The notes under the pieces: model-generated
The model's database searches: none
Seen by the model: the letters and a program-made list of their open reading frames with translations, nothing else
Told to the model about the DNA's origin: nothing
In this document: positions 1-64,000 of the stretch, one piece after another
Numbering within the stretch: the first letter of the stretch is position 1
Layout: every line of letters begins with the position of its first letter
DNA from: Gracilariopsis chorda
Taxonomy: Eukaryota > Rhodophyta > Florideophyceae > Gracilariales > Gracilariaceae
Assembly: GCA_003194525.1 (NCBI GenBank)
Contig: NBIV01000045.1
Span: 186,001-250,000, forward strand
Reading direction: 5' to 3'
DNA: 64,000 bases
Position numbers and translations under genes: made by a program

Positions 1-94
1 TCAGTGTCTTTCATCTTCCCTGTCTACCACGCGCCATTATTAAGAGTTTTCACTCCATGCCGTACTGGCCTGATGTGCGATAGAATGTGCAATC

Positions 95-184
95 TGTGAA
101 TGAGAGGAACTGACTGTCTCTTTACTTCGTCGTCCGCTGTCGCCTAGCTTATGTATGGTTGTTCTACAGTAATGCTGTTTGTAG
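95..184 (-). repeat. 3' LTR of copia-like element
   Basis: About 88 percent identical to 4593-4682. The outer edge begins TGTGAATGAG on the plus strand and abuts the target duplication CAATC at 90-94. Confidence 0.8.
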
Positions 185-392
185 TTGCGAAAATGTGACG
201 CAGCAAGATGTGTCGTTGTTTGACAGTCCCCGGTCGGTGCGTTTCATTTTTGTGTAGGACGGGGAATGATGCTTATCGCCGCACGAAGAAAACTAAACCG
301 ATCACAATGCAGGGGGGTTTCTTAAAGATATCCGCTTTCATTTCGGTCGTTAGAATGCGGTGGATGCTGATGGTGTTATTCGCGATGTGATG

Positions 393-1022
393 TTACAGGA
401 AGTGGTACCGCAGATCAATGTACTTGCGCTGTTTCGTCGGTGCTTGATTCTGTGCTATAAATATTGCGGAACGGTTGTCGAAATAGTGCGGGGTTGGATG
501 GGGGAGGTGAGTCTGGGGGTCATTGAGAAGTTTAGGTAGCCAATTTGTGTGGCGTGTTGCGTCAGTTCCGTCAATGTATTCCACTTTGGTTGTAGAAAGC
601 GCTACGATATTCTGTTTTCGGGATGCCCAAGAGACCGGTGTAGAGTTGATGCGGTGGACCGTGCCTATTATCGACTTGCGGTTCTTTGCGTTTGCGAATT
701 CAGAATCACTATTTACGGTAAATGGTGTTCTCGTGTGTGTGGTACTGATTGCGGTTGGGTATAATAAGCCGTGAGTGCGTGTTCCCTTGAGATAGCGAAA
801 CAGACATTTCAGTGCGAGGTTGCGATGATTCTCTGGTTTAGACATGTGCTGCGCGAGACGATTGGTGGCATAGGCAATGTCGGGGCGTGTACTGTCCGTG
901 ATATACCGAGTTTCACTGAGAACCTGTCGATATCGCGTTGCTTCTTCGGGCGTGAGTAGTTTGGTGAAGGCTGTTGATCGAGGACCGTGAGGTTGTTGTA
1001 GGGAGTCTGCTTGGGGTTGCAA
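393..1022 (-). pseudogene. copia RNase H region (fossil)
   Basis: The minus-strand translation carries the copia RT/RNase H signature: TRPDIAYATNRLAQHMSKP, then VSWASRKQNIVALSTTKVEY, then the closing block for the KYIDLRYHFL region. This is the end of pol of the 95-4682 element, next to its 3' LTR. Confidence 0.85.
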
Positions 1023-3521
1023 TTTTGCATTCCGGTTTGATGAAGGATGGCTTCAATGGCATCTGGTTGCGATATGTGTGTCCCGTACTTGGTCTGCGTG
1101 ATGGTTCAGTTGAGGAAACGTCGCGGCGTACGGAGTCGTTTGGATTTGTATTTTCGCAGCAATTGGGTGTGAAGGTTATCTATAAGGCATGGATGGGAAG
1201 CTAGGACCAGAAAATCGTCAATGGTTGTGCTGATGACAATGTAACCGGTGGCAGTTTTGTGAATATAGAGGCAGGGATTGTGCTTGGAGGCCTTGAAGCC
1301 GATGCTTGTAAGAAATTGTTTGAGACCGTGGTTATATTAGTATGCTGCAGGGGGTGATCCGTACAAGCTGCCAATGATTTCGACGTATTGGCCTGAGTGC
1401 TTATAAGTGCCATTAAACCGCTGCATTTGTGTAAAATATATAGGCCAATCGTGTTGATAGCGCTCGTGAAGATAAGCGGACTTAATCTCAAAATGTTCCA
1501 GGGGCAGTTGGAGGGAGGCGTGTAATGCTATTATCATGCGTTAAGTCGTGCAGTCCGCAGTAAATGTCGTCATGTGCTGTGGGTCATAGTGCAACCCTGG
1601 TTTCATTAAATCGCCGCGCAAATGGCAGCGGGCCTTGTGTCCTACTATGTGTCCTTCGGCGGCCCGTTTGTACCTGTATAGCATCATCAGCGGTATGACT
1701 GCTTCGAGTGTTGGATGGTGATGGGCTGGCAACCATTTGATGCTGCTATGAATTTCCAGGTGGTCAAGTTCGACGTCATGGGCCTGTTGCCAGGCTTGAG
1801 CGTCGGTATATATGCGAGCTTGAGCGAGATTGGCCGGTGGTGCTGTGTCGATGGTGATGTCATGGGGGATGGGTTGCTTGTGAGGTGTGCGTGCAATAAA
1901 TGCCATAGATGCTGTGGCTGTGGGTTTGGTGTGTTTGGTGTACGGATGGAAGTCGCTGGCTCCTATGCTTTGGTATTCACTTGTTCGGAGATTTTGGACC
2001 ACTATTTGTGTTAAAAAAGTGCCATACATATATTGGGCCGGATCGGCCCAAGGTTTTAACTTCTTTTTGGTTCCATACACGGGGATGGTACCTACTTGGC
2101 CGACTGTGTATATGTGCTTTAGGTTTGGGGTGTGGTTGTACCACAGGGCGTAGGGTGAGCTGTTGATCGCGTCATGGTGCATTAAATTGTATTTGAGGAC
2201 TGTGTCACGTGCTGCATCTTCCCAATACGTATCATCTAGGCCTGCCGTGTTGAGAGGTGCACGTACGGATTCCATGATGGTGCGATTTAGTCGTTCAGCT
2301 ATGCAGTTCTCTTGAGGTCGGTGTGGTGTGCGAAGGTGGAGTTGTACTCCGTGCTTCTTTTATATTTGGTGCATTGTTGCGGATTAATATTCTTTTGTGT
2401 TGTCACTGCGAAAGTGCTGGAGGGGATGGCGCATGCAATGTCGGATATGGTGCAGAGTTTGGTCTATATATGGACGTATTTGCTTTCGTTCCCTCACAAA
2501 GTGCAGAAAAGCAAACTTGCTCGCTCCTCATACGATCAGAAGCACGTTGTTGTTGCCGTGTGCCGAGGTGGGTTTCACAAGGCCACACGTGTCTGAACTG
2601 ACGTAAACGCCTGGGGGGTAAACGTGCGATGTTCTTCTGTGTGGGGAGGGGTAAAGCGTAGCGTGGTTGCACGCACTGTAGGTGAGTTTGATGTCACTGG
2701 GAAGTTGCGATGGCATGGTGGGTATTAGCCGTTTGGTGGCACTGAGGCGTAATTTGCCCAGATGCGCGTGGTTGAGCTTCAGGTGCCATTTGTGGGTTTC
2801 CCGTTTTTCTATGCTGTTGTGACGTGCTTTGATGGGGTTTGATACACTGCAAAGGAGAGGGGTGGGGACCTTGTGATAGTGCGTGGAGGATACGGGTGGA
2901 GCGTTCGACTTGCCCATGGCTGAATACGGACGTCATATGGTGGAAGGCTGGCGCGTGGGACGAGTGGTGGGTAAGGGAGGCAATGTTTGTTTACGGCGAG
3001 GGAGGGGGAACGTGCGTGCTGTGTGAGCTGAGATTTTGTGCAATAATTTGCCGTTGAGTTGATATTGATTGCCATCCTAGAGAGCTGTGCCCAGCAGGAT
3101 TGGCAGTGATTGTGTGGTGTCCCAGATTGTGCCTTTGGTTCTCGTGAAGGATACTCCGCCATAGCGACATGCTAAATAATGGACTGAAAGGAGATTGTGT
3201 CTGATGTGGTGGTTGGCTATGGCGTGCGTTTGAATCTTCTTATTCCTGTTCGTGTGCAAGTGGATGATTCCATGATGGGGTGCATCGTGTCGGCTGATGC
3301 ATGGTGGAATGAATTAGGGGTGTTGTGGCTGTAGGGTTCCTGGTGGGTTTGGGGCGCGTGAGATGCGTGGGATGCGTGCCGCTGTCTAGTATGAACTTAC
3401 CATTGGCTTCGCTGCCGGTTTCCGAGGTGACGTCGATTTGGTTGGGAGTGGTTGCCGTTTGCGGCTGAAGTGATGGGTATGCTGTGAGCTGGGCGATGGG
3501 TTGATATGCATACTGGTGTTG

Positions 3522-4193
3522 TTATGGGTATGCCGAGCTGGCATGTGGGAGATGGGCTTGAAGTTTGCCTGTGCAATTCTTGGGGTGGTTGGGTTCCCTG
3601 CATTGGACGTCGGTGTGGTTGCATTTTCTGCCAAGGGCTTTGTGGTATGAGCATAGATGGTAGTATGGGATTCTTTTTCCCAAATATGGCGGGCGGGTGA
3701 AGTTTTGCCGTGAGATGAACTGTGTGGGGTATGGTCCATAGTCCCCGGTGATTCTTGGTGTACCTGTGGTGATGCGAGGTGCGCTGTGAGCGGGGCGGTA
3801 AAGGGTGGCAAGCGATTTGAACACGCGAGTAAAGGTCTTGAGTGTAGTCGGTTCGTTGGCTAGTATGGGTGCTAGAACGGTGGCGAGAGTTGGAGAAGAT
3901 CTGAGTCCAGCGATTATGAAGTCGACGGTGGTTTCTTCATCTTCTATTCCAGGATATTTCGGCGCAATCATGCGTTGCCTGACTTTGGTGTGTTTTGTTA
4001 GGTAGGTTTCGATCGGAGATTCTACGTTGTATGGGATGCTTTCTGCTTTCAGAAACTGATGATCGTCTTTGGTGGACTGATTGATGTGCTGAATGATTGG
4101 TTCCACTAGGTCGTGAGGTGTTGGTACGTCTTCAGGAACTAGGAGTAGACTGAGTATGTCTATGGGATCGCTGCCTAACACTGCAGCCAACAA
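3522..4193 (-). pseudogene. copia gag-like region (fossil)
   Basis: A 223-residue reading on the minus strand. It resembles the UBN2/retrotran-gag helical domain of copia Gag (LVEPIIQHINQSTKDDH, then ETYLTKHTKVRQRMIAP, then DEETTVDFIIAGL), followed by a Cys/His-containing stretch (YYHLCSYHKALGRKCNH). It is the first coding part of the 95-4682 element. Confidence 0.7.
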
Positions 4194-4592
4194 GCGGTTT
4201 TGCTTGTTATGGAACAGTTTCTGAGCATTGGAGTCTTCGGGAAGAGGTGGAGTTTGTTGGAGGTGTGGGAGTGCGTCAATGATGGCCGCGTAAGTTTTGA
4301 GTGCTAACTACCACAGAGCATAGTTGGAAGTGTTTAGGTCTGGTATTTTGGGCGCTTTGTCTGATTCTATGGCTGTGATGGAGGGTGTGGGAAGTTGACT
4401 GGTGTGGCAGAGTATGTGGTTATCGTTCTGGATGATTATGGAGTTGGTGTAGAGGTCTTGTATGTGAGGATTCTTGCGAAGTTTGCGGCCGAGTTGCCGT
4501 GCCGCTCGCGCGGATGGGGGAGCCGTCGTGGACTTCTGTGGTGGGTCAAGTGCGGTGGGACTTAATGGCGCATGTAGCGTTTGCCCATAACC

Positions 4593-4682
4593 TGTGAGTG
4601 AGAGGCACTGAATTTCCCTTTACTTCGTCGTCCATCGTCGCCTAGCGTATGTATGGTTGTTCTACTGTAATGTTGTTTGACA
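4593..4682 (-). repeat. 5' LTR of copia-like element
   Basis: On the minus strand it starts TGTCAAACAAC and ends CTCACTCACA, giving TG...CA ends. The bases just inside (GGTTATGGGC, minus strand) are where a primer-binding site is expected. The second CAATC target copy follows at 4683-4687. Confidence 0.8.
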
Positions 4683-4814
4683 CAATCGAGTAAATTTCAC
4701 CAATTCCGCCCAATTACCATTCAAAACTCTTTTGAACCCGCCAATATTCATGGCCATCCTTTCAGCACTCGTGGCAGACATTTCGTTCATATTTGGCTTC
4801 TGGTGTTGACTCAG

Positions 4815-6835
4815 AATGAATGTTTCTCGATCTGTCTTTTCTACGAATACTTTAGCCCAAGAAAGCCCTGAAATAACCTACAATAAGGAATGCAATTCTG
4901 ACAATGCCAGTGATGAATACTTTGATACATGGGACGACAAAGAATCTGTAATAGCAGAAATAGGTGCAATTGAGGAACAAGAATTGTACAAGAGCAACTC
5001 GTACTGCGCTATTTGGACTAATTCAAGTAGGTTGTACCTGTTGAAGCATCACCTCATTTGCCTAACGTACACACAAAAACAAGAATTCAGTTTATTCAAT
5101 CTCTTCCTCAATAACTCTTATCTAGAATTTGTACGTTCTTGGACTAATAACCAGTTGCTTCGAGGGGGCAAGTGGCGCAAGGCCCATCGTATGGACGAGT
5201 TACAAACGCACATGGGCTGAAGTTGGCTACATCGGTTTAACGAATCAACCGACCTCGAGAATATTGGAAAATATCAGGATTATTTGGCATTTCATTCTTT
5301 CAGAAGACAATGAACCGCGATATATTTCCCAATATTCATGCCGCGCTGTGGCTATATGCAACGTACAATCCAGAGGTAGCTGTGGTAGACTCCTTTTTGC
5401 ATAGCCGACAAAGTTTGGAACACTTTCTACCAAACTCAGCAACATTATCAGTTCCAGTTGGCGTTAGATCTCTTGACGAAAACATCGTACGTTTTGACGG
5501 TCGTACATCTGCAAAGTCTTATATGAGTAGTACTGTCAAGTTTGGCATAAAGTTCTACGCTGTGGTGGACTGGTCACATGCGTAGCTTCACGTTGTATAA
5601 GATAACAGTTCAGTTAATAGATCAGGACAACACCAGTAACTCTCTACACGAAAATATTTAGAAATTTGAGAGAAGCAGTGGAAAAGATTATTGATGGAAC
5701 TCTGGTACCAAAGGGCTCTCTTTCCGCACTCTGGAGAGGGCAAATGGTCCATCAGACGTTGGTATTATCAAGACCTGAGCGTAGGAGGCTCATGGTAATG
5801 GACACATTCTACACTAGAAATGTCCTTGCGAGGCAATTATTCTGTCTAAGTGATTCTGAATGCAAAGTTCTGGAGACTGTTTGATTTTCGAATATCGATG
5901 GACCAAACCGTCCGGCACTAAACGAGGACATCAATCCGTTCAAAACGGCGGAGAGAGGTGAGTGGCCTCTAGTTCAAGTATACCAGAGAGAAAAAGGAGC
6001 AAATGAAGCGCCACCGGTGGCGGAGAATTGTGGTTTCATTGTTTTCAAGGACAGAGCGGTTGTTACGTTCTACACGAATGATCTAGTGGAGACACCTTCT
6101 TGTCGTATAAAAATGCCAGATGCACATGCATTCAGATGTGTGCATAGTGTTTCTTCGTTGAATAGATGGGCTGGTGACGAAACATTACGTCGAATGACAC
6201 TCCATGTTCCTTCGATAATTGTGGCATATAACATTTTTATGAATATTGTCGACATTGTTGATCAATATAGATCAATATCGGCTACTGTTAGTAAGGAATG
6301 CCGCGTGACGATGAATATACTTGCATTTGTTCTGAATGCAAGTATCATCAACGCTCATGCTTTAATGAACGCTATTAGATCCGAAATGGAAAATATTATT
6401 GACCTTGGTCTCATGAAGTAGAGAATAATTCTTTCTCTCGTTGCTGATCACCTAAAGTACAAGCAGGAGAGAACTTTTCTTTATTGATTGGAAGAAAAGA
6501 CGGGTTTGTCTACCGATAAGTCTTCATGTGGGTCCAATACTATCAATTTGCACATACTGCTCAAGACAGAAAGCCACAAGAGTGTTCAATACTATCTCTG
6601 CAAAGTGCTATGCACGCAAGGAAAAGTGGCATATACAATTTTTTCGTACATGGAATGTAAGCATGGCTTCCATATCAACTGTTTTGGATTCTACCACTTC
6701 AGTGAGCGCTTCCAAGAGAGGCGCCTTGACGTCTTTTACGCCGTCGAACACGCTAAACGCAGTGCAATTTGCGAAGGCAGCATTACCATAGTGACTTCAA
6801 CGATTATGAGCGCAAAAATTTTTCCCAACAAGTAA
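4815..6835 (+). pseudogene. piggyBac transposase (DDE_Tnp_1_7), decayed, copy 2
   Basis: The reading is spread over several frames and is collinear with the better preserved copy at 53361-55445. The three acidic catalytic blocks of the family are recognisable: VRSLDENIVRFDGRTSAKSY near 5460-5520, LMVMDTFYTRNVLARQL near 5790-5840, and NIVDIVDQYRS near 6240-6270. The C-terminal cysteine-rich finger (CKVLCTQGK, then ECKHGFHINCFGFYH) is at 6590-6705. Stops fall at 5218-5220, 5583-5585, 5882-5884 and 6419-6421, and a frame change lies after 5220, so no functional enzyme is made. The 5' end is displaced by the copia insertion. Family membership is clear from the three Asp blocks together with the finger. 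Confidence 0.85.
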
Positions 6836-6878
6836 ACTAGCTTTCTTTGAATCCTATATATGCTCCCTTTGGATCCGG

Positions 6879-7391
6879 TTACACTTTGCTCACGCCCTCC
6901 ATCGCATAATGCGGAACTGGAATGCGTCTAACCCTCCCCAGAAAACCGTACCTCTCGTAAATGAAAGTTTTATACGCGCTCTTGCGTGTTTTGTCCTTTT
7001 TACCTGGGCCGTTCTCCATGACCGGGGAAACACAGGCCACCTTCTTGAGAACGGAAGGACCAATTTGCATCCAATAGCACGGTGTACCGCCACAATGTAT
7101 GCAAACAACATCCTCGTTATAATATGTGATATTTGCCATTCGCGGCAATATGGGTTGCACTGGTTCGATTGTGAAAGGTTTTGTGGAAACGAGCGAATTG
7201 GTTTTAGGGCCAGCCGATGTTTCAGGTAAATGACCAGAAAGGTTTTGTTCATGAGATAGACTGCAAGTGCGTGTTTCTTGAGGCATAAATTGTATGATGT
7301 TCAAAAGTTTGCGTCGCACTGAAGGACCGTATATTGCCTGTTCAGGTGCAGAACTGTGCTCCTGTATCGCAGATGGCGCTGGGCGTAGCAT
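6879..7391 (-). CDS. piggyBac accessory ORF2: small Cys-rich protein (CIHCGGTPCYWMQ motif)
   Basis: An intact 170-residue ORF starting at an ATG (7389-7391), convergent with the transposase and ending 43 bp from it. The N-terminal half (about 1-85) is polar with no clear motif. The centre has C97-x2-C100-GGTP-C105-YWMQIGP. The basic C-terminal part ends KTFIYERYGFLGRVRR then IPVPHYAMEGV. The same protein, in the same position and orientation, is recognisable in piggyBac copy 1 (NEDIACHFCCGTPCYWMQLG, then YERHGFLRNGK). Conservation in two diverged copies shows that it belongs to the transposon rather than being a chance ORF. The Cys spacing suggests a small zinc-binding fold; the function is unknown. 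Confidence 0.75.
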   Translation of the reverse strand: MLRPAPSAIQEHSSAPEQAIYGPSVRRKLLNIIQFMPQETRTCSLSHEQNLSGHLPETSAGPKTNSLVSTKPFTIEPVQPILPRMANITYYNEDVVCIHCGGTPCYWMQIGPSVLKKVACVSPVMENGPGKKDKTRKSAYKTFIYERYGFLGRVRRIPVPHYAMEGVSKV

Positions 7392-7661
7392 TGTGACTTT
7401 AACGAGTAGAAGGGGGAACTAAAATCCGTGGAAAGTAGAAAATGATACGTTTAGAGCCGTTGCGGTCTTTTGTATTTTCTGAAGACGACGATTCACCCGA
7501 CAGACGTTCTACTGTGATTTGATGCGCTTGACATGGTCAAGAACAAGATGTGCATGAAAAGAACGGTCGGGAAATGCGAATCTGCCACTTCAGCCGCCGG
7601 AACGAAGGCTCTTGTCATGTTTCTATTGGAAATTCTTATGTCTACCACGCTAGACATTTCT

Positions 7662-7681
7662 TTCCGGTTCAAAACGGTTAG
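7662..7681. repeat. right terminal inverted repeat of piggyBac copy 2 plus degenerate TTAA
   Basis: TTCCGGTTCAAAACGG followed by TTAG. Compared with the complement of the copy 1 left end (TTCGGTTCAAAAGGG then TTAA) it has one extra base and two substitutions. Confidence 0.6.
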
Positions 7682-8640
7682 AAGCACAATCCAACGGTGC
7701 ATTATTTAAAAAATAGAAAGGCGCCCACATGACTGAAATATGTATGAAACACTGGTTCTCACCAATAAAAGTGTAGGACCTGTTTAATGTTTGCTTGCCC
7801 CATGTTGAGTGGCACTGAGAGCATCTCCACCCGTTTGTCAAACTCCAAATGCCATGATGTCGGGTTACGGGCTGTTGTCGTGAGACTGACGCGCAATATG
7901 ATTGGTTTGGGCGCATTCCAAAGAAAATAGTGGTTATTTATCATTGTGTTATTTGATTTGGAGTTTGGATTGGAGCCAGCCAAAATGGGTTTCAAATCGG
8001 GCGATTTTGGAGCGCGATTGCCCTTCTTCCAGTCCAAATCCAATGTGATGCTAGTTTTATAAGTTAATTCTCTGGAGAGTTTCTGCGCCAATAAGAGTGA
8101 ACAATTGCACCTACGTATACTGGTCTTTGTTGGATCCGTGAACCTGTGAAAAATCGGCTGGTGTTATACGTGTTCTCAGCTCAATTTGGTAGAATTGCAG
8201 TTTGCAGAATGAGTGCAGATGCTCTAATAATTACCTTACTTTGTTTTCACACCGTGTACGGCCAAAACAGCAATGCAGCGACGCTACATGGTGTCAATAT
8301 CCGAGTACCTCATCTCCCAGCTTTTTCCACTCTTCAAAAATGGACTTTCTGAGCTCAACAAGCAAACCAAATCATCGTGCATTGTTGTACACCCAGCGCG
8401 CTAGAACTACAAAAATGTTTCAATAAAATTTTTGTGTGATGATTTAATTGTGCTGACCATTGAATTGATACAAGTAAAAGCGGCTCCCGTCACAAAAGGC
8501 TCTGTGCTTCGCTGTATCAAAGTGACTTTGATGGATCTACAAACCGCTTTCGTTCGCTAACGCTTGCGAAGGCCCTGCAAACCAATGACAACCGCGCCGC
8601 CGAGAGTGATTTTCAGACGTTTAATTCTATAGAAGGCACT
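7682..8640. other. non-coding; possible small hairpin element
   Basis: No supported gene. An imperfect inverted repeat (arms about 7958-7975 and 8025-8045, core TTGGATTGGAG against CTTCCAGTCCAAATCCAA) could be part of a small non-autonomous DNA element, but no ends or target duplication were found. Short ORFs here are not conserved with anything I recognise. Confidence 0.4.
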
Positions 8641-8649
8641 TGATTGGCA

Positions 8650-9800
8650 TAATTTTTGCATTTTCGAGCTTCACAGCAAATGATCGCTTCATACATATTG
8701 CGAAACGTGCCTGCTGCAGAGCTGCTAGCACTGCTGTCAGTCTTACATTCCCGGCTTCTCAGCAGCGAACAGGCAATCAATTGGCAGCAGAAGCCATTAC
8801 ACTGTAAGCTTTGGTAATTATACTGGTGCTTCTGAGTTTTTTCCACGATGGAGGGTCGTTACACCCAGTGAAGGGTTTTCATGCCTGTAAAAGTTCATAC
8901 AAGGCAGTCTGTTGCAGCGAAGATTCTATTCATTCAAGACTATCCCCCTTCTATATTCACAAATGCTTAAGAGGTGGGAAAAAAGTGGCCTGCCGTTTTA
9001 GGCAACGCTGCGCTCCGCACGGGTTACCTCCGTTTTTTTTTTAGTAGCTTTTGGAGGCTCTCCAAGCGCTTGAGCTGTGAGTTGCCGCTATGAGTACAAT
9101 ACGTAGAGCCGTTAAGTTTTGTGCAAAGATTCCCATATTTACTGCATTCTCATCCAATGTGGATGGAGCACGATAAGTTGCTTTCTGTAACTCGCTGGCA
9201 CTGCAGTCGTTGTAGACGTGCCAGTCAATAAGCAGCAAGCGTTTGTGCCGCTCTTTCTGTTGCTGAATTCCTTAAATGGCAGGGATACGTTGCGCTGAAA
9301 TGGTGCTTTGAATTTGCGTACGTTCAAAGCAGTTTTGTGGCGCGAAATTGCCAATCAATCAACAACACCCCCATCATAGGTATGTTAATGTCTTTTGATC
9401 CATATTTGGCTTGAAGCAGAAGAAATGTGTAGAATGCTGCGCCAGGCCCAAACTTCGGTTGACGGATTCGAAGAGATAGGAGAGGCACAACACTAAATTT
9501 GAGTTTCTTTCGACTAACACATGGCGTCCGAAATGCGCTTCAATGATATTGGCTCGCACTGCTGTCATTTACTGCAGTGCCATTCACTCAGCAGCCGGTG
9601 CAGTCAACGTGCAGTACCAGCCAAGCAGGCAGTAAGCTTTGAGCTGTGCTGCTGCTGTTTCTGCAGCTGTTGAATTTTTTAATTGGCGGGGAGGCATAGT
9701 GCAAAAATGGAAATTGCGTGCGCTGAAGGAGACGTACAAGAAGATTTATTGGCGCAACGCCTCCCTTCAATCAACAAATTCTGCCTCATGTTCATTTAAA
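8650..9800. repeat. diverged direct repeats (about three copies)
   Basis: Stretches near 8650-8830, 9150-9375 and 9530-9785 share an ordered set of short matches: a CACTGCTGTCA or CACTGCAGTCG block, a CAGCAG-rich block, then a TGTGCYGCT...CTGTTGCTGAATT...TTAAATGGCAGGG block and a closing CAATCAACAA. They read as old copies of one repeat unit. The coding-like translation (SVAEFLKWQGYVALKW against AVEFFNWRGGIVQKW) hints at an old transposon-derived unit, but no family is recognised. Confidence 0.45.
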
Positions 9801-9829
9801 TCATTATTATACGGGGCTTGTTGCCATTC

Positions 9830-10690
9830 TTTGTAACAAAACAGTTTTTAGAGAAACTAAAAACATGACTAAAACAGTTCTCTTGCTATAACTTCTACAG
9901 GTTTCTTTATTCCACAGCAGCCCAATCCAAATAATGGTATTCTAAACACTTTCCAAACTTCTACGAGTCATATTTTCTATCCATCACCACCAATAGTTCT
10001 TTTTCAAAATACAGAAAAATCCCCAAACCCTAATTCCTTCGCCTTCTTTGAAAATTTAAAACAAACGTTTTCTGGTGCCAATGGCATACCAGTGCAAAAC
10101 ATATTCATCTGGTCCATTCATGTTAAGCTTTTTATCATCTCAGAAAGGAACATTGGTCCATCCCATAGCACTCCACGTGAGATGTGTGGTGGTCTACTGA
10201 ACACGACATTTTCAATGTTGAGGGGTTAAGAAGAAAGTGTCTTATGTCTTCTCGTTAACAAATTGTTGGTTTTTATTTGGTGAGCGTCGAGAAGGACAAG
10301 TTGAGACAGAAAGCTAAAGATATTGTTCCTGTAAAATGGTGGTTCGTCTTGTGTGTTTAGTCTTTCGGTCAAATCTTTGCTTAGCATTGGCTTAAAGTTG
10401 TTGTGGCCTTCTTGAACGCTTCTCTTTTCCATATGCATTCAGTGCTCTTGAAAGGTTGACAAAGACGGTTTTAGACCTTTTTGTAATGTTGGCGATCTCT
10501 CTGTGCTTGTTTTTCTGGCCATGAAGAACAATAATGGCACCTATTTCTCGCAGGGTCAGTGATATTAGATGGGGCACGTTAGAAGTATAATTGAGCTTCC
10601 TTGTGGAACTGGACATGAGCAAAACCTTGGTAAAGAATTTCCGCGCTGCTATTTTGCTTATGTTGAACTTTGGCACGAATCAACCTCATT
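9830..10690 (-). pseudogene. Tc1/mariner-like transposase relic
   Basis: The minus-strand reading starts with a helix-turn-helix domain typical of Tc1 transposases: LISLTLREIGAIIVLHGQ then REIANITKRSKTVFVNLSRAL, ending in a basic KRSRRPQQL hinge (10676-10392). Further downstream a second block fits the region around the catalytic Asp: NMNGPDEYVLHWYAIGTRKR (about 10130-10070). The enzyme is broken by several frame changes and stops, and no terminal repeats were identified. Family level is reasonably sure, subfamily is not. Confidence 0.6.
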
Positions 10691-10699
10691 TTTTCGCAA

Positions 10700-11010
10700 T
10701 CTTGTACTTTCGACTTGCTTTGTAAGCCTTTTTATAGATTTCTCCAAAACCACTGCGAGTATATGAGTATCTTTTACACTGTGATACTCAGACTTTAAAT
10801 CTCTTCAATTGGTTGCTAATTTTATTTTGTGCAGTGGCGGGATTGTGTATGGGCTGTCAGTCTTATATTTTCGACGCCCACTAAAGCTTGCATCGCTTAT
10901 TCTAGATTATTGGGCTATTTCACCCCTCGTAGTACGAAGGTCTTATTCCCGTAAGCTGATATTGTCCACATGACGCACCCGTGACATGGCATTACCCAAA
11001 CCACTCAGTC
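10700..11010. other. non-coding stretch, nothing recognised
   Basis: No ORF or repeat that can be supported. Confidence 0.4.
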
Positions 11011-11169
11011 AAGGATACCGAACTGTGCACGAACCGGATACGAAGTCTTATGCTTAAAACCTCTTCAGCTCTCGTCAACAGATTTTCTGTATGCCAGTAG
11101 CCTCCAATGCTTACAGACTGCCATGCTTACGGCATGCTATATCTGCGGCTGTTCCCTCTACCAAGTGCA

Positions 11170-12665
11170 GTACTTGAGAATCCACTCAATAGAGACCATT
11201 TGGATCTACGACGAGCGTTCTCGTCATTTCCGGGCCCGCACCAGGAGCATCTTCAGGGAGAGGGCCACCACCTGCATGAAGAGCACTGACTGTGGCGTTT
11301 CGGGTTTCTTCGTATCCGCGTAAGACTAGTCCTTGTTCCGCTGCTCTGAAGCTGATATCCACGACAATCTCCGCATTCTGTTGTTGTTTTTGCCTTTGAA
11401 GCATAGATCTGTACCGCTCACGCACCTCATCGGGCTTGGGATGATTACATCGTACAGATTGAGGACCATGCCTCGTACTTTGATGTCTTGAATGAATGCA
11501 CGCAGATTGCCACGCGCATAATGAGATGGGTCCAAAGAAGGCAGATCGGTACCTCACAGAAATTTGTAGCGCATGTTCTTTTGGTTCTGGGTGAGGAGAG
11601 CGAGAGCTGCGATGCATTCAAGTCTGAGAAAGGACAAAACGCTTCCGGTCACATACGACATGTTCATGAACGCCTGTGTCGTGGCTAAAAGTATATTCGA
11701 AATGAGTAAATGGGATTGAAACGCTCTCAGGCTGTACAGACTGCGAATTAACTCGTTTCCATGCATTTTGCTGAACGTGACCCGCATCCGAAGATTCTTC
11801 TCATTCCACGGCACACTCTGGGTACTTCCTTGCCAAGCAAAATACAAGTGCAGTATATAGAGCTATTAGTTCTCAACTTCCAGTCCGTGCAAGTACAGAA
11901 GAAGAGCATGCGTGAAAACTCGCTGCATTTCCCGCATCGCCTTTCCTCCGCATTGGAAAGCGTTTCAAACTCCGAAATGCTTACGCGGATTGCTGGATCT
12001 TTCCAAGCTTCAGCTGCCACAGGATCTCTCATATACTATACGCGATATAGTCCTCAATCAGAAGTTACAGTAAACGGTAAGATGGTTGAGTCAAGCTGTT
12101 CATGCGGCAGCTGCTCTAGCAATGGCTGGAAGGGAGCAAGAGTCATTTCAGCCTTGTCAAATTCGATAGGAACATGTACCTGCTCTTTTTCTCCAGCTTG
12201 CATCAGCGCATACTGCTGCGGCGAGTGTGATGGAGCAGGAGGGATCTCATCCTGTTCCAATTCCATGGGAACGGGCATCTGTTCTTCTTTTGGTTCAGTG
12301 CGTGGTAGAACAGTCTGCTGCGATGGCTATGAAAGAGATCGATTGATGTCATCCTCTTCCAATTCCATCGCAGCGAGCATCTGTTCCGCAAGTATGAGTG
12401 GGAGAGTTGGAGGCATCGGAGACGGAGGAATGTGAGAAGGAAGATCCCTCATGAGCTCTGTAAGTGCACGTACCGGAGAGAACCTTGGTAGCGCTGTGGC
12501 AATGAAACCACGTGCACCAGCGACTTTTGTACAGTACGCCATTACGACCAACGTAGGTGCAGGATAACTTTCGTCATCTTTCACAGCTGGAGAAATGGGT
12601 CCTTGTTCTTGCGTGCCACTCCCAGTATCCGATACTTTATCTGGAGCGGGAGAAACTGGTAATCG
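11170..12665 (-). pseudogene. decayed acidic-repeat protein gene
   Basis: One minus-strand frame is coding-like from about 12665 to 11748 (segments 12584-12327, 12278-12054 and 12032-11748 are all in phase) with in-frame stops between them; coding-like text then continues in another frame from 11847 towards 11330. The protein is acidic and Pro-rich and has a motif repeated about every 33-36 residues: EQMLAAMELEEDDI, EQMPVPMELEQDEI, EQVHVPIEFDKAEM. I do not recognise the family. It could be an old host gene or the gag-like gene of an unknown element. The stops may partly be unrecognised introns. Confidence 0.4.
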
Positions 12666-12689
12666 TCAAGTTCATCTAGCTGTGCTTCA

Positions 12690-12880
12690 CCTCTTTTGAA
12701 CGGACGACCTCCAGCATTTTGCTTTGTGCCGCTTGTTCTCAACCTAGACCCTCCAATATTGGGTCTAGCCCCTCCCGAATTGGGGTCTGTCCGTCTAGAA
12801 TTTACCTTGGCACTTCTGGAGTTTGGTATGGCCCCAAAAGAGTTCCGACGTGGACATTATAGCGCCAAAGTAGTTTAAAA
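12690..12880 (+). repeat. short imperfect inverted/tandem repeats
   Basis: Contains CTAGACCC...GGGTCTAG (8-bp perfect arms around a 9-base spacer) followed by CCCC...GGGG and further TCTAGAATT/CTGGAGTTTGG repeats. It lies at the left edge of the gypsy A fragment. The origin is unknown. Confidence 0.35.
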
Positions 12881-12904
12881 AATAAGAAAAAGCAATTATA
12901 TTTT

Positions 12905-14700
12905 TCTAAACTCCTAAGGACTTTGCCAGAGTTCCAGAAATTGTTTTCGGAAATAACAAAAGTTGCGTACAAGCGTCATTTTGAACGCCAACTCCGTCAA
13001 CCGCTACCGCAGGTCAAAACAAATGAATTTGTTTTCCTTCGTAAGAAGTATTGTAATCCTGTAAAGGAAAAGCATCAAAACCTTTCTCCAATCGTGGACG
13101 GACCCTATTGCGTGGTTTCTACTGCCAAGGACACAGTAGTCATGGAAATTAACGACCAACACGAACGGGTTTCACGCGACTGCGCTATCGTACCTCCTCA
13201 CCCTCACCCAGCCCCTAATAACGGGCATACCTCTGACGGTAATCTGTACTCAGACGACCCACTGGCGGTTCATTCGCCAATGCCACCAGCGATTCTACCT
13301 CATCTGGATCGTGGTTTGTCGGATCTACCAGAGGAAACGGATCTTCGTCTTCAGGACAAGTCCCCAGATATTCCGGCTCAATCCACTTGAGTCACCCCGT
13401 CACCCACCCTGCTCACCCCCAAGGCTCCGCTTAAGCAAGGGGAGGGAGCCTCAATCGCTGTCTACTTACTGACGTCGCCAGGGAATATTATTCCTGAGCA
13501 CCAAATGGTTAATCGCACATTCGAGACGTGAACGTGGGACACTCTAAGGTAAATGGTGACCAAACTAGGTAAATCCCTCAAAGGGAAGACAGCTCTCTGC
13601 CAACGCCTGCCCCCATGGCTCGCCTGCTGAAATTAGGACTTCTCAGTAGCGATAACAGGCAAGGCGTTGCTTCTCGAATTAGTCGCAAACTGCGCCTGGT
13701 GATGGCCAACCCTGAGTTGGGCTACCTGGACAAGGACGACGACCCCAATCGGGTGTATGACACGCTTTGGTGCTTGTAATCCCTGATCGCTGGGAAGAAA
13801 GAGGCTTTCGTGGAACTCTTGAAGAGGTACAACGCTGAGACGTGCGCTACTGCGTGTGGAGAGTTCACTCGCAACGTGCATCACACGGCGCACAGCCGGT
13901 ATACGCACTTGGACATAACATGCTTACAGCGTCGCGGAGCACTGAGGTGCAGAAGTAACGGACACCGTACCCGTATACACGACAACTCGTGGCACCCATC
14001 AGCAATGGTTTACCTAAAATAGCACCGACACTTTTTGGACGTCCCGCGGCGATGGTCATCCAATCAGGAACCAGTATGCAAGCACCGTAGCTGGTCGATC
14101 TGCCTCCATGCGCAGGGCGTGGGACACACTAGTACCTTGGTCAAACGGTAATCCTGACTCTGTGAGGTGCTAACCGAATCTTGGACACTACAGTTCGCCA
14201 GTTAACCACTCTTGGGAGGTTACGTGAAGAATTATTACTCTGAAACGCGAGTTTTATCTGGGCATACTTTAAGAGTTGCGTTATCATGCGTTTCAGGGAA
14301 GTTACCGTTCGGCCAAATCGACTTATCTACGGAAATAGAATTCCAACTACCTGGTCTCCGAGAACCGGAATTCATTCGTTCAAGGTTGGAAATGAGTCCT
14401 CTGGTACCCCTAAAGGGTCGGCTTCTACGTGAGTCCGTCATCAGAGACGTTAAGTCGGACACCTATTCCTGAGACTTCGTTATGGAACGCATCATGCGTC
14501 ACAAATATGACCCACAAGGGTTGGTTTACTACCAAATCCATTGGTACGGATACCCTCCAGAAGAGGACATGATGGAACCTAACGAAACTCTATCTAGGCG
14601 TAAAGTTCTACAGTATCACCGGAGGACTTGGACATCCATACCAGCAATGGTGGATAATGCCCAACTAGGTTAGAAACGTACCCGGTCCCCAAAGGGTATG
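12905..14700 (+). mobile_element. gypsy A (chromodomain Ty3/gypsy) pol 3' fragment (fossil)
   Basis: The left part (12923-13390) matches the integrase C-terminal region of the minus-strand gypsy A copy near 29787-30383: FVFLRKKYCNPVKEKHQNLS and VVMEINDQHERVSRDCAIVP against YVFIRKEYYNLEWEKRLKLS and VVVEMGNADERISRNCVVP. The right part (14482-14673) is a chromodomain: RIMRHKYDPQG then YYQIHWYGYPPEEDMMEP. Between them is poorly readable coding-like DNA (13614-14472). Both LTRs and most of pol are missing. The fragment is broken in several places. Confidence 0.75.
14482..14673 (+). pseudogene. chromodomain of gypsy A integrase (fossil)
   Basis: 63-residue reading with the aromatic chromodomain pattern: Y at YYQI, then HWYGYPPEED and an M-E-P-N after it, ending VLQYHRR. 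The equivalent in the minus-strand copy (28531-28824) reads YSVHWYGYDP, and both run on to a shared YQYHR-type tail. In retroelements this domain steers integration to chromatin. Confidence 0.75.
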
Positions 14701-15150
14701 AAGTGAGCCCGAAGCGGAGAAGCTTGAAGAAGAGAAGAAGAAGAAGATCCTCACGGATGGAAAAAGAAGTTGATGAACTGTAGCAAATGAAATACTACCT
14801 AATTACCAGTTATACCGGATTAACTGTTTAAAGAAGAAAATTCATGATGATGAAGAGCACTATGATTTAGAGAATGCAGAAGACGCATAAAGAAAGACAT
14901 ACAAAGAACCACAAGTTTTTTTAATCCAGAAGCCAGCGCAAGATTTATCACCGATACTTGAAGGTCAGAATACTAAGTACAAGTTATCACTACGAGGGGC
15001 CCCCACCAGAGTGACTGGCTGACTGAGGATAGACTGCCGCGGCGAGGAACAGGAGCTGTACACCACCTACCATGTCCAGAGGTACTGGGATTTCAAGGTT
15101 TTGGAGGTTCTCGCGCAATGCGATGTCGTGAGGGTCCGTTGCAACCATCA
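14700..15150. other. junction DNA between gypsy fragments
   Basis: A purine-rich stretch (gaagaagagaagaagaag, near 14730) and AT-rich DNA. No gene supported. Confidence 0.4.
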
Positions 15151-15154
15151 GTGG

Positions 15155-16900
15155 CTAGTCCGATAGAATTTGTTGCTCACTCATCTGAGTTACGAAGCCC
15201 CACCCCTCGGGAGCACCCGATGGGTTCGACGCACCAGCGCTGCTCGGAAGAACTGAATCCGTGACTGGTCCATGGTAAATGCCGCCACTCTCGTTGGCCT
15301 CGTTGTCCATCATCGGATTATCGGAATCGACCGACGGCTCGTAATCTTCATAAAATACGAATTCTGTCAGATGACCTGCTGGTATGATCCGCGGAAGACT
15401 TCGTTGCTCAAATGCATGAGCAAGGGACACCGCTGCCCCCACATACAGGTCGTAATAGACGAAGTACCCAACAGTTGGATACCGGTGACCCAGAGATTTG
15501 TCATGAGTATTCCTTGTATTATGACCACGGCTATTCGACGAAACGGTATCCCAGTTGACCTCGTCGATCACCTCCACGATGTATAAGAATTCTTCCAGGT
15601 TGTCTTACCATGCCAATGGGACTAACAGGCCGAGCTGTCTGATGATGTTCCTTATTATTGGCAGTATGAACCAAAGACGGTAGTTGTCATACGCTTCCCA
15701 GAGAAGGAAAACCCGCTACGCGGGTAGCCCACTCTGCAGCAATAAGAAATCAATAACAGAATTTCGGATCATAAATGATGTGGAATCTTACATAAGGTAT
15801 AGAGGGAAACACCCCTTGTGTACATCAACCTGATGCCACCACGGTGGTAACGCTGCGAAGCAACCCCTGTATTTTCGCAGGTGATACCGTTCGGTTTCGA
15901 TATTATTGTATGGAATCTAATACCCATGTCGGGAACGCTTCTTACGGAATCTTCGCGGAGAACGCTGCTTACCATTCAGAACCTCGGAGAGACCGAAACT
16001 TCGCAGGGATAATTGGCGTCGCCCAACAAAGCATATCGGACTGGGTGGCTACCTGCGTGGCAGTTTCGAAGTGTGCCGTATCGAAATGGGCCAGGCTATC
16101 CCCATAGGATACTTCGCCATAGGTGCGATACCTTGATACGTCGAAGTCGTATTCAATGGGAATCAGATATTGAATTGGAGTACGCATGAGCCGTTTAGAC
16201 GCGAGTCGCGTCATTTCCTCTCGGGCCGTATCGAGGCTCTTTCCACTGCGGAGATCTATCTTTAAAAGTTTAGGATCCAAGGCAATGCGTCCCAGGCCAT
16301 CACGTGAAGTGACCACGTCAAGTGAAAGCCCACCAGGGACAACGCCGTCGTGTGTGTAGAACCGCATGAGTGGCACGTTGAAAACTTCGGACGGGTGAAA
16401 CCAAGGAGTGCATGTATGGATCGGACGATTCTGTAACGGATCCCGTGCTTCCAGGATTACCCTGTGCGCCCACGTGAGTTGGTTTGTGACAACCAAAGTA
16501 CCCTGAGAGGAGTGCCACGCGCAGATGTGTACCGGAACGGTTATCGGAACGTTATCTTGGAGCAATGGGGTAGGAACCCGCTCCGTCCGGAGGATGAAGG
16601 AGCAATACTCCCAGACTGGGTACTACCCGCTTCAGAGTTGTGTTGGTTGGGAGTTTCTCAGTTCATTAACGGAGATGAAGAATCGGTCTCGATGTCATTA
16701 GAGTTGTTTTGTCGCGTTACGCTTTTAGTAGGAGGAAGGTCGGTATCACTCATGAGGAGTTGGATTCTTTATAGCTTTTCCGCCTGCGGGTCACTCGCTA
16801 TCGTTGCGATGCTTCCTGGTTTAAGGAGGGGGATGTGTAGAGCAATCCCTGCACGCATACCCTCTAGGGGAGGTGGATCATAAATGATTCAATACCGGCG
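15155..16900 (-). pseudogene. gypsy A-type gag region (fossil)
   Basis: Two longer minus-strand readings (16565-15969 and 15577-15155) plus a Ser/Thr/Asn-rich upstream part. The sequence DVVTSRDGLGRIALDP and the following helical stretch up to YRTYGEVSY match, by order and spacing, the gag region near 22050-22270 on the plus strand. It therefore looks like Gag of the same gypsy family in opposite orientation. It is broken in several places and no pol is attached. Confidence 0.55.
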
Positions 16901-17460
16901 TGGCATCGGTTGAACTCAGGTATGAGTGGAACCTCGGAAATATTGGATGAAACTAGGTATGAATTTTAATTGGTATTTTTGGAACCTTGGCAGGTGATTT
17001 CTGTGGTATCTGGAACAGATGGACGGGTGGCAAACGTACGGATATTATTCATGGTTGGTATGGTTCACACGTGTCGTGTTGCACACTCGTCGGCAGTGCT
17101 GCTAAGTGACACAAAAGTGTGGACCACATGTTTGGCATACTACAGTAGTTGTATTTTTAGCTTGTTTTGACACCATAGTACTTAAGGGAGGACGGCCTTG
17201 CCGTTTCACACTGAAATAAAGACAAGCTGTGACTCGGCTCTGAGTTTAACGTCTGCAAGAATTGGCCAACTCTTGCTGGGGACTCTTCCTGTTCAGTCTC
17301 ATTATACTCACCCGCACAGTATCACCAAGGACCACTGATCTGTCTTACCTCGTGGGTTCGCCCAATATTCACTGTTTTTATCGTTTTTGTTACTTTCTAT
17401 TATGGAAAGAGATAGTCGCTCGACTCAGTATTGAGTTTTGCTGTGCTGGTTGAACAAGCA
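16900..17460 (-). repeat. probable 5' LTR of the gypsy A-type gag fragment
   Basis: Read on the minus strand it ends just upstream of the gag region at 16.9 kb. It shares short ordered blocks with the gypsy A LTRs at 20695 and 55811: a CTTAAGTACTA block and CACGTGTGAACCATACCAACCAT (against CACGTGTCCATACCAACCAT). No second copy or target duplication was found, so the ends are approximate. Confidence 0.4.
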
Positions 17461-17649
17461 GCACCCCCCCACCGCCGAGTTTATTTCGGCTTTCTGCACG
17501 ACCCGCCAGGTCGTACCATCCCTTTTGGTTTCTATCCTTTTTCCCCCATTTCCTTTCTGGATTCTCCGTGAACCGTAACACCGTTCACATGCACCTGTAC
17601 ATTACGTTGAGCAGCTGTTAACCCGATTCTTGGTATCAACGCCGTCGGT

Positions 17650-19330
17650 ATAGCCGGAAGCCGCCTCAGATTCACACCCGAACACCATGTGGTACGGAGG
17701 GCCCTGTCACTGCACCAACCTCACAAGAGCGAGAGGCTGCGAACATCTTGGGAGGATTTCCCGCCTAGAAATATTGCTCCTCAAAACCAGCCAATCTAGT
17801 TTCGCGGCCGTTTCATATCGACAGAAAGCGTCCAATTTGATGTACGCTTCATGGAGACGTTGATGAATATGCGGAAACCTGAGATGGGTGGCAAACTCGA
17901 ACAACTCATATACGATGCGAACTGGATGATAAACTCGATCCCCACCTTTGCGGAGATAATCGACCCGCTCAATAACGTGGTTGACGATACATAAACTAAG
18001 ACGCGCGAGAGGACCAAGAACGAAACATGGAAGATACGCATTAGTAAGTCATGGATTGTGGATCACACAGCTGCATTTGATAACGTTTTATCTTAACTTT
18101 CCGCAGCTACTAGACTCTCACTTCCCGAACTCGGCTACCAGAGTTGCTTGTTTACTGACACTTCTGAGTCTCTTTTGTCGGCTGTTCTCACGCAATCTCG
18201 TTCAGATGAAGAAGGCAAATTGGCAAACGATCAGCAGCAGGAGCCTTTTTTTTTTACTTTCTGGTGCATTCAAGGAATCCTCAGAGCGATGAGGCGTCCC
18301 CAGAAACGAGCTGCACCCTTTATAGAAGGGATTTGTCGTATGAAGTACTTGAAGGATGGCATAATAACTTTGATCTACACAGAACATGTTAAATGCAGTA
18401 TAATTATTCGAATTTTACGGCAAAACCCATAGCATCGCACCGGAAATGGTAAACAATGGTATGCATTGGGCCTTGAAGTTTGGCGCCTTACTATAGATCA
18501 TAGAGCACGTGCAGGGCAAAGGAAACGTTTTGGCACACATGTTCACGAGAAGCGCAGAGTAGCTAAAGAATTCGATGACCCCAATGCGTGCAGGAAAACC
18601 CAGCGCACCAATGGGGGCCCCAATCAACCCCATTCTCAACGATGAATTCGACTGGCCCACCGAGAAATATGTTAACAGGGCCCAGGTCTATCACTTCAAA
18701 AATGTCCCCTAAGAAATCTCGAAAACAACATGCCCTTCGAAAACGTGTTTTGGACGACTATGGATTCTGGACTTCGATTCCCCTCTTCGCCTTCGACGTT
18801 TGGTCCAAACACGCATCCGAAAAGAGGTAAATAAAGGGTAGGAGCCAGCATGAGCATCCATCATTGACTTATTCTGGTGGAAAATCTCCACAAGCACGTT
18901 CATCATTTTTTCGGACCCTGTTCTCAGTACATAGCAACACATTCACTTCTCATGGTGTTGAGGCTTCTTAGCCACTCTTTCCATGCCACCAAGCCGAGTG
19001 AGATGCTTTGATTGGATATATGCTTCGTTAGGAAAGAAGAAAAAGACATACTGTACGTCTTCGTCGTTAAAAAACGGTTCCGGATACTTGTGGTTGAAAG
19101 TCACGGCAAAAGCCGATGCAGAGACTACAACAGCAATGAATCTGCGTTAGGTCGAATTTTTAAGCGTACCATTGTGCTGGGTATCTGACAAGGGAATTCA
19201 TTTCCAGAATCAGATTACCAAACGAGGTGCCATCGCCCTGAAGACTCACCTTTGTTCTGCTTTGCTGTACTGCCCATGAAGTAGCGGATACGTAGGAGTG
19301 GTATGTCGCGGGCTACTAAACAACATGTGC
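17650..19330 (+). mobile_element. gypsy B relic: RT/RNase H to integrase (fossil)
   Basis: The plus-strand readings resemble the complete gypsy B element at 48541-58000. LIYDANWMINSIPTFAEIID (about 17900-17960) matches the FVCATNWMRNAIPAYAERI block there, and SCLFTDTSESLLSAVLTQ (about 18145-18200) matches the RNase H start CLFTAASETHWAAILTQ. Integrase core pieces follow near 19030-19250 (FPESDYQTR region). No LTR is attached and it is heavily broken. Confidence 0.6.
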
Positions 19331-19429
19331 AATCAGTTCTGACTTTCAGCTTGCATGCAACGCCTGGCAATCTGTGTTACATCTCATGAAATGTGGGCTT
19401 AACAATGCATCTATTTTCGAAACAAAATT

Positions 19430-20694
19430 GGCAGAGAAGGAACAAGGATAGATAGGCATCAATATATTCCGAGGGTAATTACAAGTAAAAATGTTATTAA
19501 ATCAATCCACAAAGTAACGTCAGTCTTTTGAGCGCTTGAAACACAACAGGCTTGGTTACTACTTGGGCAGCTTGCGCTTCAGTCCTTATTGACTTTACGT
19601 CAATTACCTTGGTCTCCAGCAGATATTTTATGTGGTTATATTTTAGAGCAATATGCGTGTTCTTTTCCGAGACCTTTGGATTCTTCACGGTCAACATAGC
19701 AGTCGAACTTTCTGTTTCTATAGAGATGGGGAACATTTGAAGTTCATACTCCAGGACTGTTTCGTTGCGTAATTCCCAAAAAAAATGCGGAACCACGTTA
19801 CTGTTTTTTCAAAATACCACAGTGCCATGTATGTTGTGTCTACAGACGACAGCGCAACAATGGTTTGCTTTTTGGTCGTCCACATGACAGGTGTTATGTT
19901 CCTTTTTATTAATATTGCAGTCATAAACTTTCTCGTTCTACGACAACCAACTCAACCTGTCTCACAGTACGCCTCTATTGATGCTATATTATTGGCGGGA
20001 AAGAACAAGCAAGGACCCTTTGTAACCTCGAAGTATCTCAGTACTCTTTTTGTAAGCCGAAAATGCCTCACGCATGGGTCATGGACCTGATTTGTAAGCA
20101 TTGATGCGGAAAACACATGATGCCTGGACTCGATGAGACGCCCAAGTACACCAAACGTCCTACCAGTTTTCAGTAGTGGCCATGTCCTTTAGACGGAACA
20201 TGCCGTTCGTCCTCTCCACGAGCTGGGATGTCACATTGTGATGGCAATGGAGTTTGAACAAAGTTGGTATTGACGACACCAATTTATAGCATTGTTTTGT
20301 CAATATGTTTGCTTTGTTGTACCTTGATTCCGTTCTTGTCCCTCATTATATTGAATCCCACAAAACGTTCTGCCTCTCCAAAAACATTCAACTTAAAGAT
20401 ATTCTGCATCTCTGACTTGACGTCTTCCAGTAGAGACCGAGCGTTACAAGATGTCAGTAAGTCATCAACGACCACTACGATGGTAAAGGTTCCGCTGTTG
20501 GACTTGTATATATAGAATTGGCTGTCTGTGCTCGACTGGTTGAATTAAAAGCGCAATAGCTCCTTGTGCATGAGAGATCCTCATATTTTTACGGCCTGGT
20601 TATGCCGTATATTGACTTTAGAAGCAAGCATACCTTGCCAGGAACAAATGAGGACCCACAAGCGTTTTGGGGTTGTTCCATGATTAGAGGCTCC
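19430..20694 (-). mobile_element. copia relic: RT and RNase H pieces (fossil)
   Basis: Minus-strand pieces in copia order: PGKVCLLLKSIYGITRP (RT, ending near 20590), VVDDLLTSCNA and RFVGFNIMRDKNGIKVQQSK (20475-20284), then VMWTTKKQTIVALSSVDTTYM and KNTHIALKYNHIKY (RNase H, 19924-19500). The 5' side stops where the gypsy A LTR begins at 20695, so the gypsy element probably landed in this copia copy. Many breaks. Confidence 0.7.
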
Positions 20695-21491
20695 TGTAGT
20701 GCAATGCCCAGAAACATTAGGGCACCGAAAGATATTTGGTATCTTTCCTCGTTAGAGGTGAGCCCAGTTGAGTAGAGCCTTCCCAGGAGTGGCACGACGA
20801 TGTCGGGTTGTAAGGCCGAGGTCCTTTGTCGCGACTTGCGCAGAGAGTTTGAAACAAGAATCAGGAATTTGCAGGAGTGGTGTGTGAGGTTTGTGGTCCT
20901 CTCAAGACTTGAGATTTCCAAGTTAGTGGCATGGTAGAACACGAGCCGTGGGTAGCGATAAAGCCACCCTTTAAAGGGAAAAAGAAAGGGAGAGCTGAGT
21001 CACGAGTGTCGTGGCGAAGACTAAGGGCAGTGCCGGTAAATAAAACTTATGAAAGGCGAACGACAAGACAGTTGTAATACCAATCCGAATATCGGCGTCC
21101 TTTGCACGGGCAATGGAGCTAGACGTTCCGTATGCTACAGTGCTTCTCTCCAAACAGGAGTAGAGAATACACGAAGGTGGCCAGATCTAGAGCGAGCTCC
21201 CCAGGTTGGGTTCCTTTGCTGGGAAAGGTTTACTGGTGCGACGGCACCTCGCCGGCGCACTAAGTACTAATCATCCGAAAAATGAGTGTAGAAAAGATAA
21301 ATAAAATTAACTAAATTACTCCAATTCGGTGGTTCATTCCCACTACTGTGGCCAACCGCCAATTGACTCTTCCGTTTCCTACGTGTCAAATCCACTATTA
21401 GTTGTCGTAGTTCATGCAATTATTACATTACCGAAACATTCGGGAAATCAACCAAGTACCAAAAGTCCCTTCGTGAGGGCATCGCACTTAA
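20695..21491 (+). repeat. gypsy A LTR (5' LTR)
   Basis: About 800 bp, starting TGTAGTGCAATGCCC. It aligns along its whole length with the complement of 55811-56637: shared blocks include a GAGCCCAGTTGAGTAGAGCC-like stretch, a CCCCAGGTTGGG block, a TGGTGCGACGGCA block, CACTAAGTACTA, and ACTGTGGCCAACCGCCAATTG. An AATAAA-type signal (aaataaaatt) lies near 21299. The left boundary fits the TG start of the solo copy; the right boundary is approximate. Confidence 0.75.
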
Positions 21492-21512
21492 TATCTCCCT
21501 CCTTAGTCGGTA

Positions 21513-22984
21513 ATGCAACCTCAAACTCGAGCAAATCCCAGCGGAAAATGGGTGATAAAAGTCCTGGTGTCTTCGGGTGACCGGGTCAATCCTTTGCCTC
21601 AGAGAAACAATCTCTTACAACAGCAGCAAACCAGCCTTCCAAAAGTGCAAGTTCTTCACCTTTTCGCTCAACTCACCCAGATCATACCCTTTCGAAGGAG
21701 AAAATGAACAGTAACAACAGCCAATCTCCAGGATCAACTCCAGTCGGAAACTTCACAACCGGTTTCCAGTCAGTACCACTATTACAAGGGAGGCGAACTC
21801 CGGCACGGTCGGTCAATAATTGCGCAGGGTTCCAGCATTGGTTCCAACTTCCACAAGTGGTGACTCCTCCCAGACCGACCCCGGTGGCGACTTGGCCTTC
21901 TTGCAACGCCCTCGTAAGGTTAAATTCAGTGCATTGGAGTCATGCCTCTCAGCTCCAGCTTGGGCCGTTATTCCATCCCATTGCTACCCTCAACGAGGAT
22001 TTTGTTTCGGCCTACGCGGATGGTTCTAATACCCTGCCGGGGATCTGCCCACCTTCGTCACCTCGTCGTGGGACTGGCGGCATCGATGCGCAATCCCAGT
22101 ACACCATATCCGAAGACATTCGGGAGATTTTGCAGCTGCGGCTCAGACGGCCCTGGTGCGGATCGTATATCAATGGCAGAGCCGGGCGCCTTTCGAAATC
22201 CCGGTGCCTACCGGCTTTGGCATTGAACTCAGCCTATTCTGCACGCGGAGTGAAATCAGTTACGTCAAACGCCTGGCCAGCCTCGAAACCCTCGCGTGAA
22301 GGAACTTTCCCGCTTCGTGGCAGGAAGCCCTGCGTCCGGAACGAACGATCCTTTGGGCTGAATTACAGTACCTTCCCGGGCAGTCCCGGCCCAACTTCCT
22401 TCAAAACCTTACCTGTTATGAACGACGCTGGCGATCCCGATTTGGGAACTTTGTCCTATACGAAAACGTGGAGATTAAGCGGATAGCTCCGCCTCATCAA
22501 CAGGGTGGGTATGTCGCACTCCTCGAATGGTGGAGGTTTCATGAGGCCTTTCATGAGGCCTGCCAGGGTTGCTACATTGAGCTCGCGCCGGCACTCACGT
22601 ACATTGGTTCCTTTTTGATTCAAGATCCCCGGTCGGAGCTTTCGTCAATAATTGTAACGGAGTGGGCTGCCCGCACATTGGCATATATCCTCGCTGAGGT
22701 TTATGACCGGTACCCACTTTGGTTCATCCAGCCGCCTGTGCTGGCTGCTGTTCGCAACCTGGACCTCAGTGTCTCCCTTGGGTGTATTGCCAACAATGAC
22801 GAAGTACTACAAGTACTTGGTTTGATCGACAGTATTCAATGGAGCGAGGTCCCACTGGAACAGAGCGGTCAGCTTAACAGCAGCAGTGGCGGTAACGGTG
22901 GTCCGGGTCTAGGTAGGAATACCGCCCTTGCGGGAGAATTCATCTACGTCGATCCCTGGGAGTTCCGGGACATTTCCTCCGAGG
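21513..22984 (+). pseudogene. gypsy A gag region (fossil)
   Basis: Long overlapping plus-strand readings (21704-22486, 22468-22989). The last one is helical and well kept, with CYIELAPALTYIGSFLIQD and WAARTLAYILAEVYDRYP. Part of it is homologous to the minus-strand gag at 15.2-16.9 kb. No zinc knuckle is seen before the copia insertion. Confidence 0.55.
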
Positions 22985-23295
22985 TGTGAGAAAACAGCAA
23001 CTTCCGTATGGCACCATCTGGTGCAAAGAGCAGCAAAAGGTTCTGTGCTGCGCTGACAGCATGCTTGGTGCTAAAGTGCACCAAGTTCTAGTGTAAATCT
23101 TTCCAAAACAGAATGAAGGGTGTTGCTCCAACGATCAAATGGAGCAAGCACCTAAAGATACAAATGTGAAAACGAGTCTGCTCCGTAGTTACTGGAAGCT
23201 AGATACCATTAATTAGAGTAGCTTGAAAAGTAAACTGGCGATGTTGGAACTAGAACCAACGTTTCTACTCAGACATCCTACCTATTCTTGCAACA
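22985..23295 (+). repeat. 5' LTR of copia 22985-27841
   Basis: 311 bp, starts TGTGAGAAAACAGCAAC and ends CTTGCAACA. Flanked outside by CGAGG. Confidence 0.92.
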
Positions 23296-23378
23296 GGCTT
23301 TACGACCCCCTTACGTGCTGTCATCGAGCTCTCATGTTCTTTTACTCACTTTTAGTGCTCGCTCTGCAAACATCCACG

Positions 23379-23798
23379 ATGGCTGGTGGTCTGTTTGACG
23401 CGGCAAAACTACGTATTCAGCAGCTTAATGCTGACAACTACTTCATGCAGTCACACAAAGTTCAGTTGGTACTACGAGCGAAAGATGTTTGGCGACTGGT
23501 GACGGGAACTGAGGTGAAGCCAGAAACGGATGCAGCGATGCTAAAGTTCGAGACAAGACGTGACACTGCATTTTCGTGCATTCTGCTTTCAGTTCACGAA
23601 TCATGTGTCGCTCCAGTGATGAACATGCGTGATTCATCTGCAATTTCGGCGAAAGTCAAGTCTGAATTTGAGATTGTATCGCAAGCAAGCATCGATGCAC
23701 TACTGGAAAGTTACCAGTACATGCGCATGGACGCATCCGAAAGAGTTTTGGACTACATAAACCGTCTGGCAGTCATAGAAATGAGCGTGGTGGCATAG
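23379..23798 (+). pseudogene. copia Gag (fossil)
   Basis: Reading from MAGGLFDAAKLRIQQLNADN with LNADNYFMQSHKVQLVLRAK, the 'L-x-x-x-N-Y-x-x-W/S' opening common to copia Gag, then ESYQYMRMDASERVLDYINR (UBN2-type). The zinc knuckle follows downstream near 24046. Confidence 0.8.
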
Positions 23799-26700
23799 GC
23801 CATACCGTATCGGACGCTGAGAAACTTCGTTCAATTCTCAGAGGACTAACGAATGATTTTGATGTTACAGCTGGGTAGTCAAATAGACTAGAGCATCGTT
23901 GAAGGATGCTGTACTGAGGCTTATCGCGAGAGAATCGCAACTTGTGAAGCAGGACAGAACGTGCAACAGTGTTGAAGGCCATGCTAGACTCCTCCACACA
24001 CGTACTAAGAAGTCTGGAACCAGGTCTCATAATGATAGTGGGTGTTTCTTCTGTAATAAGAAAGGCCATAAGATGAGAAACTGGTGGCATAATCCTGAGA
24101 GTAAGAACTACAAGGGTGAAAAGAAGCGTCGTGTCAAAGATCATGACAACACGGGAAATGGTAATGATAATGAACATGATTCAGTTACCTGTTCTAGTGT
24201 GGTTCTCTTGGGAAACGAGAAGACTAATGAAGATGAAGAAATTGATCTCCAATTTGAGGCTCAACATACGAAGCACAACTTGATGTTAAGAGAAACAGGA
24301 TACGTTACGAACCATAGAGTACGATCAGCACGGGAGACTCGTTGGTACTTGGACTTTAGTGCATCGACGCACATGACCAACAATTTGCATTTCTTTGTAC
24401 ATGGGCAACAGTCGTCAGATAATAAACATGTATTTGTGGGCGATGGAAGCACGATAAAACTGAACGGCCAAGGAAATGCAGAATGCTGGGCAATCGATGG
24501 ACAAGGTAAACTCGTCAAGATCCAGTTATGTGATGTTCTGTATGTTTCACAGCTCATATGTAACCTGCTCTCCGTTAGTGCTATACGCCGCAGAATGTTT
24601 ATGAAATTGTTCCTGTCCGACGATGATGAGGATATAATTGGCGTGGTACTGAAGCAGAAGAGCGTCAATATCCCGGTGATGGGCAAAGAGCTTTCTGAAT
24701 GGCTTTACGAGATGGAGCTCAAGCTCCATGACCATTTGGACAAGTCACTCAATACCTGTATGCCAGAACACTTTACGGTAACCTGGCACAGATGCCTTGG
24801 AGATGCCCGTGCAGACTACATCAGAAGCACTCTAAGGCTAGTCAGTGGTGTGAGACCGGAACCCATCCAGGACATTGGGAATTGTGAACCTTTTGCGGAG
24901 GGAAAAGCTCGGCGTAAGCCATACCGCCCAAACACAGCGTCAAGCCAAGACATGGAGGTGCTTGACTTCGTACAATTGGACGTTATGGGTCCGATAAACA
25001 TCAAGAGTCTCAGTAAGTCGAAGTATATTGTGACATAATACGATGACAAGAGTTGCAAGTCTGCTGTAAGGTTCATGGGAAGCTGTAGCCAAGTGGAAAC
25101 CATGGTGAAGGACAGAATCACTGTGTTCACAACGCAATGTGGTGGTCAGGTCAAGCATTTCAGTTTTGGTAATGCAAAGGAATATCTATGGAAATCGCTG
25201 ACTACCAGGTTCAAGAGCAGAGGAGTAGTTTTTGAAACGTGCCCTTCATCCAGTCCGGAATCTAATGGAAAAGCCGAGCCCCTAAACCGAACTCTGAACG
25301 AAAAAGTGCCGTCCATGCCACGGAAAATTGATGGCACACCTCGCTGCCGTCAACTGTGGGCTGAAGCAGTCAATACTGCGAACTACCTACAAAAACGTAC
25401 ATTCGTTCATAGAGAAGGCGAACCGGATATGACTCCGTTCCAGGCATTCACGGCACAAAAGCCCGACATTGGTTATGTTAGACAATTTGTTGCACAATGT
25501 TAGGTACAAATTCCTCGCGAGCGACGCCAACGCAGCGCAAAGCACGACAGCAGAACTATCAAATGAATACTGGTGGATTACGAAAGTGGAAAATGTTACA
25601 AGGTGTACATCGCCAAGGAGAATCGTATGATGGCTTCGAAGGATGTAGAAGTCAACGAGAACGTCATATGCTGGAATTAACGATCCACTGCCACGGAAGA
25701 AGAAGTGGACCTGGCAGGGGTCCAGCATGGAGAAGTCGTAGAACGTTTGCAGGTGAAAAATGTGGCCCAGGAGGAAGATAATCAATTGGCCCCAAGACAT
25801 GTGAAGAATGAGGACGTACCCTTCCATGCATAAGGAGACCTTCCCTACGATCTCAAAGTGGTGAATCACTACCCTGCAGTCTACTGGAACGCGTCAGAAG
25901 CCACAAAGATTCTCACCAGACACAGTGCTACGCATGTTAACTGGTGATACGCTGAGAAACTGCAGTGATGACAATTCTCTGAGTGTGCGTGATGCTCTAT
26001 GGGATATGGAAGTACAGAAGTGGAAGGCTGCCATGAACGAAGAGATGACACAAATGGAAACCAGATCTGTGTAGAAATTCGTACAACCTCCATGCGACTG
26101 CATTCCTATTAGCAACGGATGGATTTTATTGAAGAAGCGCGACGAAGGTGTTAATCTTGAACATTATCGGGCGCGATTGATAGCTCGAAAATTCTCCCAG
26201 TGGCCTGGCCTGGACTACAAAGAGCTATTTTGTCCTGTTGTTAAGTATAGCACAGTTCGCACCGTTCTGGCGTTGATGGCGAACAAAGTTTTGAACATCA
26301 TTCAGTTCGACGTACACACTGCATTTCCGTATGGCATGGCGAACTCAACGAAGATATCTACATGACGCAATCAGAGGACTTTGTGAACCAGGGAACGCCA
26401 AACTGTGTGTACAAACTGATCAAGGCTATGCACGGCCCTAAGCAGACATCAAGAGCTTGACAACTAAGTTCAAGAAAATCATGAACAAGATTGGCTGCTG
26501 TGTATCCGAGAATGACATTGTACTGTTCTTTCTTGGACAAGGCGCATACAAGGTCATTATCCTCGTGTACGTAGAAAATAAAATCGTCATCGGCAAGGAT
26601 AAGGCCACCTTCTACCGATTTGATAAGAAAATGGAAGAGCATGTCAACATTCGAATCTACGATGAACCTCGAAAGTTCGTACGCATGATTATTGAGCGCA

Positions 26701-26980
26701 GTAAAGACCGTCAGACACTCAAGCTTCATAAAGCACCGATTATTTCTCGTATTTCTATTCAGTTCGAGGTCGAACATTCTGCTGCTGTGCATGTACCAAT
26801 ACAAGCTGCGGTCATCAAATATGAAGAAGATGCAGAAGTAAACCCCTACCGTTCAGTGTTCTGGTGGGTTCTTTGATGCATATTCGCAGCACTGTCTGCT
26901 CCGACATAGCCTTTGCAGTGTCTTACATTGCCCTTTTTATGCGAAGCTAAACTCGAGCACACTAGAAAGCAGCGAAGCAT

Positions 26981-27535
26981 GTGCTGAAGTACCTACTCAG
27001 TACAGAGAATGATGCTTTAATCTACCGTGCAAACAATAATGATGGACTTGCTTGGTCATCTGATGTGCTCTTTTCAGGAGACAAACACGATTGCAAGTCC
27101 ACCAGTGGGTTTATGTTCCAATACGCAGGTGATGCAATATCTTGGCGTAGCAAGAAGCAAACAGTAGTTGCTCAATCAACACGGGAAGCCGAGTATGTGG
27201 CAATGTCTTTTGCAGTTCGAGAGGGCGTGTGGCTTAGAAGACTGATGAACGAACTGGTTGGACATGAGAACAGACTGATCACCATCTATGGAGATAAACA
27301 GGGAATGATATCACTTAGCAAAGAAAAGGTTTTGAATGAAAGAAGCAAACATATTGAGGTCAAATACCACTTGGTTCGTGATGCTGTCCAACGCAGCATC
27401 GTGAGAGTACTGGATCGCAATAGTACTGAGTTGGAAGCGGATTTGCTGACAAAGATTCATACCAGAGCAACCCATGAAAAGTTGGCTGTCATTTTCAGTT
27501 TGACGATTTTGACATTGGAAAGAGAGGAAGTGTGA
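26981..27535 (+). pseudogene. copia RNase H (fossil)
   Basis: LAWSSDVLFSGDKHDCKSTS, then ISWRSKKQTVVAQSTREAEY, then ERSKHIEVKYHLVRDAV: the standard copia RNase H blocks in order, ending right before the 3' LTR. Confidence 0.88.
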
Positions 27536-27841
27536 GAAAACAGCAAATTCCGTATGGCACCATCTGGTGCAGAGGGTAGCAAAACGTTCTGTGATGCGCG
27601 GACAACATGTTTGGTGCTAAGTTGCAACAATTATTCGTGTAAATCTTTCCAAAACGGAATGATGGGTGTTGCTCCAACGATCAAATGGAACAAGCACCGA
27701 AAGATACAAATGCTCAATCGAGTCTGCTCCGTAGTTACTGGAAGCTAGATACCATTAAGTAGTGTAGCTCGGAAAGTAAACTGGCAATGTTGGAACTAGA
27801 ACCAACCTTCCGTCTCAGACATCCTACCCATCCTTTCAACA
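27531..27841 (+). repeat. 3' LTR of copia 22985-27841
   Basis: 311 bp, starts TGTGAGAAAACAGCAAA and ends CTTTCAACA. Followed by the second CGAGG target copy. Confidence 0.92.
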
Positions 27842-28530
27842 CGAGGGACGTGTGCAAGTCCGTGCGGCACGTGTCGGACAACACCTCGACTGGGTACGTC
27901 GACTGACGATTACTACCACGCGTATAGCGGGGATGACCCGATGGTTGATAGCAAGCCCGAAGAGCCAGAAGACCTGGAACTAAATGTTGCTGACATGGTC
28001 GTAGATGAAATCCCCGACGGGGTGCCTCAGATACCCAGTTCTCCGACGCCGAGCGCCAGGCCTTCACTCCGAAGCAGGGTTCTGTTTAATTAAATTGAGT
28101 TCACTGCCCGCTTCTGCCGCGGGGCGGGTTTAAGCGCTGCCAAGGTTTTGGGTGACATCACCGCCATGGCATATGCATTGGCTTACTGGCTTTCGGGTGC
28201 TCACGCCCCGGACGATGGGGAGGGGTCGAACATCTAATCCAGGATCCTGGTCTCTTTCCCTGCTTTAGCCATTAATGTAGCTTAGCGTCACACAAGAGCG
28301 TGAAGCTCCTGAATAAACTTTCCCGTTTAGAAAGGCGTTCTTTCCGTAATTCCCGTCCTCGACGGAGTCCATACAAAAGGGGATGTACTCCTCTTTCCTA
28401 CGTTCCCCGGCTTTATGGCGTCTTTATTCCAATTGGGCGTTGAAAAGCGTAGCTAGATTTGCGATATCCGCACTACGGTGATATTGGTACACCTTCAACC
28501 GGGTAAGTGTCCGATGGGTTCCATGGTGTC

Positions 28531-28824
28531 TCAGCATGGGTCATATCCGTACCAATGTACGCTGTATCTTCGAATACCTTCTTGATTCCAGGGATGTGCC
28601 AGTACTCTGTCTATTAAGAACTCTTGTTTGTATATTTGCCGGAATCGCCGTGTTATGGTGGCCTCGCTTGTCAGGGGTTGACCGTGGCCTGAGATATTTT
28701 CTCTCAGCGGTGCGTCAGGATGCACCGTACTGGCTTCAAGTGGAAGGTGCGGCGCAGAGTGCAGAATAATATCTCTCAAGAGGGTGTCTTCGTGGAACAC
28801 TTGCCGCTTTTCTTCGTGGAACAC
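28531..28824 (-). pseudogene. chromodomain of gypsy A (fossil)
   Basis: LIDRVLAHPWNQEG then RRYSVHWYGYDP is the chromodomain core. Its tail is related to the plus-strand copy at 14482-14673. Confidence 0.75.
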
Positions 28825-30551
28825 TTGCCGCTTTTTGCGGTAATTATGTCATACCGCTAGTTTGTGGGGGTCCTCTGTCCCAGGTTGACGGTAGTCTCGT
28901 CGAACAGCGAGCCTGCAGGCATCTTACCGCTTTGGCGGGGTTTTTGGCGGGGCTTTTTGCGTCGCACAGTGATTGGTGCGGGGCACGCAATCTCCGTGCG
29001 TTCATTTGACTCCCACCACATGTGGTTCTGAACCACCTCCTTGCCTTCTGCCTCCCTTGGCATGGGCCTTACACTGTACTGCTGTGTTGGCACGCTGTAT
29101 CCGGCGGTTCGTTCCGGTGCTCAGGTGTTTTGCATCAAAATCCCTGATGGGGTGTGAACAGCTGGCGCCGTGGAAACGCTGTCCAAGGACTTCGCCTGTA
29201 ATTGAAATGTGATGTCTTCTTCAAGAAGTGCATCATCCGGGATGTCGGGTTTAACCCTGGCAATGGCGCTGGACTTTTCCGAGACTCTTGGTATATTACT
29301 GCGACTGCGCAGATACTTCAGCACTTCGATCTCCGAAGTTCGGAGAAGATTCCCGATATGGATGGTTCTCAAGTCCGGGGCTGTAGAGCCAGGGACGTGG
29401 GCTGCAAGAGGTTCATTCCTGCTTTCCTCCCTCAAGAAGGTCTCTCCACTTTCCAGGGTTGCTGGTTTTCCAACGCGTGCGTTGCCCGCTATGAGCGATG
29501 TGGATGGGGCTGAGGAATCCGTTATGGCAGGAAATTCCGTCGATGACGGTTCTGCGACTAAACCCTGTTGAGGAGTCTGCGAAACGATACCGCTATCCTG
29601 ATTCAAGGAATTGCCCTGGCTCAAGGGTACAGAATGCGATGTAGTTCCACTTTCCCGTATCATAAATTGTAACTGCGTCGTTCTGGGACCCTGTGTGAGG
29701 GATTGCAAGGCTTCATTGACCTTCCGTGTCTCAAGGCTCAAATCCCGTTGCGACGGTAATGAATTCCCATCGTAGTGATAGGTCCCCTATCTCTCCTTAG
29801 ACGGAGCAAGGGGACTAGCAGTAGGGTATCCCGCATGGCGGGTGTAAATGCGCGCCGAAGGGATGGTAGTGTTAGGAGTGGAGAAAGGTCCGTTTTGACA
29901 TGAACGATCCGGCCGAGCCAGGGGTTTCCACCAAGCTGGTAAAGCAGAGAGGCCCCGAGTAGGGTGTGGTAGAGTAGTCAATCTATTTATTTCAGGGGTT
30001 TCCGGCGTTGCTGAGTCCGTACAGACGGGTTTCCTTGTATCCAGGAAGACCTCAGAGAAGGGAGGAGGGGCAGGTACAACACAATTGCGGGAAATCCGCT
30101 CGTCTGCATTGCCCATTTCCACTACGACAGTGTTGGAGTAAGCAGAAACCACTTTAAATGGTCCATTTGCCACAGGGGAAAGCTTTAGACGCTTCTCCCA
30201 TTCCAGGTTATAATATTCTTTCCGTATAAAGACGTAGGTACTAGCCCGTATGCGGGGAGCATTGTTTCGTACGCGAGCGCCAAAATGCCCCTTAAAGGCG
30301 GCTTGTGTGCGTTCCATAGACTTCCGCGCTGCGAGGACCAGTTTAATAAGCCATTGCCTCCATTCCTGGCGGTAGTAACTCACAGATGGGAAATTTTACA
30401 AGGTGGCTTGGGATTCTAATACAGCAGGTGGGTGTGAACGAGATAGAACCAATCCGAACGGTGACACTCCGGTAGCCCGGTGAACTTGCGTATTTCATGA
30501 ACATTTTAAGGCATCTGTATACAACTCCTAAGTCTTGAGATGGTCAGCAAC

Positions 30552-31499
30552 TTAGGAACGGAGAGAGGGCAACCAAGTCCAGTTGAGCCGTTCGATGTGC
30601 CCAGTACACTGGGTGTTGTAGGTAGTCATGAACAAGTTCTTCACGCCCAGGATGCAACAAACATCCTGTAAGAACTTGGACGTGAACTGTCGTCCATTAT
30701 CGGCGAGGCCTTCTACAGGAGGACCGTGGATAGAAACCCAGTGCGTTACCTGAGCCTGGGTCACCAGGAAAGCTGTTATCCTCGGAAGAGAGGCGGTTCG
30801 AACAAGCTTTGAAATGCGATCGGTGATCACAAGTAGGAACTTGTTGCCTCTCTCTGTAGTGAGGAGACGTCCAAGAATATGGAATTCGATAAAGTCGAGT
30901 GGTGCCCTAGCAGGGAATAAGTTCATTTTCCTCGCGTTCCTGTGGAGCTTCGCCCGTTTCTTCGAGCATCCTGTACTAAACAATACAGTTACGTAGCAAT
31001 CAACTGCCATAGCTGGCCAGTAAAAAGCCATTCCCAGGGTGAGGTAGAGCTTCCTTCCACCTACGTGGCCACTGAGCTTCACATAGTGCGATAGATGTAA
31101 CAGACGCGACTGCAGAGAATAAGGTATTACAATCTTTGAGCGAGCGTCGACCAACCAAACGAGGTAGCCTTTATCGTTCAACTCGAAAGGGAGGTCTTCA
31201 ACACTGTTTAAACCGGCACGAATCCTCATACAGAAGGGGTCACCGAATTTTTCTCGGATCAATTCCTCCCATGAAACCGGTACAAAACTTCTCAGTAGGG
31301 GGCTCTCAGGGGTCTCGCGGGATGCAAGTAAGTTTTCAAAGCGAGCATCTTCATCCCAGTCTTCTGGCCATTCCTTGAACTTCCACTCCGGGTCATCCGG
31401 TTCTTCAGCCATGAAGCATGGAATTTCGTCATCCTCCGTTGGAAGTTCTTCCCCATTTGTGGGTAAATGCGACAAAGCGTGGGTCTGGGCGTTGAGCAC
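30552..31499 (-). pseudogene. gypsy A integrase (fossil)
   Basis: 315-residue reading: the zinc-binding region (LLHLSHYVKLSGHVGGRKLY, YWPAMAVDCYVTVLFSTGCS) followed by the catalytic core (FLLVITDRISKLVRTASLP, ADNGRQFTSKF, TTYNTQCTGHIERLN). One of the better kept pieces of this element. Confidence 0.85.
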
Positions 31500-31898
31500 A
31501 CCATTTATTTATATGACTAGGAACTCATATTCCACAACGCGGAGTCTCCAGTTCATAAGGCGGCCCTGGGATTGTATATTTTCACTAACCACCTCAACCA
31601 AGAATGACCCGTGTACACGAAAAAAAAAGAACTCCCATAAGGTAGGGGCGTAGAGTGGAAAGCGCCTACACGACGGCGAGACACTCTTTCTCCGACACGG
31701 AGTAATTCAGCTCATGGACATTGAGCGAGCGTGAACAATAACCAATTGGCATTCGGTCCTCCTCCTGGGGTGGTTTGGAAAAGAGCACAACCAACTTGGT
31801 AGTCGCCGGAGTCGGTGTCCATGGAGTACGGGAGTCCCAGTTTAGGTAAGGATAAGATATGTGCTGTCGTGACAGCCTCCTTTAAAGATATAAACGCT

Positions 31899-32942
31899 TC
31901 AGACTGCTTGGGCCTGAACTGTCCCAATTTTGGGGGGATTTCCTTTGCGTAACAACGCATTCAGAGGGGCCGTGATATCCGAAAAGTTCGGGATAAACGG
32001 TCGGTAGATGTTGACCAGCCCCAAGATGGAGCATAGTTCCGTTTGAGTGCCAGGTTCCTTGGCCTCAACAAGGGACTTGAATCGAGCCTTCTCGATCATT
32101 GACCATCCTGGACGGATATTGTGTCCCAGATACTTGACAAGATCAGTGAAAAACTCGCACCTCCTCAACTTGAGGGTAGTTCCCGCATCGCAGAGCACGG
32201 TCAGAACGTCCCTGACATGGGTGAGATGGTCTTCCAAATTATTAGAGGAGATGATAATATCATCCAGGTAGACCAGCCAGCTCCGCCACTTGAAGCAGTG
32301 CAATAGAATATCTATTGCACTCTGAAGGATAGCGGGGGCGTTAGTCAAACCAGACGGCATCCGTTTGAAGCGGTACGATCCTGCATGGCAGGTGAACATG
32401 GTCTTATAGCGATCCTTCTATCTACTAGGGACCTGCCAATAACCCCAGTGGGCATCCAAAGCCGTGATGATGGTAACGTCTCCGAGGGAGTATATGAAAT
32501 CGTCCATACGAGGGATGGGATATGTGTCGCCAGCGGTCACGGCATTGAGCCAGCGATAGTATAAACAGAACCTTAAGGTTCCGTCGGCCTTTAAAGCCAG
32601 TACAACTGGGGATGCTGAGGGTGATTGAGCTGGCTCTACCACACCTGCGCGGAAAAATTTGTCGACTTGGGACTGCCCCTCTTCCCGAGCATTCGGTCCT
32701 GCCCTGTAAGGGGTTTGTGCCATCGGAGGTGCACTCGGCAACAAATCTATCCGGTGTTCCGTAGCAATAATCTCGCCAAGCAAGCAATCCCACATCGTGG
32801 TATGTTCCCGTAGCATTGCAGGGACTTTGTCGCGATGTGACTCCAGCACATGTCCAAGGTCTATATCTTCGAGTGCCTTTATGGGTTCCACTCGGTCAGA
32901 ACGCGTTGTAACATTGTCCTTTGATACAGGTATGGCCGTCAC
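31899..32942 (-). pseudogene. gypsy A reverse transcriptase (fossil)
   Basis: RIDLLPSAPPMAQTPYRAGP opening, SASPVVLALKADGTLRFCLY palm start, the DxxxGYWQ-type block, KRMPSGLTNAPAILQ, and WLVYLDDIIISSNN. This is the canonical Ty3/gypsy RT order, followed by the thumb LGHNIRPGWSM and LGLVNIYRPFIPNFSDITAP. Confidence 0.88.
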
Positions 32943-33861
32943 TTCCGAGTTATTCGGGGTGTTCGACGTTAAAAAATGGTTTCCTCCCCCTCCTTTGACG
33001 ATAGTTCGTCGGTGTTGGGGGTGGCTTCCTCAGAAGAGGCACCGATTCCAAGAACCTCGGCGGTTGTCATCTTCGTCGGAAGCATCCCAAGGGGGTGCGT
33101 AGTGACGCTTCCAATTACTCGGTTCTTTACCAGATACTGGGGGCGTTGGCCAAGATTTGCAACTATTATCCGGAAAGGAATATCCAGGGTAACATGAACA
33201 ATTCCGTTGGCCAACGCGAGCTGGTATTTCTAGTATAACGAGAACAGAGGTTGAACAACCCAAGGACCATGTTGTCGGTATTTCACTTGCACCCAGACTT
33301 GGGGCTCAGGCAGTATCGAAACCGAGGCTGCGACTCGAAGTTTCATGTACTCAAGAGACCTGAGCGGTGGTTCCTGCGCAGCAGGTAGTGGGAATCGCTT
33401 CTACGAAGCACGTTTCAGCGGTCGACGGACGTTGCGACTGCCAATGCGTCGTTGAGGTCCACCCGCCTATACCGGGATCTGATTGGGTCGAAAACTTTGT
33501 CGCATTTATCACATCCCAGTATGACTAGAGCGGCCAATGAGTGACAAACAATAACGTAAAGGTTCACCACGGGGGTGTCCAACCGGACGACTAAGTTGAC
33601 GGTACCCACCATTTTTAATGGATTATGGTTCGCATCTGTGACGTCGGGAACCGTTTCGGAACGGATACGAGACCGCACCTGCGGGGATAGCAATGATTCC
33701 AAGATGACATTGGGGCCTGGACCTGTGCCCAGGACTGTTAGAAATCTCACCATAAAATGGGTTTCAAGGCCAACGTCGTCATAAACCTTGTAGTTGCGCT
33801 TGTACATGACCAAGAATCTATCGGGGAGCCGGGGTTTTTCAAGGCAAAGCTCACCGTTCAA

Positions 33862-35130
33862 AAGTATGAGTCAAAAGACTTAGAGGTAGATTCTGCTTTA
33901 TTCGCGGGCGTCAGAGTACGCAAAAACAATAACAGATTCGTCCTAAGTCAGGAACATTGTGCCAAACGATTGCAAATTCTTCCAAAAGATTGCATCTTCT
34001 CTGATTTCCGTTCATTGAGACATAACCGTGCTTCGTTGACCTACACGCGACCAGATATTGGATGTGCTGTGAAAATGGCTGCTCAAGTTACGGAACAATC
34101 TTTCTCAAACGAAGATGTGAAGAACATCAACAAAGTCTTAAAACATATTAAAAAAAGTCAAAATGAAAGTTTAAAATATGTCAGACTTGATGTCAATTCA
34201 CTTCTACTCAAGGTATATTTTGATTCTATCTTTTCCAAAAAATCCAGAAAACTCATCTCAGCTAGGACTCATCATTCTTCTCGTAGATATGTTCTATAAC
34301 TACCATATTCTTCATTTATCAAGTCAAAAAGCCGGCTTGATACCAGATCTATTATAGGAGGTGAACTATACGCATTTGCAGATGCAATTGGTATAGCTTA
34401 TGTTATCACACATGACTTAGAGTCAGTAATCGGAAAGGAAATTCCAATGACCATGCTCACTGACTGAAAAAGTTCATTCAAAGTAATAACAAGAAGATTG
34501 ATCTCTCAAAAGCGACTAGTGATTGAAAGTTCTGCAGTTTTTGAAGCCAATTCGAACCAAGGCATTTCTAATGTTCGGTATATCACCTCCGACAACAACC
34601 CCGTCGATGTTTTTCCCAAAGTTAAGAACTGTGATGCTTTGAATCAAATATTAAGTACTTCGAAATGCGTTTTTGATATTGATCAATTAGTTGTACGTGA
34701 TTTCATGCCACGATTGTAAGCCATCAAAAAAGGAAGGGAATGTGAGGATAACTCTCCTTTCATCGTACTTTTCGGATAATGAGAAAAAAGAAGATGTAGT
34801 AGACCATCTCACCATCCTTGGAGATGGTGGGCAAGCGTCTTGCCTTCTCACTATCTCCGAGGATGGTGTTATGGCTGCTTACAATGCCGCTTTTTGTGCG
34901 AGAATGTTCGGACTCTCACTAATAAGAAAGATGACTAGCTTCTTTCGTCTTGAGTATAAAAAAAGGTCACAGAGCTCGGCCTTTTCCTCTTGTCTGTTCC
35001 CTAGCCCGTTTTATCATCATCTACTTTACTTTCCTAAGAAAAGGAACCTTCCTTTTTGGGCTCTCTCTAGCTACCACTACAGGCCGCCCCTTTTTTTAAC
35101 ATATTATTTCACGACAATTCTGAGTACACA
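33862..35130 (+). mobile_element. copia relic with 3' LTR (fossil)
   Basis: Plus-strand RT/RNase H end (SKDLEVDSALFAGVRVRKNN, LTYTRPDIGCAVKMAAQ, then VIESSAVFEANSN) with a purine tract before an LTR starting TGTGAGGATAAC (34741). Everything upstream of the late RT is missing; the gypsy A pol abuts at about 33862. A different copia family from the 22985-27841 element. Confidence 0.75.
34741..35130 (+). repeat. 3' LTR of copia relic
   Basis: About 390 bp, TGTGAGGATAAC...GAGTACACA, with TATAAAAAA-type signal near 34956. The start is set by the purine tract before it; the end by the TG...CA rule only. Confidence 0.6.
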
Positions 35131-36220
35131 TGATGAGGTTTAGAGATCGTCGCTTCGCATTCGCTCTCGAGCCTACGGGATGAGGAACCGTTTGCCTCTC
35201 CTGTATCTTTCTGTAACATCTCGGTTTTTCTGAGCTGTTGGTCTTGGCTTTTTAGCATTTATCATCTCATTTCCAAAAACTAAAGATCTAGCGCTCGTGA
35301 ACAGCACAACAGTGAACAATAATGCTTAATTCTGAAGAATGGCGACGACGGTGGCTCAAGCTCAGTGGCGATTGCAAGTGATCACATTGCTCTCCGTCAG
35401 ATCAAACATCGTCCTCAGGATCTTTGTAGTTAGTTCCAAGTTTCTTTTACGTAATATTTTCCCTCCCTATATACAGCTCAGTTTGCTGGGACTTAGCAGT
35501 GAGCGACAAGACTGTCACCTACCACTCGATGAGAAGCTTATATTTCTCATCCATTCCTTTATTACCAAACCATAAAGATCGTCAACAGGAAGAAGGACAA
35601 CAATCACTAGGCATGCTTTTCAAACAGATGTGAAGGTGTTGATGGTCGGTTCGATACCTGTCTGATTCTGTCAAGCAGTGGACTTTCCTGACGCACTTAT
35701 GTAAGGTGCTGTTGTTATGGAGTAAACAACAGTAGATACGTCTCCGTGCTAGCAGCAAAATATTTGTACCGCTTTCCGTTAAAGGAGAGTGCTGAAAAAA
35801 TATGTATGCGTCTCCAGAAACTAGGCGATATAGATAGCTAAACAAGTCAGCAGTAGGGCATGTGCGAACCATCGCTTACTTTTTTGTCTGCCCTTCCTTT
35901 GGATTCCTTACGAACCTTGCCAGAGTGGCGTTTAGTGTTTTCCAAAGAAGTATACTATTTGATCAGTGTTCGGCAGTGTCAACATGCGTTGGCTGTGAAA
36001 CTTTCGCACAAAAGTGGCTAGGTAGACACGATCTGGGTGAGGAAATACATATTACTTAACTTCTCATGGATTCTGGTACGAGGGAATACATCAACAACTT
36101 CTGAAATACAACGCTTTGACCGTTCTTGAAACCATTTTTCTCGGTGGGGCTGTCTGGACAAAGAGCTGCGCCGAAACCCTTGCATTATGAACTGCGAATA
36201 GCAGTGCAAAAAGAATAATG
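35131..36220. other. intergenic, nothing recognised
   Basis: Only short unsupported ORFs (for example 35339-35575, 78 codons). No repeat or motif that I can name. Confidence 0.4.
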
Positions 36221-36850
36221 CCAGCACGAATTGTAGCACAGAAGACAGCCTATGTAACACAGAAGACAGCCTACAAGCCAAGTCACGCCTGATCACCGTG
36301 ATTGGCCTGTAGCTTTCATGCTCACAGACAGTAGCTAGCTTGTAGCGTAGCCATAGAAATCTCTAGACCGCTACAAGATCTGTATAAAATGGGCGTCAGC
36401 CGACCACCCTCTCCATGTAGAGAAGGTCAACCTTCATTCACCAGCACTGCGTTTCAGCCTACAAGCCAAGTCACGCCTGATCATCGTGATCTGCTTCTTG
36501 GTGTCATGGTCACAGACAGTAGCTGCCTCGTAGCGTAGTTATAGAAGTCTCTAGACCGCTACTAAGCGAGGGCAAGCGAGTGGGTTGGTACAACTTGTTT
36601 ACCTGATGATCGACAGCTCAGAGCTGCAGTGCAACTACCGATGACTAGACCTACGATGAGTGTCATTCTCAGAATGACTTCAGTACTTACACTAATTAAA
36701 GATGTGATGTAATCAAATCTAATGGTCGTATGTCTTAGTGGGTGCCACTATATTACAGCTATAAGATCTGTATATAATGAGCGTCAGCCTATCTTCCCCT
36801 CCTGGAGAATGTCATACTTCATCCACCATCTTTTTGTTACACAACACATA
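36220..36850 (+). repeat. duplicated promoter-like repeat units
   Basis: A 108-bp unit occurs twice in direct orientation (36267-36374 and 36455-36562), starting CAGCCTACAAGCCAAGTCA and ending CTAGACCGCTAC, about 85 percent identical. A second unit with a TATA box also occurs twice: AGATCTGTATAAAATGGGCG (36376) and AGATCTGTATATAATGAGCG (36764), each continuing GTCAGCC and a pyrimidine-rich stretch. A small 21-22-bp duplication (CACAGAAGACAGCCTA) lies at the left edge. The block is downstream of the GTPase gene A and points towards its 3' end. Confidence 0.7.
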
Positions 36851-36921
36851 TGCCTCGTACCTTGAACCTGGATGAAATCTGTTATTTTATCTGTCCGGAG
36901 AGTTCTTGCTGAGACGTAAGT

Positions 36922-39123
36922 TCACCCCCTAGACTGTTGGCACTCTGCTAAAATGTTTCCTAATGTTTCCATGACTCCCTTCGCATAAGATGCATTTGAG
37001 CCCACACTATCGAGCACATCATTCACTCTCTTAAACACGTCATCGTTCAGTTCATCGTCCACGTCTAGCAGCTCATATCGGCATACTTCGACATTCCTTC
37101 CACGAAATGTCTTTGATTTGGATCCCATAGAAGTGAGTACCAACTGCTTCTTTTGTGCTATGCTAAGGAGTTGTCGTATTCTGTACTTTTCTTCCACATC
37201 ACCGTTGAGGAACGGCCAATTTACTATCCCCACAGCCTTTCTACCTTCTGCCCTGAATTGGATGACTTTCCGCACTTGGTCGCTGCCTGAGTCATTTTGC
37301 AGAAAAAAGAGCTTCAACGATTTCAGAATTCTTTCTCTTCTGGTTGGCAGTAGAGTCAAACTCAGACCAAACACCTCGTGTACCGCATCTCGATGCAGTA
37401 CGATTCGTACCCTCGGTGAAGAGCTTATCTCATTCTGAAGCCTTAGTATCTCCGACTGTGAATCGTTTTTGAGCTTTTTCTTGTTATTTGTATCATCTCT
37501 GATGTCCTGCAGTTGCTTCACCCCTTCCAGAATTGAATGCCCAATTCGAGTCATGAACACTTCTGATTCCCAAATCGCCTTTCGGAGGCGGTCACGATCC
37601 TTTTGAAAGATTTCCTGTTTTGCATTGTAGAAGTATAACCTGTTGCTTGGAAATTCAAAAGAGACCACTTGTGAGAGCTCTTTTACCCAGTAAGCTTTAA
37701 TTTCATCTAAAACTGACGGTTTTGTTTTTTCTGCATTTAGCCCAATGCAAACCGATAGGCACGGCTTAAAAGCGTTTCCAAAAGCCTTTTTGTATATAGA
37801 TAATGTTCTTCGTAAAGAATATGGTATTCGACTTCCCGTCTTTGAAACCAGCAGAATCGATGACACCGTGTTCTCCCGCAGAAGGTGTTCATATAAAAGA
37901 TGCTGGAAGTGTCTATCTTGTAGATGACCATCATTCATTCCGGGCGTGTCATATACCTTAATGTGTTGTCTTGAAGCAAGTAGCCCATGCGGTTCAACCA
38001 ATTTTCCGGAAATATCAAATGTACCTGTACCTGCATGGGACACACGAAAATGTTTGTTTCCGGTAAGCGAGTTGGCCAGAGTTGATTTCCCTTCTCCAGT
38101 TTCTCCTAACAGATACACGTTCTTCACTATAAGGTCATTTTTCTTGGTCTCAAACCATTTGTTTAACATTTCAACAATGTCTTCATACCCACTAGAATTC
38201 ATTTCTTGCATTGCACTGCCAACGAGATTCGTGAAGTCAATGTATTGCTTTGGACTGGGCCAATTGTACCTATGGAATGGAATCATGTTGAATGGTGTTC
38301 AGCTTCGGTTAGAAGGAGAAAACTCTGAGTTTGGGAGTCTTCGCGACAAAACCTTGTGTATTGCTTAATTAATAACTTACGTTAGAGTTATAAGACATGC
38401 ATTCGGCTTTAGGTGCTCATCCCTTCGTGATATCGGGCCGTCATCTGTTGAGTGAGCATACGCGCCTCTCGGATCTCGAATGGAATCGCAAAATACCTGA
38501 CATAAATGATACAAACATCCCGTTGTTAAGATGTGATCATTTCTCTGGGAATCGTCTTTTGCATATGTGGTTATGTTCACATTTATGCGGTCCTCGGTGT
38601 CATGCTTCACAACGGAAAAAACGTGCAGTTCTTCCAGCTTTTGAAGCTCAGAAATTATTCGCTGGATAGATGAGGCTCTGTCCATAGTTACATGCTTAAT
38701 ATGCGGGGTTGGGAATCCAAGGTCTTCGTCGTCTTCATCATCATCAAATGATATGACTTCGAGTTTCATTTGACTCACTGTGATTTCAATTTGATCCACG
38801 ACCGGGCCATTAACGAGATCATATATCATCATTCCTATGTTCACTATGCGAATTTTAACCGCAGCGTCCTGGGCGTTTATTGTAGTGAGCATGGTGTTCT
38901 TTACGCTCAAGTAATTCCCAGTTTTTATAGCTTGTTGTATTGACAGAATCTGATGGTTTATGGTTTCCATGTTTTTGTCAAATTTAAGGCGCATATTCTC
39001 CACGATTCCTTTGATCTTCAGCACTTCTTCTCTGGTTTCTTCCATCGAGGGGTCTGAAGTGTAAGCAGAATATAGCCCTGCGATACCCTTCACTAGAAGC
39101 TCAAGAATGATGCCTTCATTCAT
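36922..39123 (-). CDS. AIG1/GIMAP-like GTPase A (two exons, 696 aa)
   Basis: Exon 1 is 39123-38381 and exon 2 is 38269-36922. The 111-bp intron has GTAAGT and TTCCATAG borders and phase 2, and removing it joins the frames exactly. The start ATG at 39121-39123 is chosen over one 10 codons upstream because MNEGIILELLVKG lines up with the start of GTPase B. Residues 1-247 form a helical N-terminal domain with an acidic loop (SFDDDEDDEDLG). YNWP follows at 249-252. The GTPase has a P-loop GETGEGKST (303-311) and a G3 box YDTPGMND (D355); the expected G4 NKxD/TKxD box is replaced by CIGLNAEKTK. The layout resembles AIG1/GIMAP (TRAFAC, septin-like) GTPases, which bind GTP and often act at membranes. 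A charged region (KKKLKNDSQSEILRLQNEI) follows. It is divergent to GTPase B. The cellular role is unknown. Confidence 0.85.
38270..38380 (-). other. intron of GTPase A
   Basis: 111 bp, donor AAC|GTAAGTTATT and acceptor CCATTCCATAG|G. Phase 2, directly before the YNWP codons, at the same place as in GTPase B. Confidence 0.85.
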
Positions 39124-39205
39124 GGTGAGTTGAACAAGAAGAACCCTTTTCAATCTCTACTGCTTCAGCCCAACAACATTCCAAAACAAACTTCTGCGAG
39201 CGATT

Positions 39206-39214
39206 CCTTTTATA
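39206..39214 (-). promoter_or_regulatory. TATA box of GTPase A
   Basis: TATAAAAGG on the minus strand, 83 bp upstream of the start codon. It is the only good TATA match close to the gene. Confidence 0.5.
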
Positions 39215-39951
39215 CCATAATGCACTCTGCGAGAGGCTTCAAAGTCGTTTGCGGAAATTGAATGATATTACGGGCGTACGGCTTCAAGTATTATGGACCA
39301 AGCCTACGTGTTAGAATTCCGTGTAACTGAAATGAGGGTTATGTAGTAAACTTGAACGAGATGGCCCAGATCTGCGCTTTATCTAGCCACTTCCTCCCAA
39401 GGTTTCAAGTAAGCAATGGATTATTCGAGTCAGAGAACGTTACCTTACTGAATTCATATCGAAGAGTAGCCAATAAATCATACCCCTCAGTCCTTCTGTT
39501 AGTACTAAGAAAGCGCAGAATTCTAAACATGGAGTATCAACAACAGGGAGTTTCCCGCTGCTTGGCACATCCCCGTGGGCCTTTACTGGTAGCGTATTTC
39601 TGACACAATTATCTATCTACCTTGACCCAGAAAATGGGAGAAACTATGGAGGTAATTCTCTCTCACTTGGTTCGAGCACAATTCTCCTTTATAATTTCGT
39701 TTTGAATTCCTTTGTACCCCGATAGTAGTACTGCCCGCTTTTATAGCGCACACCAGAACCACATTTGGCTATTTTAAATTATGCGCCAAGAGGCCGCTGG
39801 AACAGGAGCTCTAGGCATGTCCCTGACCATGGCTCAACAGAACGGGTCCTAACTGGCCCGTAAATTCTGAGTCACCCACAAGCTAAATTCTGATCAACGT
39901 GTTCCACTTTGCTAGTGACCATACCATGATGTTCATAAGACATTTTGTTGC

Positions 39952-39961
39952 TTTATAAAGA
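39952..39961 (+). promoter_or_regulatory. TATA-like box of GTPase B
   Basis: TTTATAAAGA about 110 bp upstream of the ATG at 40068. Confidence 0.45.
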
Positions 39962-40067
39962 AAGGCCGAACCATGAGAAAGGCTTTCGGAAATCGATCTG
40001 CAAAGATATTCTTTGAGTCTTCAAAAGTATTCAGAAGCGGTCTACTTTCTACAGCGCAAGAACCGAT

Positions 40068-42471
40068 ATGGCTGAGACCATAGTATTCAAAAAGGTTCTA
40101 ACAGGAATGATGATGGTCCTGCGCCGGTCTTTATCGAAAAGTAAATTGGAAAGTGACTTATGTAGAGCTACCGAGAAAGAGGTGGAAGATTTTCACGGTA
40201 TTCTTCAAAGCCTTAAGTCAAGAAGCGAAGGCATCTCTATTGAATTTGACAGTGCATGTGATTCCTTATATACTGCGACAACTGGAGATGTTGAGCATGA
40301 ACCGCAGGAGTCATCTATGCCTGCCAATGGACGGGATGAATGGTTGTCAGCTTTCTTCAAAATGATTCTTGTTATGTTAAGGGGAACTGCTATAGAAACC
40401 ATTCAAATTGAGATTAACGATATTAAGAGACCGAGCGAAATTATCAAGCTCGGAAGTTCTTCATGTTCATTTCACGCAAATGAATCAGAAGAAACCATTT
40501 TTCAGAGTCTTAAAGAGCAAAAAATGTTGGATACTCTTTTTTGCCCAGAAAAAAATGCTTTCGATACATGTTGTGGACTATTGACAATCTATATCAGTGC
40601 TACTGGAAAGCCAGAGGTTCCCACTTTGGAAGACTTCGTGATAGCAACAGGGATGCTTTACCAATTCGGAAAATCATTGCGGGAGTGGAGTAGACAACTG
40701 AGAAATGCCATCCTAGAAGTAGAGGGAGACGGAATTGTGCTACGGGGCTCCAAGAATGACGCATCTTCTATAAGGGTCAGGTACGTTGAGTCTCTCTCCC
40801 TGCGTCTTCTCTTCTAACGTTCGCTACCGTGTTCTTAATTCAACTAACTTACACAAATCAATATTTGCGTTCGCAATCTGCCATCTGTTCATCATGAAAA
40901 ACTCCAGGTATAATTGGCCAAACTTGTTTCAGATGATCAGTATGCTCGAAGAACAAAGGTCGCACAGCACAGATGTCGAAGTTGCATTGGAATACACCTC
41001 AGCTAATGAAACAGAAGAACTGGATGAAAACTGTGAGTCTCCGAAAGCTCAGAACACGGATTCAGAAATATTCAAAGCTGCGCAAAATTCGGACAAGGAG
41101 AACTCTCATCAGAAAGAAGATGATAGGGATTCGAAAGAAACCAAATCTCAAAGTGAAATTCACCCTGCCGTTTCAGCAAGTTTGGCACTCTCTCCCCATT
41201 TACCTAACGGTTTGCAGAGTGATACGAAATCAGAACAGGTAAAACCAAACTCTAGACTGGGCAAAACCGGCTTAGAATACGAACCTCATCCAGTCGAGTC
41301 ATCACAAACCTCACGGTCTCAAAATGAACCTTATTCAGATGAAAGAGAGACAGCTCAGGTTAAGAATGTGTTCTTGCTTGGGCTCACAGGGGAAGGAAAG
41401 TCCACGCTGGCAAATGCTATAACCAAATCCGAACAATTTGCAGTATCCCACGCCAGCACAGGCACAAGAGAAGTCTCTAATGCTCTGGTAGAAACCGATG
41501 AGAAGGTTAGTATTATGGTATGGGATACACCAGGAATGAATGATGAACGCGGATCAGACAATTATTTTCATAAGGAGCTCGGAAGAGTTATAACGAGGAC
41601 ACAAACAGCAGCAGCGATTGTTTACGTCTGTAAGCAAGGAGGAAGAGTTCCAGCCAGTTTAAAGGAAACAACAATTCGATATCGGAAAAGCCTTGGTGAA
41701 TCTCTTATGTCCTGTTTGTGTGTCTGTGTTGGTATGAACGCCACCATAGAAGAAAAGGCAACTTTAGAGGCCATAACTCAATACTGGCGACATGAATTAT
41801 ATTCAACACTTGGCTATAATCTTCCAGAGGAAAGGATCTTTTTCTTCGATGCAAGGAACACAGATGGCCAACCAGAGTTTAAGAGATTTGAAAAGTGGAT
41901 TGCGAATGCAAGCGTACGTCGACTTGGAGTGGGAAACACTGTGTTTGAAGGGCTTCGCCAAGTTAGGAACGGTACCGCTGTCCAGCAAACCAGGAAAGAT
42001 ATGGCTCTAGGGTCAAAGGAGAATGTCAAGGCCATCACTGAGGACGTGTCGAGTTATGCAGTCAAAATGATTAAGTACAGTCAGCACGGGACAGCCAAAG
42101 TCCAAATATGCCTTTACATGACTGATAAATCTCTTATGGACGGCAAAATCCACATCTCCAAGAATAGACTTCTGAGCAGATTAAAGCGAAGGACTTCCGA
42201 GGAACATCCACGGAGGATCGAGTTCTCTGGAAGTGGGGACAAAGCGGTGAAAGTTCTCAACTCGGTGTTGCGAGGGAGAGACAATGTGGAAAAAGTTGCT
42301 GAGCTTCTTTACAGTGCTGAGAAGGAGAATTTGGTTGTAGTGAAGATGCATGAAAGGGTTGATCGTTCGAGAACTCAAACTGAGTTAGTATTTTGTTACG
42401 CTTTTGTTGACATCGATTCAGTGCTAAGCACGGAGGTTAAGAGGAAGTTGGAAGCTTCTGAAGTAATGTAG
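40068..42471 (+). CDS. AIG1/GIMAP-like GTPase B (two exons, 758 aa)
   Basis: Exon 1 is 40068-40780 and exon 2 is 40908-42471. The 127-bp intron (GTACGTTGAG...ACTCCAG) is phase 2 and ends directly before YNWP (239-242), as in GTPase A. Residues 1-238 are the N-terminal helical domain; IEINDIKRPSEIIKL and VIATGMLYQFGKSLREW match IEITVSQMKLEVISF and ILTTGCLYHLCQVFCDS of A. Residues about 255-390 are an acidic, Ser/Glu/Lys-rich, probably disordered linker that A lacks. The GTPase has a P-loop GLTGEGKST (396-404), SHASTGT switch region and G3 WDTPGMND (D444); the G4 position reads CVGMNATIEE rather than NKxD. The remaining part is helical to the stop. GTP binding is expected from the family. The partner or target is unknown. 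Without splicing, the reading stops at 40815-40817, so the intron matters. Confidence 0.87.
40781..40907 (+). other. intron of GTPase B
   Basis: 127 bp, donor GTCAG|GTACGTTGAG, acceptor AAAACTCCAG|GTATAATTGG. Phase 2; restores an open frame of 758 codons. Confidence 0.85.
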
Positions 42472-44070
42472 CAGGGATATGGGCAGAGACGGGATGGTTC
42501 TTAGGTGTAGAATAATCGGTTTATGACAAAGAGAGGATAGATCTTCACGATGTGTCGATGTTCCATTGTACCAAGCTTTTCAAGTCAAGCTCGGAAAGAA
42601 GAATTGTTATTCTACGAACCGTACGCGGCCAGAACAAGGCAGATATCGATTGAGCCAATGATATATTAATCAGTATTGGTGTATCCGCTTGGGTGCAGAT
42701 ACGCTCTTTCGCTAGATGGGAAGCACGGGCGAAGTGCCAAGACTCTTGTCTCAGTACTATATTTTCTCGTCATCTGTCCCTAGCGCAATAGAGCAGACTG
42801 TTAGTCAGTCAATAAGTGGAATAGGGGGGGAGGGGAACAAAACGAAAAACTAAAACAACAACCAAGAATCCCAAGACAAAAATGTAGAACAGTGGCAGTG
42901 TTCATGATTTCGTGAACAATAGGCATAGGCACCAAACGGAAGCTTCCGGTTCTTCACGCTCTTTAGAATAAACGTCTTCTTCCTCGGTGGCTATGACACG
43001 TAGTGAATACCTGCCACGCACGATTCGAATCACCACTTTTTGATACACTGCCAAGTCAATAAGCGTACCTCTTTTCGTCTTGCTCCGGGTCTTGGCTCCA
43101 ATAAAACATCATCTGCGATTTACCCAGAATTGAATCGGACTCGATTATTGTTGGGAAGCAATCCTAAGCCTCTGATTCTACTAAAGACATTGCTGATGGT
43201 CTTTCAGCAAACTAGTCAACAGAAATACAAACCCTCAAACGGAGACGCTCAGATACCAATGATAGAGAGAAAGATCATACCACCCATCCAGATTCTGGCT
43301 TTTCCACCATTTGTAGAAGTGTTTGGTCCATATCCGGCAAATATTTGCCGCGCAATTCGTGCAAGAATGATTTTTCAAGTTCTCGTTCAACTTTGCCGTG
43401 CTAAGTGGTTTGGGCTCAGGGTGACGACAGAGTATACATTCTGATCATCTGGTAGCGAGACCTAACCAGCTATCGATAGCATAATGAAGCACTTCATGTT
43501 GCTCCCAGTTTCTTCTGCGGCAGTTCAACGGAACACTGCAGCTGATCTGACCCGCGGTTTCCGAAGAAAAGGATCTAATTGTGCTTCACGAGAAATCGAA
43601 AAAGGCTGTCTGCTGCATTGAGTTAAAATTCAATATGAAGGAATGCTGTTCGGATATTGTACAGAGTCGAAAGAGCTGCAAATCGTTTGTATCGCAACAT
43701 CATCGGGATCGGAGAAGACCTTCCTTTCGCAATGGCGCCAAGTGTGCCCATCGCAACTATAAGAAATACGGTTCGAGTGCATATGACTCCGGAAAGTATC
43801 CAGATCAAAACTATGACTGCTGTCGATGCTTCCAAGCCGTTGATGTGCTTTTGACGCTTCCAATTATGTACAAATGCTTTATTGTTCGCCATTGTGCTGT
43901 TCAAGAGCGATAGATCTTTAGTAGTTGGAAAAGGGATGGTAAGGGCTAACGAGGCTAGACCAAGAGCTCAGAAGAACTGAGATCTTACAGAAAGATCCAG
44001 AAGATACAAACGGTTCCCAGGAGTGGTGGGAGGGTGATTGAAAGGCTACGAGGAATCTTGAATTCAACAG
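42472..44070. other. intergenic, weak ORFs only
   Basis: The longest reading (43040-43444, +) starts at TTG, has no motif and no homologue that I recognise. On the minus strand 43904-43623 has two hydrophobic stretches (TAVIVLIWILSGVI, TVFLIVAMGTLGAI) but is only 93 codons. A minus-strand Cys/His-containing stretch (ECILCRHPEPKPLS then NHSCTNCAANIC, about 43440-43350) could be a fragment of a zinc-binding protein. None is called. Confidence 0.35.
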
Positions 44071-44074
44071 GAAT

Positions 44075-44265
44075 GATGCGTCAGTTGATCAACAGAAACA
44101 CTAACGATGATCGCCCTGCCAAAATGGCGCCAGCCGCATTTCTTGCTGTATAAACCTCAAGATGTCTACAGTTCAACAGATGTACCAAGGGTAATGCAGC
44201 AGTTGGCCAACAGAACAACTGACGAAGTTCGCCTTCGCCAAATTGGCGCCGGCCAGATATCTTGA
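44075..44265 (+). repeat. two direct repeats, period about 118 bp
   Basis: 44075-44146 and 44193-44263 share GCRTCAGTTG/GCAGCAGTTGGCC, CAACAGAA, ACGA, TCGCC, CAAAATGGCGCC/CAAATTGGCGCC and ATTTCTTG/ATATCTTG in order. A TATA-like CTGTATAAATTGG follows at 44304. Confidence 0.55.
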
Positions 44266-44321
44266 GCTCGCAGCACCCAAAATTGGCTCAAAATAAATCT
44301 ACTTCTGTATAAATTGGCAGC

Positions 44322-44826
44322 TTGAGTCAATTTTCATGCATGGAGGACGCTCTCCATTTGGACGGGCAGATGATAAGAAAATGGAGAAAGATGAATTCGT
44401 TATTTCTCCACCCTTCTCATTTAAACTCCGACGAAGTCGACTTCAGCTTACAAGGATATGTACGTTACGGAACAACAACGCAGCTTGCAATTGAAAAACA
44501 ATATGATCCAGGTTTCTGGAACTACTAATCGCTGTTGCAAATGTGTCATGGAAAGTTCAAAATATCAAGCCTGCTTGCAGTTAGAAAGAAGTCATGGAAC
44601 CGTTAGATATGCAACACAAGCAAATGAGCTTTGTGAGAACTTTATTCAGGAGGAGTTTAGTGCAAGCGACGGCACTAGAATCGTACATCACGCTTTCGAG
44701 GCCCGATTAGCAGATGACCATATCGGTGATTTAAACAACAGGCTGGAATACCCTAGATGGATCAAGGAAGCTGATAAAATGGTGGAATTGTTTCTCTCAG
44801 GAAGCAAGAACTTTTCAAGCATGTAG
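44322..44826 (+). pseudogene. unrecognised coding-like region
   Basis: Two overlapping readings (44322-44528 and 44458-44826). The second starts at ATG 44458 and ends in an acidic, coding-like stretch (ENFIQEEFSASDGTRIVHHA, LNNRLEYPRWIKEADKMVEL). It may be the start of a gene interrupted by the Harbinger relic and continued by the coiled-coil region at 46.3-48.5 kb, or unrelated to it. A TATA-like box lies 15-20 bp upstream of 44322. The family is unknown. Confidence 0.3.
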
Positions 44827-44869
44827 CTGAGCGTTATCTATGAGGTGAATTTGCTTCAGGTCGCCTCAA

Positions 44870-45290
44870 CTGTATACGAGTGTCTATTTGACAATAGAGG
44901 ATTAATGGCGTAGAAAATCTCGTATCAAATCTCGTAGCCACGACTTACACGAACGCTACGAGATTTTGCAGAACAAAGCATTGTGTTTGCACCTTACGCA
45001 AAATATTTAAGGTATGGTTCGTAGGATATGCATCATGCTGTTGTCCACAGACAACTCAGGTTGAAACATGAGCCACGATTCCATTGCATTTGTACGTGCT
45101 GGTCTGCCAAGAAAACTACTGAATTGGGCGTGCTCGTTCTCGTTTGTTACCGCGCAAAACGCTGTTCCTACTAGTTCTTGATTCCAAAGCCCAACCGTTG
45201 TTGATGCTAGCACTTCGGTGTCGAGTGTAAGTTCCAAAATATGATTTTCAGAACCTTAAATATCAATGCTACCGAATTCAAACTCAAAAT
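44870..45290. other. non-coding with inverted repeat
   Basis: AAAATCTCGTA (about 44912) is repeated inverted as TACGAGATTTT (about 44960). No gene supported. Confidence 0.35.
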
Positions 45291-46268
45291 TTCAACCTCA
45301 ACATATTCTCTCAGATGCAGTGTCTAAATGAGTACGGATTTTGCTGTAACAATATTGGTAGAATTTCTATGGTCATAGGCTGGGATCTGCGTAATGAACT
45401 TCATAATCACTACTATTGCGACTCAATTACAGCCTGCTGTATTGCATTGAAACGATTGTTTTCTGCTCACATATGATATGATATGAATCTATTATATGAA
45501 ATGAGATTCACACAGATCATTGAGTATTCTGGGAAGCAGAACCGCAATTTTTGTACTTAAAAAGTACAATGGGAACCATTTTGCAACAGCAGCTTCTAAC
45601 ATTTCTTGCAGCAATATAAGCAGACACAAGTCAAAGACTTCGGTTCCCGATAGAAAATGTGTACGGTTCATTGACTGCAAAAAGGTAAATATATGTCGCC
45701 CAGGAGAAGATGTGAGCAACCAAAGATCTTATTTTTCTGGGCACACTCGCCAGCATTGTTTGAAGTATCAGACTATTTCTACCCCTGATGCCTGATGTTT
45801 CATATTTTTGGCCCTTAAGTTGGACGCCGACACAATCTTACACTCCTGAGAAGAAGCGTGATCAAAGCTATTATGAAAAAGTGTATGATTTTGAATGGAG
45901 TGCAGTACTATATTTACGGGGATCCTTCGTACGTGCTGCAAACATGGCTTCAGACTTCTTTTCAGAGAAATTGTGCCACTGCAATACCGTTTGAGTACAA
46001 CTGTTCAATGAATGCAATTAGAACTGCAGTAGAATGGAACTACAAAGTTCTTAAACAAATTTGGGTTCGGAACGGTTTCTTACGTCTGCTTTGCGTTCTC
46101 CGATTTCCTATCACTCTTTTATATATTGAGTCCGCATTGCTGCTGAACTTCGAGACCTGTATGGAAAAACAAGGACAGGTCAGCAGGTATTTTCATTGTG
46201 AGGCACTGCAGTTTAATTTGTACTGCAATATACGACTATATAGTGTTATGTCTGAAATCTCTGGATGA
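45290..46268 (+). pseudogene. PIF/Harbinger-type transposase relic (DDE_Tnp_4)
   Basis: The plus-strand pieces follow the family order: ITACCIALKRLF (the 'LCILLKRL' helix, about 45420), VRFIDCKKVNICRPG then QRSYFSGHTRQHCLKYQTIS (45660-45780, the 'YSGHKRxHxLKFQ' block), and VQYYIYGDPSYVLQTWL then SMNAIRTAVEWNYKVLKQIW (45900-46060, second Asp and the VEW helix). The readings sit in more than one frame and a stop follows the STPDA at 45795, so the enzyme is dead. No terminal repeats or TWA target were identified. The family call rests on three matched blocks. Confidence 0.75.
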
Positions 46269-46269
46269 T

Positions 46270-48462
46270 GTCGAAAAAGCAATGATTTTGTTTCCTGGTC
46301 ATCTAGAGACTATCGATCACTACGTGCAGTCTATGCCGGAGGATGAAGAACGATCACAAAACGCTCCTACTCAGCACATACTAGGAATCAGTGTAGACGT
46401 CGCATCACACAACGATGTTTGTTTCGATAAGACAAACCCAACAAAAATGGGCGAACTACAGATGGTTAACGGAATCAGATCAATGGTGACAACACATATC
46501 AGACTTCCAGACCCTTCAAACCCTGTAGATCAATCGCAAAACGTAAGCGGATATTGCTCGCCGTCACCTGGTGGCAAGAGTCAAGTATTCCGCACACCGT
46601 GGACAGGTATTAGAACCGGCAAAATTACCTTTTCGAGGTATTATGGAGGTACTCCCTCTGATCGCTACTCATCGCACACTGCAAGTCCAGATATTGTGAA
46701 GACAAACATTGACCACCACGCTGCATGTCACGACGCAAGCTCAAAGAGAAGTCCATCACAAAACTACGTCGATTCTTATGGAACTGACTCTGGGGAAAAG
46801 ACAGAACTTACAGCTGAAAATGACGAAGGACGGTCTCAATTCGCCACAGAAGGTGAATCTATTCAAGGGCAAGACGAACTGAATTTCTCTTCTTAATCAA
46901 TTGCTGCAGGAAGCAAGGCACTGTTTTCAGCTGCTTTGTCAACTATTGGTACTACTGGACGCGCTACCTATCAGTACCTTCATTTCAGGAATGAATATAT
47001 GTTGGAGGTGGCAGTAGAATCTGTTCATGATGCTGAGGCTGCATTACCGAACACTCCTTCAGTTCCCCATCCGTAACATGCCCAGTTCTCACGAATTCCA
47101 CGAAGTATCGCTTAGTCTGCGAGCAGTAAAATGAGCAGTACTCCCTTGAATGATCCCACGGGAACAGTTCAATCTGCTGATGAATCTGGAGATAAAACCA
47201 GCTCTTAGAAGGCCGATCTTTGGAAGCTATTCACGACAGTTTCGAAACCTCCGATTCTCTAGAGGTCTGCACAGATGTAGAACAGGAACTGTCGTCTTCA
47301 AAAAGTAGTGAGAACAGCCACGACAGCGACAATACACCAGAGGTACCGCAGGACGCGAAGATTACACTTCCGCCGGCCGCAGAATTTGATTCATGTGTTA
47401 GAGAAGCACCAAACCTACTGCCAATATTACTGGTATTGAAGATATATTGAGATCCGCCAACACAAATGCAGATCGTGAACAAGCGGCACTGGAGCAGCAG
47501 ACATCAATTAGCGAGGTACAAAACTCACAAGTAGATGTAACAGGAGATAATGAAGGATCTAGAGCCCTTTTAACGTTTTTGTCATGTGTTTCTGACGAAT
47601 TCAAAGCTCAGTATAGCCTTGAAGATGACAGTGATGGCTTAGAACCCCCATTAATGGTTCAGATATTCAAAATCAACAAGATGCGGTAGCCGAGCTCTTT
47701 CCAAAACTCCCTGACAAGAGTAATGCGGAAGAAGGCGGTGCAGCTACTCCAAACAAATATGGAAACTTGTTCGACATTGAAAGTTCTACGTATCATGGAG
47801 AAGAATCATAGATCACAGAAACTGCTCTAAGATCAGCTGAGAACGCAAACATGAGTTTGATGCACGAATTGCCACTGAAAACAGTGATGGGTACCGTTCT
47901 ATCATCGTCCTGTTTCTTAGCAGAATGGAAGTTCGCGCGTCACAAGAAATAGCGATTGAAACGTAGACAGGAAGTGCAAGGCAAGAGAAATGAAGAAGTG
48001 CGTGACCTACACCAAGAGTTGAAGAAGCGAATGTGGACCTTAAATCTTGAACGAACTCGAATTGTAGAAGAGAAGCGAAGGCTTGATTCAGAAATCATGG
48101 CATTGGAGGTTTCCTATCAGAAAGAAAGCAATACGGTCTTTGAACTACTTGAGACAGAAATCGACACCCGACTCTTGACGCTTCAAAATTTATAGGACAA
48201 AGAGCGCATGGAACTTTTGTTGCGTAGTGAGTTACGCGAAGAGTTGGGAAAAAGAATAATCGATGTAGAGGATTTCATCAATAGTTATCAGCAGCTGAAA
48301 AGCGAAGAGGATCATCAAGAAGACCAAGAGGAAGAAGAAATATATCAAAGCATTCCTGGAAAGAATGATTTACAGGAAGAGCATGTCATAAATGAAGAGC
48401 AAGTAGAGTTCTGTCTTATTACGAATGCGTTGAGCACTTCTGTCAGCAAGACGGCATCATGA
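46270..48462 (+). pseudogene. decayed acidic coiled-coil protein gene
   Basis: Coding-like text spread over several plus-strand readings: 46198-46896 (Ser/Asp/Thr-rich), 47220-47450, 47447-47689, 47956-48195 and 48208-48462. The first is open to a stop at 46894-46896. Later parts are acidic (DVEQELSSSKSSENSHDSDN) and end in a strong coiled coil (EVRDLHQELKKRMWTLNLER, IVEEKRRLDSEIMALEV) and an acidic tail (EEDHQEDQEEEEIYQS). In-frame stops and frame changes separate the pieces; unrecognised introns may explain some. No known domain seen. It ends 78 bp before the gypsy B LTR. Confidence 0.4.
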
Positions 48463-48540
48463 CAAAATTACTCTCAGCGAGAGGATAAGAAGAGCCACCG
48501 TAGTTCTACACCTGTGGATTTTAAGTGAAGAGTTTCAGAG

Positions 48541-48934
48541 TGTTGTATAATACAGCCAGCGATTACGCGTCTGTCGCAGAAATAGGCTTGCAAATGTGCC
48601 CCGCCTACTGTTTTCTACGCAAATGCGTTCAGAGCATACCGTACTTAATTGTATTGGTTGTGCGATGATAGCAATATCTTGTATCTTCAATAGCCCACAT
48701 CAGGCTGCGCAAGCTATCGTTTGGTCGAGTCAGTGTCAACTGACCCGGCAGGTGCTTATAAAGGCTATCCGAATTCTCGGATGGCCACTCATGAGAGGAG
48801 GCAACTCTCGTTGAGTGTACCCACTGTTGTTCCCCTGCGCTCGTCACTACAGCATTTGCACCCTTTTCGTGGCATCTTTCACCGTATTGCCTGCCGTTTT
48901 CGTTCTTTTCAGAACCGTACTCCAGTACTTAACA
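48541..48934 (+). repeat. 5' LTR of gypsy B
   Basis: 394 bp, starts TGTTGTATAATACAGCC and ends CCAGTACTTAACA. Contains a TATAAAG-type box (CTTATAAAGGC near 48756). Confidence 0.92.
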
Positions 48935-48991
48935 GACAAGCGCTTTGTTCTTAAAGAGCAAAATGTCTGTAGTACTGTTCAAAGTGCGATA

Positions 48992-49576
48992 ATGACTACC
49001 TCCAACTACGGTTTTGTTGCTGTCATTCAACCCCCGCAACTGAAATCTGTAGATCAACCGGCTCTGATCAAATTCGAGACGGCCTTCGCTGCATACAGAG
49101 CCAAGGTCGAAGACGTGAACAGAGATCGCGATGAAGATGCTAAATTAACAGTTGCCACGGTAAAGGATTGTGTGGAACCAAATGTATTACACGGCTTATG
49201 TGTTATGGGCGACATCGAAGCTGCTCAAACTCTTGAATATGGTACTTTGGACAAAGTACAGGCTCAGTTTGAAAGAGCTTCTAGCTCATCCCCGAAACAC
49301 CTCGCTGAGCGTATCGATGCTGCACTTCGCATAGTCTCCTTAAAAATGAGCAAAGAAGCCCCTGATGGTAGTGTATCAAACTTTATTATTTCAGTGATTA
49401 CTGCGTTGGACCAGAACAACGCTTCAGAAATATTGAAGGACACTCACCTGGCAAAGAAGTTTCTTGACCGCCTTGTCGGGAAGTTTCAACCCGACGTACT
49501 GCAGGAACGCATTCAAATGATGAGGAGGGCATGGGAAAGAAGAACAGCTTGCAACTATAAAGCTTTTCAGAGATGA
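48992..49576 (+). pseudogene. gypsy B Gag (fossil)
   Basis: Reading from MTTSNYGFVAVIQPPQLKSV: a short helical Gag (FETAFAAYRAKVEDVNRD, DIEAAQTLEYGTLDKVQ) of the type found in gypsy elements of oomycetes and algae. A nearby continuation lies in another frame. Confidence 0.65.
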
Positions 49577-49922
49577 GGTATCCAACATCGCTCTCGAATT
49601 TTCTCTGACGGAAACTGCACGAGCACGTGTTAGTCCACGTAAAAGCCGTAGTTTTTGTGAACACAGCAAAGCAAACACCGAAGTTGTTGGTACCGGAAAC
49701 CCGAAGATAACATCTAACGCAGATCCTGCGGTGTCAAACAGTCGTACCAGTGAGCGGAAAGACACAGAATGGAATAAGCCGTGTCTTAATGAGGACTGTG
49801 AAGGTGTTCATTGTCTCAAGGACTGTCACTTTACCTCTCCCGAGAAAAAGAAGTAACGTTTCGAGAAGCATTATGGAAATAAGAAGACTAAGAAAGCCAA
49901 GACGGTTACAGGTGTATCTAAC

Positions 49923-52900
49923 GTGACGACAAAAGACCCAGATGGAAATGAAGGACGTTTCAGGGTAGCATTGGAAGACACTGTGTTTGAAAGAGTTCTT
50001 GGAGACTCTGGTGCAGATTTCAGCGCAATCGATGCGAAGACGTTTGACAAGGTACAAGCGGCGGTTCAAGATATCAGAGTCAAGGCTTTGCCAACTCCAC
50101 TGACCCTTGAAGGTGCTTTCAATTCAAAGGGTATTTTATCATCCATACGATTCGAGAATTAGAGGCCGTTGGTGCCATATACAAAAACCCTTCCGCTCGT
50201 TGGGCCTCGCCTGCCCTTGCAGTGCCGAAGCCCGGACCTACCAAAGTACGGTTCACTGTGGATCTGCGCGGACCCAACGCAAGCAACATACCGATTCAGT
50301 CCGCAATGCCACACCTTGAGTCCAAGTTCCAGGACATTTCAGGAAGCACTTGCTTCGCAAATATCGACCTAACGCATGTTGGCAAGTTCCTCTGTCTCCG
50401 GAATCACAGGAAATGATGTCGATTCAAACTCCACTCGGCGTATACTCCTTTAAACGTCTTCTAAAAGGTGGTAGTGACTCCGGAAATCACTTCCAAGCAG
50501 TATTGTGTGAAAAATTCGACGGACACGTCGACAAGATGCTTCAATGGATAGATGATTTTCTCTTCTACGCGAACAACGAAGAAGAGCCCCTCAACAATAT
50601 CCAATCTTTCCTTGTTGTCTGCAAGGAAACAAGACTCAAGATACATGCAGAAAAGTCAACTCTATTTGCACACCAGGTCCAGTTCTGCAGAAGGATCATT
50701 TCGGCACAAGGTATAGAGTATGATCCACGACATTTAAGCACATTGGTGTCCATGAAGACCCCCAAAATGGCAAGTGAACTCCAACTGTTCGTATGCGCTA
50801 CGAACTGGATGCGTAACGCAATCCCTGCCTACGCCGAGCGAATTGCTTCACTGCACGCTCTACTCGAGGAATGTTATTCCAAAGTCGGTAAGAGAACCAA
50901 GCAAGCAGTTCACAACCTTTCCCTTGGCACCTCATGGAGCGCCGCCACACATGACTCAGCTTTCGCTGACATCAAAGATCAATTAGCCGCTTCGGTCAAG
51001 CTTGCGTACCCAAAATTCAAGCACATCCTATGTCTCTTCACAGCTGCCTCAGAGACTCACTGGGCAGCCATTCTCACCCAGGTTCTATACAAATATCGGA
51101 CCAAAAGTATCGAGGAACAACCACACGAGCCTCTCTGTTTCCTTTCTGGAGCATTCTCAGGATCAGCAGTCAACTGGTCCGTTCCAGAGAAGGAAGGCTA
51201 CGCGATCGTAGAAGCAATGTGTCGATTAGACTACCTGGTTCTGGGCCATGATGTAAATATCTTCACTGATCACGCTAATCTGGTATATCTTTTCGACCCT
51301 TACGGACGCAATCCAGGAATGGCAAGACACATAGCAAGCAAATTAATGCGTTGGGCAATCAAATTAAGCGCATTTAGATACGTTTTGGAGCATTTACCCG
51401 GAGAAAGAAACGTTTGGGCAGATATGTTGACCCTGTGGGCTGTGAGATCCAGTTGTGCAGTACGCGCTGTATACGTTCCACGCGCCATGGCCTTGATGTA
51501 CGCACCCATCAATCCAGGAGTAGACTCAAAATTTGACTGGCCAAATTTGAAGGACATTCGGCAGGCACAGGAACGCTCCGCCGAGTCACCGCCAACTGGG
51601 TTCACGACTACCAATGAGGGAGTTCAGAACTGGAATGGTGCCTTTAGGATCCCGAGTGATGAAGATCTGCTCAAGTTGGGAATACTCATTGCAGCGCGCA
51701 CTGGTCATGGCGGTCATAGAGCTTTCAATGTAACTGCCACCGCAGTTAAGGCTCATTTTTACTGGAAGGGTATGGACCATAACGTGAAGACGTTGTCGAC
51801 TCTTGTCTGCATTGCCTTTGCACGCAGTCTGGTAAGATTATTCCACGTCCCCTGGGCCACTCCATGCATGTAAATGAACCAAATGAACTTCTGTATTTTG
51901 ATTTCTGCTACATGTTTCCTGGTGAAGATGAGTTCCTGTACTTTTTAGTATTTAAGGACGATCATAGCGGATACGTATGGCTCACACCAGCTACCAAGAC
52001 CACTGCAGAAGTCGTCGCAAACGCAATGATTAAATGGTTTGCCGCTTTTGGCGTGGTACGAAAGTGGGTATCTGATAGAGGTTCACATTTCAAGAACCAA
52101 GTTATCAGATTTTTGCAAGAGAAGAGAAAGTCATCTCATCACTTTACACTCGCGTACTTTCCTTGGTCGAATGGAACGGTGGAAGTTCTGTGTCGAGAGC
52201 TGCTGAGGACATGTCGTGCGCTGCTTTCGGAATACCAACTGCCCCACAGCTGCTGGCCCAGTGTTTTGCCGGTTGTTCAGTCCATACTCAACAATTCGTC
52301 GCTGCATTGTCTTGGGAACCGATGCCCTTTGACATTCTTCACTGGTCACAAACAAGACTCTCCTATGACTGCAATCACGCGCAGGATAGGTAAGAAGACA
52401 AAATTTCTCAACATTGATGACGTACGACGACTGCAGCTGAGACAAATTGAAGATATGCAGTGCGCATTGAACAACATGCATAAGGATGTCGCAATCCGAT
52501 CTGGTAAGAAACGTGGACAAGCAGTCGACCATCACAATCGTAAGACTAATGTCCATCCTATTAATTTTACCGAAGGGGACTTTGTTTTGCGCGGGGTTCA
52601 ACAACGCGATCACACTCGTAAGCCGTCTTTAAAGTCGCTTGGCCCATAATGCGTCACAAAATGCCGGTTTGGATACATCTTTCTCATAAAGTCTCTCGTG
52701 GATGGATCGACAATGGAGGTTCATGGTCGTCGTCTGAAGTTCTTTCGTAATAAGGATTTTGAAGTCACAGAAGAACTACTGGGCCATCTTGCGTATCAAC
52801 AAGGCGAAATGCTTGTAATAGATCGCTTCCTTGATCTAAGAAGGCAGAAAGGAACTACGGAAGTATTGCTAAAGGGGCATAGTTTTGCGGTCGACGAGAC

Positions 52901-53018
52901 TGATTGGGTTTCTGTTGAGTCTCTGCAACAGGACGTTCCAGCTATGGTACAAGAGAACCTGACGGAAGTATCTACAGCGGGATCTCCACGACAACGCGCT
53001 ATCGCTGACCATCTCTGA
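49923..53018 (+). pseudogene. gypsy B Pol (fossil)
   Basis: Protease (VLGDSGADFSAIDAKTF), RT (TKVRFTVDLRGPNASNIPIQ; MLQWIDDFLFYAN with the DD box), thumb/RNase H (LQLFVCATNWMRNAIP; CLFTAASETHWAAILTQVL), a HLPGERNVWADMLTLW block typical of this lineage, integrase zinc region (GHGGHRAFNVTATAVKAHFY), integrase core (LVFKDDHSGYVWLTPATKTT; WVSDRGSHFKNQVIRFLQ) and a chromodomain-like end (LVIDRFLDLRRQKGTTEVLL). The largest pieces are 50350-51873 and 51864-52649. Confidence 0.85.
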
Positions 53019-53047
53019 GTAATCAAGTGGGGTTGTCACCTACTTAA

Positions 53048-53062
53048 CCCTTTTGAACCGAA
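53048..53062 (+). repeat. left terminal inverted repeat, piggyBac copy 1
   Basis: CCCTTTTGAACCGAA directly after TTAA. It matches the right end inverted at 14 of 15 positions, and begins CCC as in known piggyBac elements. Confidence 0.85.
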
Positions 53063-53070
53063 ACGATTAT

Positions 53071-53174
53071 CGCTACTATACTAGCGTTAAGGTGAAAGCC
53101 TTATTGGCTTGCGACGAAAACAACTGGTTCTCTGCTCGCCAGGTGTCTTCAAAGCTTAAAGCTAGTATACTAGC
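53071..53174. repeat. subterminal palindromes, left end of piggyBac copy 1
   Basis: CGCTACTATACTAGCGTTAA (53071-53090) and GCTAGTATACTAGC (53161-53174, perfect palindrome, again followed by GTTAA). The right end carries the related perfect palindrome GCTACTATAGTAGC at 57552-57565. Likely transposase-binding sites; that is inference. Confidence 0.65.
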
Positions 53175-53360
53175 GTTAAAGATTACTTTGTCCTCATTGG
53201 CTTTCAAATGATTCTATGATGATGACAACCAATTAGAACAGTCTATATAGGGAGATATGAGCCACAATCAGAGCGCTCTTTGCCACCCGCATGTTATTGC
53301 AAATTAATGCATAATGCAGAACAACGAGACACAACTTGAAGCCTCATAACGCAGTCAAAA

Positions 53361-55445
53361 GTGCCCCGAAATAGACAGACTACCGCCAAATATAGTGACC
53401 CAATCTTACATCTCACATCCGCTGTTGGTATGTTTGCAAAACTGAACGGTTCTACAGCTAACGCCACTGCAAAATTCAATGACGTAGAATGCAACTTTCA
53501 CGAAGCTGGTGAAATAGACTGGCAGAAAACGGACTACGAACAGTTTCTGGTCATTTCTTTGGGCGCAGCTGAAAAACAATCTGTATACGATACAGTACCG
53601 TATTGCTCTTCGTGGCGCAACAGAAGTGGGTTATATTTGACAATGTCAGAACTTATACAACGTACTTATGCTCACAGGGGTGAACTGGGATTGCTTGGGT
53701 TATTCTTGAATGGATCCTTTTTAGAAAGTGTACGTGAGTGGACGAGTAAAGAACTTGTAAAGCGTGGGCAGAGAAGTAAGGCATTGAGAATGGACGAACT
53801 ATTTGCATATCTTTGGCTGGAACTAGCTACATCTATACATCGTCTCAATCATCTTCGAGATTACTGGTCCAATTTAGACCTCTTAGGGATACCATTTTTC
53901 AAACAGACTATGGGACGGGATAAGTTTATGAACATCCGAGCTTCGCTCCGTCTTTATCCTTGGTATGATCCCGATGCTGCCGTTCTTGACCCGTTGAGGC
54001 ACGGCCGTCAGCTTCTTGAACATTTTGCAAGAAATGCACCTACAATTGCGGTTCCTGTTGGTGTGAGTTCTCTTGACGAAAACACAGTACGATGTAAAGG
54101 TCGTACTGGGGCCCGATCTTATATGAAATCGAAACCGGTCAAGTTTGGGATTCGCTTTTACGCTGTGTTGGGTTGGTTACACCCATATTTACATAGCGTG
54201 CAAGATAATGTTTCTGGAAATAAGTCAGGTCAATCGCCTGTACAGCGATACACATATACATTTAGAAATCTCCAAGGTGCTGTGGAACGAAAAGTGGACG
54301 GAACACTGGTTGCTAAATCTACTTTTTCGGCGTTATGGTGCGCCCAAATGGCGCATCAGACACAACTGCACCCTACACCTTCTTGTGGACGTTTGATGGT
54401 GATGGACGACTTCTACACACGCCACGTCCTTGCCCGTCAGTTACTTTGCCTTAGCGATGGGGAGTGCGGAGTTTTGGGTACTGTTCGTTTTACCAACATT
54501 GACGGAATGAACAGACCAGCGCTGAAAGAGGCCATCGAGAGCCTCTAACATGCAAATCGTGGTGACTGGCGTTTAGTTCAAGTGTTACAGAGACACGGTA
54601 GCGCAAACATGCCGGTAACAGTCGCAGAGAAAACAGGGTTTGTCGTTTTCAAAGACAGAGCAGTTGTGTCGTTTTACTAAAATGATCTCGCAGATACGCC
54701 AAGGTTACGCATTCACGCTCTGGATCCACATGCTGTTACATGCGTGCACGGACTTGCGCCTTTACAAAGTTGGGTTGGACATGAATCTGTACGGCGAACA
54801 ACCTTACAAGTTCCTGGAATTATCGTTGCTTACAGCCTTTTTATGAATGCTGTAGACAGGTTCGATCAATTTCGATCGACTTCGGTGACGTTGAGAAAGA
54901 AGAAGCGAGTTTCAATGAGCCTTCTTACCTTCATCCTGGATGCGAGTATTATCAACGCCTACGCGTTATTGAACGCAATCAGCAAGAGAGGAGACACTAT
55001 TATTGACCTTCAAGTCATGAAACAGAGGATAATCAAACAGCTTGTATCGGACCACGTTACATACCAACAACAAAGAGCGTCAATTTTGTCATCTACATGC
55101 CGTGAAGACGCTGCTTGTCTTCGTGTCAGGCAAGGTGGGGAAAGAAGAGACCATCATATTTTGCTCGAAACTGAGGGCAAGCGTAGCCTACGGTGTTTGC
55201 TGTGCAAAGCCCTGTCAAGATCTAACCCAGGGTACACTATCTACTCCTGTACGGAGTGCAAGTGTGGATTCCACGTCAATTGCTTCGCACTTTTCCATCA
55301 GAAAGAGGCGTTCCGAACTGTTCGTCCTGATATATATAACGCAGTGAAATCTGCCGAGGTTATACTGTCATCCTCATTACATCGCAATAGAAGAAACAAA
55401 GTTACCGCAACTCTGAAAACCGTCCGACTGCTGTACAAGAAGTAA
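53361..55445 (+). pseudogene. piggyBac transposase (DDE_Tnp_1_7), nearly intact, copy 1
   Basis: One frame runs through about 694 codons with only two in-frame TAA stops (54546-54548, 54678-54680). The frame opens at a GTG (53361); the first in-frame ATG is 53430, so the true start is unclear and might lie in an upstream exon. Domains: N-terminal helical region (1-130), DDE core with D239 (SSLDENTV then KGRTGARSYMKSKPVKFG), D349 (LMVMDDFYTRHVLA) and D499 (NAVDRFDQFRS), then a C-terminal Cys-rich finger (CLLCKALSRSNPG, YSCTECKCGFHVNCFALFHQ, about 610-650). All three catalytic Asp are present. Piggybac enzymes cut and paste at TTAA, which agrees with the element's ends. Confidence 0.9.
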
Positions 55446-55467
55446 AACTATTGTTTTTGAACCCCAT

Positions 55468-56765
55468 TTACGCACTACATTCATCTGGCCAAAGTCGTCT
55501 GATTCCTTCCAATGCGCATCGCGGTATTTGAACTCGTTTCCCATTCCTTAGGAAGCCATGTCTTTCGTACGTGAACGCCTTATACGCAGATTTCCGTGCA
55601 TGGTTATTGTCCTTTTTTTGCTTTACCAAAAGCAGGATAACAATGTGCTACTTTCTCGACGACTGTCGGACCTAGCTGCATCCAGTAGCACGGAGTTCCA
55701 CAACAGAAGTGGCACGCAATGTCCTCATTGTGAATGGTAATAGGCGGAAAGAAACGCAGTACTGCGTTTACTTCAACGGTGCTCGAATCATTTGTGGGCT
55801 CAAGGGCCATTGAAGTGCAACGCCCTCAGGGAGGGATTCTTGGTACTTGATCGTTTTCCCGATATTATCGGTTGTGTAGTGTGTGTATGAATTACGCCCG
55901 ACAATGGTTGGTATGGACACGTGGGACACGGGTTTGGGTCAATTGGCGGTTGGCCACAGTAGTGGATGTTGCCACGAAATGTGGAGTATTTTAGTTAATA
56001 TTATTTATTATCTTCACACCCATTTCTGGGAAGCTAGTACTTAGTGCGACGGCGCACTGCCGTCGCACCAGAAAACCTTCCCCAACAAGGGACCCCAACC
56101 TGGGGAATTGGCTCTAGTTGTTGCCGCTTGCGCGCGTGCTCTACTCCTCCTTGGAGGGAAACGCCGTAAACCACGGGACATCTAACCCCCTTGCAAATCT
56201 AAAGGGACCCATCACTGGGAGTATAATTGTTCCAATTGCATTGGTGTTTCGCCCTGTATAGGGAGTCCTGTCCACCGGCATCGCCGTTCGTCCCCGTTGC
56301 TCTCGCTACTCACTTCGCCCTCTCTTCCTCCTTTTCGCCCTTCCTTTTTCCTTTTTTTAAGGTAGCACCTCCCGCTATCCGCGGCCCTCGTGTGCGCATC
56401 CGCTCACACACCCCCACTTACGTGGAAACATACCTCTACTGAGGATCACACCCCGCTCACGCGGATACAGATTCTTCGCCTCCACCTCCCTGCGCAATTC
56501 GCGACAGGTGTCCCTGGTCTTACAAACTAACTTCGCCGTGACACCTCTGGGAGGGCTCTACCCAACTGGGTTCAACTCGTGAGAGGAAGACCCCGAACTT
56601 CTTTCGGTGTTTTGCCTCTTTTGGGCATTGCACCACAGCCATATTGCAGTTTGCGGTTTCTTGTGAAGTCGCATACTGGAGTTTCGATGTGTGGCTCTCA
56701 TGTAAGCGGCACGCGCAATGTGATGCTTTGATGGAGTTGCCAAGACAAAGTTGGAAGTGGCTCAT
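55468..56765 (-). pseudogene. piggyBac accessory ORF2, copy 1, split by a solo LTR
   Basis: Homologue of the intact ORF at 6879-7391, convergent to the transposase and ending 22 bp from it. The part after the insertion reads ITIHNEDIACHFCCGTPCYW MQLGPTVVEKVA (55740-55650), and after one frame change in a run of seven A near 55613 it continues AYKAFTYERHGFLRNGKR to a stop at 55468. The part before the insertion (56765-56643) has SKLQYATSQETANCNMA, matching LNIIQFMPQETRTCSLS of copy 2. The solo LTR sits between them. The Cys pattern C-x2-C-x4-C and the WMQ block are kept. Confidence 0.75.
55811..56637 (-). mobile_element. solo gypsy A LTR (fossil)
   Basis: 827 bp, TG...CA on the minus strand (starts TGTGGTGCAATGCCC, ends GTTGCACTTCA), flanked by the 5-bp target duplication GCCAT (55806-55810, 56638-56642). 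It aligns over its whole length with the gypsy A LTR at 20695-21491. Such solo LTRs arise by recombination between the two LTRs of an element. It lies within accessory ORF2 of piggyBac copy 1. Confidence 0.9.
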
Positions 56766-56799
56766 GTTTGGTTCCTGTTTGTTTTATTGCAGAACATGG

Positions 56800-57350
56800 T
56801 TTCCAGCTTGCACGGCGAACAACGGCAGCACGGCGACGGCTGCAAAGCGGCAACGCAAAGCGGTAGCACAGTAGCAGCGCACAGCGACAGCGCAGCAGCG
56901 GCTCACAGCCGTAGCTTAGTGGCGGCGCACAGCGGCTGCAGCAGCGCAAGGCCACAGCGGCTGCGCCCGGTTACAACGGCGGTGCCCAGTTACAGTCACG
57001 GCGCCCGGTTACAGTGGCGGCGCACCCCCACAGCGGTAACGCCGTGCTACATCGGTGGCGCACGACGGAAGCGGCGGGCCTCGGTTACAGCAGTAGTGCG
57101 CGGTCAAAGCGCCAGTGCACGGCTGCAGCAGCTGCAGCGACCGCGCGTGCCGGCAGCCGCAAAGCGTGGCGGCAGCCGCGCGAGGTTGCGGTGGCGCGAA
57201 GCCGCGGAGGCGCGCAATGCTGTGCGTTTGGCGCGTGGGCGCGCGACTGCATGCGGCAAGGCAGGTGCGTAAGAGTTTGCGGCTGCGTATGGCGTAAAAG
57301 CGGTGTGAGCGTGGACGGCGCGGCGGCGCAGCTGCTGGCGATCCAGTGGA
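56800..57350. repeat. GC-rich degenerate tandem repeat
   Basis: About 550 bp of degenerate units built from GCGGC, GCACAGC, CAGCGG and GCGGTTACAG, clearly richer in G+C than its surroundings. It lies between the 5' end of ORF2 and the right end of piggyBac copy 1. The matching interval in copy 2 is only about 270 bp, so the tract was gained or expanded in this copy. Long open frames on both strands are a by-product of the composition. Confidence 0.7.
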
Positions 57351-57396
57351 GGTTTGGTAGGAGAGCACTCGAAGGTACAAGTGATGGTATCCAATT

Positions 57397-57439
57397 GCGG
57401 TGGTGTGTGAAATTTTGAGAAGACTTCACACTCCACCGC
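57397..57439. repeat. strong hairpin near right end of piggyBac copy 1
   Basis: GCGGTGGTGTGTGAA and TTCACACTCCACCGC form a 15-bp stem with one mismatch and a 13-base loop. Confidence 0.6.
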
Positions 57440-57576
57440 GCTGCGCAGAAGTCATCATATTGTGTGTTATGGCTCTTGCAGAATGCATCGGACGGTAATT
57501 GATTGAATCTTGAGGTTACAAGCGCTCCATTACAATTGGATAGTTCTTATTGCTACTATAGTAGCGTTTAGAATTC

Positions 57577-57591
57577 TTCGGCTCAAAAGGG
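57577..57591 (-). repeat. right terminal inverted repeat, piggyBac copy 1
   Basis: TTCGGCTCAAAAGGG, one mismatch to the inverted left end. GTAA follows, one base off TTAA. Confidence 0.85.
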
Positions 57592-57606
57592 GTAATTACG
57601 GGGCGC

Positions 57607-58000
57607 TGTTGTATAATACAGCCAGTGATTACGCGTCTGTCGCAGAAATAGGCTTGCAAATGTGCCACGTCTACTGTCTTCTGCGCAAATGCGTTCAGAG
57701 CATACCGTACTTAATTGTATTGGTTGCGCGAGAATAGCAATATCTTGTATCTTCAATAGCCCACGTCAGGCTGCGCAAGCTATCGTTTGGTCGAGTCAGT
57801 GTCAACTGACTCGGCGGGTGCTTATAAAGGCCATCCGACTTCTCGGATGGCCACTCAGGAGAGGAGGCAACTCTCGTTGAGTGTACCCGCTGTTGTTCCC
57901 CTGCGCTCGTCACTACAGCATTTGCACCCTTTTCGTGGCATCTTTCACCGTATTGCCTGCCGTCTTCGTTCTTTTCAGAACCGTACTCCAGTACTTAACA
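57607..58000 (+). repeat. 3' LTR of gypsy B
   Basis: 394 bp, about 96 percent identical to 48541-48934. It follows the right end of the piggyBac by about ten bases. Confidence 0.92.
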
Positions 58001-58620
58001 ACACAGGGCGAGATCGCACAAGGTCTCTTAGAAGGAACGCATGTTTCAAAAAATTACCCGGAGTGGCAGAAGCAGGTTCTGATTGCGTGCATCCCTGTGT
58101 CCATGCCCCTGAGCCGTTGGGAGATGCAAACTGTAAGAAACACCCCCAAAACCTCATGAGTTCTGAAAAAGAATCGAAGAATTCTGAAAGAACGCCCCAA
58201 AAAACAAGAAAACTTATTCGCCGTCGCCAGAGACGGCGAAGGTCCCTCTTTGAACTAAATACAGGGTCACAATTTGACCTTCTAATAGCGACAGGGAAGT
58301 TTGAGAAATTCATGGCACGAACGACTAGGGTATATAAGGAAATGCGTTGACCCCAATTTGTCTCAATTACAGAAGAATTCACATCTCGTAGGCCTGTGGA
58401 ACGAAATTTGTTCGCGATCGGTTTCCAATGGCAGCCAGAAACGTGAGAACGTAAGGTTCATGTTGGCAAGGGCGCGGACTACTATCCCGTAGAGTTCGGA
58501 CCAAAAATCAAAGATAGTGTGAAGGTCCTCATCCTGAAGTGCCGCTTTCGCACAAACTCTAGGCCCATACAGCTTTCACCGGAGTTAAAAATACAAGCTT
58601 AGGAGTCGATGAAATTCTCA
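58001..58620 (+). pseudogene. unrecognised coding-like region after the gypsy B LTR
   Basis: Plus-strand readings with a basic, coding-like composition (SEKESKNSERTPQKTRKLIR, FDLLIATGKFEKFMARTTRV) run from the LTR into this region, but stops follow and no family is recognised. Part could be host sequence at the gypsy B insertion site. Confidence 0.25.
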
Positions 58621-58671
58621 GGAAATGAATCCCTATCACAATCGCGGAAGAACGGAAAAGGGCCACCATCT

Positions 58672-58735
58672 ACACGCACACACACACGCACAAAAACACA
58701 CAAAAACACGCACACAAATACACGCACCAACACCG
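58672..58735. repeat. (CA)n-type microsatellite
   Basis: CACACACACACGCACAAAAA followed by more CACA/CACG units with A runs; imperfect. Confidence 0.85.
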
Positions 58736-58739
58736 ACTC

Positions 58740-59290
58740 ATTCCACAAGCGAAATTATCAAACTGGAAACCAAGGCTTGCAGTTCTCCGCCTAGCGCCGG
58801 AGCTGTAGCGCGCACGCGCCAATTGTTTGTAGATAGTTCAGACCGTTCTACAAGGCGAAAAAGCACCAGACGTGGTTCGTATAGGGCGACCAGGCGGTCT
58901 TGGCGCACGATAATGTACTGCGTCTTGCAGTCTAATTCGTCTTTGAAGTCTTTGAGGCACAACGGATGCATAAAACGCTGAGTTAGCAAGAAGGCCATAT
59001 AAAGTCATAAGTTGGGATAAACGGTATCCTCATCAAAAAAACTGGTCACATCTCAGGGAAGAATTATTTATGACGCCTATCTTTATGGTATCTATTATAT
59101 TCGGTAGGGAACTGGTGAAGAGCGCTTCGCTCACGCAGTACGCATTCACCGAAAAAACACTTCGAACAAGAGGTATACTACTTCGAAATCAAGACCTTGG
59201 TGGCACAGCGAGCTCTGCGTTTCACTTCTCACAATCTTGAGCGTGATACGGTTTTGTTATCTGTGTATATTCACTGAGCAGATAGATGTC
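58740..59290. other. intergenic
   Basis: No supported gene; the 86-codon minus-strand reading at 58998-58738 has no motif I recognise. Confidence 0.35.
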
Positions 59291-59293
59291 TTC

Positions 59294-60498
59294 CTATCTT
59301 ATGAAGACCGACGGGGTCAACTTTTGAATTGTACTGTGAACAGTACCACCTCCATTTTCGAGGCCTGTAACGTAGAAACCGAAACGATCAAAAACAGCAT
59401 GAAGCGAGTCGAGCATAGAGTGGGCAATATGCGGCTTGACAGCATCGGTGTATGAAGAAACGCGGATGTTATCAACAACTATTTCCCCTTGGAGCATTTG
59501 GGGGTTGTAAAGACCTGAATCTCGAACAGTTGAGACGGCAGTGATGAAGGACACTCTGCCATCGGAACGTTGGACTTGTTGTTGGCCGATTCTTACATCT
59601 GACATGGGTATGCGGTGCCTGTTCTCCAGTTGCACGATGGCAGAACCTGGGAAGCACTTGTCTTCCGATTTCAGCGCCTCTTGTTCCTCGAGATTTTGGG
59701 CTTCGTCGCTAGCCACCCAAAACGTATTTGCCCGCTCGGGACCCGAGACACTTTCGCTACCGCTATTTTTTTCCTCATTTTCGGCAGTAGAATCGTCATC
59801 TTTCTCTGGAGAAGGTCGCGGATCGTCCTTGTTTGCTGGTTCCTTTGCGGATTTTGGGATGTGCAGTAGGCGGCGGTCGTACAGACAGGCGTTTTGGGAT
59901 TTGCTTCGCGGAACTGAAAGCGCATGTACGCAGCTTTTAGGATCATCTTCAACGCTTCCCTCAGATATGTCTAGTTCAACTCCTCCAAGACCTTGATTAG
60001 CTCTGAAAAGGTGTGGCAGAGTTTAGGTAAAGAGATAGAATCTCGGCTCAAGCCAGCTTTTCCCACAAGTTCGACTTCCATCGTCAACTTTAGCGACATA
60101 GATGTGCAGAATATCATCTGCATTTACACCGAAATCAGTGAGAGCAATCTTTGACGGTCATAAAGGGCAAGCACTTCGTGTAAGTCTTCATGTGAACAAG
60201 TCTGGCCGGATAAGCTAATCTTTTCGAATGGAATTAAGGCATCCGGGGGGGAAAGGTTAAGTGCCAGGGCCACCCCAGGTTCGAGAGGGGGATATCTCAC
60301 AATGCCATGTGATTTGCGATTTACACATCCTTCTGTTTTGGTTACCAGTACTAAGGTGGAGTTGTCGATATAAGCTTCTCTTGGTAGTAAGGTTGTTAAG
60401 GCAGGCGTATCTTCATGCACAGCATGACGCTTCTCAACAATGTATGGGGTGGCCATGACCAACGGGATTGTAAGCAAAGCAAGAATTAACCTACGCAC
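59294..60498 (-). CDS. Hint-domain (hedgehog/intein type) secreted-type protein, central block missing
   Basis: Exon 1 is 60498-60128 and exon 2 is 60002-59294; the 125-bp intron (GT|GTAAATGC...CCTTTTCAG) is phase 2 and removes the stop at 60124, giving about 359 aa. The first codon shown is GTG; no ATG precedes it in frame, so translation starts at M15 (60456) or in an unseen upstream exon. A signal-like hydrophobic stretch (LILALLTIPLVMA) is followed by a 220-residue region with Cys and an acidic linker (EKDDDSTAENEEKNSGSESV). The Hint part begins at C240 (KCFPGSAIVQLENRHRIPMS) and closes with GLYNPQMLQGEIVV then SSYTDAVKPHIAH. Between VRIGQQQV and SDGRVSFITAV the middle of the domain, where hedgehog Hint carries TxxH, is absent. 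Similar Hint proteins are known in red algae. Self-cleavage is therefore doubtful. Confidence 0.75.
60003..60127 (-). other. intron of the Hint gene
   Basis: 125 bp, donor GTAAATGCAG, acceptor CACACCTTTTCAG, phase 2. Length and phase match the introns of the GTPase pair. Confidence 0.7.
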
Positions 60499-60499
60499 G

Positions 60500-62240
60500 G
60501 CGGAGGAATCAACAATTCGAGCGACTGAAAGAATGAACAGAGCGCTTCGTGTGAGTGGGGCCGACCTAGAGAGGTGACTACATGAAACGTGCGACTCATT
60601 CCTCTATACATCTTTGGGCTCGTGACAGGGTATAGTTTGGATGGCTCGTGAGGGCAAGAGGGACGGGGCGAATGAACAAGCAGAGCAGGGTCGCGTGGCG
60701 GTATGGATTGCAGTGAACGTCATGGGCGCAACACCGGCTCATGTGTTAGGCTCCGCGCTTTTGATGAGCATGGCCCCGTTTCTGGGACCAGTGCTCATAG
60801 CGAAGCCCGGAATGCGCAGTGAATGCTGCTATTGTGCGGAGCATCATGCTGTGATAGCCGTTGATGCGTTTCTGTAAAGCGAATCAGAGCATATCGAAAC
60901 AAATTCAACCAAACAGCGTTACAGAATTGTATGACCGAACTGAAACATATTGTTACTCCTCTATACGAGATTCGACCAGGAGCGTGTCAGCACTAGGGAC
61001 TCTTTAAGGTTAAGCGCTTTTGAATCCACCAGAATTACGGCAATTGCGGTTCTGGTGTCATAAGTTGTATGATATGGCCATACTGAAATCACACTACAGC
61101 TTTTCCAACGTGGGGTCCTGCGACGGAAGCACTGGTTGATGCGGCTCAAGTTTCTCACTGACATGGTCTCGGGATTTTCGACCTCCGTAACAGCCCACCG
61201 ACCTACATGCACTGATGACCGTCCAAACCCGTATGCCCAACTTTCTGCTCAGGCCACAGCCTTGTGTAGGCTCCAATTCACATTGTCCTGATGGTTGCGT
61301 TTTGCCATACTGTGATGTAATTCCTGCCAAACACATTCAACAGGGTCTCGGTTTTCATAGCTTGCGTTGCGATGGTTACTTGTGCATATGGCCATTTCCT
61401 TCTCCGAATTGTAACTAAATTTCCGTTGGTAGGGATATAAGGATAGACCGCCCCTCAACCAGAACTCTGACAAATTGCAAAGGGGATTATTCGCAAGTTA
61501 GAGTGGATCGGCGCAAGGGGGGAAGAGGGTGCTAGAAATTAAAGCTTTGGACATCAGTGGTAGTGGTCCACGGTGTAGGGGTTAAGCTTACCTTTTGCTT
61601 CGAAAATTGAAGCACGGTTCAAACTAGTAGATTATGCTTTCATATTGCAGGACTGAGAAAAGCCGGATGGAGAACGATACAATGTAGTTCGAACTGCGAG
61701 CTAATCAAAAGACTTATCCGGCTCTTCAACCTTCCAAACTTCGCTCTCTAGGTGCGAGCATGTAGTCACTGCTCTGCAAACACGCAAAACTCCAGTTAGC
61801 ATCTCACAAATCAAAGGCTTTTGCGAATAAGTTGAAGCACGCAGTTCCACTGCCAAATCCTCGCAAGTCCATCTCCACAACTCGCGCTTGTGAGTTCTGA
61901 TAGGATTGCTGTAATCTTCGCAAACCCTGCTATCGGTGCCACATGTCCACTGCCACGTAAAAATACTCAGCTAGAGCCACAAGTTTGGAACAAGGAAAAG
62001 AACTCATTCAGACAGTCATCCTGAAAACAGGTAAACAAGCGCATATATAACGATTGCACCAAGCATGAACAAAGAGACTATCGTCACTGCAAAAGCGCAC
62101 GGACGAAATAAGAGCAACCTCTGAAATACCACCTTGGGTAAACAACCAAAGTAATGTACTCTCATACCCAGTTCATTTCACTGAAGCTTCTTTGTCAAGG
62201 CTTCAATCTAACCAATCGTATGTTTTCTCTCTGCAACTGC
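60500..62240. other. intergenic, no supported gene
   Basis: Short ORFs only (60641-60877 +, 61336-60961 -), without motifs. No repeat recognised. Confidence 0.4.
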
Positions 62241-62249
62241 AACAGCACG

Positions 62250-63095
62250 TTTTTTTTTATATTTCAAATTGTTTCCTCTCAAGCTTCAATCTACTGTGCG
62301 CTTCTCTCCTCGAAACCTCAAATTGTTGCCGATGTTTTTAGTGTCTTTCTCTTTCCAACTTCAAGCGTTCCTGTTTCATTTCCAACCCCTTCTGTTCTAA
62401 TAGCTGACGGTCTTTTGATTGCTCGAGAACAGAAGTTTCATTTTGTTAGCAGAATTAGAAGCCTACTAACGTCGAGGGCGTTTCTAGCCTACAGATTTCG
62501 TTATAACAGTTCCTCCATCACTTTGAACTGCCACCGTATTGCGTTTCATAGCCTTTTTGCGTATTTCTTCACCGGTGTCAATACATTTCTTCTCTTTTGC
62601 ACTAAGCTCTTCCTTTTCTATCTTCACCGCTTCTGCAGTTTCATACATTACATGAATAAGATCATCTAGCAGCATTCCTTTCTCACTTTAATGCTCTGCA
62701 GTTCCAATTGCGGACACATTACGCCTTTTGTTCTCTCTGAGTACAGTTACAAGCTTTTTCAATCGACTGATGAGCGTCTTCCATGGCGGACGATTCATAT
62801 ACAAAAACAATGCACTATGAACACCTGCAAGAAAAGTAGTGAGCACTTTTTGAAATATCAAGTCAGTTTTGCCTCATTCTGGAACATGGGCGTCAGATTC
62901 TCGCACCCCCTGAATAAGAAATATATCATATTTTTGAGTAAAACGAGACCGCTTCAGTTTTTGCATATTGAACGATAATGCAGACTGCTTTGGTAGTTCG
63001 GGGGAATGGTTCTGGGGTTTTCTCAACAAACCAGTTGTTTTCCCCATAGCCTTGGCGTCTTTCGACGACTGTTCAGAATGCGCGTATGAGCTCAT
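62250..63095 (-). pseudogene. SANT/Myb-like DNA-binding protein with coiled coil, decayed
   Basis: One minus-strand frame from 63095 to 62484 reads KRSRFTQKYDIFLIQGVRES (Myb/SANT-like first helix), then RPPWKTLISRLKKLVTVLRE, then NVSAIGTAEH and EKGMLLDDLIHVMYETAEAV, then GEEIRKKAMKR. This order is typical of the SANT-like proteins common in protists and algae. Two in-frame stops (62873-62875, 62688-62690) split it. After a further stop, a Lys/Glu/Gln-rich coiled coil (DRQLLEQKGLEMKQERLKLE, RREAHSRLKLERKQFEI) runs to about 62250. It could be a host gene or the partner gene of a Harbinger-like transposon. Confidence 0.55.
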
Positions 63096-64000
63096 GGTCA
63101 GAGAGCAGTTGAAATGTAGCTCTTCGTCCCCAAAAGAGATATACCATCAGCTATTCGTATGGGTGGTGGTTTTTACGAGAATTCATATGAAACTCTCGTG
63201 CAATTCGTAGCCACAAATGACAGGTGTGAATCCTGTTCCTGGTGTATACCATGACTGTACGCAAATTTGTACGGCATAAATCCTCTACTGTCCTAATATG
63301 AGGTCCGATTTTTACTTTTATATAAAACATTTTATAAGACTTTTTATACCATATTAATCGGAAATACAAAGGCTGTTACGGCATGCAACAGTCATGAGAT
63401 TTGAAACAGAGATTTCTAAGTTATCTATAGAAAAAAATGTCGTTTAAAGCTCCAAAAGTAAAAAAATACTTCTTGACTTTGCAGTAAAAGAATACCTACA
63501 GAAAAGTAGGTCAAGTAGGTAGATTAATAAAATTTGCTAAGAGTTTTTAAAAAGCGTTGAAAAATCAGTACCATAGTTATTCTTGCCAGTAGCAGAAGTC
63601 GTTTTTGCTATAAGAGCTGTGAAGAAGGGTTCCATTTCTATAGATATCTAAACATACCCAACTTTGGTTATCTAATCGGCGTAAAAAGTGTGTGCGTTTT
63701 ATAAAAACTTCGGATAACAGAACTTGTAGCAGTCATATTATATATATTACAAATCATCTACGATTGATTCTGAGAAACATTGAAATATCTTTGTAGATTG
63801 CACATGGTAGAGTAGAGGTTTGTTGAAAGAAAACACCATCAGGTAGTAATTTGATTAAATTTTTGGACGTTTTTTGACCTAATATGAGGTCAGAAAGCCG
63901 GTCGGGAAGAAAAAAGAGAGCACGAATGTTAAAAGTGATATAAATGTAGTGCAAACCCTGGAAATGGGTGACACTAAAAGATGCCCGAGTCCTTGCTCTC
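63096..64000. other. AT-rich DNA with short direct repeat
   Basis: No gene supported. CTAATATGAGGTC occurs at 63293-63305 and 63879-63891; the second copy is part of GACCT...AGGTC. A CTACAGAAAAGTAGG hairpin-like stretch is at about 63497. Confidence 0.4.

Follow-up and report, generated by a model that had tools for sequence, protein, structure and literature searches.

Two piggyBac elements with a second gene

The window, by which we mean the whole 64,000-nucleotide stretch of Gracilariopsis chorda DNA analysed here, contains two copies of a piggyBac element, at positions 4723-7681 (copy 2) and 53044-57595 (copy 1). Transposase probes returned these two copies, with the remaining matches at chance level, and each copy carries a second gene, ORF2, besides its transposase (Table 1). 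The sequence-only reading of this DNA had placed the second gene in the same position and orientation in both copies, convergent with the transposase, and this is what we observed: a tblastn search with the ORF2 of copy 2 recovered a homologue in copy 1 (E=1e-18; pieces 55607-55780 and 55492-55617, minus strand), and in each copy the gene lies between the termini.

The copy-1 transposase is of piggyBac type, as judged from matches to Pfam DDE_Tnp_1_7 (E=9.1e-23) and, in the PDB, to piggyBat (E=2.5e-11) and 6x67 (E=1.6e-8). Its motifs include SLDEN, VMDDFY and AVDRFDQ; SLDEN and VDRFDQ align to piggyBat, and we presume the assignment of the catalytic aspartates, including that of VMDDFY as the second. 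The C-terminus forms a zinc-finger-like region, with Pfam matches of the C1/PHD type that are all below the cut-off.

The 16-mer GGTTCAAAAGGGTTAA, which is the left end of copy 1, is found at four places in the window when up to 3 mismatches are allowed (itself included), whereas 0.72 are expected and four were reached in 1 of 100 shuffles. The four places are the left and right ends of the two copies. The right TIR of copy 1 matches in 11 of 12 letters, compared with 8 of 12 for the next best site within 55831-58700. The right ends of the two copies align with a score of 81 (200 letter shuffles gave at most 47), over a stretch that was picked after the terminus had been found and that includes it. 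The flanks, compared at the element ends only, are TTAA-like in copy 1 and more decayed in copy 2. Because termini were located at both ends of both copies, ORF2 can be placed inside the element.

Table 1. Features of the two piggyBac copies, in order of position in the window
Feature	Positions	Strand	Remarks
Left terminus, copy 2	4723..4738	+	Decayed TTAA followed by CTCTTTTGAACC; TIR CCCTTTTGAACC with 1/12 mismatch
Transposase of copy 2, pseudogene	4816..6835	+	Aligned part interrupted by 2 frameshifts and 6 in-frame stops
ORF2 of copy 2	6837..7391	-	Read-through frame, including the part beyond the premature TAA
P2RX7_C-like (P2X7 ballast C-terminal) module, copy-2 ORF2	6846..7007	-	Residues 129-182 of the read-through
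C-x2-C-x4-C motif of ORF2 (C97, C100, C105)	7077..7103	-	Candidate zinc ligands
Right terminus, copy 2	7666..7681	+	GGTTCAAAACGG followed by TTAG
Left terminus, copy 1	53044..53059	+	TTAA followed by CCCTTTTGAACC
Transposase of copy 1	53430..55445	+	One frame; in-frame TAA at 54546-54548 and 54678-54680
ORF2 of copy 1, pseudogene	55447..55825	-	Split between two frames (55607-55825 and 55447-55647); the TAA at 55468-55470 is premature
Stretch also present at 20694-21489 (minus)	55813..56638		By eye, interpreted as the 3' portion of a copia-like retroelement that inserted into copy 1
Right terminus, copy 1	57580..57595	+	GGCTCAAAAGGG followed by GTAA; 11/12 TIR letters

Surroundings of the two copies

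Imperfect palindromes around CTACTATA/TAG lie near both ends of copy 1 (53067-53091, 53155-53179 and 57552-57565) and are possibly sub-terminal binding repeats for the transposase. A gypsy-type LTR element was recognized by eye at 48543-58000, with LTRs of 392 bp that differ by 16 mismatches and gag/pol-like ORFs in 48992-52649; copy 1 seems to be nested between its pol and its 3' LTR. A 91-bp direct repeat, 87% identical (91-181 and 4589-4679), flanks copia-like ORFs, and its second unit lies just before copy 2. Many ORFs of the window are, by eye, what we take to be gypsy and copia retroelements. Other retroelement-like ORFs are flanked by a 315-bp direct repeat, 88% identical, at 22981-23295 and 27527-27841, possibly a pair of LTRs. 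Two AIG1-type GTPase ORFs, at 36922-39123 (minus; Pfam AIG1, E=1.9e-10) and 40068-42471 (plus; E=5.8e-13), are transcribed apart, each with a further long ORF adjoining on the same strand, and are possibly an inverted duplicate gene pair. No tRNA and no Rfam family at gathering score was detected in the window.

ORF2 and its true end

The open frame of 170 codons that the sequence-only reading had reported in copy 2 was located at 6879-7391 on the minus strand, running from ATG to TAA. When the 3-kb region was resampled 300 times with an order-1 Markov model, a frame of this length starting with ATG arose twice. The motifs quoted in that reading (C-x2-C-x4-C, CGGTPCYWMQ or CCGTPCYWMQ, and YERYGFL or YERHGFL) are present as given in the two ORF2 proteins, and C97, C100 and C105 are common to both.

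The apparent ORF2 stops of both copies are premature. In copy 2, the TAA at 6879-6881 is followed in frame by PDPKGAYIGFKES and then by a TAG at 6837-6839, which leaves 1 bp between the end of ORF2 and the transposase TAA at 6833-6835. In copy 1, the frame continues past its TAA as MGFKNN and extends into the 3' end of the transposase. The tails can be aligned across the stops (PDPKGAYIGFK versus PDECSA-stop-MGFK). The spacings of 43 bp (6836-6878) and 22 bp (55446-55467) given earlier for the two gene pairs were measured correctly, but they run to the premature ORF2 stops and are therefore secondary, a product of decay.

The ORF2 of copy 1 also has a frameshift near 55610-55640, and a retroelement-like insertion from about 55813 seems to truncate its N-terminal part. 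Most of residues 1-73 of the copy-2 protein thus fall outside the comparison between copies.

Selection and decay

The second gene had been described as conserved, and a comparison of pN/pS between the copies bears this out. Over 110 aligned codons, ORF2 has a pN/pS of 0.35 (bootstrap 0.26-0.46), a value that is rough, as are the following ones, because synonymous sites are saturated and the pairing of codons was guided by the protein. The transposase has 0.42 (0.37-0.47) over 630 codons, and four shifted-frame controls for ORF2 gave the much higher values of 0.96, 1.52, 1.55 and 1.79. The ORF2 differences are distributed as 38, 26 and 71 over the three codon positions. The pattern of substitution indicates that ORF2 was under purifying selection before it decayed, about as strong as that on the transposase; for selection, as for the homology discussed below, the sample consists of the two copies in this window, neither of which is intact.

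It had also been proposed that ORF2 was retained longer than the transposase, which we reject. The ORF2 of copy 2 is itself prematurely stopped, and its one lesion in 183 codons, with 2.3 expected at the transposase rate, is unremarkable (P(<=1)=0.33); when the count is restricted to the 170 open codons, it is 0 versus 2.2 expected (P=0.12). The rate derives from the 6 stops and 2 frameshifts counted in 630 codons of the copy-2 transposase. Moreover, it is the healthier transposase, that of copy 1 with its two stops, that goes with the worse ORF2, broken by a frameshift, a stop and a probable insertion. Both piggyBac copies are now dead elements.

Similarity of the ORF2 tail to the P2X7 ballast domain

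ORF2 had been left as an unclassified protein. This no longer holds, in that its last ~55 residues match the Pfam family P2RX7_C just below the cut-off; we had suspected the P2X7 ballast before the profile match was obtained. The C-terminal piece of copy 1 scores 22.4 bits (E=1.3e-4), short of the gathering cut-off of 23.5. With lesions replaced by X, the read-through of copy 1 scores 21.1 bits (E=3.2e-4) and that of copy 2 14.1 bits (E=0.045), and both matches extend to position 192, where the model ends; without its tail, the copy-1 read-through scores 18.7 bits (E=0.0017). Neither the 170-aa ORF2 of copy 2 as annotated (at E<=1 or E<=10) nor the N-terminal piece of copy 1 has a Pfam match.

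When the two ORF2 tails were compared with three P2X7 tails using hhalign, they aligned without gaps over 48 columns (Prob 82, E=1.1e-5), and none of 500 column shuffles reached 28.3 (best 19.4). Over the whole 472-595 region the match is confined to the last 62 columns (E=2.5e-5), and the cysteine motif lies outside the alignment. Against human P2X7, whose letters were confirmed by the PDB, both copies align gaplessly over 47-48 residues with 13 identities each, and the score was reached by 5 of 20000 shuffles for copy 1 and 1 of 20000 for copy 2; against a second P2X7 sequence these counts are 85 and 30 of 20000. When the 1655 frames of the window were scored against human P2X7 alone, the copy-1 piece took rank 4 and the copy-2 frame rank 131, each lacking its post-stop tail. 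Because of these ranks, similarity to a single P2X7 sequence is insufficient, and the profile comparison is the stronger of the two.

Human P2X7 numbering minus 410 gives the numbering of the copy-2 ORF2. Ten human residues (R546, A549, Y550, R557, G559, P570, P582, G590, F591 and K592) are identical in both copies, with C572, I577 and R578 shared by copy 1 only and K579, G586 and Y588 by copy 2 only. The ballast binds zinc through cysteines in three clusters, for which passages of PMC7016195 give forms that include WCxCx2C and LCCRx3GxC. In ORF2 the first two clusters are unaligned, with C-x2-C-x4-C present instead, and of the seven ballast cysteines a single one, the cluster-3 equivalent of C572, can be aligned, in copy 1 only (it is Y in copy 2). 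ORF2 has no P2X channel. As for the five GDP-contact residues of rat, both copies retain R546, and copy 1 also retains R578; K stands in place of H547, and neither R574 nor K583 is present, so that three of the five are missing in copy 1 and four in copy 2. In invertebrate ballast proteins, according to passages of PMC7016195, R546 and R578 are kept.

Searches of PDB sequences with ORF2 lacking the post-stop tail did not find P2X7. The sole phmmer match of the copy-1 tail in the PDB was a ribosomal protein (E=0.93), which we took as chance. Two AlphaFold models of ORF2 were unusable (mean pLDDT 42.7 and 36.0), and the 74 matches that Foldseek returned for the first of them at E<=10, none at E<=0.001 and with no P2X7 among the 50 listed, do not allow interpretation with a model of such low confidence. 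Judged from the alignments, the ORF2 tail is homologous to the C-terminal part of the cytoplasmic ballast of P2X7, and we are confident in identifying ORF2 as a second piggyBac gene with a P2RX7_C-like tail.

Relation to known transposons

Classical piggyBac and piggyBat elements have a single gene, and the fusion partner of Teratorn is a herpesvirus. The elements described here share with classical piggyBac and piggyBat the transposase family and the C-terminal zinc-finger-like region, and apparently also the TTAA-like target and the short CCC...GGG termini. Teratorn, as described in part of PMC10175614, is likewise piggyBac-related and has further genes, but measures 180 kb.

The closest precedent is one published sentence, in the passages of Kojima and Bao 2022 (PMC9587614) that bear on this subject, on piggyBac families with a KolX-C-like protein. 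As described there, these families likewise combine a piggyBac transposase with a second protein whose C-terminus is ballast- or KolX-like and from which most of the seven cysteines are absent; the same passages name neither families nor hosts and say nothing of orientation or selection, and the comparison with ORF2 is one of descriptions. In our elements the second protein lies between the termini in both copies, most of the seven conserved cysteines are absent, and the likeness to KolX-C is established by proxy, through P2RX7_C and the P2X7 tail. KolX of Kol0 Kolobok is, again from the passages of PMC9587614, comparable to ORF2 in being related to the P2X7 ballast and in accompanying the transposase of a DNA transposon that duplicates TTAA, but that transposase is of Kolobok type, and KolX is said to have the ballast fold with its seven cysteines, by which description we set it apart from ORF2 in its piggyBac element. 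Kol0 is defined there by a Kolobok transposase and by 5'-RR and YY-3' termini, whereas the elements here have a piggyBac-type transposase and CCC/GGG termini.

Among the literature matches listed, none besides this one described a KolX-like partner in piggyBac, and a term search of the Xenopus Kolobok paper (PMC6004289) returned no P2X, second ORF, two genes or accessory. A two-gene piggyBac lineage had been put forward as new. The conserved second gene stands (two of two copies, inside the termini, constrained in sequence), but its kind has already been published in the passage cited (PMC9587614), and ORF2 appears to be a new member of a kind that has hardly been described, rather than of an unknown one.

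A search of plasmids returned no relative of the 170-aa protein. In IMG/VR and GTDB contigs, where few eukaryotes are expected and close relatives only would be found, no ORF2 relative was confirmed by tblastn at E<=1e-3, nor was any transposase relative in IMG/VR contigs; each scan had yielded 2 to 85 short matched stretches before this confirmation. The missing relatives in IMG/VR and GTDB are weak evidence of absence. There was no PHROG match for the ORF2 queries (the 170-aa protein, the copy-1 N-terminal piece and a third query).

Possible role of ORF2

From the above we infer that ORF2 most likely encodes a small protein that binds zinc and either helps or regulates transposition. Our best explanation, which we hold to be probable, is a second gene of piggyBac with a ballast-like tail and predicted zinc binding, whose product acts with the transposase. 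The cysteine motif makes a zinc-binding role plausible: ORF2 would be a small soluble factor, in which a predicted zinc ion would be held by C97, C100, C105 and the cysteine of an IP-x-C motif (in copy 1; Y in copy 2). Together with the transposase, the protein would work either on the TTAA target or terminus complex, or in regulating transposition. Target duplication of TTAA is common to Kolobok and piggyBac (stated in PMC9587614), which suggests that ORF2 may take part in excision or in a step at the TTAA target; that it regulates transposition is roughly equally likely. The choice of a helper over other roles is a tentative one, with the odds somewhat against it.

ORF2 may instead be a regulator or a factor of host interaction, for instance one that represses transposition or counteracts silencing, which we regard as a possible but less favoured alternative to a helper acting with the transposase. 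In this case one can understand that it is a separate convergent gene instead of a domain of the transposase, whose own zinc-finger-like C-terminus, even with profile scores below the cut-off, means that binding of the ends need not be supplied by ORF2; the facing stop codons would also make the 3' ends of the two transcripts overlap. No result here separates a regulator from a helper.

We think it unlikely that ORF2 is a captured fragment of a host gene, carried as a passive passenger by one sub-lineage with no role in transposition. Only two copies were seen, and ballast-like genes also stand alone in animals, as reported in part of PMC7016195, both of which fit such a capture; however, ORF2 is present in both diverged copies, and purifying selection on it was apparently at least equal to that on the transposase across a divergence that has saturated synonymous sites.

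Slightly less credible again is that the similarity to P2RX7_C is due to convergence or chance, with ORF2 an unrelated, lineage-specific zinc protein. The profile scores under the gathering score and the ranks of the two frames against human P2X7 alone would agree with this, but the same gapless register recurs in two diverged copies over 47-48 residues, including the GFK past both premature stops, the shuffles of sequences and of columns rarely or never reached the observed scores, and the sentence of PMC9587614 attributes this fold family to partners of piggyBac as well. Finally, a chance open frame antisense to the element, with no gene, can be dismissed despite two more long frames there, of 120 aa on the minus and 106 aa on the plus strand, given the protein homology between copies, the uneven differences by codon position and a pN/pS that is low in the ORF2 frame, unlike in two shifted frames of the same strand.

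A second piggyBac gene of the kind preferred here could belong to a wider picture, which we offer as a speculation with the odds clearly against it. KolX- and ballast-like proteins would be a portable accessory module of TTAA-inserting transposons in two superfamilies, Kolobok and piggyBac, aiding a common step such as capture of the TTAA target or precise excision; the vertebrate P2X7 ballast would have descended from this module, and the piggyBac form would keep only the tail, with the zinc site rebuilt as C-x2-C-x4-C...C. ORF2 backs a one-sentence published remark on a KolX- or P2X7-ballast-like second gene in piggyBac with coordinates, evidence of selection and a gapless alignment. It makes testable whether the ballast fold serves TTAA-specific transposition, and it bears on the origin of the P2X7 ballast domain.
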